From Tamarix chinensis (taxonomy: Eukaryota > Streptophyta > Magnoliopsida > Caryophyllales > Tamaricaceae), in assembly GCA_030549775.1 (NCBI GenBank), contig CM060172.1:1489623-1553622 (forward strand): DNA of 64,000 nt, written 5' to 3'. Below the pieces are notes generated by a model. The model did not search any database. It saw only the letters and a list, made by a program, of their open reading frames with translations, and was not told where the DNA came from. This document shows, in pieces, positions 1-64,000 of the stretch. Positions within the stretch are counted from its first letter, which is position 1. Each line of letters opens with the position of its first letter. A program made the translations under genes and the position numbers.

Positions 1-899
1 TACGCACGATCACTTCCCACCTCCCCCTCTCTTCCACATTGATTCATCAACCACACCTACCTACCCATTCCCCTCTCCTCGCTTGATTTCCCTCATCCCA
101 GCCCATCACTCTTCCTGCCATGATTTAAATTTTTGCCAGTCATGACGCCACCGGCAAACACTAACCCCACTTGCCCTATTCCCTCGTCTTCCTACTAACC
201 TCACTCTCTCATTTAAATCCTATAAATACTCCCAGTTTGAGCCTGGTATCGAGTTTTGGTCGCTTACCTAGATTTTCCCGACATTGCGTCGCCGCCCCTT
301 CAGACACCGTTTCCGCCGTCTCCGGCCAACTATGCCGCCCTATCCGCCTTCCAAACTCCTCCTTGCACCACCCTATAGTTAACCAAACCACATGTTCCCC
401 TCGATTCTTCCTGCACAGGCCACTCCGACTGTGCGAAGTAGCCTTCCCAAACAACCCTTACTCCTACCACCGCCACCCTTCGAACTACCATTAGCCACCT
501 CCTCTGCCGCTTCTGCCTCTTCTTTTACCTCTCAAATTATTCTGCAGACCACCCTCTACCTTCCCCTACCCTTCTTTTCCTCTTCCTCCCTCTCCTCCTC
601 TCTTTCTCTCCTTCTTCTCCATTCGGCCACCACCACCACTGTCGTGCGCCGCCACCTTTGGCTGCACCACCACCCCCTATTCTGTTCCCCTCCTTTTGTA
701 CAACCATAATCACCCTTACTTCCACCCTTTTTCTCTTTCTCTTTTTCCCATCCCTCAAATTTTTCCTTTTTCTTCTCTTTTTCTGGCCACCGTCCCTGAC
801 GCTGTGCACCACCGTTGGTGCCGCCTATCCCCGCCAGCCTAAGGTTGAACCCTATACCCTCTCAACCCTTTTACCTATTTTTACAAGCCTTAAATTATT

Positions 900-1204
900 T
901 TATTTCACTTATTCTAATATAAATCCTATTATTATTATTATTTCCATTTTTAATATGTATTATTATTGTTATTAATATTAATGTTTTTATTATTATTCTG
1001 TTGATGACTAAAGCCCTATTGTAATTTTTAATTCGATTTTAGCACTATTACCCTTATTATTTCTATTATTACTATTATTAATATTAATATGTTATAAGTA
1101 TAATTATTATTATTATTTCCTATTTCGAATTTTTATTATTCTTATTCCATTATTATTAATACAACTATTTTACCATTAGTGTTGTTAGTAATGTTATTAT
1201 TGTT

Positions 1205-1240
<36 letters not shown>

Positions 1241-1623
1241 ATTACTACTACTACTACTATTATTACTATCATTATTATTATTTTTAAGTGTTAGTATTAC
1301 TATTTTATATAGGGCTGAAACCCTATTATGCTTATTTTAATTTTAGTAGTAGTATTATAAATATCATGTCTTATTATTATTAGGGTTATTAGTATTTTTA
1401 TTATTAGTAGTATTTATTCTTATTAATGTTATTATTATTACTTATTAAGTTATTATTATTCAATGTAGGGTGGAAACCCTACTTCTTTTTATCTTCGATC
1501 ATTATCTTACTATTGTTACCATTATGGTTATTATTATTTTGTAATATTATTATGGTTTTTATCATTATTATCATTATTATTATTTCATCATTATTATTAT
1601 TACTAAATTAGGTTATTTATTTT

Positions 1624-1657
<34 letters not shown>

Positions 1658-1900
1658 TAGTAAAGGGGCCGAAGCCCTTATTTCACTTTGTTTTGAATAA
1701 TGTCCTTATTATTATTCTTATTTATATTATCATTGATATTATTTTTAGTATCTTTGCTATTATTATTTTAGTATCATCATTATTATTATTAGGGTAAAGC
1801 TTTCAACCTTATATTATCAACTTTTATAATATTTCTATTATTTCTATATCTTTAGCAAAGTTAGTAATTAGTTAATGTTATTTTATTAATATATTATTAT
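900..1900 (-). repeat. ATT-rich tract of LTR A with a pure GTT run
   Basis: Long imperfect ATT/ACT triplets, with an uninterrupted GTT run at about 1206-1240. It is the counterpart, in inverse orientation, of the AAT tract in copy B. Confidence 0.8.
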
Positions 1901-2401
1901 TTATTTAAAAACCTAGTCTTATAATAAGTTAGTGGTTAATAGTATTTTTGATAGGAGGGAGTCTAATTTTAGCTTTTCCTTCTTAATAGGTGAGAGCAGT
2001 CAAAACCCTAAGGAGGCGTAGGAGCGTGCTCCAAGACCTGTATCCTTTTAGGTAAGGGGTGCTAAGGCCATATGTGTAATATGTGATTTTATGCTATGCA
2101 TGCCATTTGATATGAATTATAGTGTATTTCATGTGTATATTGTATAATTGTTATGAATGCAATCTGATTATGAAGTTGAAGTATGTTGGTGTGAATAAAT
2201 TGTGGCATGAGAATTATGTGTATAAGTGTGTTATTATTATGGTATGATGTGGCCTTAAGACATGCATGATAGGGCTGTAAAATAATGATGGGGAATGTAA
2301 CTATAACACCCCCAAATTTACTACTGAAAAATTTTGTTTAACTCAAAAGGTTTAGCGGAAGCGAAAGAATTAAAACCGTAAACTTGGGGGTATCACCGCC
2401 A

Positions 2402-2447
2402 CACTTAGTGCCAGACCGGTTCACTCCTACCGTTCCGATACTAAGTG
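2402..2447 (+). repeat. End-proximal stem-loop of LTR B
   Basis: CACTTAGT at 2402-2409 pairs perfectly with ACTAAGTG at 2440-2447; starts 100 bp from the LTR end. Confidence 0.75.
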
Positions 2448-3001
2448 TTAAGGCTAAAACAAAAGTCATAAACGTGAAACATCAACCATAAATGCACCAT
2501 TAATACAAATGTTCATGAAGACGAGGTTTCAACCACCGATAGAGTATCATTAAGATTACAATTTAAAAGTCCCACCTTTGAAATACAACACAACATAAGT
2601 GTAACAAGCTAAAATAGGAGATAGAGAGGGAAATAAAGGAGTCCGGCTAACTCGCTCTCGGCCCCGACCAGGAAAGACTCATCACTTGGTCCCACCTGAT
2701 GCCTTGTAGGTATCGTAGGCATCAAACACGTGGTCTCCTACCTGCACAAGGTCAGATGGGTCCTCTGCTCGTGGGAATGAGCAGCACCCATGAAACGAGG
2801 TGATCAGTACGCTACATACTGAGTAAGATAACAGACGAGCTAAGGCCGACACATACACATAGGATACATGTTCAACACATCATCAACATACAAAGACGAG
2901 TAAGCGGAAGGCTAATTTCATACTTGTACTTGTTCATTATTACTTATTATGATAATAAGTCCTTTTCACACGCTCTTCCGTTATTCCTGTAAGTACGGGG
3001 A

Positions 3002-3366
3002 CCCCACTATTATAGCCGGTGGACCGGAAATCAACACCCAGGGCAGAATGCCTCTGGCCACAATTATAGCCGGTGGACCGGAAATCGACCCCCAGAGCAA
3101 AACGCCTCTGGCCACTATTCTAACCGGTGGAACGGACTGGTCCCGCACTTACATGGTGTTTCGCTGTAAGTACTTAGTATTTTTCCCGTGGATTAACTTA
3201 TTTGTTTGGGTCTGTCGAGCCCGAACTCCCCCACTATTATAGCCAGTGGACCGGAGATACACACCCAGGGCAAAACGCCTCTGGCCACTATTATAGCCGG
3301 TGGACCGGAAATCAACCCCAGGGCAAAACGCCTCTGGCCACTATTCTAACCGGTGGAACGGACTGG
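3002..3366 (+). repeat. Hairpin array of LTR B (two blocks)
   Basis: CCACTATTATAGCCGGTGG followed by ACCGG recurs at about 60-bp spacing in blocks 3002-3145 and 3231-3366. Between units CCAG-GGC and GCC-CTGG arms can pair. The spacer carries the conserved GTAAGTACTTAGTAT-like stretch. Confidence 0.85.
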
Positions 3367-4639
3367 GTCGGGCTCATCAGTCTTTCGCTTTACGTAATTA
3401 ATGTCTTATTCGTATCTTATTGAATCACATCACGCCCTTGACATGCATGCTGGTAATGCGCTACCTCTTCCCTCCAGAAGGACCGTCCCATATGTTGGGA
3501 CCCATACCTTCCCGTTCACTCGACATTCATCCCCCGTAGACTCAGGCAGAGTAGCTTGCCATAAGTCACCATTCCCCAAGGCTATAGACCATCTCAACAC
3601 GTAGGATATCAACTCCGTACGCCCTTGTCTCTCTAGGGTTCCTCCCCGGAAGCCCTAATCGGCCTATGTGGCCCGACCCCTTTCTTACTCATCTAACATC
3701 GCTTCATCCTCCATCTTGCCCTCATTCTTCTTAGAAGATTTCCCAATGCAATGCTTTCTCTCCCTGGTTCGCATATGATCGACAAACCCAGTTGTCCGTC
3801 AAAACCCTAGCTGGCCGGCCAAAACCCTAGCACTTTACTTCCTCAACAAGCAACCCCCTCTTTCACCCCCGAACTTCTCCCCTCATTTAGAAAAACCCAT
3901 ACTCGTCCATTATGTAGGTGGATTCGCACTCTCAACACCCTTACTCCATCCTCCCTCGATTACTTTCACCCTGGTACCCTTCAAGTTACCCATTCCCTCT
4001 CAAACCCTAATCAGGCTCTTGGGCGCCCTTACATCGGCCCATGTAATATTTTACCCCCAAGTTTCCAACCATCCCTTGGACTCTCCAAACCCTCACTTAC
4101 CACCCTCATCCCCCTTTTCCAACGTAAGTATTATACCCATGCAAGCTCTAACCCCCCCCCCAATGCAAATTTCCCACAAGGTCCATTTTCCGTATTCTTC
4201 CATTATCATTCCACGCTACTTACCCTAGCATGCATGTCCTAGAGGGCCATATCATGTCATATCATCAATATCAAATAACAACGTAACACATGTCATGTAC
4301 GATGCACACACATACATATTACCACATTGTCCGTGCTACGTTATATAAACAAGTGCTTCACAACACATGCGTAACACACATAAGTCATGGCATGCTCATC
4401 ATTCATTCACACATTACAACACATAATCACAAGGCCATAGCTTCATCCCTAACCTAACACGACACCGGCCTTGGAGTACGCTCCTACGCCTCCTCCGGAT
4501 GTCGACTTGATTCGCCTATAAAAGGAGAACACTAGAGGTTAATTTTCCTCTAACAAAGCACTATTCCCCTACTTTACTCTTATCTTAATTCACCGTTAGT
4601 GCTAAGAGAGTACCAATTTTACTAATGGTTACTAGGAGC

Positions 4640-5080
4640 TAAAATAATAATAGGGATAATAGTAACGCTACTAGTAGTAACCACAAGGATGTTAAAATAA
4701 TAATGTTAATCGTACTAGTAATAATAACAAAGATAATAACAACGATAGTCATAGTTAGGGTAATAAATATAGGAATAATATTAATAACAATAATAATAAT
4801 AATCATAAAAGTGATAACAATAGTAACAATAATAGTATTATCGACAATAATAATATTAATAGTTATAATAACACTAAGAGTAGCAATAATAACAATGATA
4901 ATAATATTAAGAATAATAATATTAATAATAGTAATGATAATAATGATAATAATAATAATAAGGATGATAATAATAATAACAATAATAATAATAATGGTAA
5001 TAATAATAATAATAATAACAATAATATTAATAATGAGGATAATAATAATAATAATAATAAGGCTAATGGTAATAATTATC
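4640..5080 (+). repeat. AAT-rich tract of LTR B
   Basis: Imperfect AAT/ACA/AGT triplets; isoleucine-rich frames on both strands are artefacts. Confidence 0.85.
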
Positions 5081-6387
5081 AATATTAAATTTATTAACTT
5101 TCATTAGTCAGGGTTTAGGATCCGAGGAGGTGGAGTCAACCTGGTGATGTGGTGGTGTCGGTGGCGGCGGCGGCGGCGGTGGGAGTAAGAATTGGGAGAG
5201 GTGTTTGTGGAGGCTGCGGGAGAGAGAAGTAGGGTAAACAGGGGGCATAGGGTGGTAGGGTAGGGTCTCTTGGTGGTTTTAGGGGGTAGTGATGGTGCTG
5301 CAAGCGTCGGCACAGCCGGCGGCGACGGCGCGAAGGTGGCGCGGGCTGGAGGGGTCGATTTTGGGGAGTGGTTTTCGCACGGCCAGGGCGGCACGTGCCG
5401 CGCGAGTCAAGGCATCTAAGGTGGTTGGTTGAGCAGAGGGGGGTGCAGGGAAGAGGTTGGTGGCGCGGGCAGGTGAGAACGGTGGTCGAAGGCGGGGAAT
5501 AGGGCGGCTGAAGGTTGGGTGGCGTGTGTCGGAGTTCCTCTGGGTTCCAGATTTTCGAACCCGATCTATGCGGTGGAGGGGTCAATTTATAGGCCAATCT
5601 GAGGGAGAAACGACAAGGGTCACGTGGGAGGTTAGGGGGCTAGGTTTAGGGGAGGTCGTCCGGCGCAGGTCTGTCGTTGCAGACCGAGACTCTTCGGAGA
5701 AGAAAGAAGAGGGTTGCGTGCGGGAAATGGCTGAATCGATCGGTCACATCCGCAGGGAGGTCAACGGGGATGAAAGGACGAAACGACTTATGGAAATGGC
5801 GTGCCGTCAACGCTACGTTTCCCGACGGCGACGGACGATGACGTCGCGAGGAAGAAGAAGAAGAAGAAGGGCTGGACCGGCAGTCTAGGGGAAAGGAAAA
5901 AGGGAAGGGGAACCGGCCGGGCGGCGGCGGTTATTTCCCCAAATAATGAAACGCTGTGTTTTGGGTGAAATTAGGGAAAAACGCGGCGTTCGCGGCGTCA
6001 GGCAACAGTTATATTTTCTTTACTCGGGGTGCAGCGTTTCGGCAGGGTGAGAGGCGAAACGCTGCATTTTGTTCCCAGGGCGAAGGGGACGGCGCTGGGC
6101 CGCGGGGGAGATGAGGGAGGAGGCGCGGGGTTGGGCCGCGGCTGGCCCAACGGCAAGGAAAAATAGGAAAAAAAGAGAAAATGGTAAAAGAAGAAGAAGG
6201 AAAGGAAAATAAAAATAAAAAATAAAAGACAGGTTATTTATGCCATTTTATTTTAGCATTTTATTTTACCTAACTATTTAGAATAATCACCTTAGGTACA
6301 TAGAGTAGGAATATTCAAATGATAAAATAAAATGTTTATCCTCTTTTTTTTTTTTGGCTAATATAAGGCCCAAAATATATATGTATT

Positions 6388-6388
<1 letters not shown>

Positions 6389-6426
<38 letters not shown>

Positions 6427-6427
6427 A
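6389..6427. repeat. TA/GT microsatellite
   Basis: TA run passing into a GT run within the tail of copy B. Confidence 0.9.
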
Positions 6428-6587
6428 TTAGGTTATCCTTTATAATTTATTTTAATTTTCTATTGAAATGCCCTTACATAATCTCTATTATCTAAAAGAG
6501 CAACGAAATAAATAAATTCTCCCAAAATCCCTATTTAATGACTTATTTCTGAAATAATAAATTTTGGAGTATTTCAGTAACAATGTG

Positions 6588-6900
6588 GTGTTAGGGTTTT
6601 ACATAGAGTTGTGGGATGCATGATATTAGGGTTTGCGTGGCATTGGGCTTTGCATGGTAGTATTAATGGTTGCATGGCGGTATTAATGGTTGTATGGTGG
6701 TATTAGGGTTTGCATGGAATTGCATGGTATTAGGGTTTGCATGGAATTGCATGGTGTTAGGGTTTTGCATGGCGGTATTAGGGTTTGCATTGTAGTATTA
6801 ATGGTTGTATGGTGGTATTAGGGTTTGGATGGTGGAGTTAGGGTTTTGCATGGGAGTTAATGATTGCATAGGATTTAGGGTTTGTATGAAAAGTTCTAAA
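6588..6900 (-). repeat. TTTGCATGG minisatellite in LTR A
   Basis: Repeats of ATTAGGGTTTGCATGG and GGTATTAATGGTTG-type units. The reverse complement appears only a few times in copy G near 27840-27915, so it expanded in A. Confidence 0.75.
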
Positions 6901-7133
6901 GGTTGAATAGGATGTGTAAAGTTTGCATGGGAGTGAAATATACGTATGAAAGGTTGATTTGGGGTATAAGGAAGGTAATGTAAGTGTTAATTGGGTGTTT
7001 GAACATTTTGGATGAAAAATAGTATATGGAGATTATATAAGGGTGTAACACCCCCAAAATTCACTCCTGAAAAAAAATTTATTTGAAAGGATAAAGCGGA
7101 AGCTAGGAGAGAATTTGGGGAATGTTACCGCCA

Positions 7134-7178
7134 CATCTAACACAAGATAAATGTCCACCATCTATCTTATGCTAGATG
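7134..7178 (+). repeat. End-proximal stem-loop of LTR C
   Basis: CATCTA and AAGATA on the left pair with TATCTT and TAGATG on the right, with a four-base internal mismatch zone; starts 90 bp from the LTR end. Arms share no sequence with those of B or D. Confidence 0.75.
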
Positions 7179-7761
7179 CAAGGCTGAAACCTGTCAAACA
7201 AAACTTTAGACATCAATGCCGTAAGGATAAACTCCCACAAGGAGATATCCACAGGCAGATGGCAAGTGAATCAATTCACTAAATAAAATCATCGCTGAAT
7301 CAATCAGCGGAACCTGTGAAATAAATCCGAATTTTAAAAGCTTATCAGAGTACGATAAATTGAAAGTTAAATTACAATACCCTTGATATTTTAAATACAA
7401 CACTTGAAACTTCCAAACACAAATACAGTTAAACCAGAAAATTCTCGACGGATCAAATTCCGGATTGCCTACTCTCTCAAGCCAGGTCTTCCACCCAAAT
7501 ATAATATCTGAACTCAAACCTGCACAAGAAGTCTGCTCCCCACCATCAGTGGATCATCACAGGACCCAATCAATCAAGGTAGCATCAGTACGGGTCCGAT
7601 ACTGAGTAAATCAATACTACCAAACTCATGGAAAGAAGCATAAAACACATAAGATACAAGCGTACAAGAAATCACGATAGCATGCTAAGTAACACCAATC
7701 TAACAATCCAATGATAATCATTATTACATCTAATTTTATTTATTTACGATGAGTTCAAGGA

Positions 7762-8272
7762 CCCCACTATTCTTAAACCGGTGGAACGGTCTGAAGCACC
7801 TCTCGGGGACAACACACCCGAGCCACTATTATCATCCGGTGGAACGGATCCTACACCTCTCAGGGCAAAACGCTCCTGAGCCACTATTCTGAACCGGTGG
7901 AACGGCTTGAAGCACCTCTCGGGGACAACACACCCGAGCCACTATTATCATCCGGTGGAACGGATCCTACCCCTGGTCCTGACTCACGTAATCTTCCACT
8001 TTAAATAATTAGTGTCTTATTCATTACTTAATTCATATCATATTCTTATTCACGACGAGTATAGGGCCCCACTATTCTTAATCCGGTGGAATGGACTGAA
8101 GCACCTCTCAGGGACAAGTCACCTGAGCCACTATTATCGTCCGGTGGAACGGACTCTACACCTCTCAGGGCAAAACGCTCCTGAGCCACTATTCTGAACC
8201 GGTGGAACGGCTTGAAGCACCTCTCGGAGACAACACACCCGAGCCACTATTATCGTCCGGTGGAACGGACCC
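7762..8272 (+). repeat. Hairpin array of LTR C (two blocks)
   Basis: Blocks 7762-7968 and 8068-8272. Units alternate between CTCGGG/CCCGAG and CTCAGG/CCTGAG inter-unit stems, next to the constant CCACTATTAT and CCGGTGGAACGG. Confidence 0.85.
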
Positions 8273-8616
8273 TACACCTCGGCCCAACTCACGTAATCTT
8301 TCACTTTAAATAATTAGTATCTTATTCAATAATTTTAGCCGACCGTAAATCAGGCCCACATAAATAATTCCATGGCATAAAGATACATCATAGGGTATCA
8401 TATAATTTCAATCAAGATTCAACCATTCACATACTCAAATACATACCATATTCAAGTGTTATATTAATACACATTGGCATTGAGGCTATGAATTCATACA
8501 TACATAAAATTACCACACAGAAAACAGCATACACTGGACATGATTAAATGATCAATAAGCATAGTCATCACCTTCCACTCGGAACAGAAATACATCCAGA
8601 TTCTATCATAAGTAAA

Positions 8617-8636
8617 GGTAAGTAATGACTTACCTC
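8617..8636 (-). promoter_or_regulatory. Palindromic splice-donor-like site, LTR C
   Basis: AGGTAAGT and ACTTACCT separated by AATG, at the border of the GC-rich part. On the minus strand it gives a consensus 5' splice site (AG|GTAAGT) just after the pyrimidine-rich stretch. Functional use is inferred. Confidence 0.5.
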
Positions 8637-10215
8637 AATCCGAAGCTAGCTAAGCAAATTGAGAATGAGAGAGAGCTATCGAAGGCTCAACAATCCACGA
8701 GAAAGTTTTCCAAACGAAAATCAACGAATCGGGACAATGGAAGGCCGGAGGAGCTTCGTCAGAGAACGGGGGTGGCTCGCCGGTGGTCAGCCAGGCTCGC
8801 CGGTGACCGGGCGGTGGCGCGAGCTGTGTGGCTCGACGCTGCTGCCGCTGCTGCTCCTGCGCGGTTGCTGCTGCCCTCTTCGGCTGCTGTGCGTGGCTGC
8901 CGGGCTCGGCTGCTCGCGGCTGGTGCCTGCTGCGGTGGTCGGGAGACGTCGACGGCCGGCGAAGGAGGAGCAGGGAGGAGGAGGTCGGGGCTGGGGTTTC
9001 TGCGCAGAGAACAGGACAGAACGCACGGGGAAAGAAGAGAATGGGAGAAGAGAAGAGAAAGGGAAAGAAGTGGGGGGGGTCGAGCACCGGTCGGGGTTGG
9101 GCTCTTTTTTTTTTTTTTTTTTACAAATACAATAATAAAATGAAATACTAATTATCTAAAATTGTTATTGGAATATTTTATCTAAAATTTATTAAACGAA
9201 ATTTATTTCGTGAGGTTCCGAAAGCTTAAAATTAATAAAAGAACTATATAAAGAGTTTCAGAAATATTTTCGGAAGAATTTACCAACAAACGTAAAAATA
9301 TATATTATTTACGAAAATATATTATAAGACCTCGAAAAATCATTTAAAAGCATATAATAAAATATTTAAATTAAATTCTAATAAACCGAGACTAATTTAA
9401 ATAATTCCCGAAATCGATTTTCCGTAAACCAAAAATCGTAAAACGGAAGAAAATTAATTCCGGAAAGAAATTCACAAATAAACTCCGAAAATCTTTTTAA
9501 TTTAAAACTTCCCGAAGATAATAACGATTTTTAAAAACGAATAAATTTAAAGTCGGAAATATTTTCTACGGATAAAATTATTAAAATAACTTTAACTATT
9601 TAGACAGGAATTCTGTAATTTAAATAATATATTTCGTTAACGAAATATAACTCCAAAATAAAGTCGTAATCACACGACGAAGTTATAATGAAAACGAATC
9701 TAAAATATTAAAATCAAAACGCGAGAAAGAATGTGAATACATATTTTTAACCGAAAATCGAAATCATAAGAATATAATAAAATCATGGTCGTGAACGAAT
9801 TCATCTAAAATGGTTCGCAACGACAACAATTAATTTAATTCAAATATGAATTCGAAAACGTCAATAAATCCATAAAACGAATCGAAATTAAAATAATTAA
9901 ATATTTACATCAAATTACGCTAATAAAATCATTGGGCTTAATAAAATTAGGTTTTAAAAATACGGGGTATTACAAAGGGTCCGTAGGAGACCGAACTAGG
10001 GTTTGCGTGGACAATTAGGGTTTGTTGTGGTTGCTTAGAATTTTTGTATTATCATGTGTATTTGGTGATTAAAGTGTAATTATGATGGTGGAATTTTATG
10101 ATTTGTGATGTGTGAAGTATAAAGAGAATGAATCTTGCATGTCCATCGTGAAAGCTTTTGAATAAGATACTTAAAACATTAATTACGTAAAGTGGAAGAT
10201 GTTGAGCCGGGTCTA

Positions 10216-10543
10216 GACCGATCCATCGACATAATAGTAGCAGGGAATGTTTCCCTCGCGATCGATCCACCAGCTAAAATAGTGGCAGGGCATAAACCAT
10301 TGTGACCGATCCACCGGCTATAATAGTAGGGGATCCCGAACTCAACAAAATCGAACCCTATAGTTGCTAAGACATGGAAAATACACTAATTACTTACAGT
10401 GGAACACCATACGAGAAGGGGCCAGACTGATCCACCGGCATAAAATAGTGGTAGGGTATGTTACCCTTGCGACCGATCCACCGACTAAAATAGTGGCAGG
10501 GTATGTACCCTCACGACCGATCCACCGGCTAAAATAGTAGGGT
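10216..10543 (-). repeat. Hairpin array of LTR A (two blocks)
   Basis: Plus strand shows repeated GACCGATCCACCGGCTA followed by AATAGTGGCAGGG, the reverse complement of the motif in B-G. Blocks lie at 10216-10331 and 10425-10543, with the usual spacer that contains TTACGTAA-like or ATTACTTACAGTGG sequence. Confidence 0.75.
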
Positions 10544-11148
10544 TATCGTACTCGTATGGACTTGATAAAGAGTATGGTGTGAAAATATTTTGATAAAGGA
10601 TTTATGAAGTAATTAATCTGAACTATTTTGGATCTTGGCATTTTCACCTGATCGTACATTTGTCTTTATGTTATCATGATGGATTATGCTCTTTTATTTC
10701 TTCTGCATTATTTGTATGACTTTATGTGTTGGCATTAGTGCTCGGTTACCTTACTTAGTACGTAGCGTACTGATCACCCGTGTTATGGGTGTTGCTCATT
10801 CCCATGAGTAGTATGCCCTTCTGAATTTATGTAGGTGGGCGAGACATCAATCAGGGCTGAGTATTGAGCTAGGGTGTGGGCTCAAAGTTCGAGAGTGTTG
10901 TGGCTATTTTTACTCTTCTTATTATTTTATTTCGCTTCTACTAGTGCTATTTGTATAGGAGTTATCTTTTGTGATTTATTACTTTGTGTTCGGTATTTGA
11001 GATGGACCTTTTAACAGTTGTATAATCATATCTCGTTGTGATTATTAATTATAATTATTTACGCATACTCTGATTTCTAAGTTATTATCTCTTTAATTCA
11101 TTTCATGAAATATTGGTTTAAGTTTTATAATAATCTTTTTAGCCTTAG

Positions 11149-11194
11149 CACTTGGTACTGAAACGGTCGGAGAGAACCGGTTTGGTACTAAGTA
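11149..11194 (-). repeat. End-proximal stem-loop of LTR A
   Basis: Arms ACTTGGTAC and GTACTAAGT (plus strand) flank a loop containing a conserved CCGGTT-type sequence; near edge 91 bp from the LTR end. Confidence 0.7.
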
Positions 11195-11285
11195 TGGAGG
11201 TAACATCCCCAGAATTTACGGGTTTTAAATTAAATATTTTAATTACTTCTGCTTTAAAAAAAGTAGTGAATTTTATGGTGTTACA

Positions 11286-11719
11286 GGGATAGCTGTCTAG
11301 CACAAGGAAGTAGGTTGGGCGACCAAAAGAGGAGGAAAATAATAAAAGGAAAAGGAAGAAAAATGAGAAAGAAAAAGAAAAGGGAAAAAGAGGGGGGCAA
11401 TGAATTAAAATGATTTTTGAAATAATGATATTTAATTATTTAGATAGAAATTTAATTTATAAATTTATTTATTTATTTAAAATTTAAGATATTAATTTAA
11501 GAAGGTAATTTTAGTAAAATATGGGTTTGGAAAATTATTTAAATAAAATAAGTATAATCAAATAACGACATAATTATTTTAATTTATTAAATGATTATAT
11601 CTATTTTTATAAACTAAAAAAATACAAAAAATGATTAAATTAAATAAATTTAAAATTTAATTTATCTTAAATGAGGATTATTTATTAAATTATCGATTTT
11701 ATATGTTTGGAGTATTACA
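11286..11719 (+). mobile_element. Right end of solo LTR copy M
   Basis: A purine-rich stretch followed by an AT-rich tail ending GGAGTATTACA at 11719 closely resembles the tail of copy D. Copy A interrupts M at 11285, so the rest of M is left of the window. M in turn sits inside the integrase zinc-binding region of the Tat-type pol remnant that starts at 11720. Confidence 0.65.
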
Positions 11720-12540
11720 CTTAGCAACTTGATATATGGTCTTCCAGTAATATCCATAATGCAAAGCTTTAGCCAATAGGGACTTGGTAGAATGATGTAA
11801 GCCACCTAAAATGGCATGGACTTCTTCTAATATCCCTTGTCCCCTTACTCGGGGCAAGCATTTAATCACTATCTTGGTTTGCAATCATTTATATAATTCT
11901 ATATCAGCAATAAAATATTTCACAATTATTTTTCTTAATTTAAAGGCTTTATTTGTATCCATCAGCATAATTTCCTCTTCCAAGTAATTAATCAATTCTT
12001 TTATCCATTCATCCAACACTAATATTTCAATATTAGATTGTTCCTCTTAAGATCTATTTATGTCCGTTGACCTTGCTATCATATACTCTATTTCAACTAT
12101 CCGGGCCAATAAAGAAGTAAAAGCTGAGGCTAGTCTGGCTAGTGTGTCAACCATTGGATTAGCTTCCCATGGTATTTGATCAATCTTAATAAAGGAAAAG
12201 TGTTCTATTGTTTCAATTAGCTCCCTCGAGTACTTTTCCATGCTAGGCTCTCTAAGCTTATATTGTTCATTGTATTGTTTAACGACTAATGCTAAGTTGT
12301 TGTATAATTTAAGCTTTTATACTATTGGACCTTGCGTTATTCAAAGTCCAGATAAGGCCACTTCATATTCTACTTTATTATTAGTGGCAAAGAAACCAAA
12401 TCTTAGTGCGTATTTGACAGTTATTCCATCCAGATCAATCAAAACTACGTTAGCTTTAGAGCCTGAGTTGTTGGATGCTCCATTGACATATTAGTGGCAG
12501 TGAAACAAAATTTTAGCGAGTATTTAAGCTTTTCTCCTCA
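11720..12540 (-). pseudogene. Tat/Ogre-type Ty3/gypsy pol remnant (second RNase H, integrase N-terminus)
   Basis: On the minus strand, 12490-12050 reads as the extra, archaeal-type RNase H of Tat-lineage elements: YVNGASNNSGSKANVVLIDL, then YALRFGF and NNKVEYEVALSGL, ending with KIDQIPWEANPMVDTLARLA. Then 11884-11720 reads LPRVRGQGILEEVHAILGGL with HYGYYWKTIYQVAKC, the integrase HHCC region. Several stops and frame breaks show it is dead. It stops at 11719, where LTR M is inserted. The large LTRs could belong to this lineage, but no intact copy links them. Confidence 0.8.
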
Positions 12541-15500
12541 TTGAGTTGGTTCTATGGTGTAACGTTATTCCCTAATAAGGTCCTAGTATACTCTATAGGT
12601 GACCTATGAGTCTTACAGGGGATATCATTACTTAAGGATTAGGTGATCGATGTTTGAGGATATTGTAATGCCCTTACACGCTAGTATGACTAATCGTACT
12701 ATTGTGTCCTTGGGTTCTTGATTAAGGGCATTGTGTTATCTTCGTGCACTAGTGTGATCAGGTATACCTTAGTGTCTTTGAGTTGATTGTATCTCCTAAT
12801 GTAAAATAAATAATAGAGAAGTAATTTTTTTTAAGGCATTGGTACCTATTTTGGATTATTGGTTCAGTAGAAGCCTGGTGTGGTTGTACCCGACATGCAA
12901 TTTAAACCCTCTTATGAACAATTATAGTACCGGTAAATAAAGATATCGTTCTACACCAGGTATTGAGAAGGCTCACATCTATTTAACTAGCTCAAAAATA
13001 AATAAAAATTAAACCCTAATCACAAAAAATAAATAAATATGAAAACACTAATGGGATTTTAAAATAGAAAATAAAAAGAGTAATAAAGGTAATAATTAAA
13101 ATAAAATAGAATAATAATAAAAATATAGATAATCGTTGTTATGATAAATATGTTAAGGAAGTCCACCACTAGACTATGTCAAAATATAATATTGATTTCT
13201 AAGTCATTATTTAATCATAAGACAGAGATTGACTAAGTTGTACACCAAATGCAAGTCCATACACCTTATATTACTTTCCTAAATTAATTAATACGAAAAA
13301 GTGCCAATGTTAATCCTATTAAATACTAGCAATATAGCAGCAACAAACGACTCCTATATTTAAATAGATTTAATGCATTACGTATAATACGAAGGATGTC
13401 AATCTAAGTACCCAAATTACTACACTAAGCATGTCTAGCTGTATTTATCTTCTTTAACCCACACGTATCTAAACGTTTTACTACTTTGGTTAGAATCACA
13501 AACTATTAGTCGAATTGTTATCTAACATAGTTGTAATTTATATATATAAATTTTAGCATATTTATATGGCCACTTAGCAGATAAATCATCCTATATACTA
13601 TCGCTATGAGCAATCCAGAATAAGGCATACACCGTATAAATCGTACTTGATAGAATTATATATATAAATGATAGTAACTAAAATAGAGTCAAAGAATAAC
13701 TTCATGAAATAAAGAAAAATAAAATTATATCTCAAACCAAAATCTAGGGCTTTAGTCTATTCCCTAGCAACAAATAATTAGTCAGCCATAATGATCAAAT
13801 TAATTATATAGAAATATATATCCAAAAAATATAAATTAAAAATAGAGAAAGAATTAAATAAAATAAATTATGGATGAAAGATCAATAATTTATTCAGATA
13901 AAAAATTAATTTCATCTGAAATAAATTCTATCTGATAAATTTTCCTCTACTCTTTCCTTTGTTGTCGATTATATATAAATTTTTGTGTAATTTTTTTCTT
14001 TCTTTTTTTTTTCTCTGTAGATGTGCACGCACGTCATCCTTCGATTCACATGCCTTTGCACTCTTAGAGTCTGTTTGGTTTGAAGAAAATTAAGTGGAAA
14101 TGAAAATGTAAAGGAAAGAAAATGAAAGAAATTTATTTTCTTTCCTTTGTTTGGTTATTGGAGAAAATTTTGTGGAAAATTGAATTCTTGGAAAATATTT
14201 TTAGTGTTTGGTATATAGAAAAATTTTTTTAAGAAAAGTTAAATATTATTATATATTTAATTAAAATTAAAATATTATATTGATACATAAAAAATTACAT
14301 AAAATTTCTAAAAAATTTATAAAAACTCCATAAAATCAATACTATTTCCAAAATATTTTTTTATAGAACTATTCTAAAATATTACATGAACAACTTACAA
14401 TAGTTTTCAAAAAAATCTAAAAGAATACAAAATATTACATATTCTTTTCCATTTAAAATATGTTACAACAAACATAAAAAAGGAAAAAAAACATAGCTTA
14501 TTTAATCATACACTTGTTTGTTCCGTAAAATATATATTTTTTCCTATATAGATATTTTCCCCTTCCATATCTATATCTGTATCTCTTTATCAATATCTGT
14601 TTACATTTGTATCTAACAAATAAACTTGGTCTAACTTTTTTTTTATCAAATTTACACATTCTTTCTTTCGTCCAAGTCAATGTTACTACTAATATATACG
14701 GACTATGTACACAAAGCTTAAAAACGCCTCCTTAAATATTGTGGAAGGTAGGAAAGAGTAATTATAACTATTGTATGAACTCATAATTTTAATAAAAACT
14801 TAATAAAATTTCTATAAAAAATCATAAAACTCTATAAATTCAGTGTTGATTCCAATTTTGTTTTAGAAACATTCTAAAATATTACATAAATAACTTGCAA
14901 TAATTATCAAAGAAATCTAAAAATATAAAAAATATTTCATATTCCTTTTAATTTCAAATATGAAATCAAATAGAGAAAAATATAATAATAATTCCATGGC
15001 TTGTTATTAATGCACTCGTTAGTTCTATAAAATATTAATAATCTATAATTTTATCTTCCATGTACCTACATGATTACAAAGTAAATTGAATTTATAATTA
15101 ATTTTTTTAAAAAGAAAGAGATTGGTGAGAGGGTTCTAAAGTTATTAATACACAACAATGACAAGGGTTCACACAACCACTAATTTCATCCATAAATAAG
15201 GGTTCTAAAATTTATGAGGATAAAAAAATATTAATTAAATAAATTTGTCATTTTTGAGGGCCAAGCATCCATTCTTATTCTATAACATTGATAAATAAAA
15301 ATGGTCTCATACATCGCTCTAGTGAGTTTTATTACCAAAATTAAACAATCATTACATCAACATATATTATTCAACATGATATCACTCACTATGTTGCACT
15401 GATATCTACATTTACAATCACCAAACCTTTTCTAATCTTTCTATGTACACTAATGATCAATCAAGGCTAAAAACTTTCTAAACCGTATACTCACTATAAC

Positions 15501-15599
15501 GAATGAAGAGCTCCTAAATGATTCTTCTAGTAAGCATTTCGATCCCTTGTTGTTTGTGTTGAAAAATTACTTCATTTCTACAGATCCATAGGTTGTGCA
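12541..15599. other. Intergenic AT-rich DNA, no gene seen
   Basis: Mostly A/T-rich unique-looking sequence. A segment starting GAGTCTGTTTGGTTTGAAG at 14066 resembles one end of a common plant MITE; a partly matching opposite end occurs far away at about 23360-23390. I see no RNA gene and no reading frame of interest. Confidence 0.5.
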
Positions 15600-15990
15600 C
15601 AATGGCATTAAAACTTGGTCTCCAGAGTAGATGCTTTCGCGTGTGATGGTACACAATGTGAAGCAGTAGAAGAGACTCAATACTACATCATAGCTAGCTG
15701 TCCAGTAGCTGGAATGTGTTGGCAAAAGATAATGAATTGGTTGAGACTATTTTTCAAACCAAGAACATGGCAGCAATTATTACATTGGCTGATCAGAGGG
15801 GCACAAAGACAGGACAAGGAGGCATCTTGCAGATGGTCATAGCAAACATGGTCTGCAAGCTTTTGGCGAATAGAAATGCTATAATTTTCAAGCATCATAC
15901 ATACTTACCTGTAATTATGGTTAGAGATATTATCAAGGAACTTTTTGTAATAATACACTCTAGTGCCCACTTTAGGACATAAGGTTAGAT
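15600..15990 (+). pseudogene. LINE 3' end remnant (RT zinc-binding domain)
   Basis: Frame 1 reads ETQYYIIASCPVAGMCWQKI and MNWLRL, which matches the zf-RVT pattern ET-x-HLF-x-C-x6-W of plant L1-type LINEs, with the histidine lost. After a frameshift near 15790 it continues MVCKLLANRNAIIFKHHTY, the usual WxxRNxxIF segment. No other LINE parts are recognised, so this is a short dead tail. Confidence 0.55.
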
Positions 15991-16842
15991 AGGCATCTTC
16001 ATTGATTAGGATCTTTTGGATACATAGACAATTTTGATGTACATATTCATTCACTGGTATTAAATAGTTCTTTATTAATTACTAAGAAAAAATGTAAGGG
16101 TACACAAACCCCAAAGGAAAGATCAAGATGCATATTTGTGTGACATAAGACATAACTTACCATATAAGTTGCCGATATTTGCTGGGGCTTGCAACTCACT
16201 CACATTAACATATTGGACATCAATTGTAAATGTGCTTGCACAATAGAAGGTTAGAGCTTTCACACTGGGTATTGGATTTTTCTTAGGGAAAACCATAGTG
16301 CTTTGCTAATTCTCTGTTGTTCCATTCTGAGTTTCTGAAGTAGAGCCTTTCCATGATAAAGCAATGGAGAAAGGAAAACTCTCATTAAAAATCTATTTTA
16401 TTTTATTTTTGGGTAAACATTTGCTGGATACTCTAGCGTAAATATAGCAAAGAAGATGATCACTGTTACAAATAAGGAAAAGTCCATATTTCACACCCAA
16501 TATAGTAGTTCAATTTACTAGAGATGTAGGGATAGAAATCAGGAATGGACTGCGGCAATAGAAGGAAGCGGTAAGCGTTTGACTACGCTTAACATCTTTC
16601 TGGCCCAATCTAAGCACTGTGTTGCACGATTACTCAGTTGTGAGATGAGTAGTGTTTGTTGAAGTTGACATGCATGGAAGAGGAGCTTCAGCTTTCATTC
16701 AAATTTTCTCAGTTATTTCTATATACATAAAAAAGCATAGAAGAATAAACAGATGGATACTAGAAGCCGTACACAAATCGACGGTTAAAAAAAACTCAGA
16801 ATTTTCTTTCTGTGTCAACTTGGAAAATAAAGAAAATAAGGG

Positions 16843-16878
<36 letters not shown>

Positions 16879-16918
16879 GATATCAATCCTTATTTTCTTC
16901 TTCCATATTACTGAGGTT
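15991..16918. other. Intergenic DNA beside the RIBA fragment
   Basis: No coding match. Contains the GT microsatellite and, if the RIBA exon is real, its 3' UTR side. Confidence 0.4.
16851..16878. repeat. GT microsatellite
   Basis: Fourteen TG dinucleotides, just downstream (minus sense) of the RIBA fragment. Confidence 0.95.
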
Positions 16919-17137
16919 TTAACCGAAAACTCCACCTAATGGTCCTTGTATGGCATGCTGGTATATATGTCCCATTTTAACACGCTTTGTTTCTAAATAC
17001 CTCATGTTTTCATTTGTTATTGGAGTCAAAACAGACACTCTCCCAACAACGGCCAAGCCATAAGCCTTCAACCCTGTGAACTTAGCTAGATTGTTGGTCA
17101 TTAAGTGCATGGTTCTGAATCCTACGTCTCTCAAAAT
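16919..17137 (-). pseudogene. RIBA: GTP cyclohydrolase II C-terminal exon fragment (plant RIBA)
   Basis: RIBA is the bifunctional plastid enzyme opening riboflavin synthesis. This exon encodes only the end of its GTP cyclohydrolase II domain. ILRDVGFRTMHLMTNNLAKF, then TGLKAYGLAVVGRV, TPITNENMRYLETKR and KMGHIY follow the family's closing block (consensus ILRDLGVR, LMTNNPAKYxGLxGYGL, RYLETKRTKMGH) with changes such as NLAKF for NPAKY. A splice acceptor (GCGACAG) precedes the isoleucine codon. After KMGHIY it has only 12 more codons to a TAA/TAG-type stop. The zinc-binding and GTP-binding exons are not recognised within the next several kb to the right, which LTR D interrupts 238 bp away. Probably a gene fragment; a real gene with very long introns is not excluded. 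Confidence 0.65.
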
Positions 17138-17479
17138 CTGTCGCAAAGATCAAACACCAAGAGTCAGTACTAGAGCCGATGCAAGAAACATGAAGTTAAG
17201 AAAAATAAGCAGTGTTACACCTCACCAAAAGCTCAAGAAAAAAATAGTATAAGAAGAAATGGTCTACTCACCTGAAACTCTCAAACTTCAAAATGTTGGA
17301 CTAAGAATTACACTGTAAAGCACAACCCCTTGCCACAGTCTGTATACAATAACATTCGAATCCCTGTGCCGATCATCAATGTAACACCCCCAAAATTCAC
17401 TACTGAAAAATTTCGTTTTATTAAAAGATAATAGCGGAAGCAGATAAACAAAACGTGAACTTTGGGAGTATTACCGCCA

Positions 17480-17525
17480 CACTTAGTACCAGACCGGTTC
17501 ACTCATACCGTTCCAGTACCAAGTG
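17480..17525 (+). repeat. End-proximal stem-loop of LTR D
   Basis: CACTTAGTAC pairs with GTACCAAGTG (one mismatch); starts 100 bp from the LTR end. Confidence 0.72.
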
Positions 17526-18051
17526 CTAAGGCTAAGAAAATGAAATACAATTCGAAAGACATTCAACATGCATAAATCAGAGTAAATTGCAAGCTTCAAC
17601 ATATTTAAATCAGAGTAGCGCATCAAATTGTTTTCTGGAATAAAATCCACCAAAGGTGGTTACTTTAACAACGTTAACATTTAAATCCAAGAAATTAAAT
17701 GAGAAAGAGAGAAAGCCATGATACCGGAAAATTCCTTACTCTCCTTCCCGTAACCCACTTGAGTAGCACCTGAAAATACCTGCAAGGGCACTGCCCATTG
17801 AATAGGCAGGGGCCCCATAAAGGGAATCCCTTCAGTACTACGGTACTGAGTAACCCTTTAATACCACACTTAAAGATAGGCCCACATACGACACATAATG
17901 CAAGCCACACACATATAAATAATGAGAGATGCATACATAACAATGACAAACATAATACTTTATAAGTCACGATCGATACTTTGGGCCTTAAGCCATTATT
18001 CTGTCATTAATCCATCAATATCATATTTTATATCCATGTGAGTACGAGAAC

Positions 18052-18505
18052 CCCACTATTATAGCCGGTGGACCGGAAAGTATATACTCAGGGCAAAACG
18101 CCTCTGACCACTATTATTGCCGGTGGACCGGAAGATAAACACACAGGGCAGAACGCACCTGACCACTATTATTGCCGGTGGACCGGTCTGGCCCCGACTC
18201 ACATGGTGTTCCACTATAAGTGATTAGTATTTTTCCATAATCTTATTCACATACATAACCAATTTTATTGAGCTCGGGACCCCCACTATTATTGCCGGTG
18301 GACCGGAATATATATGTAATCATCATCCAGGGCACAACGCTCCTGGCCACTATTATAACCGGTGGACCGGTACTCATAATCACACACCAGGGCAACACGC
18401 TCCTGGACCACTATTATAACCGGTGGACCGGTACGCAATATCACATACCAGGGCAACACGCTCCTGGACCACTATTATAACCGGTGGACCGGTACGCAAT
18501 ATCAT
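18052..18505 (+). repeat. Hairpin array of LTR D (two blocks)
   Basis: Blocks 18052-18190 and 18283-18505. Inter-unit stems are CAGG/CCTG and CCAGG/CCTGG; the core is CCACTATTATAACCGGTGG then ACCGG. Confidence 0.85.
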
Positions 18506-19189
18506 AAATCACTGGGCCCGGCTCATTAATATTCCACTTTCAATTATCGTATCTTTCCTTTCGTTAATCAGCACATCAATCATATTTATTTGCCTCGATT
18601 GGGAGATCGATAACCCGGGACACAAAGGTACACCGGTCATACCGGTGCATATCAGCTACTCAGTACCCTTTAACCATGAACCCAAGGACGCAAAGGTACC
18701 CTGGTCGTACTGGTGCATAAAGCTAACTCAGTACCCTACCGACAAGGACACCTAATCCATAAGTATGCATACCCCCTAACTAGGTCCGTAGAGCTAGGAA
18801 GAGTAAGATATAGGGCCTGGCTGGGGCACAAAGGCACACCAGCAAATACCAGAATAATCGTGGACTAAACCACGTCCTTAGGGTAGCGACCCCTAAGGAG
18901 TCACCATTCCCGATCTCGAGGTCTTTCACTTTAAGTAATAGTGTCTTAATTAAGGTGATCACAGAAAGCACGATGATCCGATACTTATTCACTTTCAATC
19001 GTTTCGATATCAATAATCATTTCTTATTCAGAGGGTTATCAAGGATGTCACAGAGAAACCATCAAGGCCATACTAATCATTAGATACTCTTACTTGGCTA
19101 ATCAGCATTATTTAATCATATTAATATTCCACAATATCAAAGGCATGGCAGGTACAAACCACTCATTTGCCATTTACTCATATAATTGT

Positions 19190-20560
19190 TAAGTATCCGT
19201 TCCTTACCTGATAGTTTACCACATTACCCTTAAGGTTGCATAATTACCAAATTGCCCTTTGTCCGATTTAGATTACTAAATTATCTCATACATTTTTTTT
19301 GATCATCATTCACCCCTCATAATTACTATACTTATCATATTTCCCTTTTGGTTGGTTATATTACCAAATCGCCCTTCTCCTTTGTTATAATTACTAAATT
19401 GCCCTCGAGTTGGATAAATTACTAAATTACCCTCCTTCATTATCATGATTACTATTTTGCCCCTTTAGTTGGTTAAACAATTATCACTTTACCCTTTTAT
19501 CGGCTAAATTACCAAATTGCCCCTTTAGTTGAACAAATTACCAAATTGCCCTTCTCCTTTATCATAATTACCATTTTACCCCTCTCAATTATTTTAATTG
19601 TCATTTACCCTTTTTAATTATCACAAATCCCAAATTACTCTTCTTCATAATTACCAATATTAATTTACCCTTTTTCATAATCAAAATTACTATATTACCC
19701 TTCTACATTGTTAAAATTACCATAATGCCCTTTAATTGGTTAATTTACCAAATTACCCTTCTATAGTATCATACTTATCCAATTGCCCTTTCTACAATCA
19801 TAATTTACTTGCTAAATTATCTTTTGTCGTTATCATAATTACCAATTTACCCCTTACTCCCAAGTTTACCGTAATATCCTTTCATTTACAAAATTACCAT
19901 TTTACCCCTTACATCCAATTTTACCATAATATCCTTTTATTTATGAAAATTACCACCATACCTCTTTTACTTTACAAATTACTATTTTACCCTTTTACAT
20001 CCAAGATTTCCATCCTTATCTTTCCTTACATAATTACCATTTTGCCCTTCTTTTCCAATTTACCATATTACCCCTTTACTTATAAATTTCCACTTCGCCA
20101 TTCACTTATAAAATTTACCATATTGCCCTTTACTTATGAAATTACAATTTTGCCCCTCTACCTCCAAAATTATCATAATGCCCTCCTTCATCCAAAATTA
20201 CTATTTTACCCCTACTTCCAAAATTACCATTTTACTCTTCTTTCTCACAACTTACAATTTTATCCTTTACTTGTAAATTATCATTTGGCCATTTAATTAT
20301 AAAATTACCATATTATTCTTTTATCTCACAAATTACCGAAATACCCTTTCCACTTATAAAATTTCCACTCAACCCCTTTATTCACCATTTTTATGAATTT
20401 ACTAACACTACATAAAATAATGATATTAATACTTCATTCTTATCATCTAAGTCCACCAACTTGTCATTTTCCAACATAATACTCATTAGCAACTACACAC
20501 ATTGATTTATTTATCTCATAAGCATAATTACTAAAATACCCTTAAACAATAACATCATTC
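19190..20560 (+). repeat. Degenerate minisatellite in LTR D
   Basis: About 1.3 kb of loosely repeated AATTACCAAATTGCCCTTT-like units of variable length (about 25-45 bp). The other copies have no comparable block. The 186-residue reading frame at 19736-20296 is a by-product of the repeat. Confidence 0.8.
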
Positions 20561-22597
20561 ATGCATTAACAACATGGTACATCATAAACAAGTGTTTAAC
20601 ATTTCTATCCATATCCCAACTCCTTCCTTAATTAACATACCTACATATGGCATAAAAGTTATCATGCTATTTCTTTTTAACAAGCAATATAAGAAACCAT
20701 AAACATATCATGCTAAGCATACCAAACATGCATAAAATCATACTAAACCCTAAATGTGCTAGCATGCGTTTTTCATATATTTAAGGGAGGATTAACGGTT
20801 ACCTTAATCCCGCAAAATATCAATATTACCAAGCATATTTAGCAACTCAACACCTAAAAATAATATCCATCATATTTATTAGAATAAGAAGTTAAAAAGG
20901 ATAAGACTTTATAAAATTTAATTAGTAAAACACTTAACATAAAATACCATTTTACCTTAAAAATTATCCAAACAATTTTTAAAACCAAGGGGAGCTCATG
21001 CTGCATGAGCAGCATGAGTTTCATGCAAAATTATGGGGGGAAGAGGGTTCGAAGGGGGTGAAGGAAGAAAAATAAACCATTTTCGGGTTAGGATCTTTAG
21101 GCTAGAAAAGAGGGTGGTTAGGGAAGGTTCTAAGGCAGGGGAATGGTGCAGGAGTGTAGAGGGAGTGTAGGTGGAGGCAAAGGACGGTTTCGAGGCGGCT
21201 CAAGGCGGCGTAGACGGCGGCGGAAAGGCGGCGAAGGTGGGCTGCCGAGGAGGGTCGAGGGAAAGGGTTGAGAACGAAGGAAAAGTGGAGGGAAAAATGG
21301 AGGGGTTCAAGGGTCGGTTTAGGCCAACTAATGGATGGCGGTTGTAGAGGGGGTTGCAGGGTGTCGAACGGTTGGTTGGGTGGCGGCAGAGGTGGCCGGA
21401 AGGCGGCGTTATAGGCGGTTGCAGGTGGCTCGACGGTAAGGAGAAAAGCTGGAAGAAAAAGGAAAAGGAGGAGAAGGGAGGAAGTGTAGGGCTCTAAGGG
21501 GCTATGTGGTGGTGCAGGGTGGTAGCAGGCGGTGGCAGAAGGCGGCGCAGGGCTGGTCTTGGTGGTTCAGGCGGCGGAGGCTGGCGGTGATAAAAAAAAA
21601 CGAGGAAGAAAAATGGGGAAGAAGGAAGGAGAGAGGAGGGAGCTCGGGGGAAGAGAAGGGATCGAAAATGAGGGGAATGGAGGCTGGGTAGATGGAGAAA
21701 AAGAAGAGGGAGAAGATAGGGGTAGGGATGGCGGCGAATGGCGCTGCAGGTGGCAGGTGGTGGTCGGGTGGCAGGGGAAGACGGGGAAGAAGAAGGAAAG
21801 AAACAAGGCACGCGAGGCTGTGGTCCAGGGCTGGTTTGGCTCGAAAAAGGAAGGAAAACGACGGGGGAAGAGAGAGAGGGAGAGGGAGCAGGTGGTGATG
21901 GCAGGAGGCAGTAGTTGCAGGCGGCCGGACGCTCGACCATGGCAGCACTGGTGGTCGGGCGTGGGAGAAGGAAGAGGAAAGAAGTGAGGGGGGGGGGAGA
22001 AGACCGAACCGGTCTGGCGCAGAGAAAAGAAAAAAAAAAGAGAGTTGGGCCGGCCCGGGGGAAAAGAAGAAGGAGAGACGGGCTGGAGGGACGGCTGGGG
22101 CGCGCGTCAGGCGTGAAGAAGGAGAGGCGGAAGCGGGCCGAAGGCCCAGTCGCGCGGGGGAGAGGGCTGGCCTGGCGAGGCAGCCCGAGGGAGGAAGGAA
22201 AAAGAAAAAAGAAAAGAAGAAAGAGGAAAAAGGAAAAAAGGGTAAAAAAAGGGAAAATGGAAAAATAGGAAAGTAATTTAATTTAATTTGTAAAATCATA
22301 AAATATAATATTCGTGGTAAATTATTTAATTTAATAATTTAATTTTTTTTATAATGTAATATTTTAGTTTAAAAAGTATAAAGTTGGCAAAATATTAGTC
22401 TTGGAAAATTATTTAGTTAAAATAATATGATAAATAACAAAATATTTATTTTTAATTTATTAAATACTCTTATCCAAATTTACATACTCTAAAATCCATA
22501 AAATACTTAAAATAAATAATTTTACAAGCTAATTTTATTTCAAATAAAGTTATTTATTAAAATATAGGTTTTTGAAATTTTGGGGTATTACAATCAA

Positions 22598-23403
22598 TGT
22601 TGGAACCAAAAAAATAATTGGCAGCTCCTTCATCGGCAGGCATAAATTGTATCTTTACCCCAACACCAAAATCACAGAACTAAACTCACTTTCATTCATC
22701 AAACTCCAATTTCATACAGTATATTTCATTCAAATTTACCCACTCAATCCCATGAAACTAGAACTCCCTGCACTCAAACAACAAAGTAAAATTCCTTGAT
22801 ATTGCTTCGATCAAGTTCACTTCACATCAATGTAAGGATCACAAACAAGAAAGAGCCCACAAACAACCGATAAAAAAAAATTAATTTCTAGCAACAATCG
22901 CACACCATAAACCCTAATTTTCCAACAACAAATTCGCACAACAAAAATCAAACAAGGCCTTTGAGATTACATCAATTGAAACACAATCAAACTTACATGT
23001 TCACATCGAGCTGGTCGTAGCTCCGGTTGGCCAAGACAAAGGAATACTAACAGGGAGCATGAAACTCGAAATGGACGGACAATTGGTTTGAATATTAAAC
23101 ACTGGAGGTTGGAGGAAGGTCGAAGGAGATGGAAGATTGTTAATGCTAGAGATGGCTGAGGGGATGAGGGCGAGTTCGCTGGAGAAGCATCGAACACGAA
23201 TTTTCTTTACTTGTTTCCTATTTTCCTCAGCTTGCGGTATGGAAAATACATTGATATAAGTTTCCCTCTCATTTTTCTCCCTATTTTATTTCTGTTTGAT
23301 TTTTCATGCTACCAAACAGTACAAAAATATTTTCCACCAATTTTTTTTCCTTTCCGCCTCATTTTCTTCAAACCAAATGGAGCCTTACTGTCGTCAGCCC
23401 CTG
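22598..23403. other. Unique DNA between LTRs D and E
   Basis: This continues the sequence cut by LTR D. The reading frame at 22967-23197 (minus) is not a protein I recognise. The T-rich part at 23211-23390, with TTCAAACCAAATGGAGCC, resembles one end of a plant MITE. Confidence 0.4.
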
Positions 23404-24847
23404 TAATGTTCGTTCTGCCTTGTGTGGCCGAACTCCTACATTGACCTACCTTTTTCTACTTTTTCCTTATGACTGGACTTCTGGCTCTAAGTTTATGCCC
23501 CCTGAAGGCCTCTTCTGTTTTTTTCATCTACGGTTTGTCCTTGTTTTTTGTGCTCACTTTTTTCTATGCCTGACATCTCCCTTTTTAATTTTCTCTGACT
23601 ATCCTCACTCTCTCGATCTTATGTGATTTTTTTTTTATTTTGTGCCCCCTCGTGGCTACTCTCCTACGTCATCAATTCTTCAGCCCTTATTCCCTATTTG
23701 TTGATGTGCCCTACTGCTTTATTTTGTTTCTTGTTTTTCAGACTTTGGGCCTTCCTTTTTTCTTTCATTCTTTGTCCCTTTGCTTTATTTTCTTCTTCTT
23801 CTGGTGTAATGCTACTACTTCCTCTCCTTATATTGCTAACCTTTAGGCCTTCGATCCTTCGGCCGTTGGTCCAAAGGCCCAACCCCTTTTTTTCTTTTTC
23901 TTTTTTATACTTTACCTGAAAAATAAAATTATAGAAATTAATAAATAATATTATTTATACTCTAAATTTATTTAATTTATGTCATTTTAGGTCAAATAGT
24001 AAATTTATATAATTTTTACCACTTAAGCACATAATCACCATTATTTACATATATTATTCAATTAAAATACCAAAAACTAAGATTATAAGGGTATAAAATA
24101 TGTTAAAATAGGAACTTATCAAAGCCTTAGTGGACTACCTTAGATTTTGGAATTGAGTGGATAATTCAGTTGTGGTTATGGTTTTAGTTTGGTTATTTTG
24201 TACGTTGAGATGAAGTTACGTGGTTAAGTATGATTGACTATTGAGCATGAGATTTTGATTATATATATAATATCCCTTGATTATTTTATATTATTATGGC
24301 ATGTACTTTGTGCTTTTGGCATGATTTTTCGGATCGTTGTATGATTATGTGCAATATGGGTATGCTACTTCTTGTGAGGTATTGTGATTTATTCAGTATA
24401 AGAAAGTCGCATTGATACTACTTTTGCAGATGACTATGTGAAAGGTATGGAGTGGTTTAAGCCATATAATAGCGGCAAGGATAAGTGGAGTCCTTGAGAA
24501 GATGTCACATTCTCAAAATAAGCTTATAGATTTAAGATTAGGACAAATTAGTATTTTTCCTTTGGGTACTAGTTTTGTTGCAATCAAGTTTTTTTTATAC
24601 TTTTATGTCCTTTGTATTTTGATTTACATTGTTGTGCGGATAATATTTAATCGTACATTTTCTTTATGATATAATCTCTTATTTTGATTGTTTGTTTTGG
24701 GGCCTAACTTGTTTTGAGATTTAGCACCTGACATCAGAAGGGTGAGGGAATCAAACTTATGATAAGTGTAATTGTAACACTCATTAAATTGGTAATTAAC
24801 ATTTTTGCAAAATAAAAATTTTAAGTAGTAAAAATGGGGGTGTTACA
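23404..24847 (-). mobile_element. Truncated LTR copy E
   Basis: The right end GGGGGTGTTACA at 24847 is the TGTAACACC end on the minus strand. Inward lie a weakly paired stem-loop (about 24725-24770), a short middle, an AT-rich part (23915-24110) and a pyrimidine-rich part (23440-23890). The left limit is a guess: TGTAATG at 23404 is the best candidate, but no 5-bp duplication matches TCTTC at 24848. The typical AT tail and hairpin array are missing, so it is probably truncated or rearranged. Confidence 0.5.
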
Positions 24848-25328
24848 TCTTCGTTCATTATCTCTTTGGAGTTTCGAAAGCATAATGGAGCTCTATTATA
24901 TGGGTTTCCTTTTTCTTGCTTTTCACAATCATGTCATTTATATAAGCCTCTATCTATTTTCCAATCTGCCATTGAAAATTTGCATTTACCAGCCTATGGA
25001 AAATTGCACTTGCATTCTTTAGTTCGAATGCATCACCTTATGGTAATAAAGGCCATTGTTTGTTATTAATGTGGTCTTCTCGTCGTATGCATTGGTAAAT
25101 TTAATTTGATGCTACCTAGAGAAAACATCCATATGTATAGAACAAAAGTAGTCAATTATATTAATGATCTCGGATCTACCAAAATGAGTACAAGTCTTCC
25201 ATTAAATAGAGGCAAGATGAGGGGGAAGGAAAGGGAGAAAATATAATTCGATAGGAGTTAATTACCTGCTCTTGTATTGTATGTTCCATCGAACTAACGT
25301 AGAACTTGAAGCAGAAGAAGCCCTAACC
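24848..25328. other. Short gap between LTRs E and F
   Basis: About 480 bp of AT-rich DNA. Fragments near 24850-25130 hint at a very decayed reading frame, but nothing can be named. Confidence 0.3.
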
Positions 25329-25939
25329 CTTTTTGTAATACTTCGTCCCAAAATGCGTAAAAAATGTGTTTAATATTATGTTGATATAAAATAAATTAGT
25401 TTTGGTTTTGAAATAGGCTTGAAATTATAGTAAAAATGTGAATTTCAGGCGTACCGATCAATTAATTTATATAACCGATCGACTGGTGAGCTAAGGAATT
25501 TAAATTATTGTTCTCGATAAACTAGTCGACTGGTTTGCCCAAACTTATTGATTGGTTGTCTTGTGATTTCATATCCGTTTCTAATTTCAATTTGAATTTA
25601 TCTCTAATATTTATGAAAACTTCTAATTAGAGTCTAATTGTGCTAACAATCATGTTTTAGTGCTTTAGGATTATTTCCACATTATTTGGATCATTACAGA
25701 ATTTTAATTAGCTAAAGTTTTTCTAAAAGACACTTTTGAGGTAAGCTTCACCTTTTATTTTCTCCCTCACCTCTTTCCCTCTCTTATGGCAACTGGGGTT
25801 GCGAGATTGACTTTGTGCACCATCTCTTGACTTACCAACCTATTGCCATGCTGTAACACCCCCAAATTTCACTCCTGGAATTTTTTTTTTGAAAGAATAA
25901 AGCGAAAGCTAGGAGAGAATTCAGGAGATATTACCGCCA

Positions 25940-25984
25940 CATCTAACACAAGATAAATGTCAACCATCTATCTCATGTTAGATG
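25940..25984 (+). repeat. End-proximal stem-loop of LTR G
   Basis: CATCTAACAC-AAGATA pairs with TATCTC-ATGTTAGATG with few mismatches; starts 88 bp from the LTR end. Confidence 0.72.
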
Positions 25985-26620
25985 CAAGGCTAAAACCTGT
26001 CAAACAATTACATCTGAATTTTAAACCTTATCAGCGTACGAGAAATTAAAAGTTAATTACAAAGCCATTGGAAATTTAAATACAACACTTGTAACTTCCA
26101 AAGATGAATACAGTTGAACAAAACAAATCCCGAAGGATCAATAACCAGATTGCCTACTCACTCAATTCAGGCCTTCCGCCCCAAAATAGTATCCAATCTT
26201 AAACCTGCACAAGAGGTCTGCTCCCCACCATCAGTGGATCATCACAGGACCCATTCAACCAAGGTAGTATCAGTACGGGTCCAATACTGAGTAAATCCCA
26301 CTACCCTATCTTATGGGAGAGACGTAAACTATAACATCAAGTGCATATTAAATTATGATACAATACGTTGATACAATATTATGCATACTCAAACCCACAT
26401 CACAAGTCCTACCATACACATATAATAACATGCGAAACATATGTAATATCTTAAATCAATAAGAGATTTAGATAAACCAACCAGGCATTTATGGAAAATG
26501 TTAATCCAACCAACCAGACATTTTTGGGCAACGCCAAACCAACCCAAGCCGAATCGGGCATTTATCAAACGGGCATTTATGGACAATGCCGAACCAAACC
26601 AATTGGGCACTTAGCCTCGC

Positions 26621-26794
26621 GGACATTACTTAGGGACATGTCCAGTCCCGAGCATTACTTAGGGACATGCTCAGCCCCAGACATTACTTAGGGACATGTC
26701 CAGCCCCGAGCATTACTTAGGGACATGCTCAGCCCCGGACATTACTTAGGGACATGTCCAGCCCCGAGCATTACTTAGGGGCATGCTCAGCCCC
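26621..26794 (+). repeat. Six 29-bp units with two alternating dyads (LTR G)
   Basis: Exactly six 29-bp units share TACTTAGGG and the closing CAGCCCC. Odd units begin (G/A)GACAT and carry ATGTCC; even units begin GAGCAT and carry ATGCTC, so each unit is complementary to itself. Looser relatives with GGCATT/AATGCC arms precede it at 26480-26620. Confidence 0.9.
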
Positions 26795-26879
26795 GATCGA
26801 GTAGATTCATTCTTTAGATCTCTGGTAAATATAGTCGATTCACATCATAGTCTTTATCAATTCATGTGAGTGCGGGAAC

Positions 26880-27202
26880 CCCACTATTATAGCCAGTGGA
26901 ACGGTCGCGAGGGCCATGCCCTGCCACTATTATAGCCGGTGGAACGGTCGCGAGGGTAATATACCCTACCACTATTATTTGCCGGTGGACCGGTCTGGCC
27001 CCGACTCACAAGGTATTCCACTGTAAATATTAGTATCTTTCCATGTCTTATCACTTTTACGTTTGGTTTGTTGAGCACGAAATCCCCCACTATTATAGCC
27101 GATGGAACGGTCGCGAGGGCACATGCCCTGCCACTATTATAGCCGGTGGAACGGTCGCGAGGGTAAGATACCCTGCCACTATTATAGCCAGTGGACCGGT
27201 CT
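26880..27202 (+). repeat. Hairpin array of LTR G (two blocks)
   Basis: Blocks 26880-26994 and 27087-27202. Inter-unit stems alternate GGGC/GCCC and GGGT/ACCC after a constant GGTCGCGA. Confidence 0.85.
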
Positions 27203-28323
27203 GGGTTCGGCTCAACATCTTTCTCTGTAAGTCGTTAGTGTTTTAATGTATCTTATTCGAGGAAATTTCACCTTTGTCATGCATGGTCAGAGATCTCAAC
27301 ACATCACATCAAAACTGAAGATATATGCGTACTATCACATACTAATGAGGGCACATGCACACAACCCAATTCCAAGCCACGCCACACATGAAACAGTTAG
27401 AATAATGGCTTTTAAGACCACAACGCATAAATCATATAGAACATCCATGGCACGTAGGACACATGTCACACATTTAGCCTTAGCTATCCCTACTCGGTTT
27501 AGGTTACCGAGCTATCTCCTACGCTTACATTAGGCCACTAAACACCCATTGTAATTATCATACTTAGCACATTTCTCACATTGGAAACCCAAATCATGAC
27601 CCTCAGACTCAACTCTCCCTCATACCTCACTCCTCCTCATTTATTCTTATTATTTTCTTTTTTCTTTTACCACCTTCTCAAATTAGGGTTTCTTCCCCAA
27701 ACCCTAGGTACCCTTATATGACCCTACGTACTATTTTTCACCTCGAGCCTCCAGACTCCCAAACAGACCTTCCATTACTTTCCCCACATCCCAAAGTAAC
27801 TTTTCATACATAAGGTTCGCCCCCATGCGGACCTTAACCTCCCCATGCAAGCCCTATCATTTCCACCATGCCAACTCTATCATTCCTATGCAAACCCTAG
27901 TTTCCCCCATGCAACCTTATTTTCTTCCACTCTTCTATTTATTTAATTCCCCCTTTTTCTTATCATTTCACAGATTATAGGTTACCTAGGTCGCCCATAC
28001 CTACGTTAACCAGCGTACTTCCCTTTGGTTATCTTAGTTGCTTATTTTTCTCTTTCAAACCCTCACTCCACAACTCCGCATCAAAACACCTAGCATGCAT
28101 GTCCTAGGGTCACATCACATCACATCATTTTTGCATCATTTCCATATCAGCACATACAGACAAGTGCATGAGAACGTACCTCGGTTCCATGCTGCGCTAC
28201 ACAGTAAAATAGATAACATACACAGAATACAACTTATAAACTGTACGAGGCATCCAAGGCAAGTAAAACATGTAACACACACAGGCGGCCTTAGTTACGT
28301 CCTTACTAATTACCCATAAGTAG

Positions 28324-28343
28324 AGGTAAGTAGAGACTTACCT
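28324..28343 (-). promoter_or_regulatory. Palindromic splice-donor-like site, LTR G
   Basis: Same arms as in LTR C (AGGTAAGT/ACTTACCT), but the loop is AGAG, at the same place relative to the GC-rich part. Confidence 0.5.
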
Positions 28344-31300
28344 GGATCCGAAGCTAGCTAAGCGAGATAAGAGGGAGAGATCACTAGCTCGTGGATCCAC
28401 GAGAAAGCTTTCCTAGATCCGATAGAAATCGAAAACTAAATTAGACACTATTCTATCAATCAATAATTCACATATTGTAATTAAATAAACACAACAACAC
28501 AATGATCTTTCTTAGAAAACGTGTCCAAAACTTAGAACTTAAAAGCATAGCCTTATTAAGATTTAAGGTTAAAACTAAATCAAAACGGATTAATACAATA
28601 TCACTTGGGACATTTCCACTACTTTTATAAATTTAATTTTAGCGAAACAACTATACAAATAACCAATTTCATAATCTCACTTAAAATCTAGGGTTTTGGG
28701 CCCGAAAATACGATTCGGTAAAATTCTATAAGTTTAATCAAATTGAATGTTTAGAAATGCAATTAAACACATTTTATAACATATCAAATAATCAATTGAT
28801 CAAAACCGATAATAGAAATATCCAATTTAGCACAATTAGGGTTTTTGAGCCCGGAACGCAAATCCGATCAACTCTTACAAAAACATATAAATTGACGGTT
28901 CGGAAATGTAATTAAACATATTCTAATGTAGTTTATATAGTCAATTAAATAAAATAACCCGATTACACAATCCAATTTAAATCCGCGGGAGTTTTGACCT
29001 AAAAATCTAATTCCGATCAATTACGCACAATTTTCCCAAATCGACACTTCCAATATAAAATTAAATACATTTTAAACAATATTATAAAATCAATTGAGCG
29101 AAACGGCTCAATTATACGACCCAATTTCATTACACCCAAAATTTGACCTAGGAATCAAATTCCAATAAAACCTGCATAAATTTCTCAAATTGACGGTTCC
29201 AAAATGAAATTGGATACATTTTAAAACATATTGTATAATCAATTTATCCGAAATCGCAAAAACGGGCGGATCCAAAAAATTTGGGCATAACCCGGCCAAA
29301 AATCCAATTTTTCCGAAATCTCAACATAACAATACAAATAACCTATCCAAATCATTCTTACAGCACATATATACACAATCAAACAATCAATTTAGCTTTT
29401 TATAAGCTAATTCATACCCAATTAATCAAAACAAGGGTTAGGGTTTTTCGGAAATTATACCAAACAAAAACCGATAAATCGGGGCAAGGGAAGGCTGGGG
29501 AGGCTTCGCCGGAGGTTGACCGATGCTCGCCGACCATCACTCGAGCTCGCCGTGGCCGGACGACGTCGTGGTCTGCGTGGCTCGTCGCTGCTGCGATGCT
29601 GCTGCTCCTGCGCGGCTGTTGTGCTGCGTCGATTGCAGCTGCTGCGGCTGTTGCCTGCTGAGGTGGTCGGTCGTGGTGGCGAGGGGTAGCAGGTTGGAGA
29701 TCGACGGCCGGCGAAGGAGGAGCAGGGAGGAGGAAATAGCTGGGGAGAAGGTGGACTGCGCAGATAACAGGGAGCACGGGAAGGAGAGAAGAGAAGAGAA
29801 GGAGAAGAAGAGAAAAAGGAAAAAGGAAGGGGGGCACCGGTCGGGGTAGGGCTACGGGTTTCTTTTTTTTTCTTTTTTTTAAATACACATATAAAATAAA
29901 CTACTAAAAATTTAAAAACTATTATTGGGAGATTTTATCTAAAATTCATTAAATGAAAATTATTTCGTAAGGTTCCGAAGGCTTAAAATCGATATAAAAG
30001 CTACATAAAGAATTTCGGAAACATTTTCGGAAAAACTTACCAACGTACGTAAAAATTTATATTATTTACGGAAATACATTATAAGACCTCGAAATAATAT
30101 TTAAAAGCATAAAAGTAAATATTTAAATTAAATTCTAATAAATCGAGACTAATTTAAATAATTTCCGAAATCGGTTTTCCGTAAACCAAAAATCGTAAAA
30201 TGGAAGAAAATTAATTCCGGAAAGAAATTCATAAATAAATACCGAAATCTTTTTAATTTAAAACTTCTCGAAGATATTAACAATTTTCAAAAACGAATAA
30301 ATTTAAAGTCGAAAATATTTTCTACGGATAAAATCATTAAAATAACTTTAACTATTTAAACAGAAATTTTATAATTTAAATAATATATTTCGTTAACGAA
30401 ATATAACTTCAAAATAAAGTCGTAATCACACAACAAAGTTATAATCGAGAACGAATCTAATATGTTAAAAATCAAAACACAAGAAAGAAAGGGAATATAT
30501 ATTTTTAACCGAAAATTGAAATCATAAGAATATAATAAAATCACGGTCGTGAACAAATTTGTCCAGAATGGTTCGCAACGGCAACGATTAATTAAATTCA
30601 AACATGAATTCGAAATCGTCGATAAATCCATAAAACAAATCAAAATCAAAATAATTAAATATTTACATCAAATTACGCTAATAAAATCTTTAAACTTAAT
30701 AAATTTGGGTTTTAAAAATACGGGGTATTACACATGCTCATTTCTGACTGCACTTAACCCACATCGCCCCATCAAGCCAGCCTCACTTCTTAGGTGCTTG
30801 CACTCAACCTCATCAGTCTCATCCCCCTATTTCTTATGAATGTTGGCCTAGCCTTGCCTCTATACCTTTTCATTTTTTATCCATTCTCATTCCTTAGTTG
30901 TTGTTCTTGCTTTCTTCTCCCTTGTCTTTGTGGAAAATTTCCCTAAGTGTTGAGCATCCATTCATTCCTCCCCTCTTCTCCTCTCTTATGAGAAAAACAT
31001 ATATTTTTTTTCTAATTTCTTTCCTTATTTGTGTGAGTATTACATTCTCTTCTCTTCTTCTAATGTTGTTTTTTTCCTTAAGCAATGAAGAATTAAGGTT
31101 GAGAAAGGTTAAATATTTCAACTCTTTTCTTGACACCCTGTTTTTTAGAGAAAGGTGAAGTTTTGTGCCATTCCTCTTCTTCTAATTTTTCCTTGATTTT
31201 AATGAAGTTTTGAAAGATTAATTTTAATGGTTTTAACTTTGATTCTCTGAGGAATCAAGGTTCTACCAGATAGCCACCAAGCAGGAGCTTTTATGCTAGA

Positions 31301-31669
31301 ATAATTGCTTCAAGGTAAGGTGTTCTTATGTTTAACATAAAAAGGGTTATGGGGTATACTGGGGTTCCATATGTTTGGTGTTTATGTGAGTATGATCTAA
31401 TTGTGTTATATGATCTGAGCATGTGGTATAATTCTTTCCAAGTTAGTGTTGTTGGAATTCTCTAATTTTAAGTATGTAGTTGACCATTTGAGCATGATTA
31501 GTTTGATTATGTACTTTACCATATATCCGTGTGATTCTATGTGTGCAACATATATTTTTATGTATATTTTGACATAGAAGCATGCTAGGATTAATATAGT
31601 AAAGTGTGGTAAAATTTGGAGTATGTATCATCAGTTTGGGTAGTGTTTTACCTAGACCAGTTGATCGAT

Positions 31670-32140
31670 TCCTTGAACCCATCGACTAGTTTTGCTAGTA
31701 GCCGAATGGTTTGGAGTTCTGAATTGGTTGGTTGCGAGATTAATCGATTGGTTTGATAAACTAATTGATTCGTTTTGATGAATAGTCGATCGGTTGGTTA
31801 AATCCATCGACTGGTTTCTCTGCAGACCAAAATGGTTTGGTCTCTACTTAGACCCATCGATCAGTTAGACCAAATTAGTCAACTAGTTTTTATGACTAGT
31901 TGATCGGTTGGTCAAACCCATTGACTAGTCCCTCTACAGGCCAAAATGGTTTGGTCTCTGCTTAAACCCATCGACTAGTTGGACCAATTCAGTCGACTGG
32001 TTTCTATGACTAATCGATCGGTTGGTTAAGCCCATCGACTGGTTTCACTACAGGCTAAAATGAGTTTGTCTCTCCTTAGACCTATTGACCAGTTGGAAAA
32101 AACCAATCGACTGGTTCCTATGAATAGTCGATCGATAAGG
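31670..32140 (-). repeat. 114-bp minisatellite in LTR F
   Basis: The AGTCGATCGG-like start recurs at 31784, 31898, 32012 and 32125, a period of 113-114 bp. Each unit also contains CCATCGACTGGTT and AAAATGGTTTGGTCTCT. Degenerate relatives of the CGACTGGTT motif occur at 25440-25560, 46990-47240, 48430-48530 and 56150-56390. Confidence 0.85.
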
Positions 32141-32332
32141 CCAACTAGTCGAAAGGTCTGAGGGACTGATTGACTAGTCCAGTTGGAAGCCGCCTAATTG
32201 GTTATAATTTGTCGTGTTTCTCGTAGGAATTTCGTGTTGATACCTCTATGTATTTACAAAATTTTAATTATGATTTTAACTATGATTGCCCTAATTTAAT
32301 AAGAATCATCATGATAGTATTTGAGATTTATG

Positions 32333-32580
32333 ATGTGTCTGGTGTCATCTCTAAATATCTAATTGGTGGCTTTTATGCCTTATGATGTGTTTGGTATTAG
32401 CACTTGGAAACACCTAAACGATGGCTTTAATGCCTTGTGATGTGTTTGGTGTTATCATTTAGAAACATCTAATTTGGTTAAATAATGAAATTTAATTGTG
32501 TTTGGTATTATCACTTGAAAACACCCAATTTATTTATGTGTAGATTTTATTGTGATTTGTTATATCACTTGAAAATATAA
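32333..32580 (-). repeat. About 55-bp repeats in LTR F
   Basis: Three to four degenerate units, each with GATGTGTTTGGTGTTATCA-like text followed by GAAACACCTAA, at roughly 55-bp steps. Confidence 0.6.
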
Positions 32581-33611
32581 ATTGATGGTTTAAGATTTCG
32601 TTCAAGGCTTTTTCTCCAGCTCTCGTGGTAATTGTGGGGAGTGAGTGGGCGGGTCATCCTTAGTCATATTTTTCACTTAGTACCTATTTTCTTCTCTATT
32701 AGGTTGCGGCCGGTAGGGAGGTATGCGTATATACTTGAGGTATAGGCTTATACTATGGCAGGACAACATGGTATCAATATATAGCTATCCCAGTCTAAGC
32801 CCCCTAGGTATACTTCGACCGCATTTAGTGGGTGTGGTATATAGATTTGTGGCATGTGCACTTGATTTGTGGTGTATGTGATGTCACCGAATAAAGCCCT
32901 TTCATGTATCCTGACATTGTGTGATGAGTGTCGTATCCCATTGTAATTATTTGTGCTGTCATGACTTTTGTTTATAGTGGAGAACTGGATGTGGTTGAAT
33001 GAATTATCTTATTAATAGGAATTTGTATTGTCACTAATGGAAGAATTCTGGTATGGTTTAAATTGTATGGATTGCACGCATTTACCATATTTCTACACTT
33101 CTATGATTTCTATGCAAGCATGTCTTGTTGTACTTGAGCTATACCCATATGATATCACCATACTGTTACGTGGCTTCAATGTGCTACATGAACTTTATCA
33201 TGTGTTTAGGTAGTCTATTTTACCAGTATTTCACTATACTAATACTACACTTATGTGGTTACTATGATGACTCGACCTCTAGTCTGGGGAGCAGCTGATG
33301 ATTTATAAGGTTAAGACTATCAGCTAGAGCATGTCGAAGATGATGACGTAGGCCATTAGAGGACCATTGCTTGGGATTGGAGGTTATATTCATACCTAAG
33401 AGTTAGGCTAATTGCTTATAAATATTTTTTCCCATTATGTTGGGAAGTGTTTGTATTTTCGGTTATTTAAACTTTTGGTTCGGTTTTTTGTATTGATTTG
33501 TAAACTATCATATTCATTATATCTATATTATTGTTCTAGCCCTCATTATTTTACCTTAACATAATAATGTTATGAGCATGCATATTTTGTTTCTTGTTCC
33601 ATTTTGATTTG

Positions 33612-33658
33612 CATCAGGCGTGAGTTAGATGATGATCATAACTCTTTCATGGTTGATG
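33612..33658 (-). repeat. End-proximal stem-loop of LTR F
   Basis: Two stacked stems: CATCA/TGATG outside, GAGTTA/TAACTC inside (33622-33627 and 33639-33644); near edge 90 bp from the LTR end. Confidence 0.7.
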
Positions 33659-33753
33659 TGGTGATAACACTCTCTAATTTTATTTTTCAAATGTTTCCAC
33701 ATTGTCTTAAAAACGAAATTTTTTAGTTCAAAAATTAGAGGCGTTGCACTTTT

Positions 33754-34285
33754 GGCTAATATTTACTCTTTGGGCTGACTATCCTTATGCCTAATAATAT
33801 TAGTTTGAAAAGGACTTATATCATATTTTATATTAAGGCTATTATTTTAAATTTTTAAAAAATTCTTTACATTTAACTTAATTTTCTATACTAATACTCA
33901 TTATTTCAATGTAAGACTATAAAAATTCAAATCGGTGTATGACAAATTGATTTTGCTAATGACTAATTATTATAGTAATTATAAAATTAGTGTATTGTGT
34001 GGGTCATAAACTAATTTTCTTAATTATTAATTATTATAGTAATCATAAAATATATATTATAAATGATCTTAAATACTTTTTAGAAATCTAGTAATCAATA
34101 TATCAATGTTACCGAAATAATTATTAAAAAAAACTTAAAAGAATGCAAACTTCTTTTTGTTGTTGTTGCTGTTGTTGTTTTTGTTTTATTTTTTGTTTTT
34201 GTGGTTTTATTAGGCAAACTCCGCGCTTTGATTTGGTGGTTTTAAATACCGGTGGCTAATTGGAGACGTCACAGAGTCAGAGAGC
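33754..34285 (+). promoter_or_regulatory. Alpha-galactosidase promoter and 5' UTR
   Basis: Only 532 bp separate the coding start from the target duplication of LTR F, so the proximal promoter is short and retroelement DNA lies just upstream. A GTT/T-rich stretch is at about 34153-34205. The best TATA-like element is TTTTAAATAC at 34239-34248. GACGTCAC at 34264-34271, an ACGT-core bZIP-type site, falls between it and the ATG. Start site and regulators are inferred, not shown. Confidence 0.45.
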
Positions 34286-34482
34286 ATGGAGAAGAGCCGT
34301 CGAGTTTATGCAATTGCTTTGTTCTTTCACTTATCGGCTGTTTCTTTCGCGAACGCTGGCAGATTTCATCCTCTCAACGATAATCAGCGGATTTTCAGTT
34401 CAGAGTTTTATGGAATTTACGATACTTCTATGTATGGTAAACTTCAGCTCAACAACGGGTTGGCTCTAACACCTCAAATGGG
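34286..34482 (+). CDS. AGAL: Alpha-galactosidase exon 1
   Basis: Encodes residues 1-65 plus two bases of G66: signal peptide, short propeptide-like segment and start of the barrel. The ATG at 34286 is the first one in frame with the rest and gives a good signal peptide; an upstream ATG at 34260 is in another frame. Donor gtaatc. Confidence 0.9.
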
Positions 34483-37400
34483 GTAATCTATTTTTCCCCC
34501 CTCCGTTGACTAAATTGTGACTAGTTTCTGCGATTTTCCATTGGTCATGGTACTCAAGGTTTTTCTTACTTGTTGGAAATTTACAATTCTGAGGTGTTTT
34601 TTATTTTTTATCCTGCGCATATCATGTTTATTTATTTATTGTTCTCAGGGTATTTTACTTTACTGAACCAAATTATGCTAGTATTGTTGTGTTTGGATCG
34701 TCCGAATCCTGTCTTGTCTGTGGTGATATCTGATGCTAGGTTGACCTTCAATAGCCTGCTACTAGTTCTATCTACCACTCGGGTGCAAATGAAATTAATT
34801 TCATTGGCTTCTACGGTTGGCAGATGGAATAGTTGGAATTTCTTTGCCTGCGATATAAATGAGACAGTCATCAAAGAAACGGGTAAGCCATCTTTCTTTG
34901 GCCCATGCTGTGGTTTTTCTTTGCCTTTTTTCTTTGTCGATCAAAGTCTTAGTTGCCTGTATTCCACTTCAAATGTATGTATGAGGTGTCACTGCAAGTA
35001 ATTGTTAATTGACGACGAGCCTTATAATTAGGATGTATTGCTTGCTTTTGTAAACATTCCTTACTTAATCCTTTGATCTAGGTTAGCCATGATTTTGTGG
35101 ACTTGAAATCAAGCAGTGTACATAATGTGCCCTCATATTCAAAGTTGTAGGAAAGACTGAGGAAGTTAATGATGTGTTTGGGAGGGTGTAATATTCAATC
35201 ATGTGGATCTAATGGTTAGGACGGAGTTTGGATAAGATGGTAATGGCTTGGTGATGGTGAGTTTGAAGACGAAAGTTTTGAAAATGATGTAAATAAGATG
35301 ATGGTGATTCGAATTATGGTAGAATAGTGATGATGGTGATTCGGTGATGAAGGTTTAACAATGATGATGGTTCGAATGGAACACACTAATTAATCTATGT
35401 TTTCGGTGATGGATTGATGATGATGCTTGAGTGTCGAAAGTTAGGGTTTGGATGCAGGTTGGAACCGTGGTTTAGGGTTAGGGTTTGGGTCAAAAAGAGG
35501 GAATAAGGTGGTGTTTGGTTATGGATGGTTCAAAGTTTCAAATGAATTGTTTAGGCTTCGATGTTGTATACTGATTTAGGGTTTGGTTTAACCATGAATT
35601 AGAGTAGGATTTTGATGGTAATTAGGGCAGGAAAACATGGATTAAGAATAGTAGAAGAGATATGGATTTATATCTAATTCACACAGAAGAAGAGATTAAA
35701 ACTTTCAAGCCAAACCGTTCACATAGATTCAATTTGCTTGAGCTCGAACTCACATAGAATTCATTCAATGTTGGTCTTCAACTTCAATTCAATTCTTCAT
35801 AATCATAATACATCCAATATGCTCGACATTAATGAATAATATAACCTTTCTACCACTAGCTAAAGCATATTCCAAAAGATTCCAAGCTAAAAGATATTAT
35901 GCTACTTTATGCTGACTTTATTCTCCTACTTTATTACTTACTTAATAAATTAGCTAAATCACTTAATAATGCTTGAAAATCTTGCCAATATATTTCTTAT
36001 GCATGTAGTTACTCCCTCCTTGCATGCCATACATGCCATGCTCATGCACGTAGAGATTTAATTACTTGTTTGTTACGTTTCGAGCAACGTAACCATCCAT
36101 TGGTCTTCAAATTTATAGGAGACACTTTTCAAATGAAGAATAATTGGTTCCATAATTATGAAAGCTAATTCTTGGGTGTTTGCTTCTGCATCATTCTCCC
36201 CTTGTTGATTTGATTTGCTCTCAAATTTGCATTGTCATAATAAGGGCTAATATCTCCAACGTTGAATGTCCTTGATATTCAACCATATGAATCTGGCACA
36301 TCGAGCTCATAAGCACTTTCTCCAAACTTCCGAAGTACTTTGAAAGGACCATCTGCCCTTGGCATAATCTTGTTGTGTTTGCACAAGAATCCATCTTGAA
36401 TAATAGAAGCTGCATAATATCCTTTTTTCTTGCAATCTTCAAAGATCATAGCAAAATCATCATCCATGTCATATTGACTCTTCAATATCTCAAACCCCAA
36501 AAGCTTTGCATCCATCATAGTAAGTGCCATGGTCCTCCTTGATAATGCATCCGCCACGACATTTTCTTTACCATCCACATGCCTTGTAGAGAACACAAAT
36601 GTCTGCAAGAAGCTTATCCACTTAGCATGTCTCGGACTCACCTTCTTTTTACTATGCAAATACTTCAAACTTTCGTGATCCGAATGAAGTACAAAAGGCT
36701 TGGGTCTCAAGTAATGACTCCATGCATACAATCAAATATCGGTACCGCAATTGCGTATCGGCCGCAATTTCGCGGTTTTCAGGTCAGCCGCGACGCGAAA
36801 TTCCGAAATTGCGGCCGATACAGAAAATCACACATTTATCGCCGCGATATCGGCGAAATTTCGGATATCGGCCGATATTTTACCGATATTGACCGATATT
36901 GGCCGATATTCACCGATATTTGCCGATATTTGTTGTGTAAAATAATTAAAAATTCACGCCGCGACAACCGCGATATAGAAAATATCATTCGCGACACCCC
37001 GATACCGCGACACCGCGACCGCAACCGCAATCGCGACCGTAACCGCGGTTTTATTGTATGACTCCATGTCTCCAAACAACGCATTATAGCATAGAATTTT
37101 TTATCGTAGGTCGAATAGTTGAGTCTTGCGCTGTTCAACTTCTCACTAAAGAAAGCAATTGGCTTCCTTTCTTGTGAAAACACACCGCCAATGCCTACAC
37201 TCGCATCACATGTTGCTTCAAATAATTTATCAAGGTAAAGATAATACTGATGTATTTGAGAGCTTTGTCTCCAAATCTGCAAAAACCCTTGTTGCTTGAT
37301 CATTCCAATGGAACTCTCATTTCTTCATCAACTGTGTAATAGGTACTGCGATGTTAGAGAAGTCTTTGATGAACCTCCTACAGAATGAGGCCAACTCATG

Positions 37401-40400
37401 GAAACTTCAAACTTCGTGGACATTAATAGGAATATGCCACGGTTGTATGGCTTCCACCTTTGACGGATTAACTCAAATACCATCTCCACTCACAACATAA
37501 CCCAGAAAGATCACCCTTTCCATCATGAAATCACACTTCTCTATCTTACCATAGAGATTCACTTCTCTAAGCTTATCAAATATCCTCTTCAAGTGTTGTA
37601 TGTGCTCGAACTCACTCCTGCTATATACCAGGATATCATCGAGGTAAACAACAACAAAGATCCCAAGAAATGGTCTAAGTACCTCTGCCATCAACCTCAT
37701 GAAGGAACTTGGTGCATTACATAGCCCAAATGGCATCACCAACCACTCATACAACCCGTACGTAGTTTTGAAAGATGTCTTCTACTCGTTCCTTTCCCGT
37801 ATCCTCATTTGATGATAACTGCTTCTAAGATCAATCTTCGAGAACACCTTTGTACCATGCAACTCATCTAACATGTCATCCAATCTCGGCATTAGAAATC
37901 TGTACTTGATTGTGATTTTGTTGATGACTCTCGAATCAATGCACATCCTCCACATACCATCCTTCTTAGGTATTAACAAAGCTGGAACACCGTATGGACT
38001 CATATTCTCCTGAATATAACCTTGATCTAACAACTCTTGCACTTGTTTCTGTAGCTCCTTGGCCTCTTTCAGATTGCATTTATAAGCCGGTTTGTTCGGT
38101 AATGGAACTCCTGATATAAGATCAATAGCATGCTTAATACTTCTCAAAGGAGGTAGCCCACTTGACAACTCTTTCGGAAACATATCGGCATACTCTTTCA
38201 ATACTTGTTGCAATTTTGGATTCATATTAGTATTCTCCCCACATTGGATCTCTTTTACCACTAAGGCATAGCAAATCTTCTCATTTCTGATGGCTTTATT
38301 CATCTCACACTCCTTAAGGATCAACAACTCCATATTACTCTTCTTTTTTCCTTTCCTACACTTGACATCCTCCTTCTTTTCATTCCTCAAAACCGAATCC
38401 TCCCCATCTAGATTAGGTTTGAGCCTAAACTGCTTTTAATCCTTGCATACTACGTACTCATTAAGGACCCCATCATGCACAACCTTCCTATCAAATTGCC
38501 ATGGCCTCCCGAACAAAATGTGACAAGCATCCATAGGTAAAATATCGCATAAAACATCATCAAAATATTTTCCAATCTTAAAAGAGATAAGAGTTTGTTT
38601 GGTTACCTTTACGCTTTTATCTTTGTTGAGCCATTGGAGTGAATATGGTATTAGATGACCCTTGGTCTCCAAACCGAGCTTGTTCACCATCTTCTCACTA
38701 GCAACATTAGTGCATGAGCCACTATCAATGATGACTTCACACACTTTATCACCAATTCCGCATTTGGTCTTAAAAATGTTCTCCTGTTGAGTAAGTAAAG
38801 GTTGTGGTTGTACTTGGAGCACCCTTTGTAACACGCAGCAATCCACTTGGCCTTCTTCCAAAGCATCCTCCAAGATATTGCTCTCCTCTTCTAGGTCTTC
38901 ATTCTCTTCACAAGCCTCTATCTTTGCTATCTTTTTCAAAGTCAATGCCCTTTGGTTTGGTCAATCCCGAGCAAAGTGGCCATAACCTCTACACTTGAAG
39001 CATTGCTTGTTCACCTTATCAACCACTTGATCTTTGCCCTTTTCTTCACGAGTAAACTTCCTAGCATGGTCTTAACTTGTGGCTTGAGAAATTGGTGGCT
39101 TCGACACACCCTTGAAAGTCGAACCATATGGAGCATTGGTTAACTTACTTGGTGGTTTTGTCCTCTTCAACTGTTTCTCGAACTTGATGGCTAATTTGGC
39201 TAGGTTTTCAAATACTTCATATGCATACACCTCTACCTTCTCCCGAAGATTCATATTTAAACCCCTGATGAATCGTGCACACCTTTGTTCTTCTCGTTCT
39301 TGGACATCACATATAAGAGCTAGCCTTTTGAACTCCCAAATGTATTCTTCAACTCCAAGTAACCCTTGCCTCGACGTAATCATTTTTATAAAATTATCTT
39401 GCTCGTATTCCTGAGGCACAAACTTCTTCTTCAAATGTTTTTTTAATTTTTTCCATGACCTAATCTTTGATTTTCTTTCTCTCTCCCATCTCCTTTTTAA
39501 ATTATTGTACCACACTCTAGCAAACTTTTTAAACTTTAATATCGCTATTCGACATTGTTTCTCGTCATCAATTTCTTTATACTCAAAAATCGATTCAACG
39601 ATTTGTAACCATTCAAGAAAAGACTCCGGGTCGAGATTACCTTCAAAGTCGGGAAGATCAAAGTAGATTATTCCACATCATCATAAGTTCTCGAAGTGTC
39701 ACGTGCCCTTACGTAATTTCCCACACTCTCTTCTTCTTCCACCTGGTTTTGTGCTCTTTTCACATGCCCTTCCTCTACTTGTTCCCTTCGATTTTGTGGC
39801 TGCACATGGGACTCGTGGGCTTGGGAAACTTCTATTCTTCCTACCTGCAATTTGACCTCCTTGATTTCATCCATCAAGGTCTTGAGAAATTCTCTCAAGT
39901 CTTCTCCTTGGTTCTCCATTCTTCTTCTTAACAACCAATTATTACCCTTCTAAACAATCCCTTAAATGCTCGGCCCATTTGTATTTTCTTGATGAATCTT
40001 AAGAATATTGAAAGAGAGATTGAATATTGATTGCAATTCCACCAACCTAAGGCTCTGATACCCAAATTATGTGAGCTGAAGACTTCAGTTTGAGACTTGC
40101 TAATCAAAGAGGTGCATGAAGGAGGAATTGCAGGACACTTTGGAGTTCACAAGATTTTGAATTTGCTGCAAGAACATTTCTGTTGGCCGATGATGCAAAA
40201 AGGAGTATAAGCCATGGTTGCTAGGTGTGCTACGTGTTAAAGAAGCAAGAGTTTCTTTCACAAAGGGTTATATGTACCTTTGCCTGTGCCTACTCAACTA
40301 TGGGAAGGTGTTAGTATGGATTTTATTTTAGAATTGCCTAGGATATAACGAGGTAAGGATTCTATTATGGTTGTAGTGGATCGATTTTCGAAAATGGCTC

Positions 40401-43400
40401 ATTTTATTCCGTGTCACAAGATCGATGATGCTACCCGTGTTGCGGATTTATACTTCAAGGAGATTGTGAGGTTGCATGGAATTCCGAGAAGTATTGTTTC
40501 AGATAGAGATGTGAAGTTCCTAAGCTATTTTTGGAAGACTTTATGGCACATGCTAGGAACAAAGCTTCTATTTAGCACGTCACATCATCCTCAAACGGAT
40601 GGACAAACCGAATTTACTAATAGAACTTTGGGTACTTTGCTAAGGGGATTGGTGAGTAAGAGTGCTAAGGATTGGGATGTCAAGTTAGCACATGCGGAGT
40701 TTGCTTACAATTGAAGTCCTTCTACTACAACAAGCTCTAGTCCGTTTGAGATAGTATATGATACTAATCCATATGTGCCGATTGATATGGTGCCATTGAA
40801 GAAGGGTGAATTGAAGAGTTATGATGCATAAGAGAGAGTGGAGTTCTTTCAAAAACTTCATCAACAAATTAAGCACAATATTGAAAAGACAACTGAAGTG
40901 TACAAGACAAGAACAAATAAGCATCGGAGTCAACATGTTTTTCAAGCAGGAGATTTGGTATGGTTACACTTGAGGAAGGATAGATTTCCTAATCTAAGGA
41001 AACACAAGCTCATGCTAAGGGCGGATGGTTCTTTCAAAGTACTTTGGAAGTTTGGAGAAAGTGCTTATGAGCTCGATTTGCCAGATTCATATGGCGGTGT
41101 ATCAAGGACATTCAACGTTGGAGATATTAGCCCTTATTATGGCAATGCAAATTTGAGGGCAAATTCAAATCAACAAGGGGAGAATGATGCAGGAGCAAAC
41201 ACTCAATGATTGACTTTCATAATTATGGAACTAATTATTCTTTATTTGGAATATGTCTCCCGCAAATTTGAAGACCAACGGATAGTTACGTTGCTCGAAA
41301 CATAACAAACAAGTAATTAAATGTCTATGTGCGTGTGCATGGCATGCAAGGAGGGAGTAGCCATGTGTATGAGGAGTATATTGGCAGGATTTTCGAGCAT
41401 TATTAAGTGATTTAGCTAATTTATTAATTAATTAATAAAATAGGAGAATAAAATTACAATAATATCTTTTAACTTGGAATCTTTTGGAATATTCTTTAAC
41501 TAGTGGTAGAAAGGTTATATTATTCATTAATGTCGAGCATATTGGATGTATTATGATTATGAAGAATTGAATTGAAGTTGAAGATCAACATTGAATGAAT
41601 TCTGTGTGAGTTCAAGCTCAAGCAAATTGAATCTGTGTGAACGGTTTGGCTTGAAAGTTTTAATCTCTTCTTCTGTGTGAATTAGAGATTAATACATATC
41701 TCTTCTACTATTCTTAATCCATGTTTTCCTGCCCTAATTACCATCAAAATCCTACGCTAATTCGTGGTTAAACCAAACCCTAAATCAGTACACAAAACCG
41801 AAGCCTAAACGATTCATTCGAAACCTTGAACCATCCATACCAACCAAACACCACCTTATTTCCTCTGTTTGAACCAAACCCTAACCCCAACCCTAACTCT
41901 AAACCACGATTCCAACCTACATCCAAACCCTAACTTTCAACACTAAGCATCATCATCAATCCATCACCAAATGCATAGATGAATTAGTGTGTTCCATTCG
42001 AACCATCATCATTGTTAAATCCTTATCACTGAACACCACCATCACTCTTCTACCATAATTCGAACCACCATCATCTTATCTACATCACTTTCGAAGCTTT
42101 AGTCCTTAAACTCACTATCACCGAGACTTTATCATCTTATCTAAACTCCATTCGAACCATTAGTTCCACATAATTGAAGATTACAACCTCCCACACACAT
42201 TAGTTCATTAAAAGGGTCTTCCTTTTCTGCCTGAAAGCAACCTTGACTGTTGGTTTATTCCACTGGATCATTGCAATCTGGAGCTGTAGTTTTGGCATAT
42301 GCTGTTCTTCTGTTAACAGCAGACTGTGCCTTTGATTTTGTTTACACTGCAATTAAATACGGTGTAATTTGTAAGGTGGGGGAACTTACCCGATTGAGCT
42401 AACATGATAACGAATGGATTATTTGAAATTATTTATCTCATGAAATTCCATTGATACTGGATTCATGGCTCTATGCTATTGGCCTAAGAGCATTTTTCCA
42501 TAGGTCCTACTCCTATCTTTTCTCCCTCTCCCTACTCTCTGAAAATAGTATAAAAAGAAAAAGAAAAAGAGAAACAAATGATCCATTGTGGTCCTCTAAT
42601 TCATGCGTCCATGGGAAGTATTTTTTATTTGTCTGTCATGATTTGTACTTTTCATAACTTTGATCCTCTTTTCCATGGGGAGGACCCCTCTCTTACATTG
42701 GCATTTGATATTCTTACTGACAGCGGATGCTCTTATATCTACGGGGTTGGCGGATTTAGGTTATGTGTATGTGAACATCGGTAAGGCTTCTTCATCTCTC
42801 AGTTCTCATCTATTACCTGCTCTGTCTTTTTATCTGGATCTTCTTGTGTAACATATACTGTGTTTTGCGTTCTAATGCTCCTTTCTTCTTTTATTTAAAA
42901 TATGTGGATCAAATGTTTCAAATGCAGATGATTGCTGGTCTAGAGCTTCACGGAATTCAGCAGTGAGTGCCAGTTCTATCTGTCTCCATATCTATATTGT
43001 TGCCAGCTTGAGATTCAACAATAGAGATGTTTCTTTTGCTTATGAAAGAGCCTCTTTCATACTGGTTTCACATCTCTGATCATAGGGGAATTGTTAGATT
43101 GCCTCTAAATTCATAAGTTTCCATATCTATGCAGGGTGAGTTAGCTCCTGATCCAAAGACTTTCCCCTCAGGAATCAAAGCCCTTGCAGATTATGTACAT
43201 GATAAGGACCTCAAGCTTGGCATCTATTCGGACGCTGGGTATTCTTGAGCAACATGCTTGAATATTCATTCCATTTTGTCCTCTAATTTGCTTTTCCATA
43301 TCTATCGTTCCACTTACCTAAACTTTAACTATTTCAGGGTTTTCACATGTCAAGTTCGCCCGGGATCTCTTTTTTATGAAAGTCCTGATGCTGAATTATT

Positions 43401-46400
43401 TGCTTCTTGGGTTTGTATATTACATCTTGCATGTAGCATTGGTCCATGGTTTCTCTTTCTCCTAACACTTTTCTCCTTTATGTTTGTATGATTAATAAAG
43501 AAGCAGGTTTGATGCCATTTTAAGCTTCAGCTGAACAAAATTGGAAATCCTGAAATTTAATCTCTTATTTGGAGTCTCAACTTGCACTAAGCTCCATCCT
43601 TTAAAGGGCCAGATGTAGCATAAAATCAGTAATCTGGCGATGGTGTTTCTGGCTTATGGAATATTGTCTTCTTACCAATTAACTTGTTTATTTTTGCCCT
43701 GTAGGCTGTTGATTATTTGAAGTATGATAACTGCTACAATCTGGGGATCAAGCCCGAAGAAAGGTCTAATAGAATTTTAACAATGAAGCAGGTTCTTTCT
43801 TGCTAATCTAAGGATACTGTGCTGAGGTTATTTTTTGTCCTTTATTTTGCAGATACCCTCCCATGCGTGATGCTTTGAATGCAACTGATCGTAAAATTTT
43901 TTATTCAATCTGTGAATGGTAGGTGGGATCCCTTCAATATATCTACTGTTGGCTAAGCTAAGCTTCTTAGACGCATTCTGTCAGGTAACTTTTTTCCTTT
44001 CTTCCTGTAGGGGTGTTGACAATCCTGCTTTGTGGGCAGGGAAAATCGGCAATAGTTGGAGAACAACCGATGACATAAATGATACATGGGCCAGGTTAAT
44101 ATCTATACTACTTAATTGTGGCATTATGCAGTGGGTTTCTTGCTGTCATTGCTGTAAATTGGTTAATTTTTAACTCATGAAGCCAGATCATTTCTTTCTT
44201 GAAAATGGAGAATCATGAAGAATTAAGGAAAAAAAGAATAGGGAATAATGATTATGAGCTTATGTGCCTGGATATGCTAGGAAAAGAGAGAGAGAGAGAG
44301 AAAGAAGACTAGCTGGCAGCGCATGCAATGCCAGGGCTGAGGGACGAGAGAAACAAGAATAAAATTTCTAGAGTTTAATATAATAGATGTGCGTTACCCA
44401 TCTTGGTGCAGCATCTACTACAAATGGGCATAATTTACTTAATAATTTTTCCAAGAACATCCAAAAATCCTTCTAATTTGGATAAAATTTGTAACACTTC
44501 AAATTTTAGAACAAAGAAATTTCATTTTGAAGAGAACGTGGAAGCGTAGCGAAATAAAATTGGGGGATATCCCTACCATATTAATGTGTGATTATCACCT
44601 AACACATGCTTGATGTAATACAAAATGGAACGATGAACAAAAGAATGCATGTGCTAACAAGAATAGTAATAATACTATAGAAGGGAGAGAGAGGTTTACA
44701 AAATTCAAATAAAGGAACTAAAGCCAAAAGTTTAAATAATCTGAAAGAACAAAAATATTCCAACACAGTGGGCAAAAACAATTTAAATTGGTTTGTCTAA
44801 TTCTTAATTAAATAGAATATAAATCTTGATCTCCAAGCATGACAAACTATTGACCCACGTCATCCTCTTCGGTATAGTCTAACTGATAGTCATACCTCTT
44901 TAAATCGTCCCTTACTCATCGGAACAGAAGCCGGATCATCATAATAACTATACAAATGTAGTATGAATACACTAAAGTACTGGTAAAACTAAGCGCCTAA
45001 AACATGGTACTAAGGTCTCATGTTGCACATTGAGGATACATAATATATAAGGCATACTTAGGAAACATGACTTCTAGGATCATGATTATCATGTAATAAG
45101 GCATGCTCGCTTGTGAATCATAGAAATGATAACAATGCAGATCATTCATTATGCACCGATAGAATAAGTTATATTATTAATCCTCCATTTAGTGACCGCG
45201 TACCTTCCAATTATAAAGATGTTAGATTTGACTATACCTAGTTCTCAATCATGAACAAAAGTTTTGGCATCATAACATACACAATGAGATACCACATCCA
45301 CCACAAGGGGTCAGACTGATGCATATGCCAATACAAATTGGGTCAAGTTAGGAAGGTGGTTATCAATGGGGGATAACTGAATAAGAAAACAGAGAAGAGG
45401 GTGAAGAAAATGAGTTGAATATGATCTTTGGTACCTCCTTAGATCATATACTAACAAGAACCACCTAAGGTTTCAACACTTAGGATAAATCTTGTAAGAT
45501 TTTAGGATCCAAACTTCAAACTCATGCACTAGAGTTGAAGGTGACTGATTTCTGCTGAGAGAAATAAGATAGCCAAATTCTGAGTTTTTTTCATTTAAGT
45601 GTGAGCCCAACACTTATAAGAGAGTGTTGGGTCTCATTTAGTTGTAATACAACTCAACAAAAAAAGGACTGGTTTGGTTAACTAATCAAACTAGTTAGTT
45701 GTCAAAGAGACTAACTTTACCTAGTTTAATCCTAACCAAAACTAAAGTTGACTTTGTACTAGCTGAAACAAAGAAATCAGAATTGTTTGGGACCTTCCCA
45801 ATGTCTTACATCTGACTCGGGAGGCTCCTTACAAGTTGATAAGCTAAGCTAAGATAAAAACATCATTAAAAGTAAAAAGTAAAAGTAGCTTTTATGCTAA
45901 AGACTAAAAACATTATTAAAAGCATAAAGCAGAAAGTAACTTTTCTGCTGCAAGCCCAAAGTGCCATCATAGCCTAAGCATAGGTTTCTTTTCTTCCAAA
46001 AAAGGTCTGCCTCCTATGATACTTATAGCTGTTGCTGCTGCTAGTGCCCACATTTGTCCAGAAAAGTGCTGTTGGGGCTGCTATTGTGGGACTTGAACTG
46101 TAGCCTATCCTTGGCCGGGTAGTGAGCCATTTAAGCCAAAAAAATGAGCCACTAAGGTGCAAAAGGTGGTGGCTGGATTGAAGTTTTGCGTGGCTTTCAT
46201 GGCTTGGGGTTTAGTTAAACTAATTAGTCCAAGTGAGGAGGTTTTTATGTCCCCTAACTTAGAGAAATTAACAACTAAATTAATATCTTGGATAATGGAT
46301 GCTCCTGCATCACAGACTATATCGACGGGGCTCTCTTAGGGATACGGCACCTCCACACCTACCTCACTTGGAGAGCAATTGCTGCGAGGGCTATGAACAT

Positions 46401-48934
46401 ATGAAGTATCACCAGTGTTGAGAGGTTTGTACATGATACCACACCCGCCCAAGCTAGCTACCAATGCCATACTGGCTTGCCATAGTATTAATTCTATACC
46501 TTGTAAATATGCACATATCTCTACTGACCTTCAACAATCCGGTAGAGAAGGAAAAGGGGTACCAAATGAAAAGATAAAAACAGGCAACTTACCCATTAAC
46601 TCTCGGTTAGCTACCCGAGAGTTGGAGAAAAAAAGTTCGAACGAAATTTAATTTCCATTATTACATTTATCAAGTGAAATCACAAATCACAACTCAATTC
46701 CGTTGATAATCAATTGACTCTTTCCAAGTGGTAACTCCAAACACAACCAAGGCATCCAAGCTACCAAATTGGGTGACTAGAGATAACACTAAACTCAATC
46801 AATCAAGGCTTTCAAGTCACACCACAATATTTATCATTTTAAATTTCCCCTTAGTTTCAATTATGCATGGTCAATATCAGGATTTTATGTTGCAAACTAA
46901 TAGAAAAGTTAAAATAGAAGCCTCAAAGAAAGACCAACAAATAATAAATAAGCATAGCAAAAGTAGGCAGAGCCAACCAAATAATAGCATAACGAAACCC
47001 ATTGACTTGTTGGTTTAACCAATTGACTTTTCATAAGAACTGGTTGGTTGGTTTGGTCGAACTAGTTGATGGGTTTAGGTCGAGACTAAAACCACTTTGT
47101 ATGCAAAACCGATCGACTGCTCATTGAAACCAAACGATGAGATTATCATATTGATTGATTATTGATACATGCTAGTCAATGTGTCTATCAAATTGATCAA
47201 CTGTCAACGCAAATTAGTCGATGGGTGTAGCTAACCAATTGATTGGAGTGGCAAAACAATGCTCAAACCCTCAACCTCACATTTAATAAAATCACATGCA
47301 TTCCCATCATAACCCTATCATGTTCCTATGCTGCAAAATACATACATTACTCACTTAATATCACATGGATTCATGTGGAAGAAATCAATACACATCATGT
47401 TCATGCTAAATTCACCAAACTAATGCTTGATATCAAAATACTCAAAAACATGCTCCAAACTCCAACGATATAAACATTCCACATGTTCAAATTCAAAGAC
47501 TTCAAATCAATACATAAGAAACATAAAATAGACTAAAGACATGCTACCACAATTAACAACATAAATCTTAAAGATAAAGATATTTTACTTCCAAGCAAAA
47601 CCTTGTAGCACAAGAATATACTTCTATCTGGCTACACTCACGACTCTTGATTTCCTTTGAAAAATCCTTTGAAATCTTAATAAAAAATCAAAACAGAAGA
47701 GGAAGAAATGAAGAAGCACAACTTAGCCTTCTCTGAAGAACATTTTACAAAGAGAGAATAAGTAGGACCTTTAATGTTTCTCTACACTTCAGTCCTTTCT
47801 TGTTTAAAATGGAAGCAAGGGAGAGCTAAGGTTAAGATTAGGAGAAGAGATAAAAGAAAACAACAATCAAGGGAGGAAAATCAAGAGTTAAAACCTTTGC
47901 TTTCTAGCAGGGTAGAAAAAAAAAGTGGAGAGAGGAGAAAAATAAATTGCAACACTTAGAGAATTTAACTCGAGTAAAGGAGAGAAAAGGGAAGCAAGTG
48001 TTGGGGTGAGTAGAAAATGGATTAGGAGGGAGGTTTCCAACCCCTCTCTATTCGAAAAATCAAAAAGAGGAAAGAGGGGGTGGGTTGAATTTGGTTGGGT
48101 GTGGGGAATCAAAGATTAAGAAGGGGAATGATAAAAATAAGGGAGATGGAGTACAATCAGGTTGGGGCAAAGGTAAGATAGGTTAGGGGAGGGTGTAGGG
48201 GTTCTGCATGTAACCATGGATGCTATAGGAGAGAGAAAAGTGAGGAGAGGGAGAGTAGGTGAGAAAATACTTTAAAAATGTTTTTGGGATATTTTTAACT
48301 AAATAAAATCATAGGGTGATCTAAATAATTTAAAAATAATCTCAAAATACTAAAATATGCTTGTTAGTACAGGTATACTATAATTAAAAGTTATCATTGG
48401 AAAGAGAATCGAAGGGAAAATAGAAAAATACAAAATTGATCGACTGGTTATCCTAGAAATTAAAATGTAATTTCATGGTCGTATCGGTCAATCAGTTTGG
48501 GAAACCAATTGATTGGTGTGCCTAAAATTCACATTTTTAACCTATTGATTTTGGCCAATGTTTTGTGTATTTTTTAGCACAAAAATGGAGGTACAAGAGT
48601 CTAGAAAAGACCGATGCAACAATAACTACCATGAGTAGAAAGTTGCCTTCTAGCCTTTTTAGCTTAGCTTTTCTCGAAAAAATCCCCAATTTAGACCTGA
48701 AAGCATGGGGAGCATCTTTAGGCCATCATTTTTTAAGTAAAGTCAACTTAGTAGGCTTTATAGACTGATTTACTTTAAGTTATAATCAAACTAGTTATTT
48801 TTCTGTCTATTTGATAACTCCTTAGTTTGATTTCAATTAAATCAGCTTTATTAGTTAGTAACATAGCTTGTAAAGGGTTGACATGCCCTTATAAAGTGTC
48901 AAGCGTATGTTTTGAATGGAGGAAGCTTTGGATG

Positions 48935-48966
<32 letters not shown>

Positions 48967-51900
48967 TGGCAGAACTCAGAATTTGAATGAATTTTTTTAT
49001 TTTAAACCCACAAAATCTTGCTTTCTTTATTTCAAGAGTTTAAACTTTGGATGGTGATAATGGGTATTATAGATCAAATAACTACTCATTTCCCTCATCT
49101 TCTTCTCTTTTCTATTTTGTGGTAGTTGCCCCAAATCCACCACCTCCCTTAGCTTGACTCAATTGTTTCTCAGATGCATCACCTGTTTAATCCTAAGAGC
49201 CTTGGGGTATTGACAAACTCCATTCCTCACCTTTTTTCATATTGTTCTTCATATGGATAAGGCAGTTATCCGTAGTTAGTTGCACACTAAATTCCTCACT
49301 TTTATAATGCTCTATGTGTGACACCACTATATTCTAAAAAGAAGTGGAAATAGATGTAGAGGTTCTAAATAGTTAACATAATAGTTAACAAGTGTAGATA
49401 TAGACACAACAAAAAATGTATTTAATTAATTATAATGGTGAGATCATGAGACAATCCTACCACGGTTTGTCAATATTGCAAGACCTTAACAAGGCCATGG
49501 AGATGTCAATTTTTATAATTTATTTACAAAGAACAATGATTACACAATAAAAAAAGATTTCAATTAATCCCAAAAAATAATGGAAAGTTATTCAACCACA
49601 ATTTCCCCCTACCAATATTCCACATCTAGGATTTTTTTATTGTTGTACTAAACAACACTTTTAATTCGCATATGTCAATAATAATTTAAAAGATCGGGCT
49701 TTTATTTAATTTTTGGGATTAATTGAAATCTTTTTTTTTTTGTTTACAAAGTTTTGATTTCTTTGTTGAAATCTTTTAAAATGATTACTGATGTTGGTGT
49801 TTTGCGAATTGAGGGATTATTTGAAAATTAGAATGGGGCTCTTTAGTAAAAAAATACTAAGGGGGAAATTAAGAGGAGAAAGGAGAGAAAAAGTGAGAGA
49901 GTTATATTATTAATATCGGGCTCAAAATTGATACAAGATTAGGATATGGGTAGAACGGGTGATGAGTAAAATGGCAAAATACTCTATGCTTGAGGACAAC
50001 AAACTTTCCCTATTCTACGTAGAAGATCGGCCTAATTTAGAATCGGTATAGCTACCAGCTTGGGGCCGGTCTGAGGGAGAGAGATGCTAGAAATTGTTGG
50101 GCCGACTCTTGTCTTTTGGGGTGGCATTCCAAAAGTCCGGGAGCATACTTATGTATTAACACACCAAGGTCACATACATGTAACATACTCATATGGTATT
50201 CATAACATGGCACACCAATACATGCATATGAATATTAAGAGTAACATGCTTTATGATAGACATGGGATCATGGATAATCATATATATCACAAGACTTAGG
50301 AATCATGGTTCACAACACATGCACATATAGACAGTATATTAAGAAATGTAAGCCACTTAAGGCATCTCTAAGGTCCATTTCATTTAATTAGAATTGTATC
50401 CATTTAATTATACATCCATTTAACTTAGAACAATAGATTGGATTATTGTAACACTCCTAAGTTTTAAAACGGAAAAAAATTATTTAAAAGAGTTAATAGC
50501 TGAAGCCAAAATATAAGATGTAGGAGTGTCCAGTTGCACCTAAATAGAAGAGACTCTCTATGCCTAGTTTATATTGGGTGCAAAGAAAAAGCAAACTCGT
50601 ACCTATAAATTAGGTGTGAGAATCACTTGATTCCACCATGATACAGGCTACTAAATAGAGAGAAGGAAGATATATAATAAAAATAGTAGACTAAGAGTCT
50701 ATAGAGAGATAGAGATACTCAGACAATCATAACCTATACTAATTTCGATTATGCACTCACTCAAGGTAAGTACATTAAGAATAGAAATCATCAGTCACCT
50801 GCAAAACAAAGTGGATACGCTCGTGGGAATGGACAACACCCATAAAAAGGATGATCATTACACTACATACTGAGTAAGATAATAATCTAGTTAAAGAAAA
50901 ATTACACAAAGTTATACGATTGCACAAGAGATAAACGTGCATATAGAATAACATATGATACTGACTTATTTATTAATTTCCAGGCCTTACAATATTAATG
51001 GTATGATCAATATCTATAATCTTATTTATGTTGAGTTCAGGACTCCACTATTCTCAACTGATGGAATGATATCATAAATATACAGCCTCGCATAAAGCTT
51101 CCATCCTCTATTCTCAACCTGTAGAATGGTATCAATAATATACAATTCTAGGACTAAACACTCCTGGCTACTATTTTCAAATAGTGAAACGGTATTAATA
51201 ATATACAACCCTAGGACGTAAAGCTCCTAGTTACTATTTTCGTCCGGTGGAATGGACGGTTACAACCGGTTTTGCCTCATGTGGTATTTCACTAATATTT
51301 ATCAATGATTTTGATCATTCAAATGATTTATTTAATTTGAGTTAAGGGACCCACTATTTTTAATCAGTGAAGCAGTATCATAAATGGAACCTTAGGGCAT
51401 AAAACTCCTAGCTGTTATTTTCATTCATCGGAATGGTATCATAATATATAACCCCAGAGCTTGGCCACTATTTTCATTGGTGGAACGGATAAACAACTAT
51501 TCTTGACTCATATGATCTTTTACTGTAAATGAGTAATATCTTATTCGTGGCCACTTATTTCATTGTCATCATGTGTACACATATAGATATGCAAAACACA
51601 CGACCCGATATATTTTCCACAGACAATCCATATTCCCCTTAAGAAACCCTAATTCATAAGTGAAGTATAAATTCTCTCCTGGTACTCATTTTATTACTGT
51701 TAATGACAAATTTTCTGCAAAAAGAAAATTGAAGAACAAAATATACTTTTATTGATTATTAATTATTGGATCGAATGTAGGTACAATCTCTGTATAAATT
51801 CGGTACAAGATTTAATATCCTCTGATTCAATCTCCTAGACAATTGATGGCGTTGTGATTCGCGATGTTGAATTTTGGGTTCAGCTTGTTCGGGGCTCGTC

Positions 51901-54900
51901 TTGAGAAACCTGTTGATGAAAATTTAATTTACCTGGTAAAGAGGGCATGATTTGGTGGTGCTTGATCCCTTCAAACAGGTTCAATGATGTTGAAGTTGCA
52001 ATGCTTCAACGTTTTCGACTTTGATGATCTGGAAAGCTTCGTTCTTCGATCATCGGATCTTACTTCTTCAATCTTCGGATCTTCGTTCTTCGGGTCCTCG
52101 ATCTTTAGCTTCAGAGTGCTTGGGAGCGTTCTCTCTATGAGCTCTTGATCTCAGGACTTTAGTGTGTCTTCAATGAGGAGGGGAGCCCTCTATTTATAGA
52201 GAAAAGGGCCTCCTTGGCTTTTGGGCTTGGGCCCGTCTCGCGTTGTAGACTTAAAAGTCATGCTTCATTTAACTTAATTTTACGGACTCATGACCTTTTG
52301 TGAAATAAATTAGGCCCATATTTAATTAAACTAAGCCCAATTAAAATATTTCGGCCCAATTTAATAAAATACGAGCGGGATGTAAACAATTAAAATATTT
52401 TATTTTAACATATAAATCCCAAATAATTTTAGGAATATTTAATTATTCCTAATTTATGTTGATTGATCATATAACAATCAAATATTATTTTTCTTCTTGT
52501 TATACTTTTTCGGTGTCAACAATTACCAAATTTAATACCTATACTTAAAATATTATTATTGATAATATACCCAAAAATCAAGGTTTAACTCCAATGTCGT
52601 ACACATGCGATAATACTATATTTAGGAGTACTATTTACATTTCCCACAAAACCCTAATTTCAAAATTTAACCATAATCATTCTCATAAGATCCCTATAAC
52701 TTCAAATTTTATATACATTCCCTAAATATTATTATTGACATCATATATAAAAAAATATAACATATAATGACTCATAGAAAAATTTCCACAGACAAGCCAT
52801 ATTCCCCCTAAGAAACCCTAATTCATAAGTGAAGTATAAATTCTCTCCTGGTGCTCATTTTATTACCAAATTTAATACCCATACTTAAAATATTATTATT
52901 GACAATATACCCAAAAATCAAGGTTTAACTCCAACGTCTTATACATGCGATAATATACTATATTTAGGAGTACTATTTACATTTCCCACAAAACCCTAAT
53001 TTTAGAATTTAACCATAATCCTTCTCATAAGATCCCTATAACTTCAAATTTTATATACATTCCCTAAATATTATTATTGACATCATATATGAAAAAATTT
53101 AACATATAATGACTCATATAAATACTTGTAATATAATATAAAATATTAGTTTATTGAACATTTATATTCAAATGATCACTAAATAATTATTAGAGTATAT
53201 AGTGAAATAAAAATTCATGCTGTAACGATCGTGACACATAATTTATCGTTAGCAACGCTTTGATGCTGCTGCACCACGACCACTATTTTATTGCCCGAGT
53301 CCAACTTCCAAGTCTTACACATGTGATAATAGCCTACCTTAAGATTACTATTCACCCTCCCACAAAACCTTAATTTTACAAATTAATTATAAATTTTCCC
53401 ATGAGACACATAAATTTCAAAATTTGATAGGTAATCCTAAAATGCAAATATTAACCACATATCCATAATTCAAGGTCAAATTCCAACATTCCATACATAT
53501 GATAAATGATTCTACCCTTAGGGTTACTATTGACGCCTAAAGCCACATTTTTTCATTTATTGGTCTTAGACCATTCATATTCACTCCAAACATTCCACAT
53601 AATATATCTACCCTAGTTTGAGTCATTTATCACATTAAAATACCCAATATTCCATTTTTAACCCATATTAATCAAAATGTTCAAATATCCATTTTTCTCA
53701 AAAATCTTATGAATCCCATTATGAATGATTTTTAGGCCTACAAGACATTCTATCATTACAAAAATGCATAGCCATAATTATATATATAAGTACTACACAC
53801 CATGATTCATCTCAACCAACAATATTTACAAACTCATATTTTCACTACTTTCTTACCTTTTCCTTCAACATATAACACCACATATCATATAGTACTATTA
53901 TCATGATAATATTTTCCATACAACAATTCCAAGCATGATTATACAAACAAATATAAACATTTGCACATAAAATTTCTAACTATTATATATATCTTTACCG
54001 ACGCGGTTCCTGTCTTTAAGTATGTAAGACCTGTTATTCTTCCTCCAAAACCATCAGAATATCATATAGAAGTCAAAATACACAATATTAGACTTAGGAA
54101 AAATTAGTCTAGGGGAAATTAAGCCAAAGGAGAGTGAGGAGAAATAGAGATAACCAAAAAGTGGAAGGCTTGGGCAGGGTGGTGCATGGAGGTAGCGTGG
54201 TGGCGAACATGGCGGGGGCATGGTGGCTAAGGTGGTAATGATGGTGGCGGTTAAGGGTGGTGGTGATGGGATTGGTGGGGGTTGGTGGTAGGTAGTGGCT
54301 AGTGGCCGATGGCAAGGGGTGGTGTGGTTGGTGGCAGGGAGAGAAAAGTGTAGGTAAAGGAAGGTGGGGGCTGGGTTGGGTTGCTAGAGGTGGTGGAGTT
54401 GGTGTTGATCGGTGATGGTTGGGCAATGGTGGTGGTTTGCAGGCGGCTATTAAGGTTGGGAGTGGTGTAGCCAGTAGTTAGGTAGAGTGAGAAAAGAAAA
54501 GAAGGTGAAAGAAGGCGGGAGCCAGGGGAAGGGAAGGAGTCGACAATGGTAGTGATGTTGGGGGTGACGAGTCACTTAGGTGTTGTCTGGGGCTGTAGGG
54601 CACGGGTGAGGAGGAAATGGGACATAGGGGGTGGTGGAGGTGCTGGGATGAGTGGACATGGGAAGGAGGAAAGGGAAGGGAACTTGGCCATGGTTGAGGA
54701 CGACGATAAGGGTGGTTGTGCTGGCGGCGATGGGCGGTGGTGGTGAGGAGGAGAATAAACAGAGAAGGGGTTGGGTTCTCGGTGATAACTCAAACAGGAG
54801 GAGGAAATGAAAGAAAGGGGAGAAGGAAGAAAAAAGGGGTGTGTGCTGCATGTATGTACACACACACACACACATATACAAGTATGGTTGGGAAAGTTGA

Positions 54901-57900
54901 CTGGGGAAAAGGAAGGGAAGAGGAAGAAGGCGATGGGCAAGGGTTGGGTTTGGCATGTAAGGGGGTAGGTGGGCAAAGGTAGAGGTGCAGTGGTGGGTTG
55001 CAAAGGTTGCAGGGCTGGGCGAAGGGGTAGACTGCATGGTCGGGAAAGGGAAAGGGAAGGACGATGTGGGATGTAGGGGTAAGGCCTTGTTTGGCCAAAA
55101 GAGGAAAAGGGGAAAAAGGAAAGGAAGAGGGAGGAGGTTGACTGGGGGGAAGAAAAATGGGCTGGGCTGGCATGTAAGCTGAGGAAGGAGAAAAAAGAAA
55201 GAAGGGGGTGGGCTGGGGCATAGGTTGGGAGAAGAGAGAGAAAGAAAAAAAAGGAAAAAAAGAAAAAGGGAAAAGAAAAAGGAAAAAGGGAAGAAGGAAA
55301 ATTTTTGGGTTTAAGATTAGGATTAGGTTTAGGTTTAAATTTAGGGAATTAATCTAAAATTTTATTTATCAATTATCAAGGGTTAAGGTTAGGCTAAAAA
55401 TATAATGACCTAGAAATTAGACTTATGATTCGATTTGGGGTCGAGGAATTTGGTTAAAAATAAAATTATTGATTATTTGAGATTTGGATTAGTTTAAAAC
55501 ATAAATTAATTGGGATTAGATGAAACTTTGGGGTATTACAATCATCCCCATGGTGTCTCCATATCCATGGAAGTCATCCAATAATCAAATTAACAATAGT
55601 CCGACCGAAGTTAAGAAACCTAGCCGAAGCTAAGTAAATACACCTAGGTTATTAGACCCTTTAGTATTGATACCTCCTAGGGTAGTAAAGACATAGGAAA
55701 GGCATAAGGATCAACTCGGGCTCTACCAGAAGGTAAATAATAATAATTAATTGAAGTCAACTAATCTTCATTAGCTAATCAAAGATTAGATAATGTAGAC
55801 CCACATAATGCTCAACATTTTCTTCTGCTTTATACGATTAGTGCTTTGCCATGCCAAGAGCATATGCCATACCAAGGCCCATCTACCATGTTGTTCCAAA
55901 TCATATCACATAAATATCATATCTTTTCCCGTTAAAGTTAATCAAAGGTGACAACATCATTAGTTAGTCAAATTATGCCAAAAAGGGTAATTGGAATATT
56001 CAATAATAATCACAGATATTCAAAATCATCATTTACTTTCAATTATTCTTCATTTGATTTGAAAGTTAAAAGTCTAGGTTAAAATCTAAAACAAAGGTCA
56101 AAGCTACGGTAAAACTTCCAAGAGCACCCCTCAATATATCACATAACATTGAAACTAGTTGATTGATTTGGATTGCACAATAGAAAGAAAAACATTTGAA
56201 TCAACACAACTATTCAATTGGTAGGATAGCTTTGACCGGTCCTGCACAAATAGTTGATTGGTGGCTTGCACAAGCCATATGTTAGAGAAAATTAGTGACA
56301 AAACATTTTTATCCTGCAACCAGCCAGCTAGTGAGGCATGTTGGTCGACTGGTATTACTAGTGGATTGGTTTCAACCCCAATTGGTTTAATGGTTTACTT
56401 AGGGACTTAGTCCTATATTTAAAACATGCTTTCTCACTTCAACCAAACATCAATCATGTTGCATACATATTATTAAAACTTGGAAATCACGGATAAGCAA
56501 TTTTATGCTTAAATCATGCTTAGGACTTCATAAATTTACCAATATTTATTAGTATTTAAGCATGTCATAGAAAACCTAATAAGCATGCTCGAACACTTAG
56601 CACAATTACTTCATGTTTCATGCTAGACATGCTCACATGTTGAAATCTCAACGTACTTGGGCTATATATTAGGTACGCACAAAATCTAAAAAGGAAAAAA
56701 ATTGAAATCTTGCTCAATCCCTAATATCATACTTTCTATGCATGCTTGCATATAATTCATAATCCTAAGGCTTACACAAACCCACCTACTCATTCACTTC
56801 ACACATTAAGTTAAGAATGATTTACCTTAGCTCAACTATTAAAATACCACAAAATAGAGAAGCCTTTTAGCTTTAGACCTTAAAATCTTAACCAGCTTTT
56901 AAAGAGAACACTAAAACTCAATAAAACTTCTTAAAAATCTTATAAAACTAAAACAAGAATAAAAAGTTAGAGAAGAAATAAAAAATGCATTACCTCTTCT
57001 CATAAGTTAAAAAATTAAGAGTAGAACTCAAGCTTATCTAACCCTCTTTTGCTTAAGAGAAAAAAAAGGCCCAAAGGGAGATAGACGGTGGATTAAAAGA
57101 AGGGAAAGAAGAGCAGAAACGGAGAATAGGAAGAGAAGAGTATATGGTGGAGAGGAAAGGAGAAGGGAGAATTTGAGAGAGAGAAAATGCTAACACTTAG
57201 AAAAATAATGAATGTGAGAAGAAGGCATAATGAGGTTGGGAAAAGGTACGGTCAAGAAACTGAAAGAGCCACAAGCTCCCTTCTTTTTGCCCCCAACTGT
57301 ACTTTAGAGACATTATGGGATTTTGTTTTGGCACTCTTCACTATGGGTTGGTCTAACTAGTTGGCTTCCTTTGTTTTGGGCGATCGTTCCTCATTGGTTC
57401 CCTAGTTTGGGCCACACATTGCTTGAGCTTCTTGTTCTAAAAATGTACCATTAGACTTTGGCTTCATATTAGGTAATTGCATGACTCTTGCTTGCCTCCT
57501 CATGTATTAGCTTTTAACCTGCGCCACCGCTCACCTGTATTTATGATTAAGTGGGATGGAGTATCCCCAGATCAAGCTACAATGAAGTTTGTTGTTGATT
57601 GTTGCTCCTTTCCTTATTACTAGCTTGAGGAAAAGCTTTTTTTTTAGGGAGAGCAAAGTTAGGGTACATGTTCATGGGCTGGGCCTACCTTTAGTCTCAC
57701 TTGGGCCTAGTGACCTAGTTTTAGCCCTTGCACGTTAGATTTGAGTCTATTAATAAGTATGAGGCAATACTTTTTTTTTTAAATTCTTTGTGGGTCTTAG
57801 TTAATTAATTAATTTATGTATTAAGGTAATAAGTAGGGATGGGAACGGGGTGGGTCGGGGAGGGGGACCCCATCCCCATCCTCGAACCCGATAAGAAAAA

Positions 57901-60567
57901 TAATCCCTGAACCCGACCCGATCCCCGCAGGAATCAAATCCCCATATTCGACCTGATCCTCAATCTATTTTTCATCCTTGATTTATTCCCTGACTTTGAA
58001 ATTCGACTCGATCCCCGAAACCCGACTTTATACTCGATCCCCAATTCCATCCCTGATCCTCAAGCTTTTTTTTTTTTAATATTATACTTTTAATTTATAT
58101 TCTATAAAAAAATTATATATATATATATAATTATATAAAAAAATATAAAAAATATTCGGGGTGGGTTTGGGGATGGGGACCCCAACTCGTCCCTGAAAAA
58201 ATTCCCGTTAAAAATCCTTGAACCCAAACTCAATCCCCGAATACTCTCCCCGAGTCTGAACCCGAATGGGGAATCCCCGAGGAGGCCCCAAACCCGTAGG
58301 GAAAATTGCTATCCCTAGTAATAAGAGGCTAAAAAGAGTCAAAATAATTGTTAACTCTCCGACCTCCCTCTAGTTTCTGCTCTCTCTAGTTCTCACAAAC
58401 CATAACCCTAATTTCATCACATGCAAGTCAATCAAGTCTCTTCAATTAGCCTAACACCTTACCTTGATTTCATTTAATTCCATGGGAACTATTACCAAAT
58501 CATCCAATGATCCTTTTGTGGCTAGATCCTCTTGTAAGGATCCAAACAGAGAGCAAAAGGCTTTCCAAAACCAAGATTTAATAGTTGCGTCCAGTCTGCT
58601 TCCTAATGGCTTATCTTACAATTTGTGATGACACAAGCTGCAAATTAGGAACATGTACCGCAGAGATGTAGTAGAGATCTTAGGGTCGCTGGTAAATTGA
58701 TACTATCTTCATTTAGGACATTTCTATGCAGATTGTTTTGGCATGTGTAAAATATATTACCTGCAAAGTTCCTAGTGACATTCATTTATGGAAATTATTT
58801 ATGACCTTAACCTTAATGATTGAAGGATTTGTTTAAAAAAAAAAAAGGATTTCATAGAAACAGTAAAGACTTTTTGTGTCCATATCTTGTTCATATAACA
58901 AGTACAACTTCAATATTGTGTATTTGTACTGATGAGCATTTCTGTTTTGTGTTATCAAGCATGACTGCCATTGCTGATCTCAATGACAAGTGGGCAGCCT
59001 ATGCAGGTCCTGGTGGATGGAACGGTAAGGCTTTTGAATATAACAATATGGTTCCAATAAGCTGTGAGATTAGGGTTCCATCTAACTGTCATTTTTGTTT
59101 TCAATATATATCGAGCAGATCCGGATATGTTGGAAGTTGGAAATGGGGGGATGACATACTATGAATATCGTGCACATTTTAGTATCTGGGCATTGATGAA
59201 GGTATTTCCAGCCCCCATCTTTGTCTTCTGCAACATTGATAAAAGTTAATGTTTCTTGTAGTTCTATTTGCTAGTGGCAGCAGCAAGGGTGGTTCATTAT
59301 AAAGAGTAAAGATCATGGTTTGGAATCAAGTAAACATTCTCCTCACATTCCACATGAGCAAGCCTTTGTACCTCTCAAAGCCTGTAACATAAGAAAGTTT
59401 CATGCTTTGGACATAATTTCCATATTAGCGGAGATCACTAGAATTCTTTTTAGATGAATTTCATTTACGTATCTCATACTTGGTTTGATATTTTTTGCTT
59501 ACCTTATATTTTGCATAATTCCACTTAGGCACCTTCACATTTGAATTTATTTTCACTGTCCAAATGGGAAAATAAATTGAATTAGAAATAGAATTATTTT
59601 TATGATTTATGTATTTAAGTGAAAATTATTTGAAATATGAAGGTATCTAAGTGGAATAATTAGACCAAATGTTCAGGTACCTAAATGAAAATTATCCATT
59701 ATTTTTTGTTATATCTACAAAGATGGATATAGTCCACTTTTTATCCCTTGACCTTCTAATTTCTGTATGTATACACATGCTTTTCGTGGCATATCACTTA
59801 TCACAGATTTGTGTCATATCTACCTAATTAACTGCTTACCTGAATCATTCATATCAGATGTTGTGTCTCATTTATGTTTCTGTTCATCATAGATTGTTCT
59901 TGCATTTGCAGGCTCCTCTACTGATTGGTTGTGATGTAAGAAACATGACAGCCGAAACTATGGACATTCTGAGTAACAAGGAAGTGATTGCTGTTAATCA
60001 AGGTTTGGTTGTCATTCCCAGGTTCCTTCCCATTCATTGAAAGCAAGGAGTGTAGCTGCTGGCTGGCCTAGACTTGTTTACCTTTGCTAAGAGAAAACAG
60101 GGCTTTCTATTGTTGTACCTTTGAAAATATTGATTCCCTGAAACAAATTGACCCAAAATTTAGCCCTATATATTTCTTAGAAGTCATCTAGGTTTAGGGA
60201 AATCCTGTCTTGTACTTTTGCTGAAGCTAAGGTTTATGTTTCTTTTTGTCCTGACAGACCCACATGGTGTTCAAGGAAGGAAGGTTCATGTCTCTGGTGG
60301 AGATGACTGCCAGCAGGTGCTTTTGTGTTCTTTTATTCTGACAGACTTCCATCACTTCTTGCATTTATGTGGTCTTAATGGATGTTTCATTGGTTCATAG
60401 ATTACTATTTTTTTTTTGTGTTCTAGGTGTGGGCAGGTCCTCTCTCTGGGAATCGTTTGGCAGTTGCCTTTTGGAATAGATGTTCATATACTGCAACTAT
60501 CACGGCTAGTTGGGATGTCCTTGGGCTTCTCTCATCCATCAGTGTCTCCATCCGAGATCTTTGGCAG
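34286..60567 (+). CDS. AGAL: Acid alpha-galactosidase (GH27), 14 exons found, 3' end missing
   Basis: Hydrolyses terminal alpha-1,6-galactose from galacto-oligosaccharides, galactomannans and galactolipids, in apoplast or vacuole. The exons, listed separately, total 1173 nt and join in frame to 391 residues; every intron is GT-AG. Residues 1-24 form a signal peptide with likely cleavage after ANA. The (beta/alpha)8 barrel starts at LTPQMGWNSWN (61-71). The nucleophile is D183 in YLKYDNC; the acid/base is D238 in WRTTDDI, by alignment to the human and rice enzymes. Other GH27 marks are GIYSDAG (145-151), [13 protein letters not shown] and the C-terminal beta-domain. Plant GH27 proteins have about 400-430 residues, so a last short exon is missing; none was seen up to 64000. 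The sequence looks closest to the Arabidopsis AGAL3 type, from memory. The frame is open and catalytic residues intact, so the gene is probably functional despite huge introns 2 (7841 bp) and 9 (14865 bp). Confidence 0.95.
34824..34882 (+). CDS. AGAL: Alpha-galactosidase exon 2
   Basis: Residues 66-85, carrying the GH27 signature [12 protein letters not shown]. Acceptor cag at 34821, donor gtaagc. It is followed by the 7.8-kb intron 2 that contains the inverted retroelement composite. Confidence 0.92.
35170..36193 (-). mobile_element. Inverted composite: left LTR (1024 bp)
   Basis: Minus-strand LTR, starting TGATGCAG at 36193 and ending CACATCA at 35170. It matches the right LTR (41185-42207) as an inverted repeat at roughly 90% by eye. 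Both lie in intron 2, and each sits next to the 3' end of a pol gene. TTAA is found next to each outer end, a possible decayed target duplication. Limits are good to about ten bases. Confidence 0.8.
36194..40050 (-). pseudogene. Chromovirus-like Ty3/gypsy gag-pol, minus strand, integrase deleted
   Basis: From the PBS leftward: gag N-terminus (39934-39668), retrotransposon gag domain (39515-39072), zinc knuckle (about 39010-38953) [13 protein letters not shown], whose last Cys codon has become TGA, protease with [10 protein letters not shown] (38945-38436), reverse transcriptase with [11 protein letters not shown] and YLDDILVYS (38390-37473), with a conserved Trp codon now TAG near 37781, and RNase H with ATCDAS (to 37061) and [10 protein letters not shown]. 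After [19 protein letters not shown] it jumps straight to [16 protein letters not shown], so the integrase core is missing, about 0.9 kb. The PPT (purines on the minus strand) is at 36194-36206. A MITE splits the RNase H. Dead element. Confidence 0.88.
36725..37060. mobile_element. hAT-like MITE, 336 bp, TSD ACTCCATG
   Basis: Terminal CATACAAT and ATTGTATG, with ACTCCATG at 36717-36724 and 37061-37068, fit an 8-bp-TSD element. It breaks the RNase H reading [10 protein letters not shown] exactly, so it came after the retroelement. The inside is dense in CGATATT units (36860-36935) and CCGCGAC-type units. No coding capacity. Confidence 0.82.
40051..40064 (-). other. Primer binding site, initiator Met tRNA type
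   Basis: Minus strand TGGGTATCAGAGCC, one inserted base from the usual TGGTATCAGAGCC of plant gypsy and copia elements. The 5' LTR that should adjoin it (above 40064) is absent; the inverted integrase fragment begins within about 15 bp. Confidence 0.75.
40078..41209 (+). pseudogene. Chromovirus-like integrase fragment, plus strand
   Basis: HHCC zinc-binding region ([17 protein letters not shown], then CATC), catalytic core with [30 protein letters not shown] and [20 protein letters not shown], and GPY/F-like module ([31 protein letters not shown]). In-frame stops at 40208, 40238, 40346, about 40712 and 40829 kill it. No chromodomain is visible. Its stop codon (41207-41209) lies 25 bp inside the LTR, a trait known from CRM-type chromoviruses. 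It starts almost exactly at the point where the minus-strand copy lost its integrase. Confidence 0.88.
41171..41184 (+). other. Polypurine tract
   Basis: AACAAGGGGAGAA just before the right LTR; the mirror copy is at 36194-36206 on the minus strand. Confidence 0.7.
41185..42207 (+). mobile_element. Inverted composite: right LTR (1023 bp)
   Basis: Starts TGATGCAGG after the polypurine tract and ends GTTCA at 42207. Inverted partner of 35170-36193. Contains telomere-like AAACCCTAA text (about 41870-41940) that is shared with the left LTR. Confidence 0.8.
42208..42723 (+). other. Rest of intron 2
   Basis: Non-coding; without the composite, intron 2 would be about 0.8 kb. Confidence 0.7.
42724..42780 (+). 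CDS. AGAL: Alpha-galactosidase exon 3
   Basis: Residues 86-104 ([19 protein letters not shown]) and the first base of D105. Acceptor cag at 42721, donor gtaagg. Confidence 0.92.
42928..42962 (+). CDS. AGAL: Alpha-galactosidase exon 4
   Basis: Short 35-nt exon, residues 105-116 ([12 protein letters not shown]), completing the conserved NIDDCW motif. Donor gtgagt. Confidence 0.92.
43135..43238 (+). CDS. AGAL: Alpha-galactosidase exon 5
   Basis: Residues 117-150 plus two bases of G151. Contains [13 protein letters not shown] and the GIYSDAG strand of the barrel. Donor gtattc. Confidence 0.92.
43338..43410 (+). CDS. AGAL: Alpha-galactosidase exon 6
   Basis: Residues 151-175, [14 protein letters not shown] to FASW, including the conserved GS after the disulfide cysteine. 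Donor gtttgt. Confidence 0.92.
43705..43763 (+). CDS. AGAL: Alpha-galactosidase exon 7 (nucleophile)
   Basis: Residues 176-195, [20 protein letters not shown]183 in YDNC is the catalytic nucleophile of the family. Donor gtctaa. Confidence 0.93.
43853..43918 (+). CDS. AGAL: Alpha-galactosidase exon 8
   Basis: Residues 195-217, [20 protein letters not shown] followed by EW. Contains the FYSICEWG strand. Donor gtaggt. Confidence 0.92.
44011..44094 (+). CDS. AGAL: Alpha-galactosidase exon 9 (acid/base)
   Basis: Residues 217-244 plus two bases of S245, including [15 protein letters not shown]238 is the expected proton donor. Donor gttaat opens the 14.9-kb intron 9. Confidence 0.93.
44490..48595 (+). 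mobile_element. Diverged solo LTR copy H in intron 9
   Basis: Starts TGTAACACTTC with the family's downstream TGGAAGCG motif and an end-proximal stem (ATGTGT/ACACAT, 44584-44607). Its right part matches F: CGACTGGTT-type motifs at 46990-47240 and 48430-48530, then a tail ending GGAGGTACA near 48595. No matching 5-bp duplication is visible (AAATT left, AGAGT right), so the right limit is tentative. Confidence 0.55.
44584..44607 (+). repeat. End-proximal stem-loop of LTR H
   Basis: ATGTGT pairs with ACACAT; starts 94 bp from the TGTAACAC end. Confidence 0.55.
48936..48965. repeat. TA microsatellite
   Basis: Pure TA run in intron 9. Confidence 0.95.
49549..49736. repeat. Foldback inverted repeat
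   Basis: AGATTTCAATTAATCCC (about 49555-49572) and its reverse complement GGGATTAATTGAAATCT (about 49711-49727), extended by A/T runs and weaker pairing, around a loop of about 140 bp. Could be a small MITE; no target duplication identified. Confidence 0.65.
50535..50582 (+). repeat. End-proximal stem-loop of LTR I
   Basis: TGCACCTAA pairs with TTGGGTGCA, nine positions with one G-U pair; starts 88 bp from the LTR end. Confidence 0.72.
51045..51490 (+). repeat. Degenerate hairpin array of LTR I
   Basis: Blocks 51045-51262 and 51350-51490 with CCACTATTTTC and GGTGGAATGG cores; one inter-unit stem reads CTAGGA/TCCTAG. Older and noisier than the others. Confidence 0.65.
51617..53120 (+). repeat. 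339-bp tandem duplication in LTR I, split by LTR J
   Basis: The text from CCACAGACAATCC onward recurs 1168 bp later. Subtracting LTR J plus one duplication copy (829 bp) leaves a 339-bp period. The two units differ at only a few positions. Confidence 0.85.
51698..52521 (+). mobile_element. Solo LTR copy J, 824 bp, TSD ATTAC, nested in I
   Basis: TGTTAATGACA at the left and GGTGTCAACA at the right are inverted LTR ends, with ATTAC at 51693-51697 and 52522-52526. A TATA-like CTATTTATAG at about 52188 lies in the plus-strand sense, about two thirds of the way along. The family is unrelated to the large LTRs; the lineage (copia or gypsy) cannot be told from an LTR alone. Confidence 0.85.
54859..54874. 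repeat. AC microsatellite
   Basis: Short AC run inside the purine-rich part of LTR I. Confidence 0.9.
55546..57825 (+). other. Intron 9 DNA with decayed LTR-family text
   Basis: CGACTGGT-type motifs (56150-56390) and a purine-rich part (57060-57240) run parallel to copy H at 46990-48270, so this is likely another decayed, truncated copy. Ends not found. Confidence 0.45.
57834..58317. mobile_element. hAT-type MITE, 484 bp, TSD GTAATAAG
   Basis: TAGGGATGGGAACGGGG at the left and the matching GCTATCCCTA at the right, with GTAATAAG at 57826-57833 and 58318-58325. Subterminal regions are rich in CCCCGA/CCCGA motifs; the centre is AT-rich. This is a well-known type of plant non-autonomous hAT element. 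Confidence 0.9.
58326..58959 (+). other. Right end of intron 9
   Basis: No element identified; includes the acceptor region of exon 10. Confidence 0.5.
58960..59024 (+). CDS. AGAL: Alpha-galactosidase exon 10
   Basis: Residues 245-266, [20 protein letters not shown] and N. Resumes the barrel exactly where exon 9 stops, in the correct phase, on the far side of intron 9. Confidence 0.93.
59119..59201 (+). CDS. AGAL: Alpha-galactosidase exon 11
   Basis: Residues 267-294, [18 protein letters not shown] to FSIWALMK; the [13 protein letters not shown] motif spans exons 10 and 11. Donor gtattt. Confidence 0.93.
59912..60002 (+). CDS. AGAL: Alpha-galactosidase exon 12
   Basis: Residues 295-324, [20 protein letters not shown] to EVIAVNQ, the end of the barrel. 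Donor gtttgg. Confidence 0.92.
60258..60316 (+). CDS. AGAL: Alpha-galactosidase exon 13
   Basis: Residues 325-344, [20 protein letters not shown], linking barrel to C-terminal beta-domain. Donor gtgctt. Confidence 0.92.
60427..60567 (+). CDS. AGAL: Alpha-galactosidase exon 14
   Basis: Residues 345-391, [18 protein letters not shown] to IRDLWQ, the beta-sandwich domain. It ends at a consensus donor (cag|gtacga) rather than a stop, so another exon must follow downstream. Confidence 0.92.
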
Positions 60568-61645
60568 GTACGAGAACCGCTTAGTCATATGAACTACTGC
60601 TACATGAGCTAGCTGTTGCATTTATAAGTCAAGCTTTTGAGTACAATCCAAATAGTTTTGCTTTTTGATAAATAAGGATATTTTATTAAATAAAAAAACT
60701 AGCTCTTAGTAGCACTATGGTAGACATTCGCCTTACTTTCTAAAAAGGATTTGAAGGTCACTAATCATATACTAGAGCTCAGGTTTCTATTTGTTTGGTT
60801 GTGCTAATCTAATCTGATTCAATTTGAATATGTTGTTATTAATACTCCCTACGTTTACAATATAGGTCACATTAGCTTTTTAAATTTATTTTGAAATGTT
60901 ATGTTGTGAAAACTCTTAAAAATTTAAATGCTGCATTTTTTGTTACTATACCGTTCTATTCTAAAGTATAAATGATTTCAGTAAAAAAAAAGTAAAAATG
61001 ATTTGTGGTCAAGTTTTCAAAATATATTTATGTAATGATATATTACTTATTTTAGTGGTACCCATATTCAAATCAATATTTGAAAAGATCACACTTCCAT
61101 TTAGTTGGCAAGCATTTCATCCAAGCTATTTCACATTACTCTTATTGATAATCCTAGAGTCAATGCACATATGTGAACTGCTGTATTTCTTGTGAACTAA
61201 TAAAATGGGGATAACACATGGTCTCATTCTTTCCCTTATTTGCCCCCTTCCAAGCAATTTAATGACTCGCGTGTTTAATTTCTTCACCACTTTGGGATTA
61301 GATTAATATGCTTGGTCGATTGGGAATTATGAAATTGATTTGATACTCAAGTCTTCTAAGAGGAGGAAGACCACTAGGAACTTCAAATTAAAATATTTAG
61401 TTATATGATTTTGGACATCAAGGGGAAGGGACTTGATATGATTGGGGGAAGATTCAAAGAAGTCCTTGAAGACCAGAATTTAGGCAAGTAAATTATTAGT
61501 AAAGGCATGAGTAATATCCTTTTTCTAACCAAAGAAAGTGGCATTTGTTGCTGTCCATGTGTTTAGGAATTGTAGTACTAGACGCCTCCTTCCTAATAAG
61601 TTTTCAATTTAACCTATTCTTCTTGGACCTATGTAAAGATGGGAC
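60568..61645 (+). other. Start of alpha-galactosidase intron 14
   Basis: Non-coding. I looked for a last exon ending in a GH27-like tail here and further on and found none. Confidence 0.5.
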
Positions 61646-62011
61646 CTAGGAGGCTAGGACATGATTTTTGTTGTCCTTCTGCATTCTATACCTATTCTTA
61701 TATCCTTCATAAATGGCCATTTTATTGGCCCATACTTCTCTAGTTTCACTTAGCCATGAGAGCTTATATGGATGTGGGTGTTTAGGGACTTGCAGATTTA
61801 ACATATAAACCAGATCATTATTAGCAAAATTGATGCAACTGCGGCTATCAATTATGTGCCATCGACACCATTGACATGACAGCAAGTGTGGAATAGGTTT
61901 TCCCTTTGTTCCTGTTTTTGTTCAGCCCTAGTGAGAGAGTTTAGAGGCCTACAACTAATAAATGACTCCATGTTAGGGTACTTAACATCAGATTCATACC
62001 CAAATTCAATA
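61646..62011 (-). pseudogene. Ty3/gypsy aspartic protease fragment
   Basis: Minus strand reads QRENLFHTCCHVNG, then after a frameshift HIIDSRSCINFANNDLVY, then KHPHPYKLSWLSETREV. This matches the plant gypsy protease block [12 protein letters not shown] and HPxPYKLQWL, with the catalytic-loop glycine replaced by arginine. Ends abruptly at 62011, where LTR K begins. Confidence 0.7.
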
Positions 62012-64000
62012 TGTGACACCCTAATTTTAGACCATACAACTTTTAAGAAAATTCTAAGGAGACATTTTTCAAGGGCATTACGCCACATCAAGTATAAGTC
62101 GATAAGTTGGGTGCCCACTGCTTGACTTATACTAAGTGGAAGGCTAATAAAATAACAAATCATTTAAATCAAACCAATTACAAGTAGAAGGAAACCATAA
62201 CAAAATTAGATATTACAAAACCAATGTTGAATCAAGTGTCTAGCTAAACAGAAAGTGTTATCCATTAAATGTAAAATAGAACGTTTCATGCCAATTGAAA
62301 ATGAGAAAAGGAACCGAGGTAGCCTTGATCTCACTCATTCTAACCTCATCAAACAACATCACAGTCAAGCACACCACTCCTTCATTAAGGATCATCACAG
62401 GTTTCAGAACAAGAACCAAGTATATGAACACCATCTACCACACATATATGGCGATGAAGCATGTATCATGTAACCATGCATTAACTCTTTATATGAACGA
62501 TCAATGTTAGTATATAATAAGGCACATGCATAGGAGCCATTTTACTTATCTAATTTTAAGTTATCAAACTTTTGGTTGGATCATCACATAAGTGGGAAAG
62601 TATACCAGCCTCAGGAGGGTCACTCATGGGTCAGCCCATCAAGGGATCCACATAAATATACATTCTTTAGGTGGGGCTACACTCCCATTAAGGGGTCCAC
62701 ATAAATATCACCTTTGTCAATTATTTTCAAGTGTGCACCCCTCGTAAGTGAGACTAAGCTACCCAAAGATTAAATTTGGAGCCTTACCACTTCAATTGAC
62801 ATCAACCAATGGCCATTTGCCACACAATCCTAACAAGCCAGCTGTTAGTTCAGTCTCTATCTACTAGGTTATCTATGCACTGAATAGCAGAATAGATATA
62901 AGAAATGATCGGAAAATTTGTTGGATTACTGGATTGAAGATACTCCAGGAATTAGAGACCCTGGTGTCTCTCGATTCTTCCATACACCATATATCCCCCA
63001 CTCCACATGCCAGCCCCTTCTATACATTCCCTACCGTACTGACCTCCTCTCACCCATGACTCAGCATCTAACAAACTCCCTTACCGAAATGGATCCTGCC
63101 CAATAACCGACAATGATAGCAATAACAGAAAATGATAGCTATCCTAAGGGAATTAACTAACAGAATAATAACTAATAGAAATATAGTGAAAAATAGATGT
63201 GCGGTCCCGCCCATTCATCCCCCTTCTCTGGTGACTCTGCGTCTCACATATGTCCTCTTGATCAATGGCCTATTAGCAACATCACATACTCATTATCAGA
63301 GATCACCATGTAAAAGTCCCAATTCATGGTCTTGTCACTTTAGGTTCAGGTGTCTTAACTATGGGTGACCACGTAAAGCACACCATACATACAAGACTAA
63401 TTTTTATTATTTTTTTATGTCCATCCATTATCCATTTTATATGTCAAGCCTTTCATAGTAAACCATCCATCCAAACATGGCACTAGACCAAAATCTCAAT
63501 CATATATTGAGGCCACCATTTTAATATTCCATATTTATCATCATGTCCTTAACTTTTATTCCAATAAATTACTAAGGTCCATAAATTTTCATAAGGTGGT
63601 TCCAACCAATCCAAATACCATATAATAACATCTCCATATTTGTATAATTCAATTATTTCAAATAAAACCTTTATACATGTTTAAAATCATCACATATAAT
63701 CTTAGGCATAATGGCAGATTTAACAACGTTGCACTCAAATAGGCATAACTCATGCCACAAAAATCCAAACAACTTATGATTTTTGGTATTTTTGTAAATC
63801 TAAATGACGGACCGTAAATTTTTGGTAAACAAAACATGCATGCCTTTAAAATGAGCGAAATTCCAAGCATCTAATCTAATTTATTATAATTTTTGTAAGT
63901 CAATTTCTATAATTTTTAGAAATGATAGTTGAGAAGAATACAAAGAACTTTAGAGTGTTTATTCAACCCTGATAGCTGAGAAGGAATGCCTTCTAACTAG
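62012..64000 (+). mobile_element. LTR copy K, left part only
   Basis: TGTGACACCC at 62012 begins another copy that runs off the window. Its stem-loop (62091-62133) has the best arms of all: AGTATAAGTC/GACTTATACT, ten perfect pairs. A different short repeat, with GGGTC and CCACATAAATAT, is at 62580-62720. It abuts a degraded protease fragment at 62011. It lies downstream of exon 14, probably in the last intron of the alpha-galactosidase. Confidence 0.65.
62091..62133 (+). repeat. End-proximal stem-loop of LTR K
   Basis: AGTATAAGTC and GACTTATACT form ten perfect pairs; starts 79 bp from the LTR end. Confidence 0.75.

Follow-up and report, generated by a model that had tools for sequence, protein, structure and literature searches.

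Two covarying stems at the ends of ten plant LTRs suggest a U5 reverse-transcription-initiation domain of Del/Tekay-like retrotransposons

The stretch of Tamarix chinensis DNA analyzed here (64,000 nucleotides, in the following called the window) harbors an alpha-galactosidase gene whose introns are filled with repeats (34287-44100 and further). Its exon at 43135-43236 matches Melibiase_2 (1e-10) and solved alpha-galactosidases; by eye, the likely first exon lies near 34287 and a further, putative exon near 58.9-59.1 kb, for which no Pfam match was obtained. A 1.2-kb inverted repeat with 88% identity (35172-36373 and 41004-42200) carries fragments of Ty3/gypsy-type gag, reverse transcriptase, RNase H and integrase, and represents either two oppositely oriented elements or a rearrangement.

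The segment at 62012-62133 forms one end of a long repeat with the tip TGTGACACC, and related tips were found at nine further places. These ten LTR ends, lettered A to K, share a domain of ~150 nt; the first-pass annotation had counted nine copies with a hairpin. The first base of the TGTAACACC-like tip is the lowest coordinate of the domain in A, B, C, G, H, I and K, where the tip reads on the plus strand, and the highest in D, E and F, where it reads on the minus strand. The tip is TATAACACC in A, GTGCAACGCC in F and TGTGACACC in K. In the following list the strand is that of the folding RNA proposed below, and P2 denotes the hairpin.

2302-2457, minus strand, domain of copy A; P2 at 2401-2448
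7044-7183, minus strand, domain of copy C; P2 at 7131-7181; z -9.10 on the sense and -5.45 on the tip strand
11139-11285, plus strand, domain of copy D; P2 at 11150-11193
17380-17529, minus strand, domain of copy B, the reference; P2 at 17480-17525 on the minus strand; z -7.29 on the sense and -4.81 on the tip strand
24708-24847, plus strand, decayed domain of copy E; P2 supported by the alignment only
25852-25998, minus strand, domain of copy G; P2 at 25936-25990
33597-33749, plus strand, domain of copy F; P2 at 33611-33659, individually not significant
44490-44627, minus strand, decayed domain of copy H; arms of the first-pass annotation at 44584-44589 and 44602-44607
50447-50590, minus strand, domain of copy I; P2 arms at 50534-50554 and 50562-50583
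62012-62158, minus strand, domain of copy K, the given copy; P2 arms AGTATAAGTC at 62091-62100 and GACTTATACT at 62124-62133

For four copies both LTR ends were located. These units of 2.9-5.2 kb look like solo LTRs, with TG...CA ends and a 5-bp TSD that is perfect in three of the four and carries one mismatch in the fourth.

7044-9974, minus strand, solo-LTR-like unit C, TSD AAGGG/AAGGG
17380-22592, minus strand, solo-LTR-like unit B, TSD ATCAA/ATCAA
25852-30732, minus strand, solo-LTR-like unit G, TSD CATGC/CATGC
50447-55540, minus strand, solo-LTR-like unit I, TSD ATTAT/ATCAT, one mismatch

An internal region belonging to the ten copies was not found within the window. The gag-pol fragments at 36-42 kb were considered as their partner and were taken as another element, given their inverted arrangement and the lack of a tRNA-iMet-type primer-binding site (PBS) by any copy.

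A hairpin at a fixed place in every LTR copy had been described in the first-pass annotation, and the arms quoted there, including those of K, are present in the sequence. P2 was compared with chance in a strand-neutral helix search over 90 nt per copy with 100 shuffles each. Seven of the ten copies beat the shuffles, with none of 100 as good in A, B, C, D, G and K and 3 of 100 in I. Individual support was absent in F (34/100 shuffles as good), E (41/100) and H (55/100), and in E and F the top-scoring helix differs from the one named previously. A fixed place in every copy is borne out by the alignment described below, but not by E, F and H taken individually.

When the folding energy of 60-nt segments was averaged over the ten copies along the first 1,500 nt, the minimum fell on either strand in the segment beginning 80 nt from the tip, at -18.2 on the reverse strand (mean -9.4, sd 2.2) and at -13.0 on the tip strand (mean -7.5, sd 2.1). 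In a scan of whole LTRs, 150-nt segments along B (68), C (38), G (64) and I (66) were ranked by z. On the reverse strand, hereafter the sense strand, the terminal 150 nt had the lowest z in B, C and G and ranked 17/66 in I; the terminal segment was extreme on the tip strand too, with ranks 1, 1, 2 and 1 in B, C, G and I. For the P2 region (67-78 nt per copy), z on the sense/tip strand was -5.73/-3.88 in B, -3.97/-4.70 in A, -5.99/-2.91 in D, -7.95/-4.50 in C, -8.41/-7.72 in G, -3.06/-4.57 in K, -1.55/-1.26 in F, -0.40/-1.83 in I, -0.50/-1.11 in E and 0.18/0.12 in H.

The hairpin arms had been held to be unrelated between subfamilies. However, the ten ends align, and the P2 arms are alignable homologues across subfamilies. 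RNAalifold on the ten-copy alignment returned P2 together with a second stem, P1, in which the last LTR bases pair on the sense strand with sequence 61-95 nt upstream. P1 was absent from the first-pass annotation, as were the folding strand and the tRNA D-arm box presented below. Individual helices of P1 are listed with the outcome of 200 shuffles each.

2378-2395 with 2304-2321, minus strand, P1 of A, 0/200 shuffles
7106-7128 with 7045-7067, minus strand, P1 of C, 0/200 shuffles
11200-11219 with 11266-11284, plus strand, P1 of D, 2/200 shuffles
17455-17474 (5' arm) with 17381-17400 (3' arm, the LTR terminus), minus strand, P1 of B, 17 WC and 3 GU pairs, 0 AC, 0/200 shuffles
24773-24782 with 24838-24847, plus strand, P1 of E, 21/200 shuffles
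25912-25934 with 25853-25875, minus strand, P1 of G, 0/200 shuffles
33661-33681 with 33731-33749, plus strand, P1 of F, 1/200 shuffles
50514-50529 with 50451-50466, minus strand, P1 of I, 8/200 shuffles

The best terminal helix of K lies off the homologous place and has no individual support (49/200 shuffles), and that of H was matched by 130/200 shuffles.

Compensatory change in a functional structure, as proposed in the first-pass annotation, was supported by this alignment of few and related copies. In the alignment structure 86.7% of 263 cells were paired, compared to 37.6-45.3% when one arm was slid by 1-3 columns; changes on both sides occurred in 14 of 27 pairs, compared to 1-7 when slid, and the covariation score was 0.465, compared to 0.110-0.143. 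Since these same sequences gave rise to the structure, which favors it over the slid controls, the double changes and the covariation weigh most. Among 500 column shuffles none attained the paired percentage, the number of double-change cells or the covariation score, while two of the five measures were weak, the number of double-change pairs being attained by 22/500 and that of pair types by 68/500. An outside sequence described below (L002) was left out of the covariation count because MAFFT misaligned its P1 arm. Under a structure taken from B only, pairing was kept at 48/57 positions in A, 44/55 in D, 41/46 in C, 40/46 in G, 36/45 in I, 29/42 in E, 31/48 in F, 24/41 in H and 22/39 in K, with 36-46% in the slid control. 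A covariance model built from the ten copies gave E values <0.01 in the window only for these copies. Five matches follow (E 0.016-0.29), four of which lie over known copies but on the opposite strand. One weak match, at 48471-48595 (E 0.15), overlaps no known copy and is perhaps an eleventh, decayed LTR end.

Counted in a strand-neutral manner, G-U exceeded A-C by 36:14 in P2 of the ten copies and by 29:6 in P1 of 13 sequences, counts that take in non-homologous helices (E and F for P2, H and K for P1); in the better-kept copies A, B, C, D and G the ratio for P2 was 23:3. The bias of P1 is partly expected, as the constrained terminus is G-rich. The excess of G-U over A-C argues for a structure of RNA rather than DNA, both of which the first-pass annotation had allowed for, and the most likely folding strand is the RNA that ends in ...GTGTTACA-3', the reverse of the strand considered there. 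On this strand, many mismatches of the other strand turn into G-U pairs, the stem of C is unbroken over >20 bp, and the folding energy is -31.2 compared to -19.5 kcal/mol on the tip strand in B and -34.2 compared to -18.2 kcal/mol in C; the reverse strand is energetically better in A, D and G as well. Changed pairs that were still paired numbered 5/5 on the sense strand and 0 on the other between C and G, 6/7 and 1 between B and A, 8/13 and 4 between A and D, 7/14 and 4 between F and H, and 4/8 and 3 between B and D; as the copies are related, these are not independent events. Against the sense-strand reading, the P2 region of I and K folds better on the tip strand, and in A its z is lower there.

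Further LTR ends of this kind came from prokaryote genome contigs, which were scanned for the plant-type PBS adjoining a TGTAAYAC tip. A first scan of such contigs gave no match, and exact scans of viral contigs gave none except L015, which is phage-like by eye. Of 14 matches, seven are scaffolds resembling plant retrotransposon contamination, namely L002 and the family of L005, L007, L010, L011, L012 and L014, whose longest blocks are 93-99.6% identical to L005. The other seven (L001, L003, L004, L006, L008, L009 and L013) were judged by length and context to be chance matches in bacterial DNA. The contamination-like scaffolds are small and belong to bacterial genome assemblies that have been published; a further Labilibacter sediminis contig (protein P0094) also matches.

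In all seven outside contigs the LTR ends in GGTGTTACA, followed by a tRNA-iMet-type PBS; the sequence after the LTR end is AGTTGGTATCAGAGC in L002 and AGTTTTGGTATCAGAGC in the other six. L002, the outside family with a demonstrated plant origin, encodes a zinc knuckle, a protease and a reverse transcriptase, and the closest named relatives of its protein, its own entry aside, are from Asteraceae (Tanacetum, Arctium, Cichorium) among the best 120 matches listed. Its P1 comprises 16 bp (13 WC, 3 GU) ending at the LTR end, with z -3.59 on the sense and -0.29 on the other strand. The motif CTTCCGCT lies 63 nt from this end, after which comes AGT-TGGTATCAGAGC, and a like motif lies at 55-61 nt in A, B, C, G, H and I. 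P2 was not significant in L002 (z -1.19), and the covariance model of the window gave E 0.26 on L002, which is not significant but is the top match and ends at the LTR end. The L005 group, six contigs of one family that are probably of plant origin, carries a terminal P1 and the same PBS as L002; one of its ORFs had no Pfam match. P1 of L007 has 6 GU and 0 AC (z -4.20 compared to +0.18), and no significant fold was detected upstream of it (z +0.31).

Since these outside families have P1 and their GTGTTACA end runs into a PBS, the LTR end in the window is assigned to U5 by homology, which supports what the first-pass annotation had put forward as a condition. A tRNA-iMet-type PBS with <=2 mismatches was not found beside any of the ten window copies, as expected of solo LTRs, and the elements are therefore labeled Del/Tekay-like only; the copies are presumed to have once had this PBS as neighbor. 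The orientation of the window copies rests on homology, the G-U bias and the LTR layout. In the opposite orientation the PBS would adjoin the other LTR end, TGTAATACC. TGTAACACCC, the motif seen most often at the U3 end of Del LTRs in maize and sorghum (PMC4029996, in excerpt), would fit this, and the two ends of the LTR resemble each other. In LTRs B and I the distal part is rich in GC and CT, which agrees with the 5' CpG island that PMC4029996 (in excerpt) reports for some Del groups.

The loop of P1 contains a short box, which reads GCTTCCGCT in A, B and C, GCTTTCGCT in G, GCTTCAGCT in I and ACGCTTCC in H. Its reverse complement in A, B and C, AGCGGAAGC, is found in the D arm of human initiator tRNA-Met, an arm that we take to be the same in plants. 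The human sequence was obtained from PMC8216282 (in excerpt), and the longest stretch of perfect complementarity to it within 160 nt was compared with 300 shuffles; the match to the D arm was recognized after the conserved motif had been seen.

2354-2363, minus strand, box of A, 10 nt, 0/300 shuffles as long
7095-7103, minus strand, box of C, 9 nt, 4/300 shuffles as long
17433-17441, minus strand, box of B, GCTTCCGCT, 9 nt, 6/300 shuffles as long
25901-25909, minus strand, box of G, GCTTTCGCT, 9/9 positions paired with one G-U
44540-44547, minus strand, box of H, ACGCTTCC, 8 nt, 16/300 shuffles as long

In L002 the box has 8 nt (8/300 shuffles as long), and in I 8 of 9 positions are complementary. 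D, E, F, I and K have an imperfect box or none; it was lost in D and deleted with its region in E. The longest match was 7 nt in the L005 group (at 135 nt) and in G (elsewhere), 6 nt in D, F and K and 5 nt in E and I, with shuffle means of 5.8-6.4. Beyond the PBS, A, B, C, H and L002 are complementary to the human tRNA over 8-10 nt, and D, E, F and K are not. Elongator tRNA-Met as a control gave 5-6 nt in A, B, C and H; 8-nt matches to other tRNAs occurred in L002 (elongator Met), E (Asp) and I (Lys). In the background of the window, 0.2-0.3% of 31-nt stretches offer 9/9 pairs to the 9-mer when G-U is allowed.

Taken together, the structure is well supported in its pairing, position, G-U bias and compensatory change, and we consider, with moderate confidence, that it is the U5 reverse-transcription-initiation domain of Del/Tekay-like (Ty3/gypsy) plant LTR retrotransposons. 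The hairpin of the first-pass annotation would be part of an RNA domain of ~150 nt at the extreme 3' (U5) end of the LTR, which in the genomic RNA would lie directly 5' of the PBS. P2 (about 20 bp) stands immediately 5' of P1, which pairs the last ~20 LTR bases and, in the best copies, would present GCTTCCGCT in its loop to the D arm of the initiator tRNA-Met whose 3' end pairs with the adjoining PBS. With P1 holding the LTR end and the box next to the PBS, the domain would most likely build the initiation complex, in primer placement and selection; P2 would be a variable neighbor, perhaps for RNA selection, and the domain may also label the RNA for packaging. From the earlier interpretation, compensatory change, RNA and the U5 end by homology are carried over, but not the unrelated arms nor the presence in every copy; its view that turnover could reflect avoided cross-pairing between subfamilies is a conjecture. 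More tentatively, the domain could be a previously undescribed kind of U5 domain, in which the end recognized by integrase forms an arm of P1, the loop is a docking site, just 5' of the PBS, for the primer tRNA's D arm, and P2, turning over through compensated changes, is a subfamily identity mark for RNA selection.

Primer contacts beyond the PBS are already known from yeast elements and from retroviruses, the latter with U5-IR and U5-leader stems and contacts between the tRNA and U5. Like the retroviral U5-IR, whose loop is named in PMC3601003 (in excerpt), the stem described here would lie directly 5' of the PBS; unlike retroviral U5 stems, P1 includes the last base pairs of the LTR and is preceded by a second hairpin of 20 bp. 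In Ty1, boxes complementary to the T and D hairpins of tRNA-iMet are functionally established (PMC5454406, in excerpt), and there too short boxes near the PBS are complementary to the primer T/D hairpin within a folded leader. The Ty1 boxes lie 3' of the PBS, whereas the box described here lies ~50-60 nt 5' in U5, is known from sequence alone, and occupies the loop of a stem that the LTR terminus closes. Ty3 is likewise a Ty3/gypsy element in which the D arm of tRNA-iMet contacts the element RNA beyond the PBS, but this contact is in U3, far off (PMC5371799, in excerpt). Del/Tekay elements share conserved LTR ends, LTRs of 1.2-4.6 kb and, in some groups, a CpG-rich 5' half (PMC4029996, in excerpt), as well as a 5-bp TSD and a tRNA-Met PBS (PMC3605345, in excerpt); in the main text of PMC4029996, as far as it was available, the word 'hairpin' does not occur and no U5 RNA fold is mentioned. 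No match at the gathering score of Rfam was obtained in the window, L002 or L007, and in the available parts of open-licence papers no account of this kind of domain came up for plant LTR retrotransposons.

Many genomes are filled with large plant LTR retrotransposons, to which the domain is ascribed. With a covarying domain that carries a D-arm box, priming and RNA selection become directly testable in plant elements, the annotation of solo LTRs gains a strand and boundary marker, and end recognition by integrase is linked with RNA folding.

Other functions for the same structure have to be weighed against this. Unlikely, though it could coexist with a role in the initiation of reverse transcription, is a poly(A)-site domain where R borders U5, in which P1 and P2 regulate 3'-end formation, the P1 loop providing an AAATAAA-like A-rich run followed by TTTTTCA and the 3' arm of P1 a G/T-rich downstream element. 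Most of the ten aligned copies have an A-rich run and then a T-run, B and C carry AATAAA at a distance of 40-43 nt from the end, and AATAAA followed by a GT-rich stretch is found in retroviral and animal LTRs (PMC3601003, in excerpt); when the four whole LTRs were scanned, however, G and I had no AATAAA <=500 nt from the end, and both the tRNA-complementary box and the turnover of P2 are left unexplained. The terminus recognized by integrase is taken in by P1, and the inner arm of P1 is similar to the 5' end of the LTR itself (TGTAATACCCC), as might be expected if the stems were quasi-palindromes of the DNA, maintained by template switching or as cruciforms or integrase sites, with no selection on RNA. 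The tip-strand folds of I and K and a terminal segment that is extreme on both strands would agree with this, but it gives no reason for the excess of G-U over A-C, of which the P1 part is partly expected from the G-rich terminus, nor for changed pairs remaining paired more often on the sense strand; we regard it as improbable.

The long, near-perfect stems could also form a miRNA-like hairpin, with double-stranded RNA of P1 and P2 feeding host silencing or being tolerated by it, and sub-threshold Rfam matches to the MIR172 and MIR161 models do cover P1 of B. These reach only 26.6 and 23.8 bits compared to gathering scores of 70 and 90, and silencing would exert no selection on the element to keep the stems, nor favor a tRNA box or a fixed place, which renders this very improbable. 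A 3' splice-site region of a leader intron in the LTR, with a T-run and CAG acceptor in the P1 loop and MAG|GTAAGT donors in the middle of the LTR, is suggested by TTTTTCAG in A, B and C, TTCCAG in G, and the sense-strand donors of C (GAG|GTAAGT) and G (CAG|GTAAGT); given that donor-like sites (score >=8) are scattered and occur on the antisense strand too, and that the acceptor is lost in several copies, it appears extremely improbable.

Several further repeats were observed near or inside the LTRs. Clusters of tandem CCACTATTATAGCCGGTGGACCGG-like units of variable copy number lie near or inside LTRs A, C, D, B and G.

2982-3449, cluster of CCACTATTATAGCCGGTGGACCGG-like units
7740-8337, cluster of CCACTATTATAGCCGGTGGACCGG-like units
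10136-10583, cluster of CCACTATTATAGCCGGTGGACCGG-like units
18031-18529, cluster of CCACTATTATAGCCGGTGGACCGG-like units
26853-27285, cluster of CCACTATTATAGCCGGTGGACCGG-like units

Within LTR unit G, a 29-bp tandem repeat around CATTACTTAGGGACATG occupies 26595-26825 and appears at no other place in the repeat listing. The segments 1371-2106 and 4387-5075 are ATT-rich and share 64% identity in opposite orientation, perhaps reflecting a plus-sense LTR remnant to the left of copy A. A near-palindrome of the form GGTAAGT...ACTTACC, carrying on the sense strand a strong splice-donor-like site, is present at 8607-8672 in LTR C and at 28315-28380 in LTR G.
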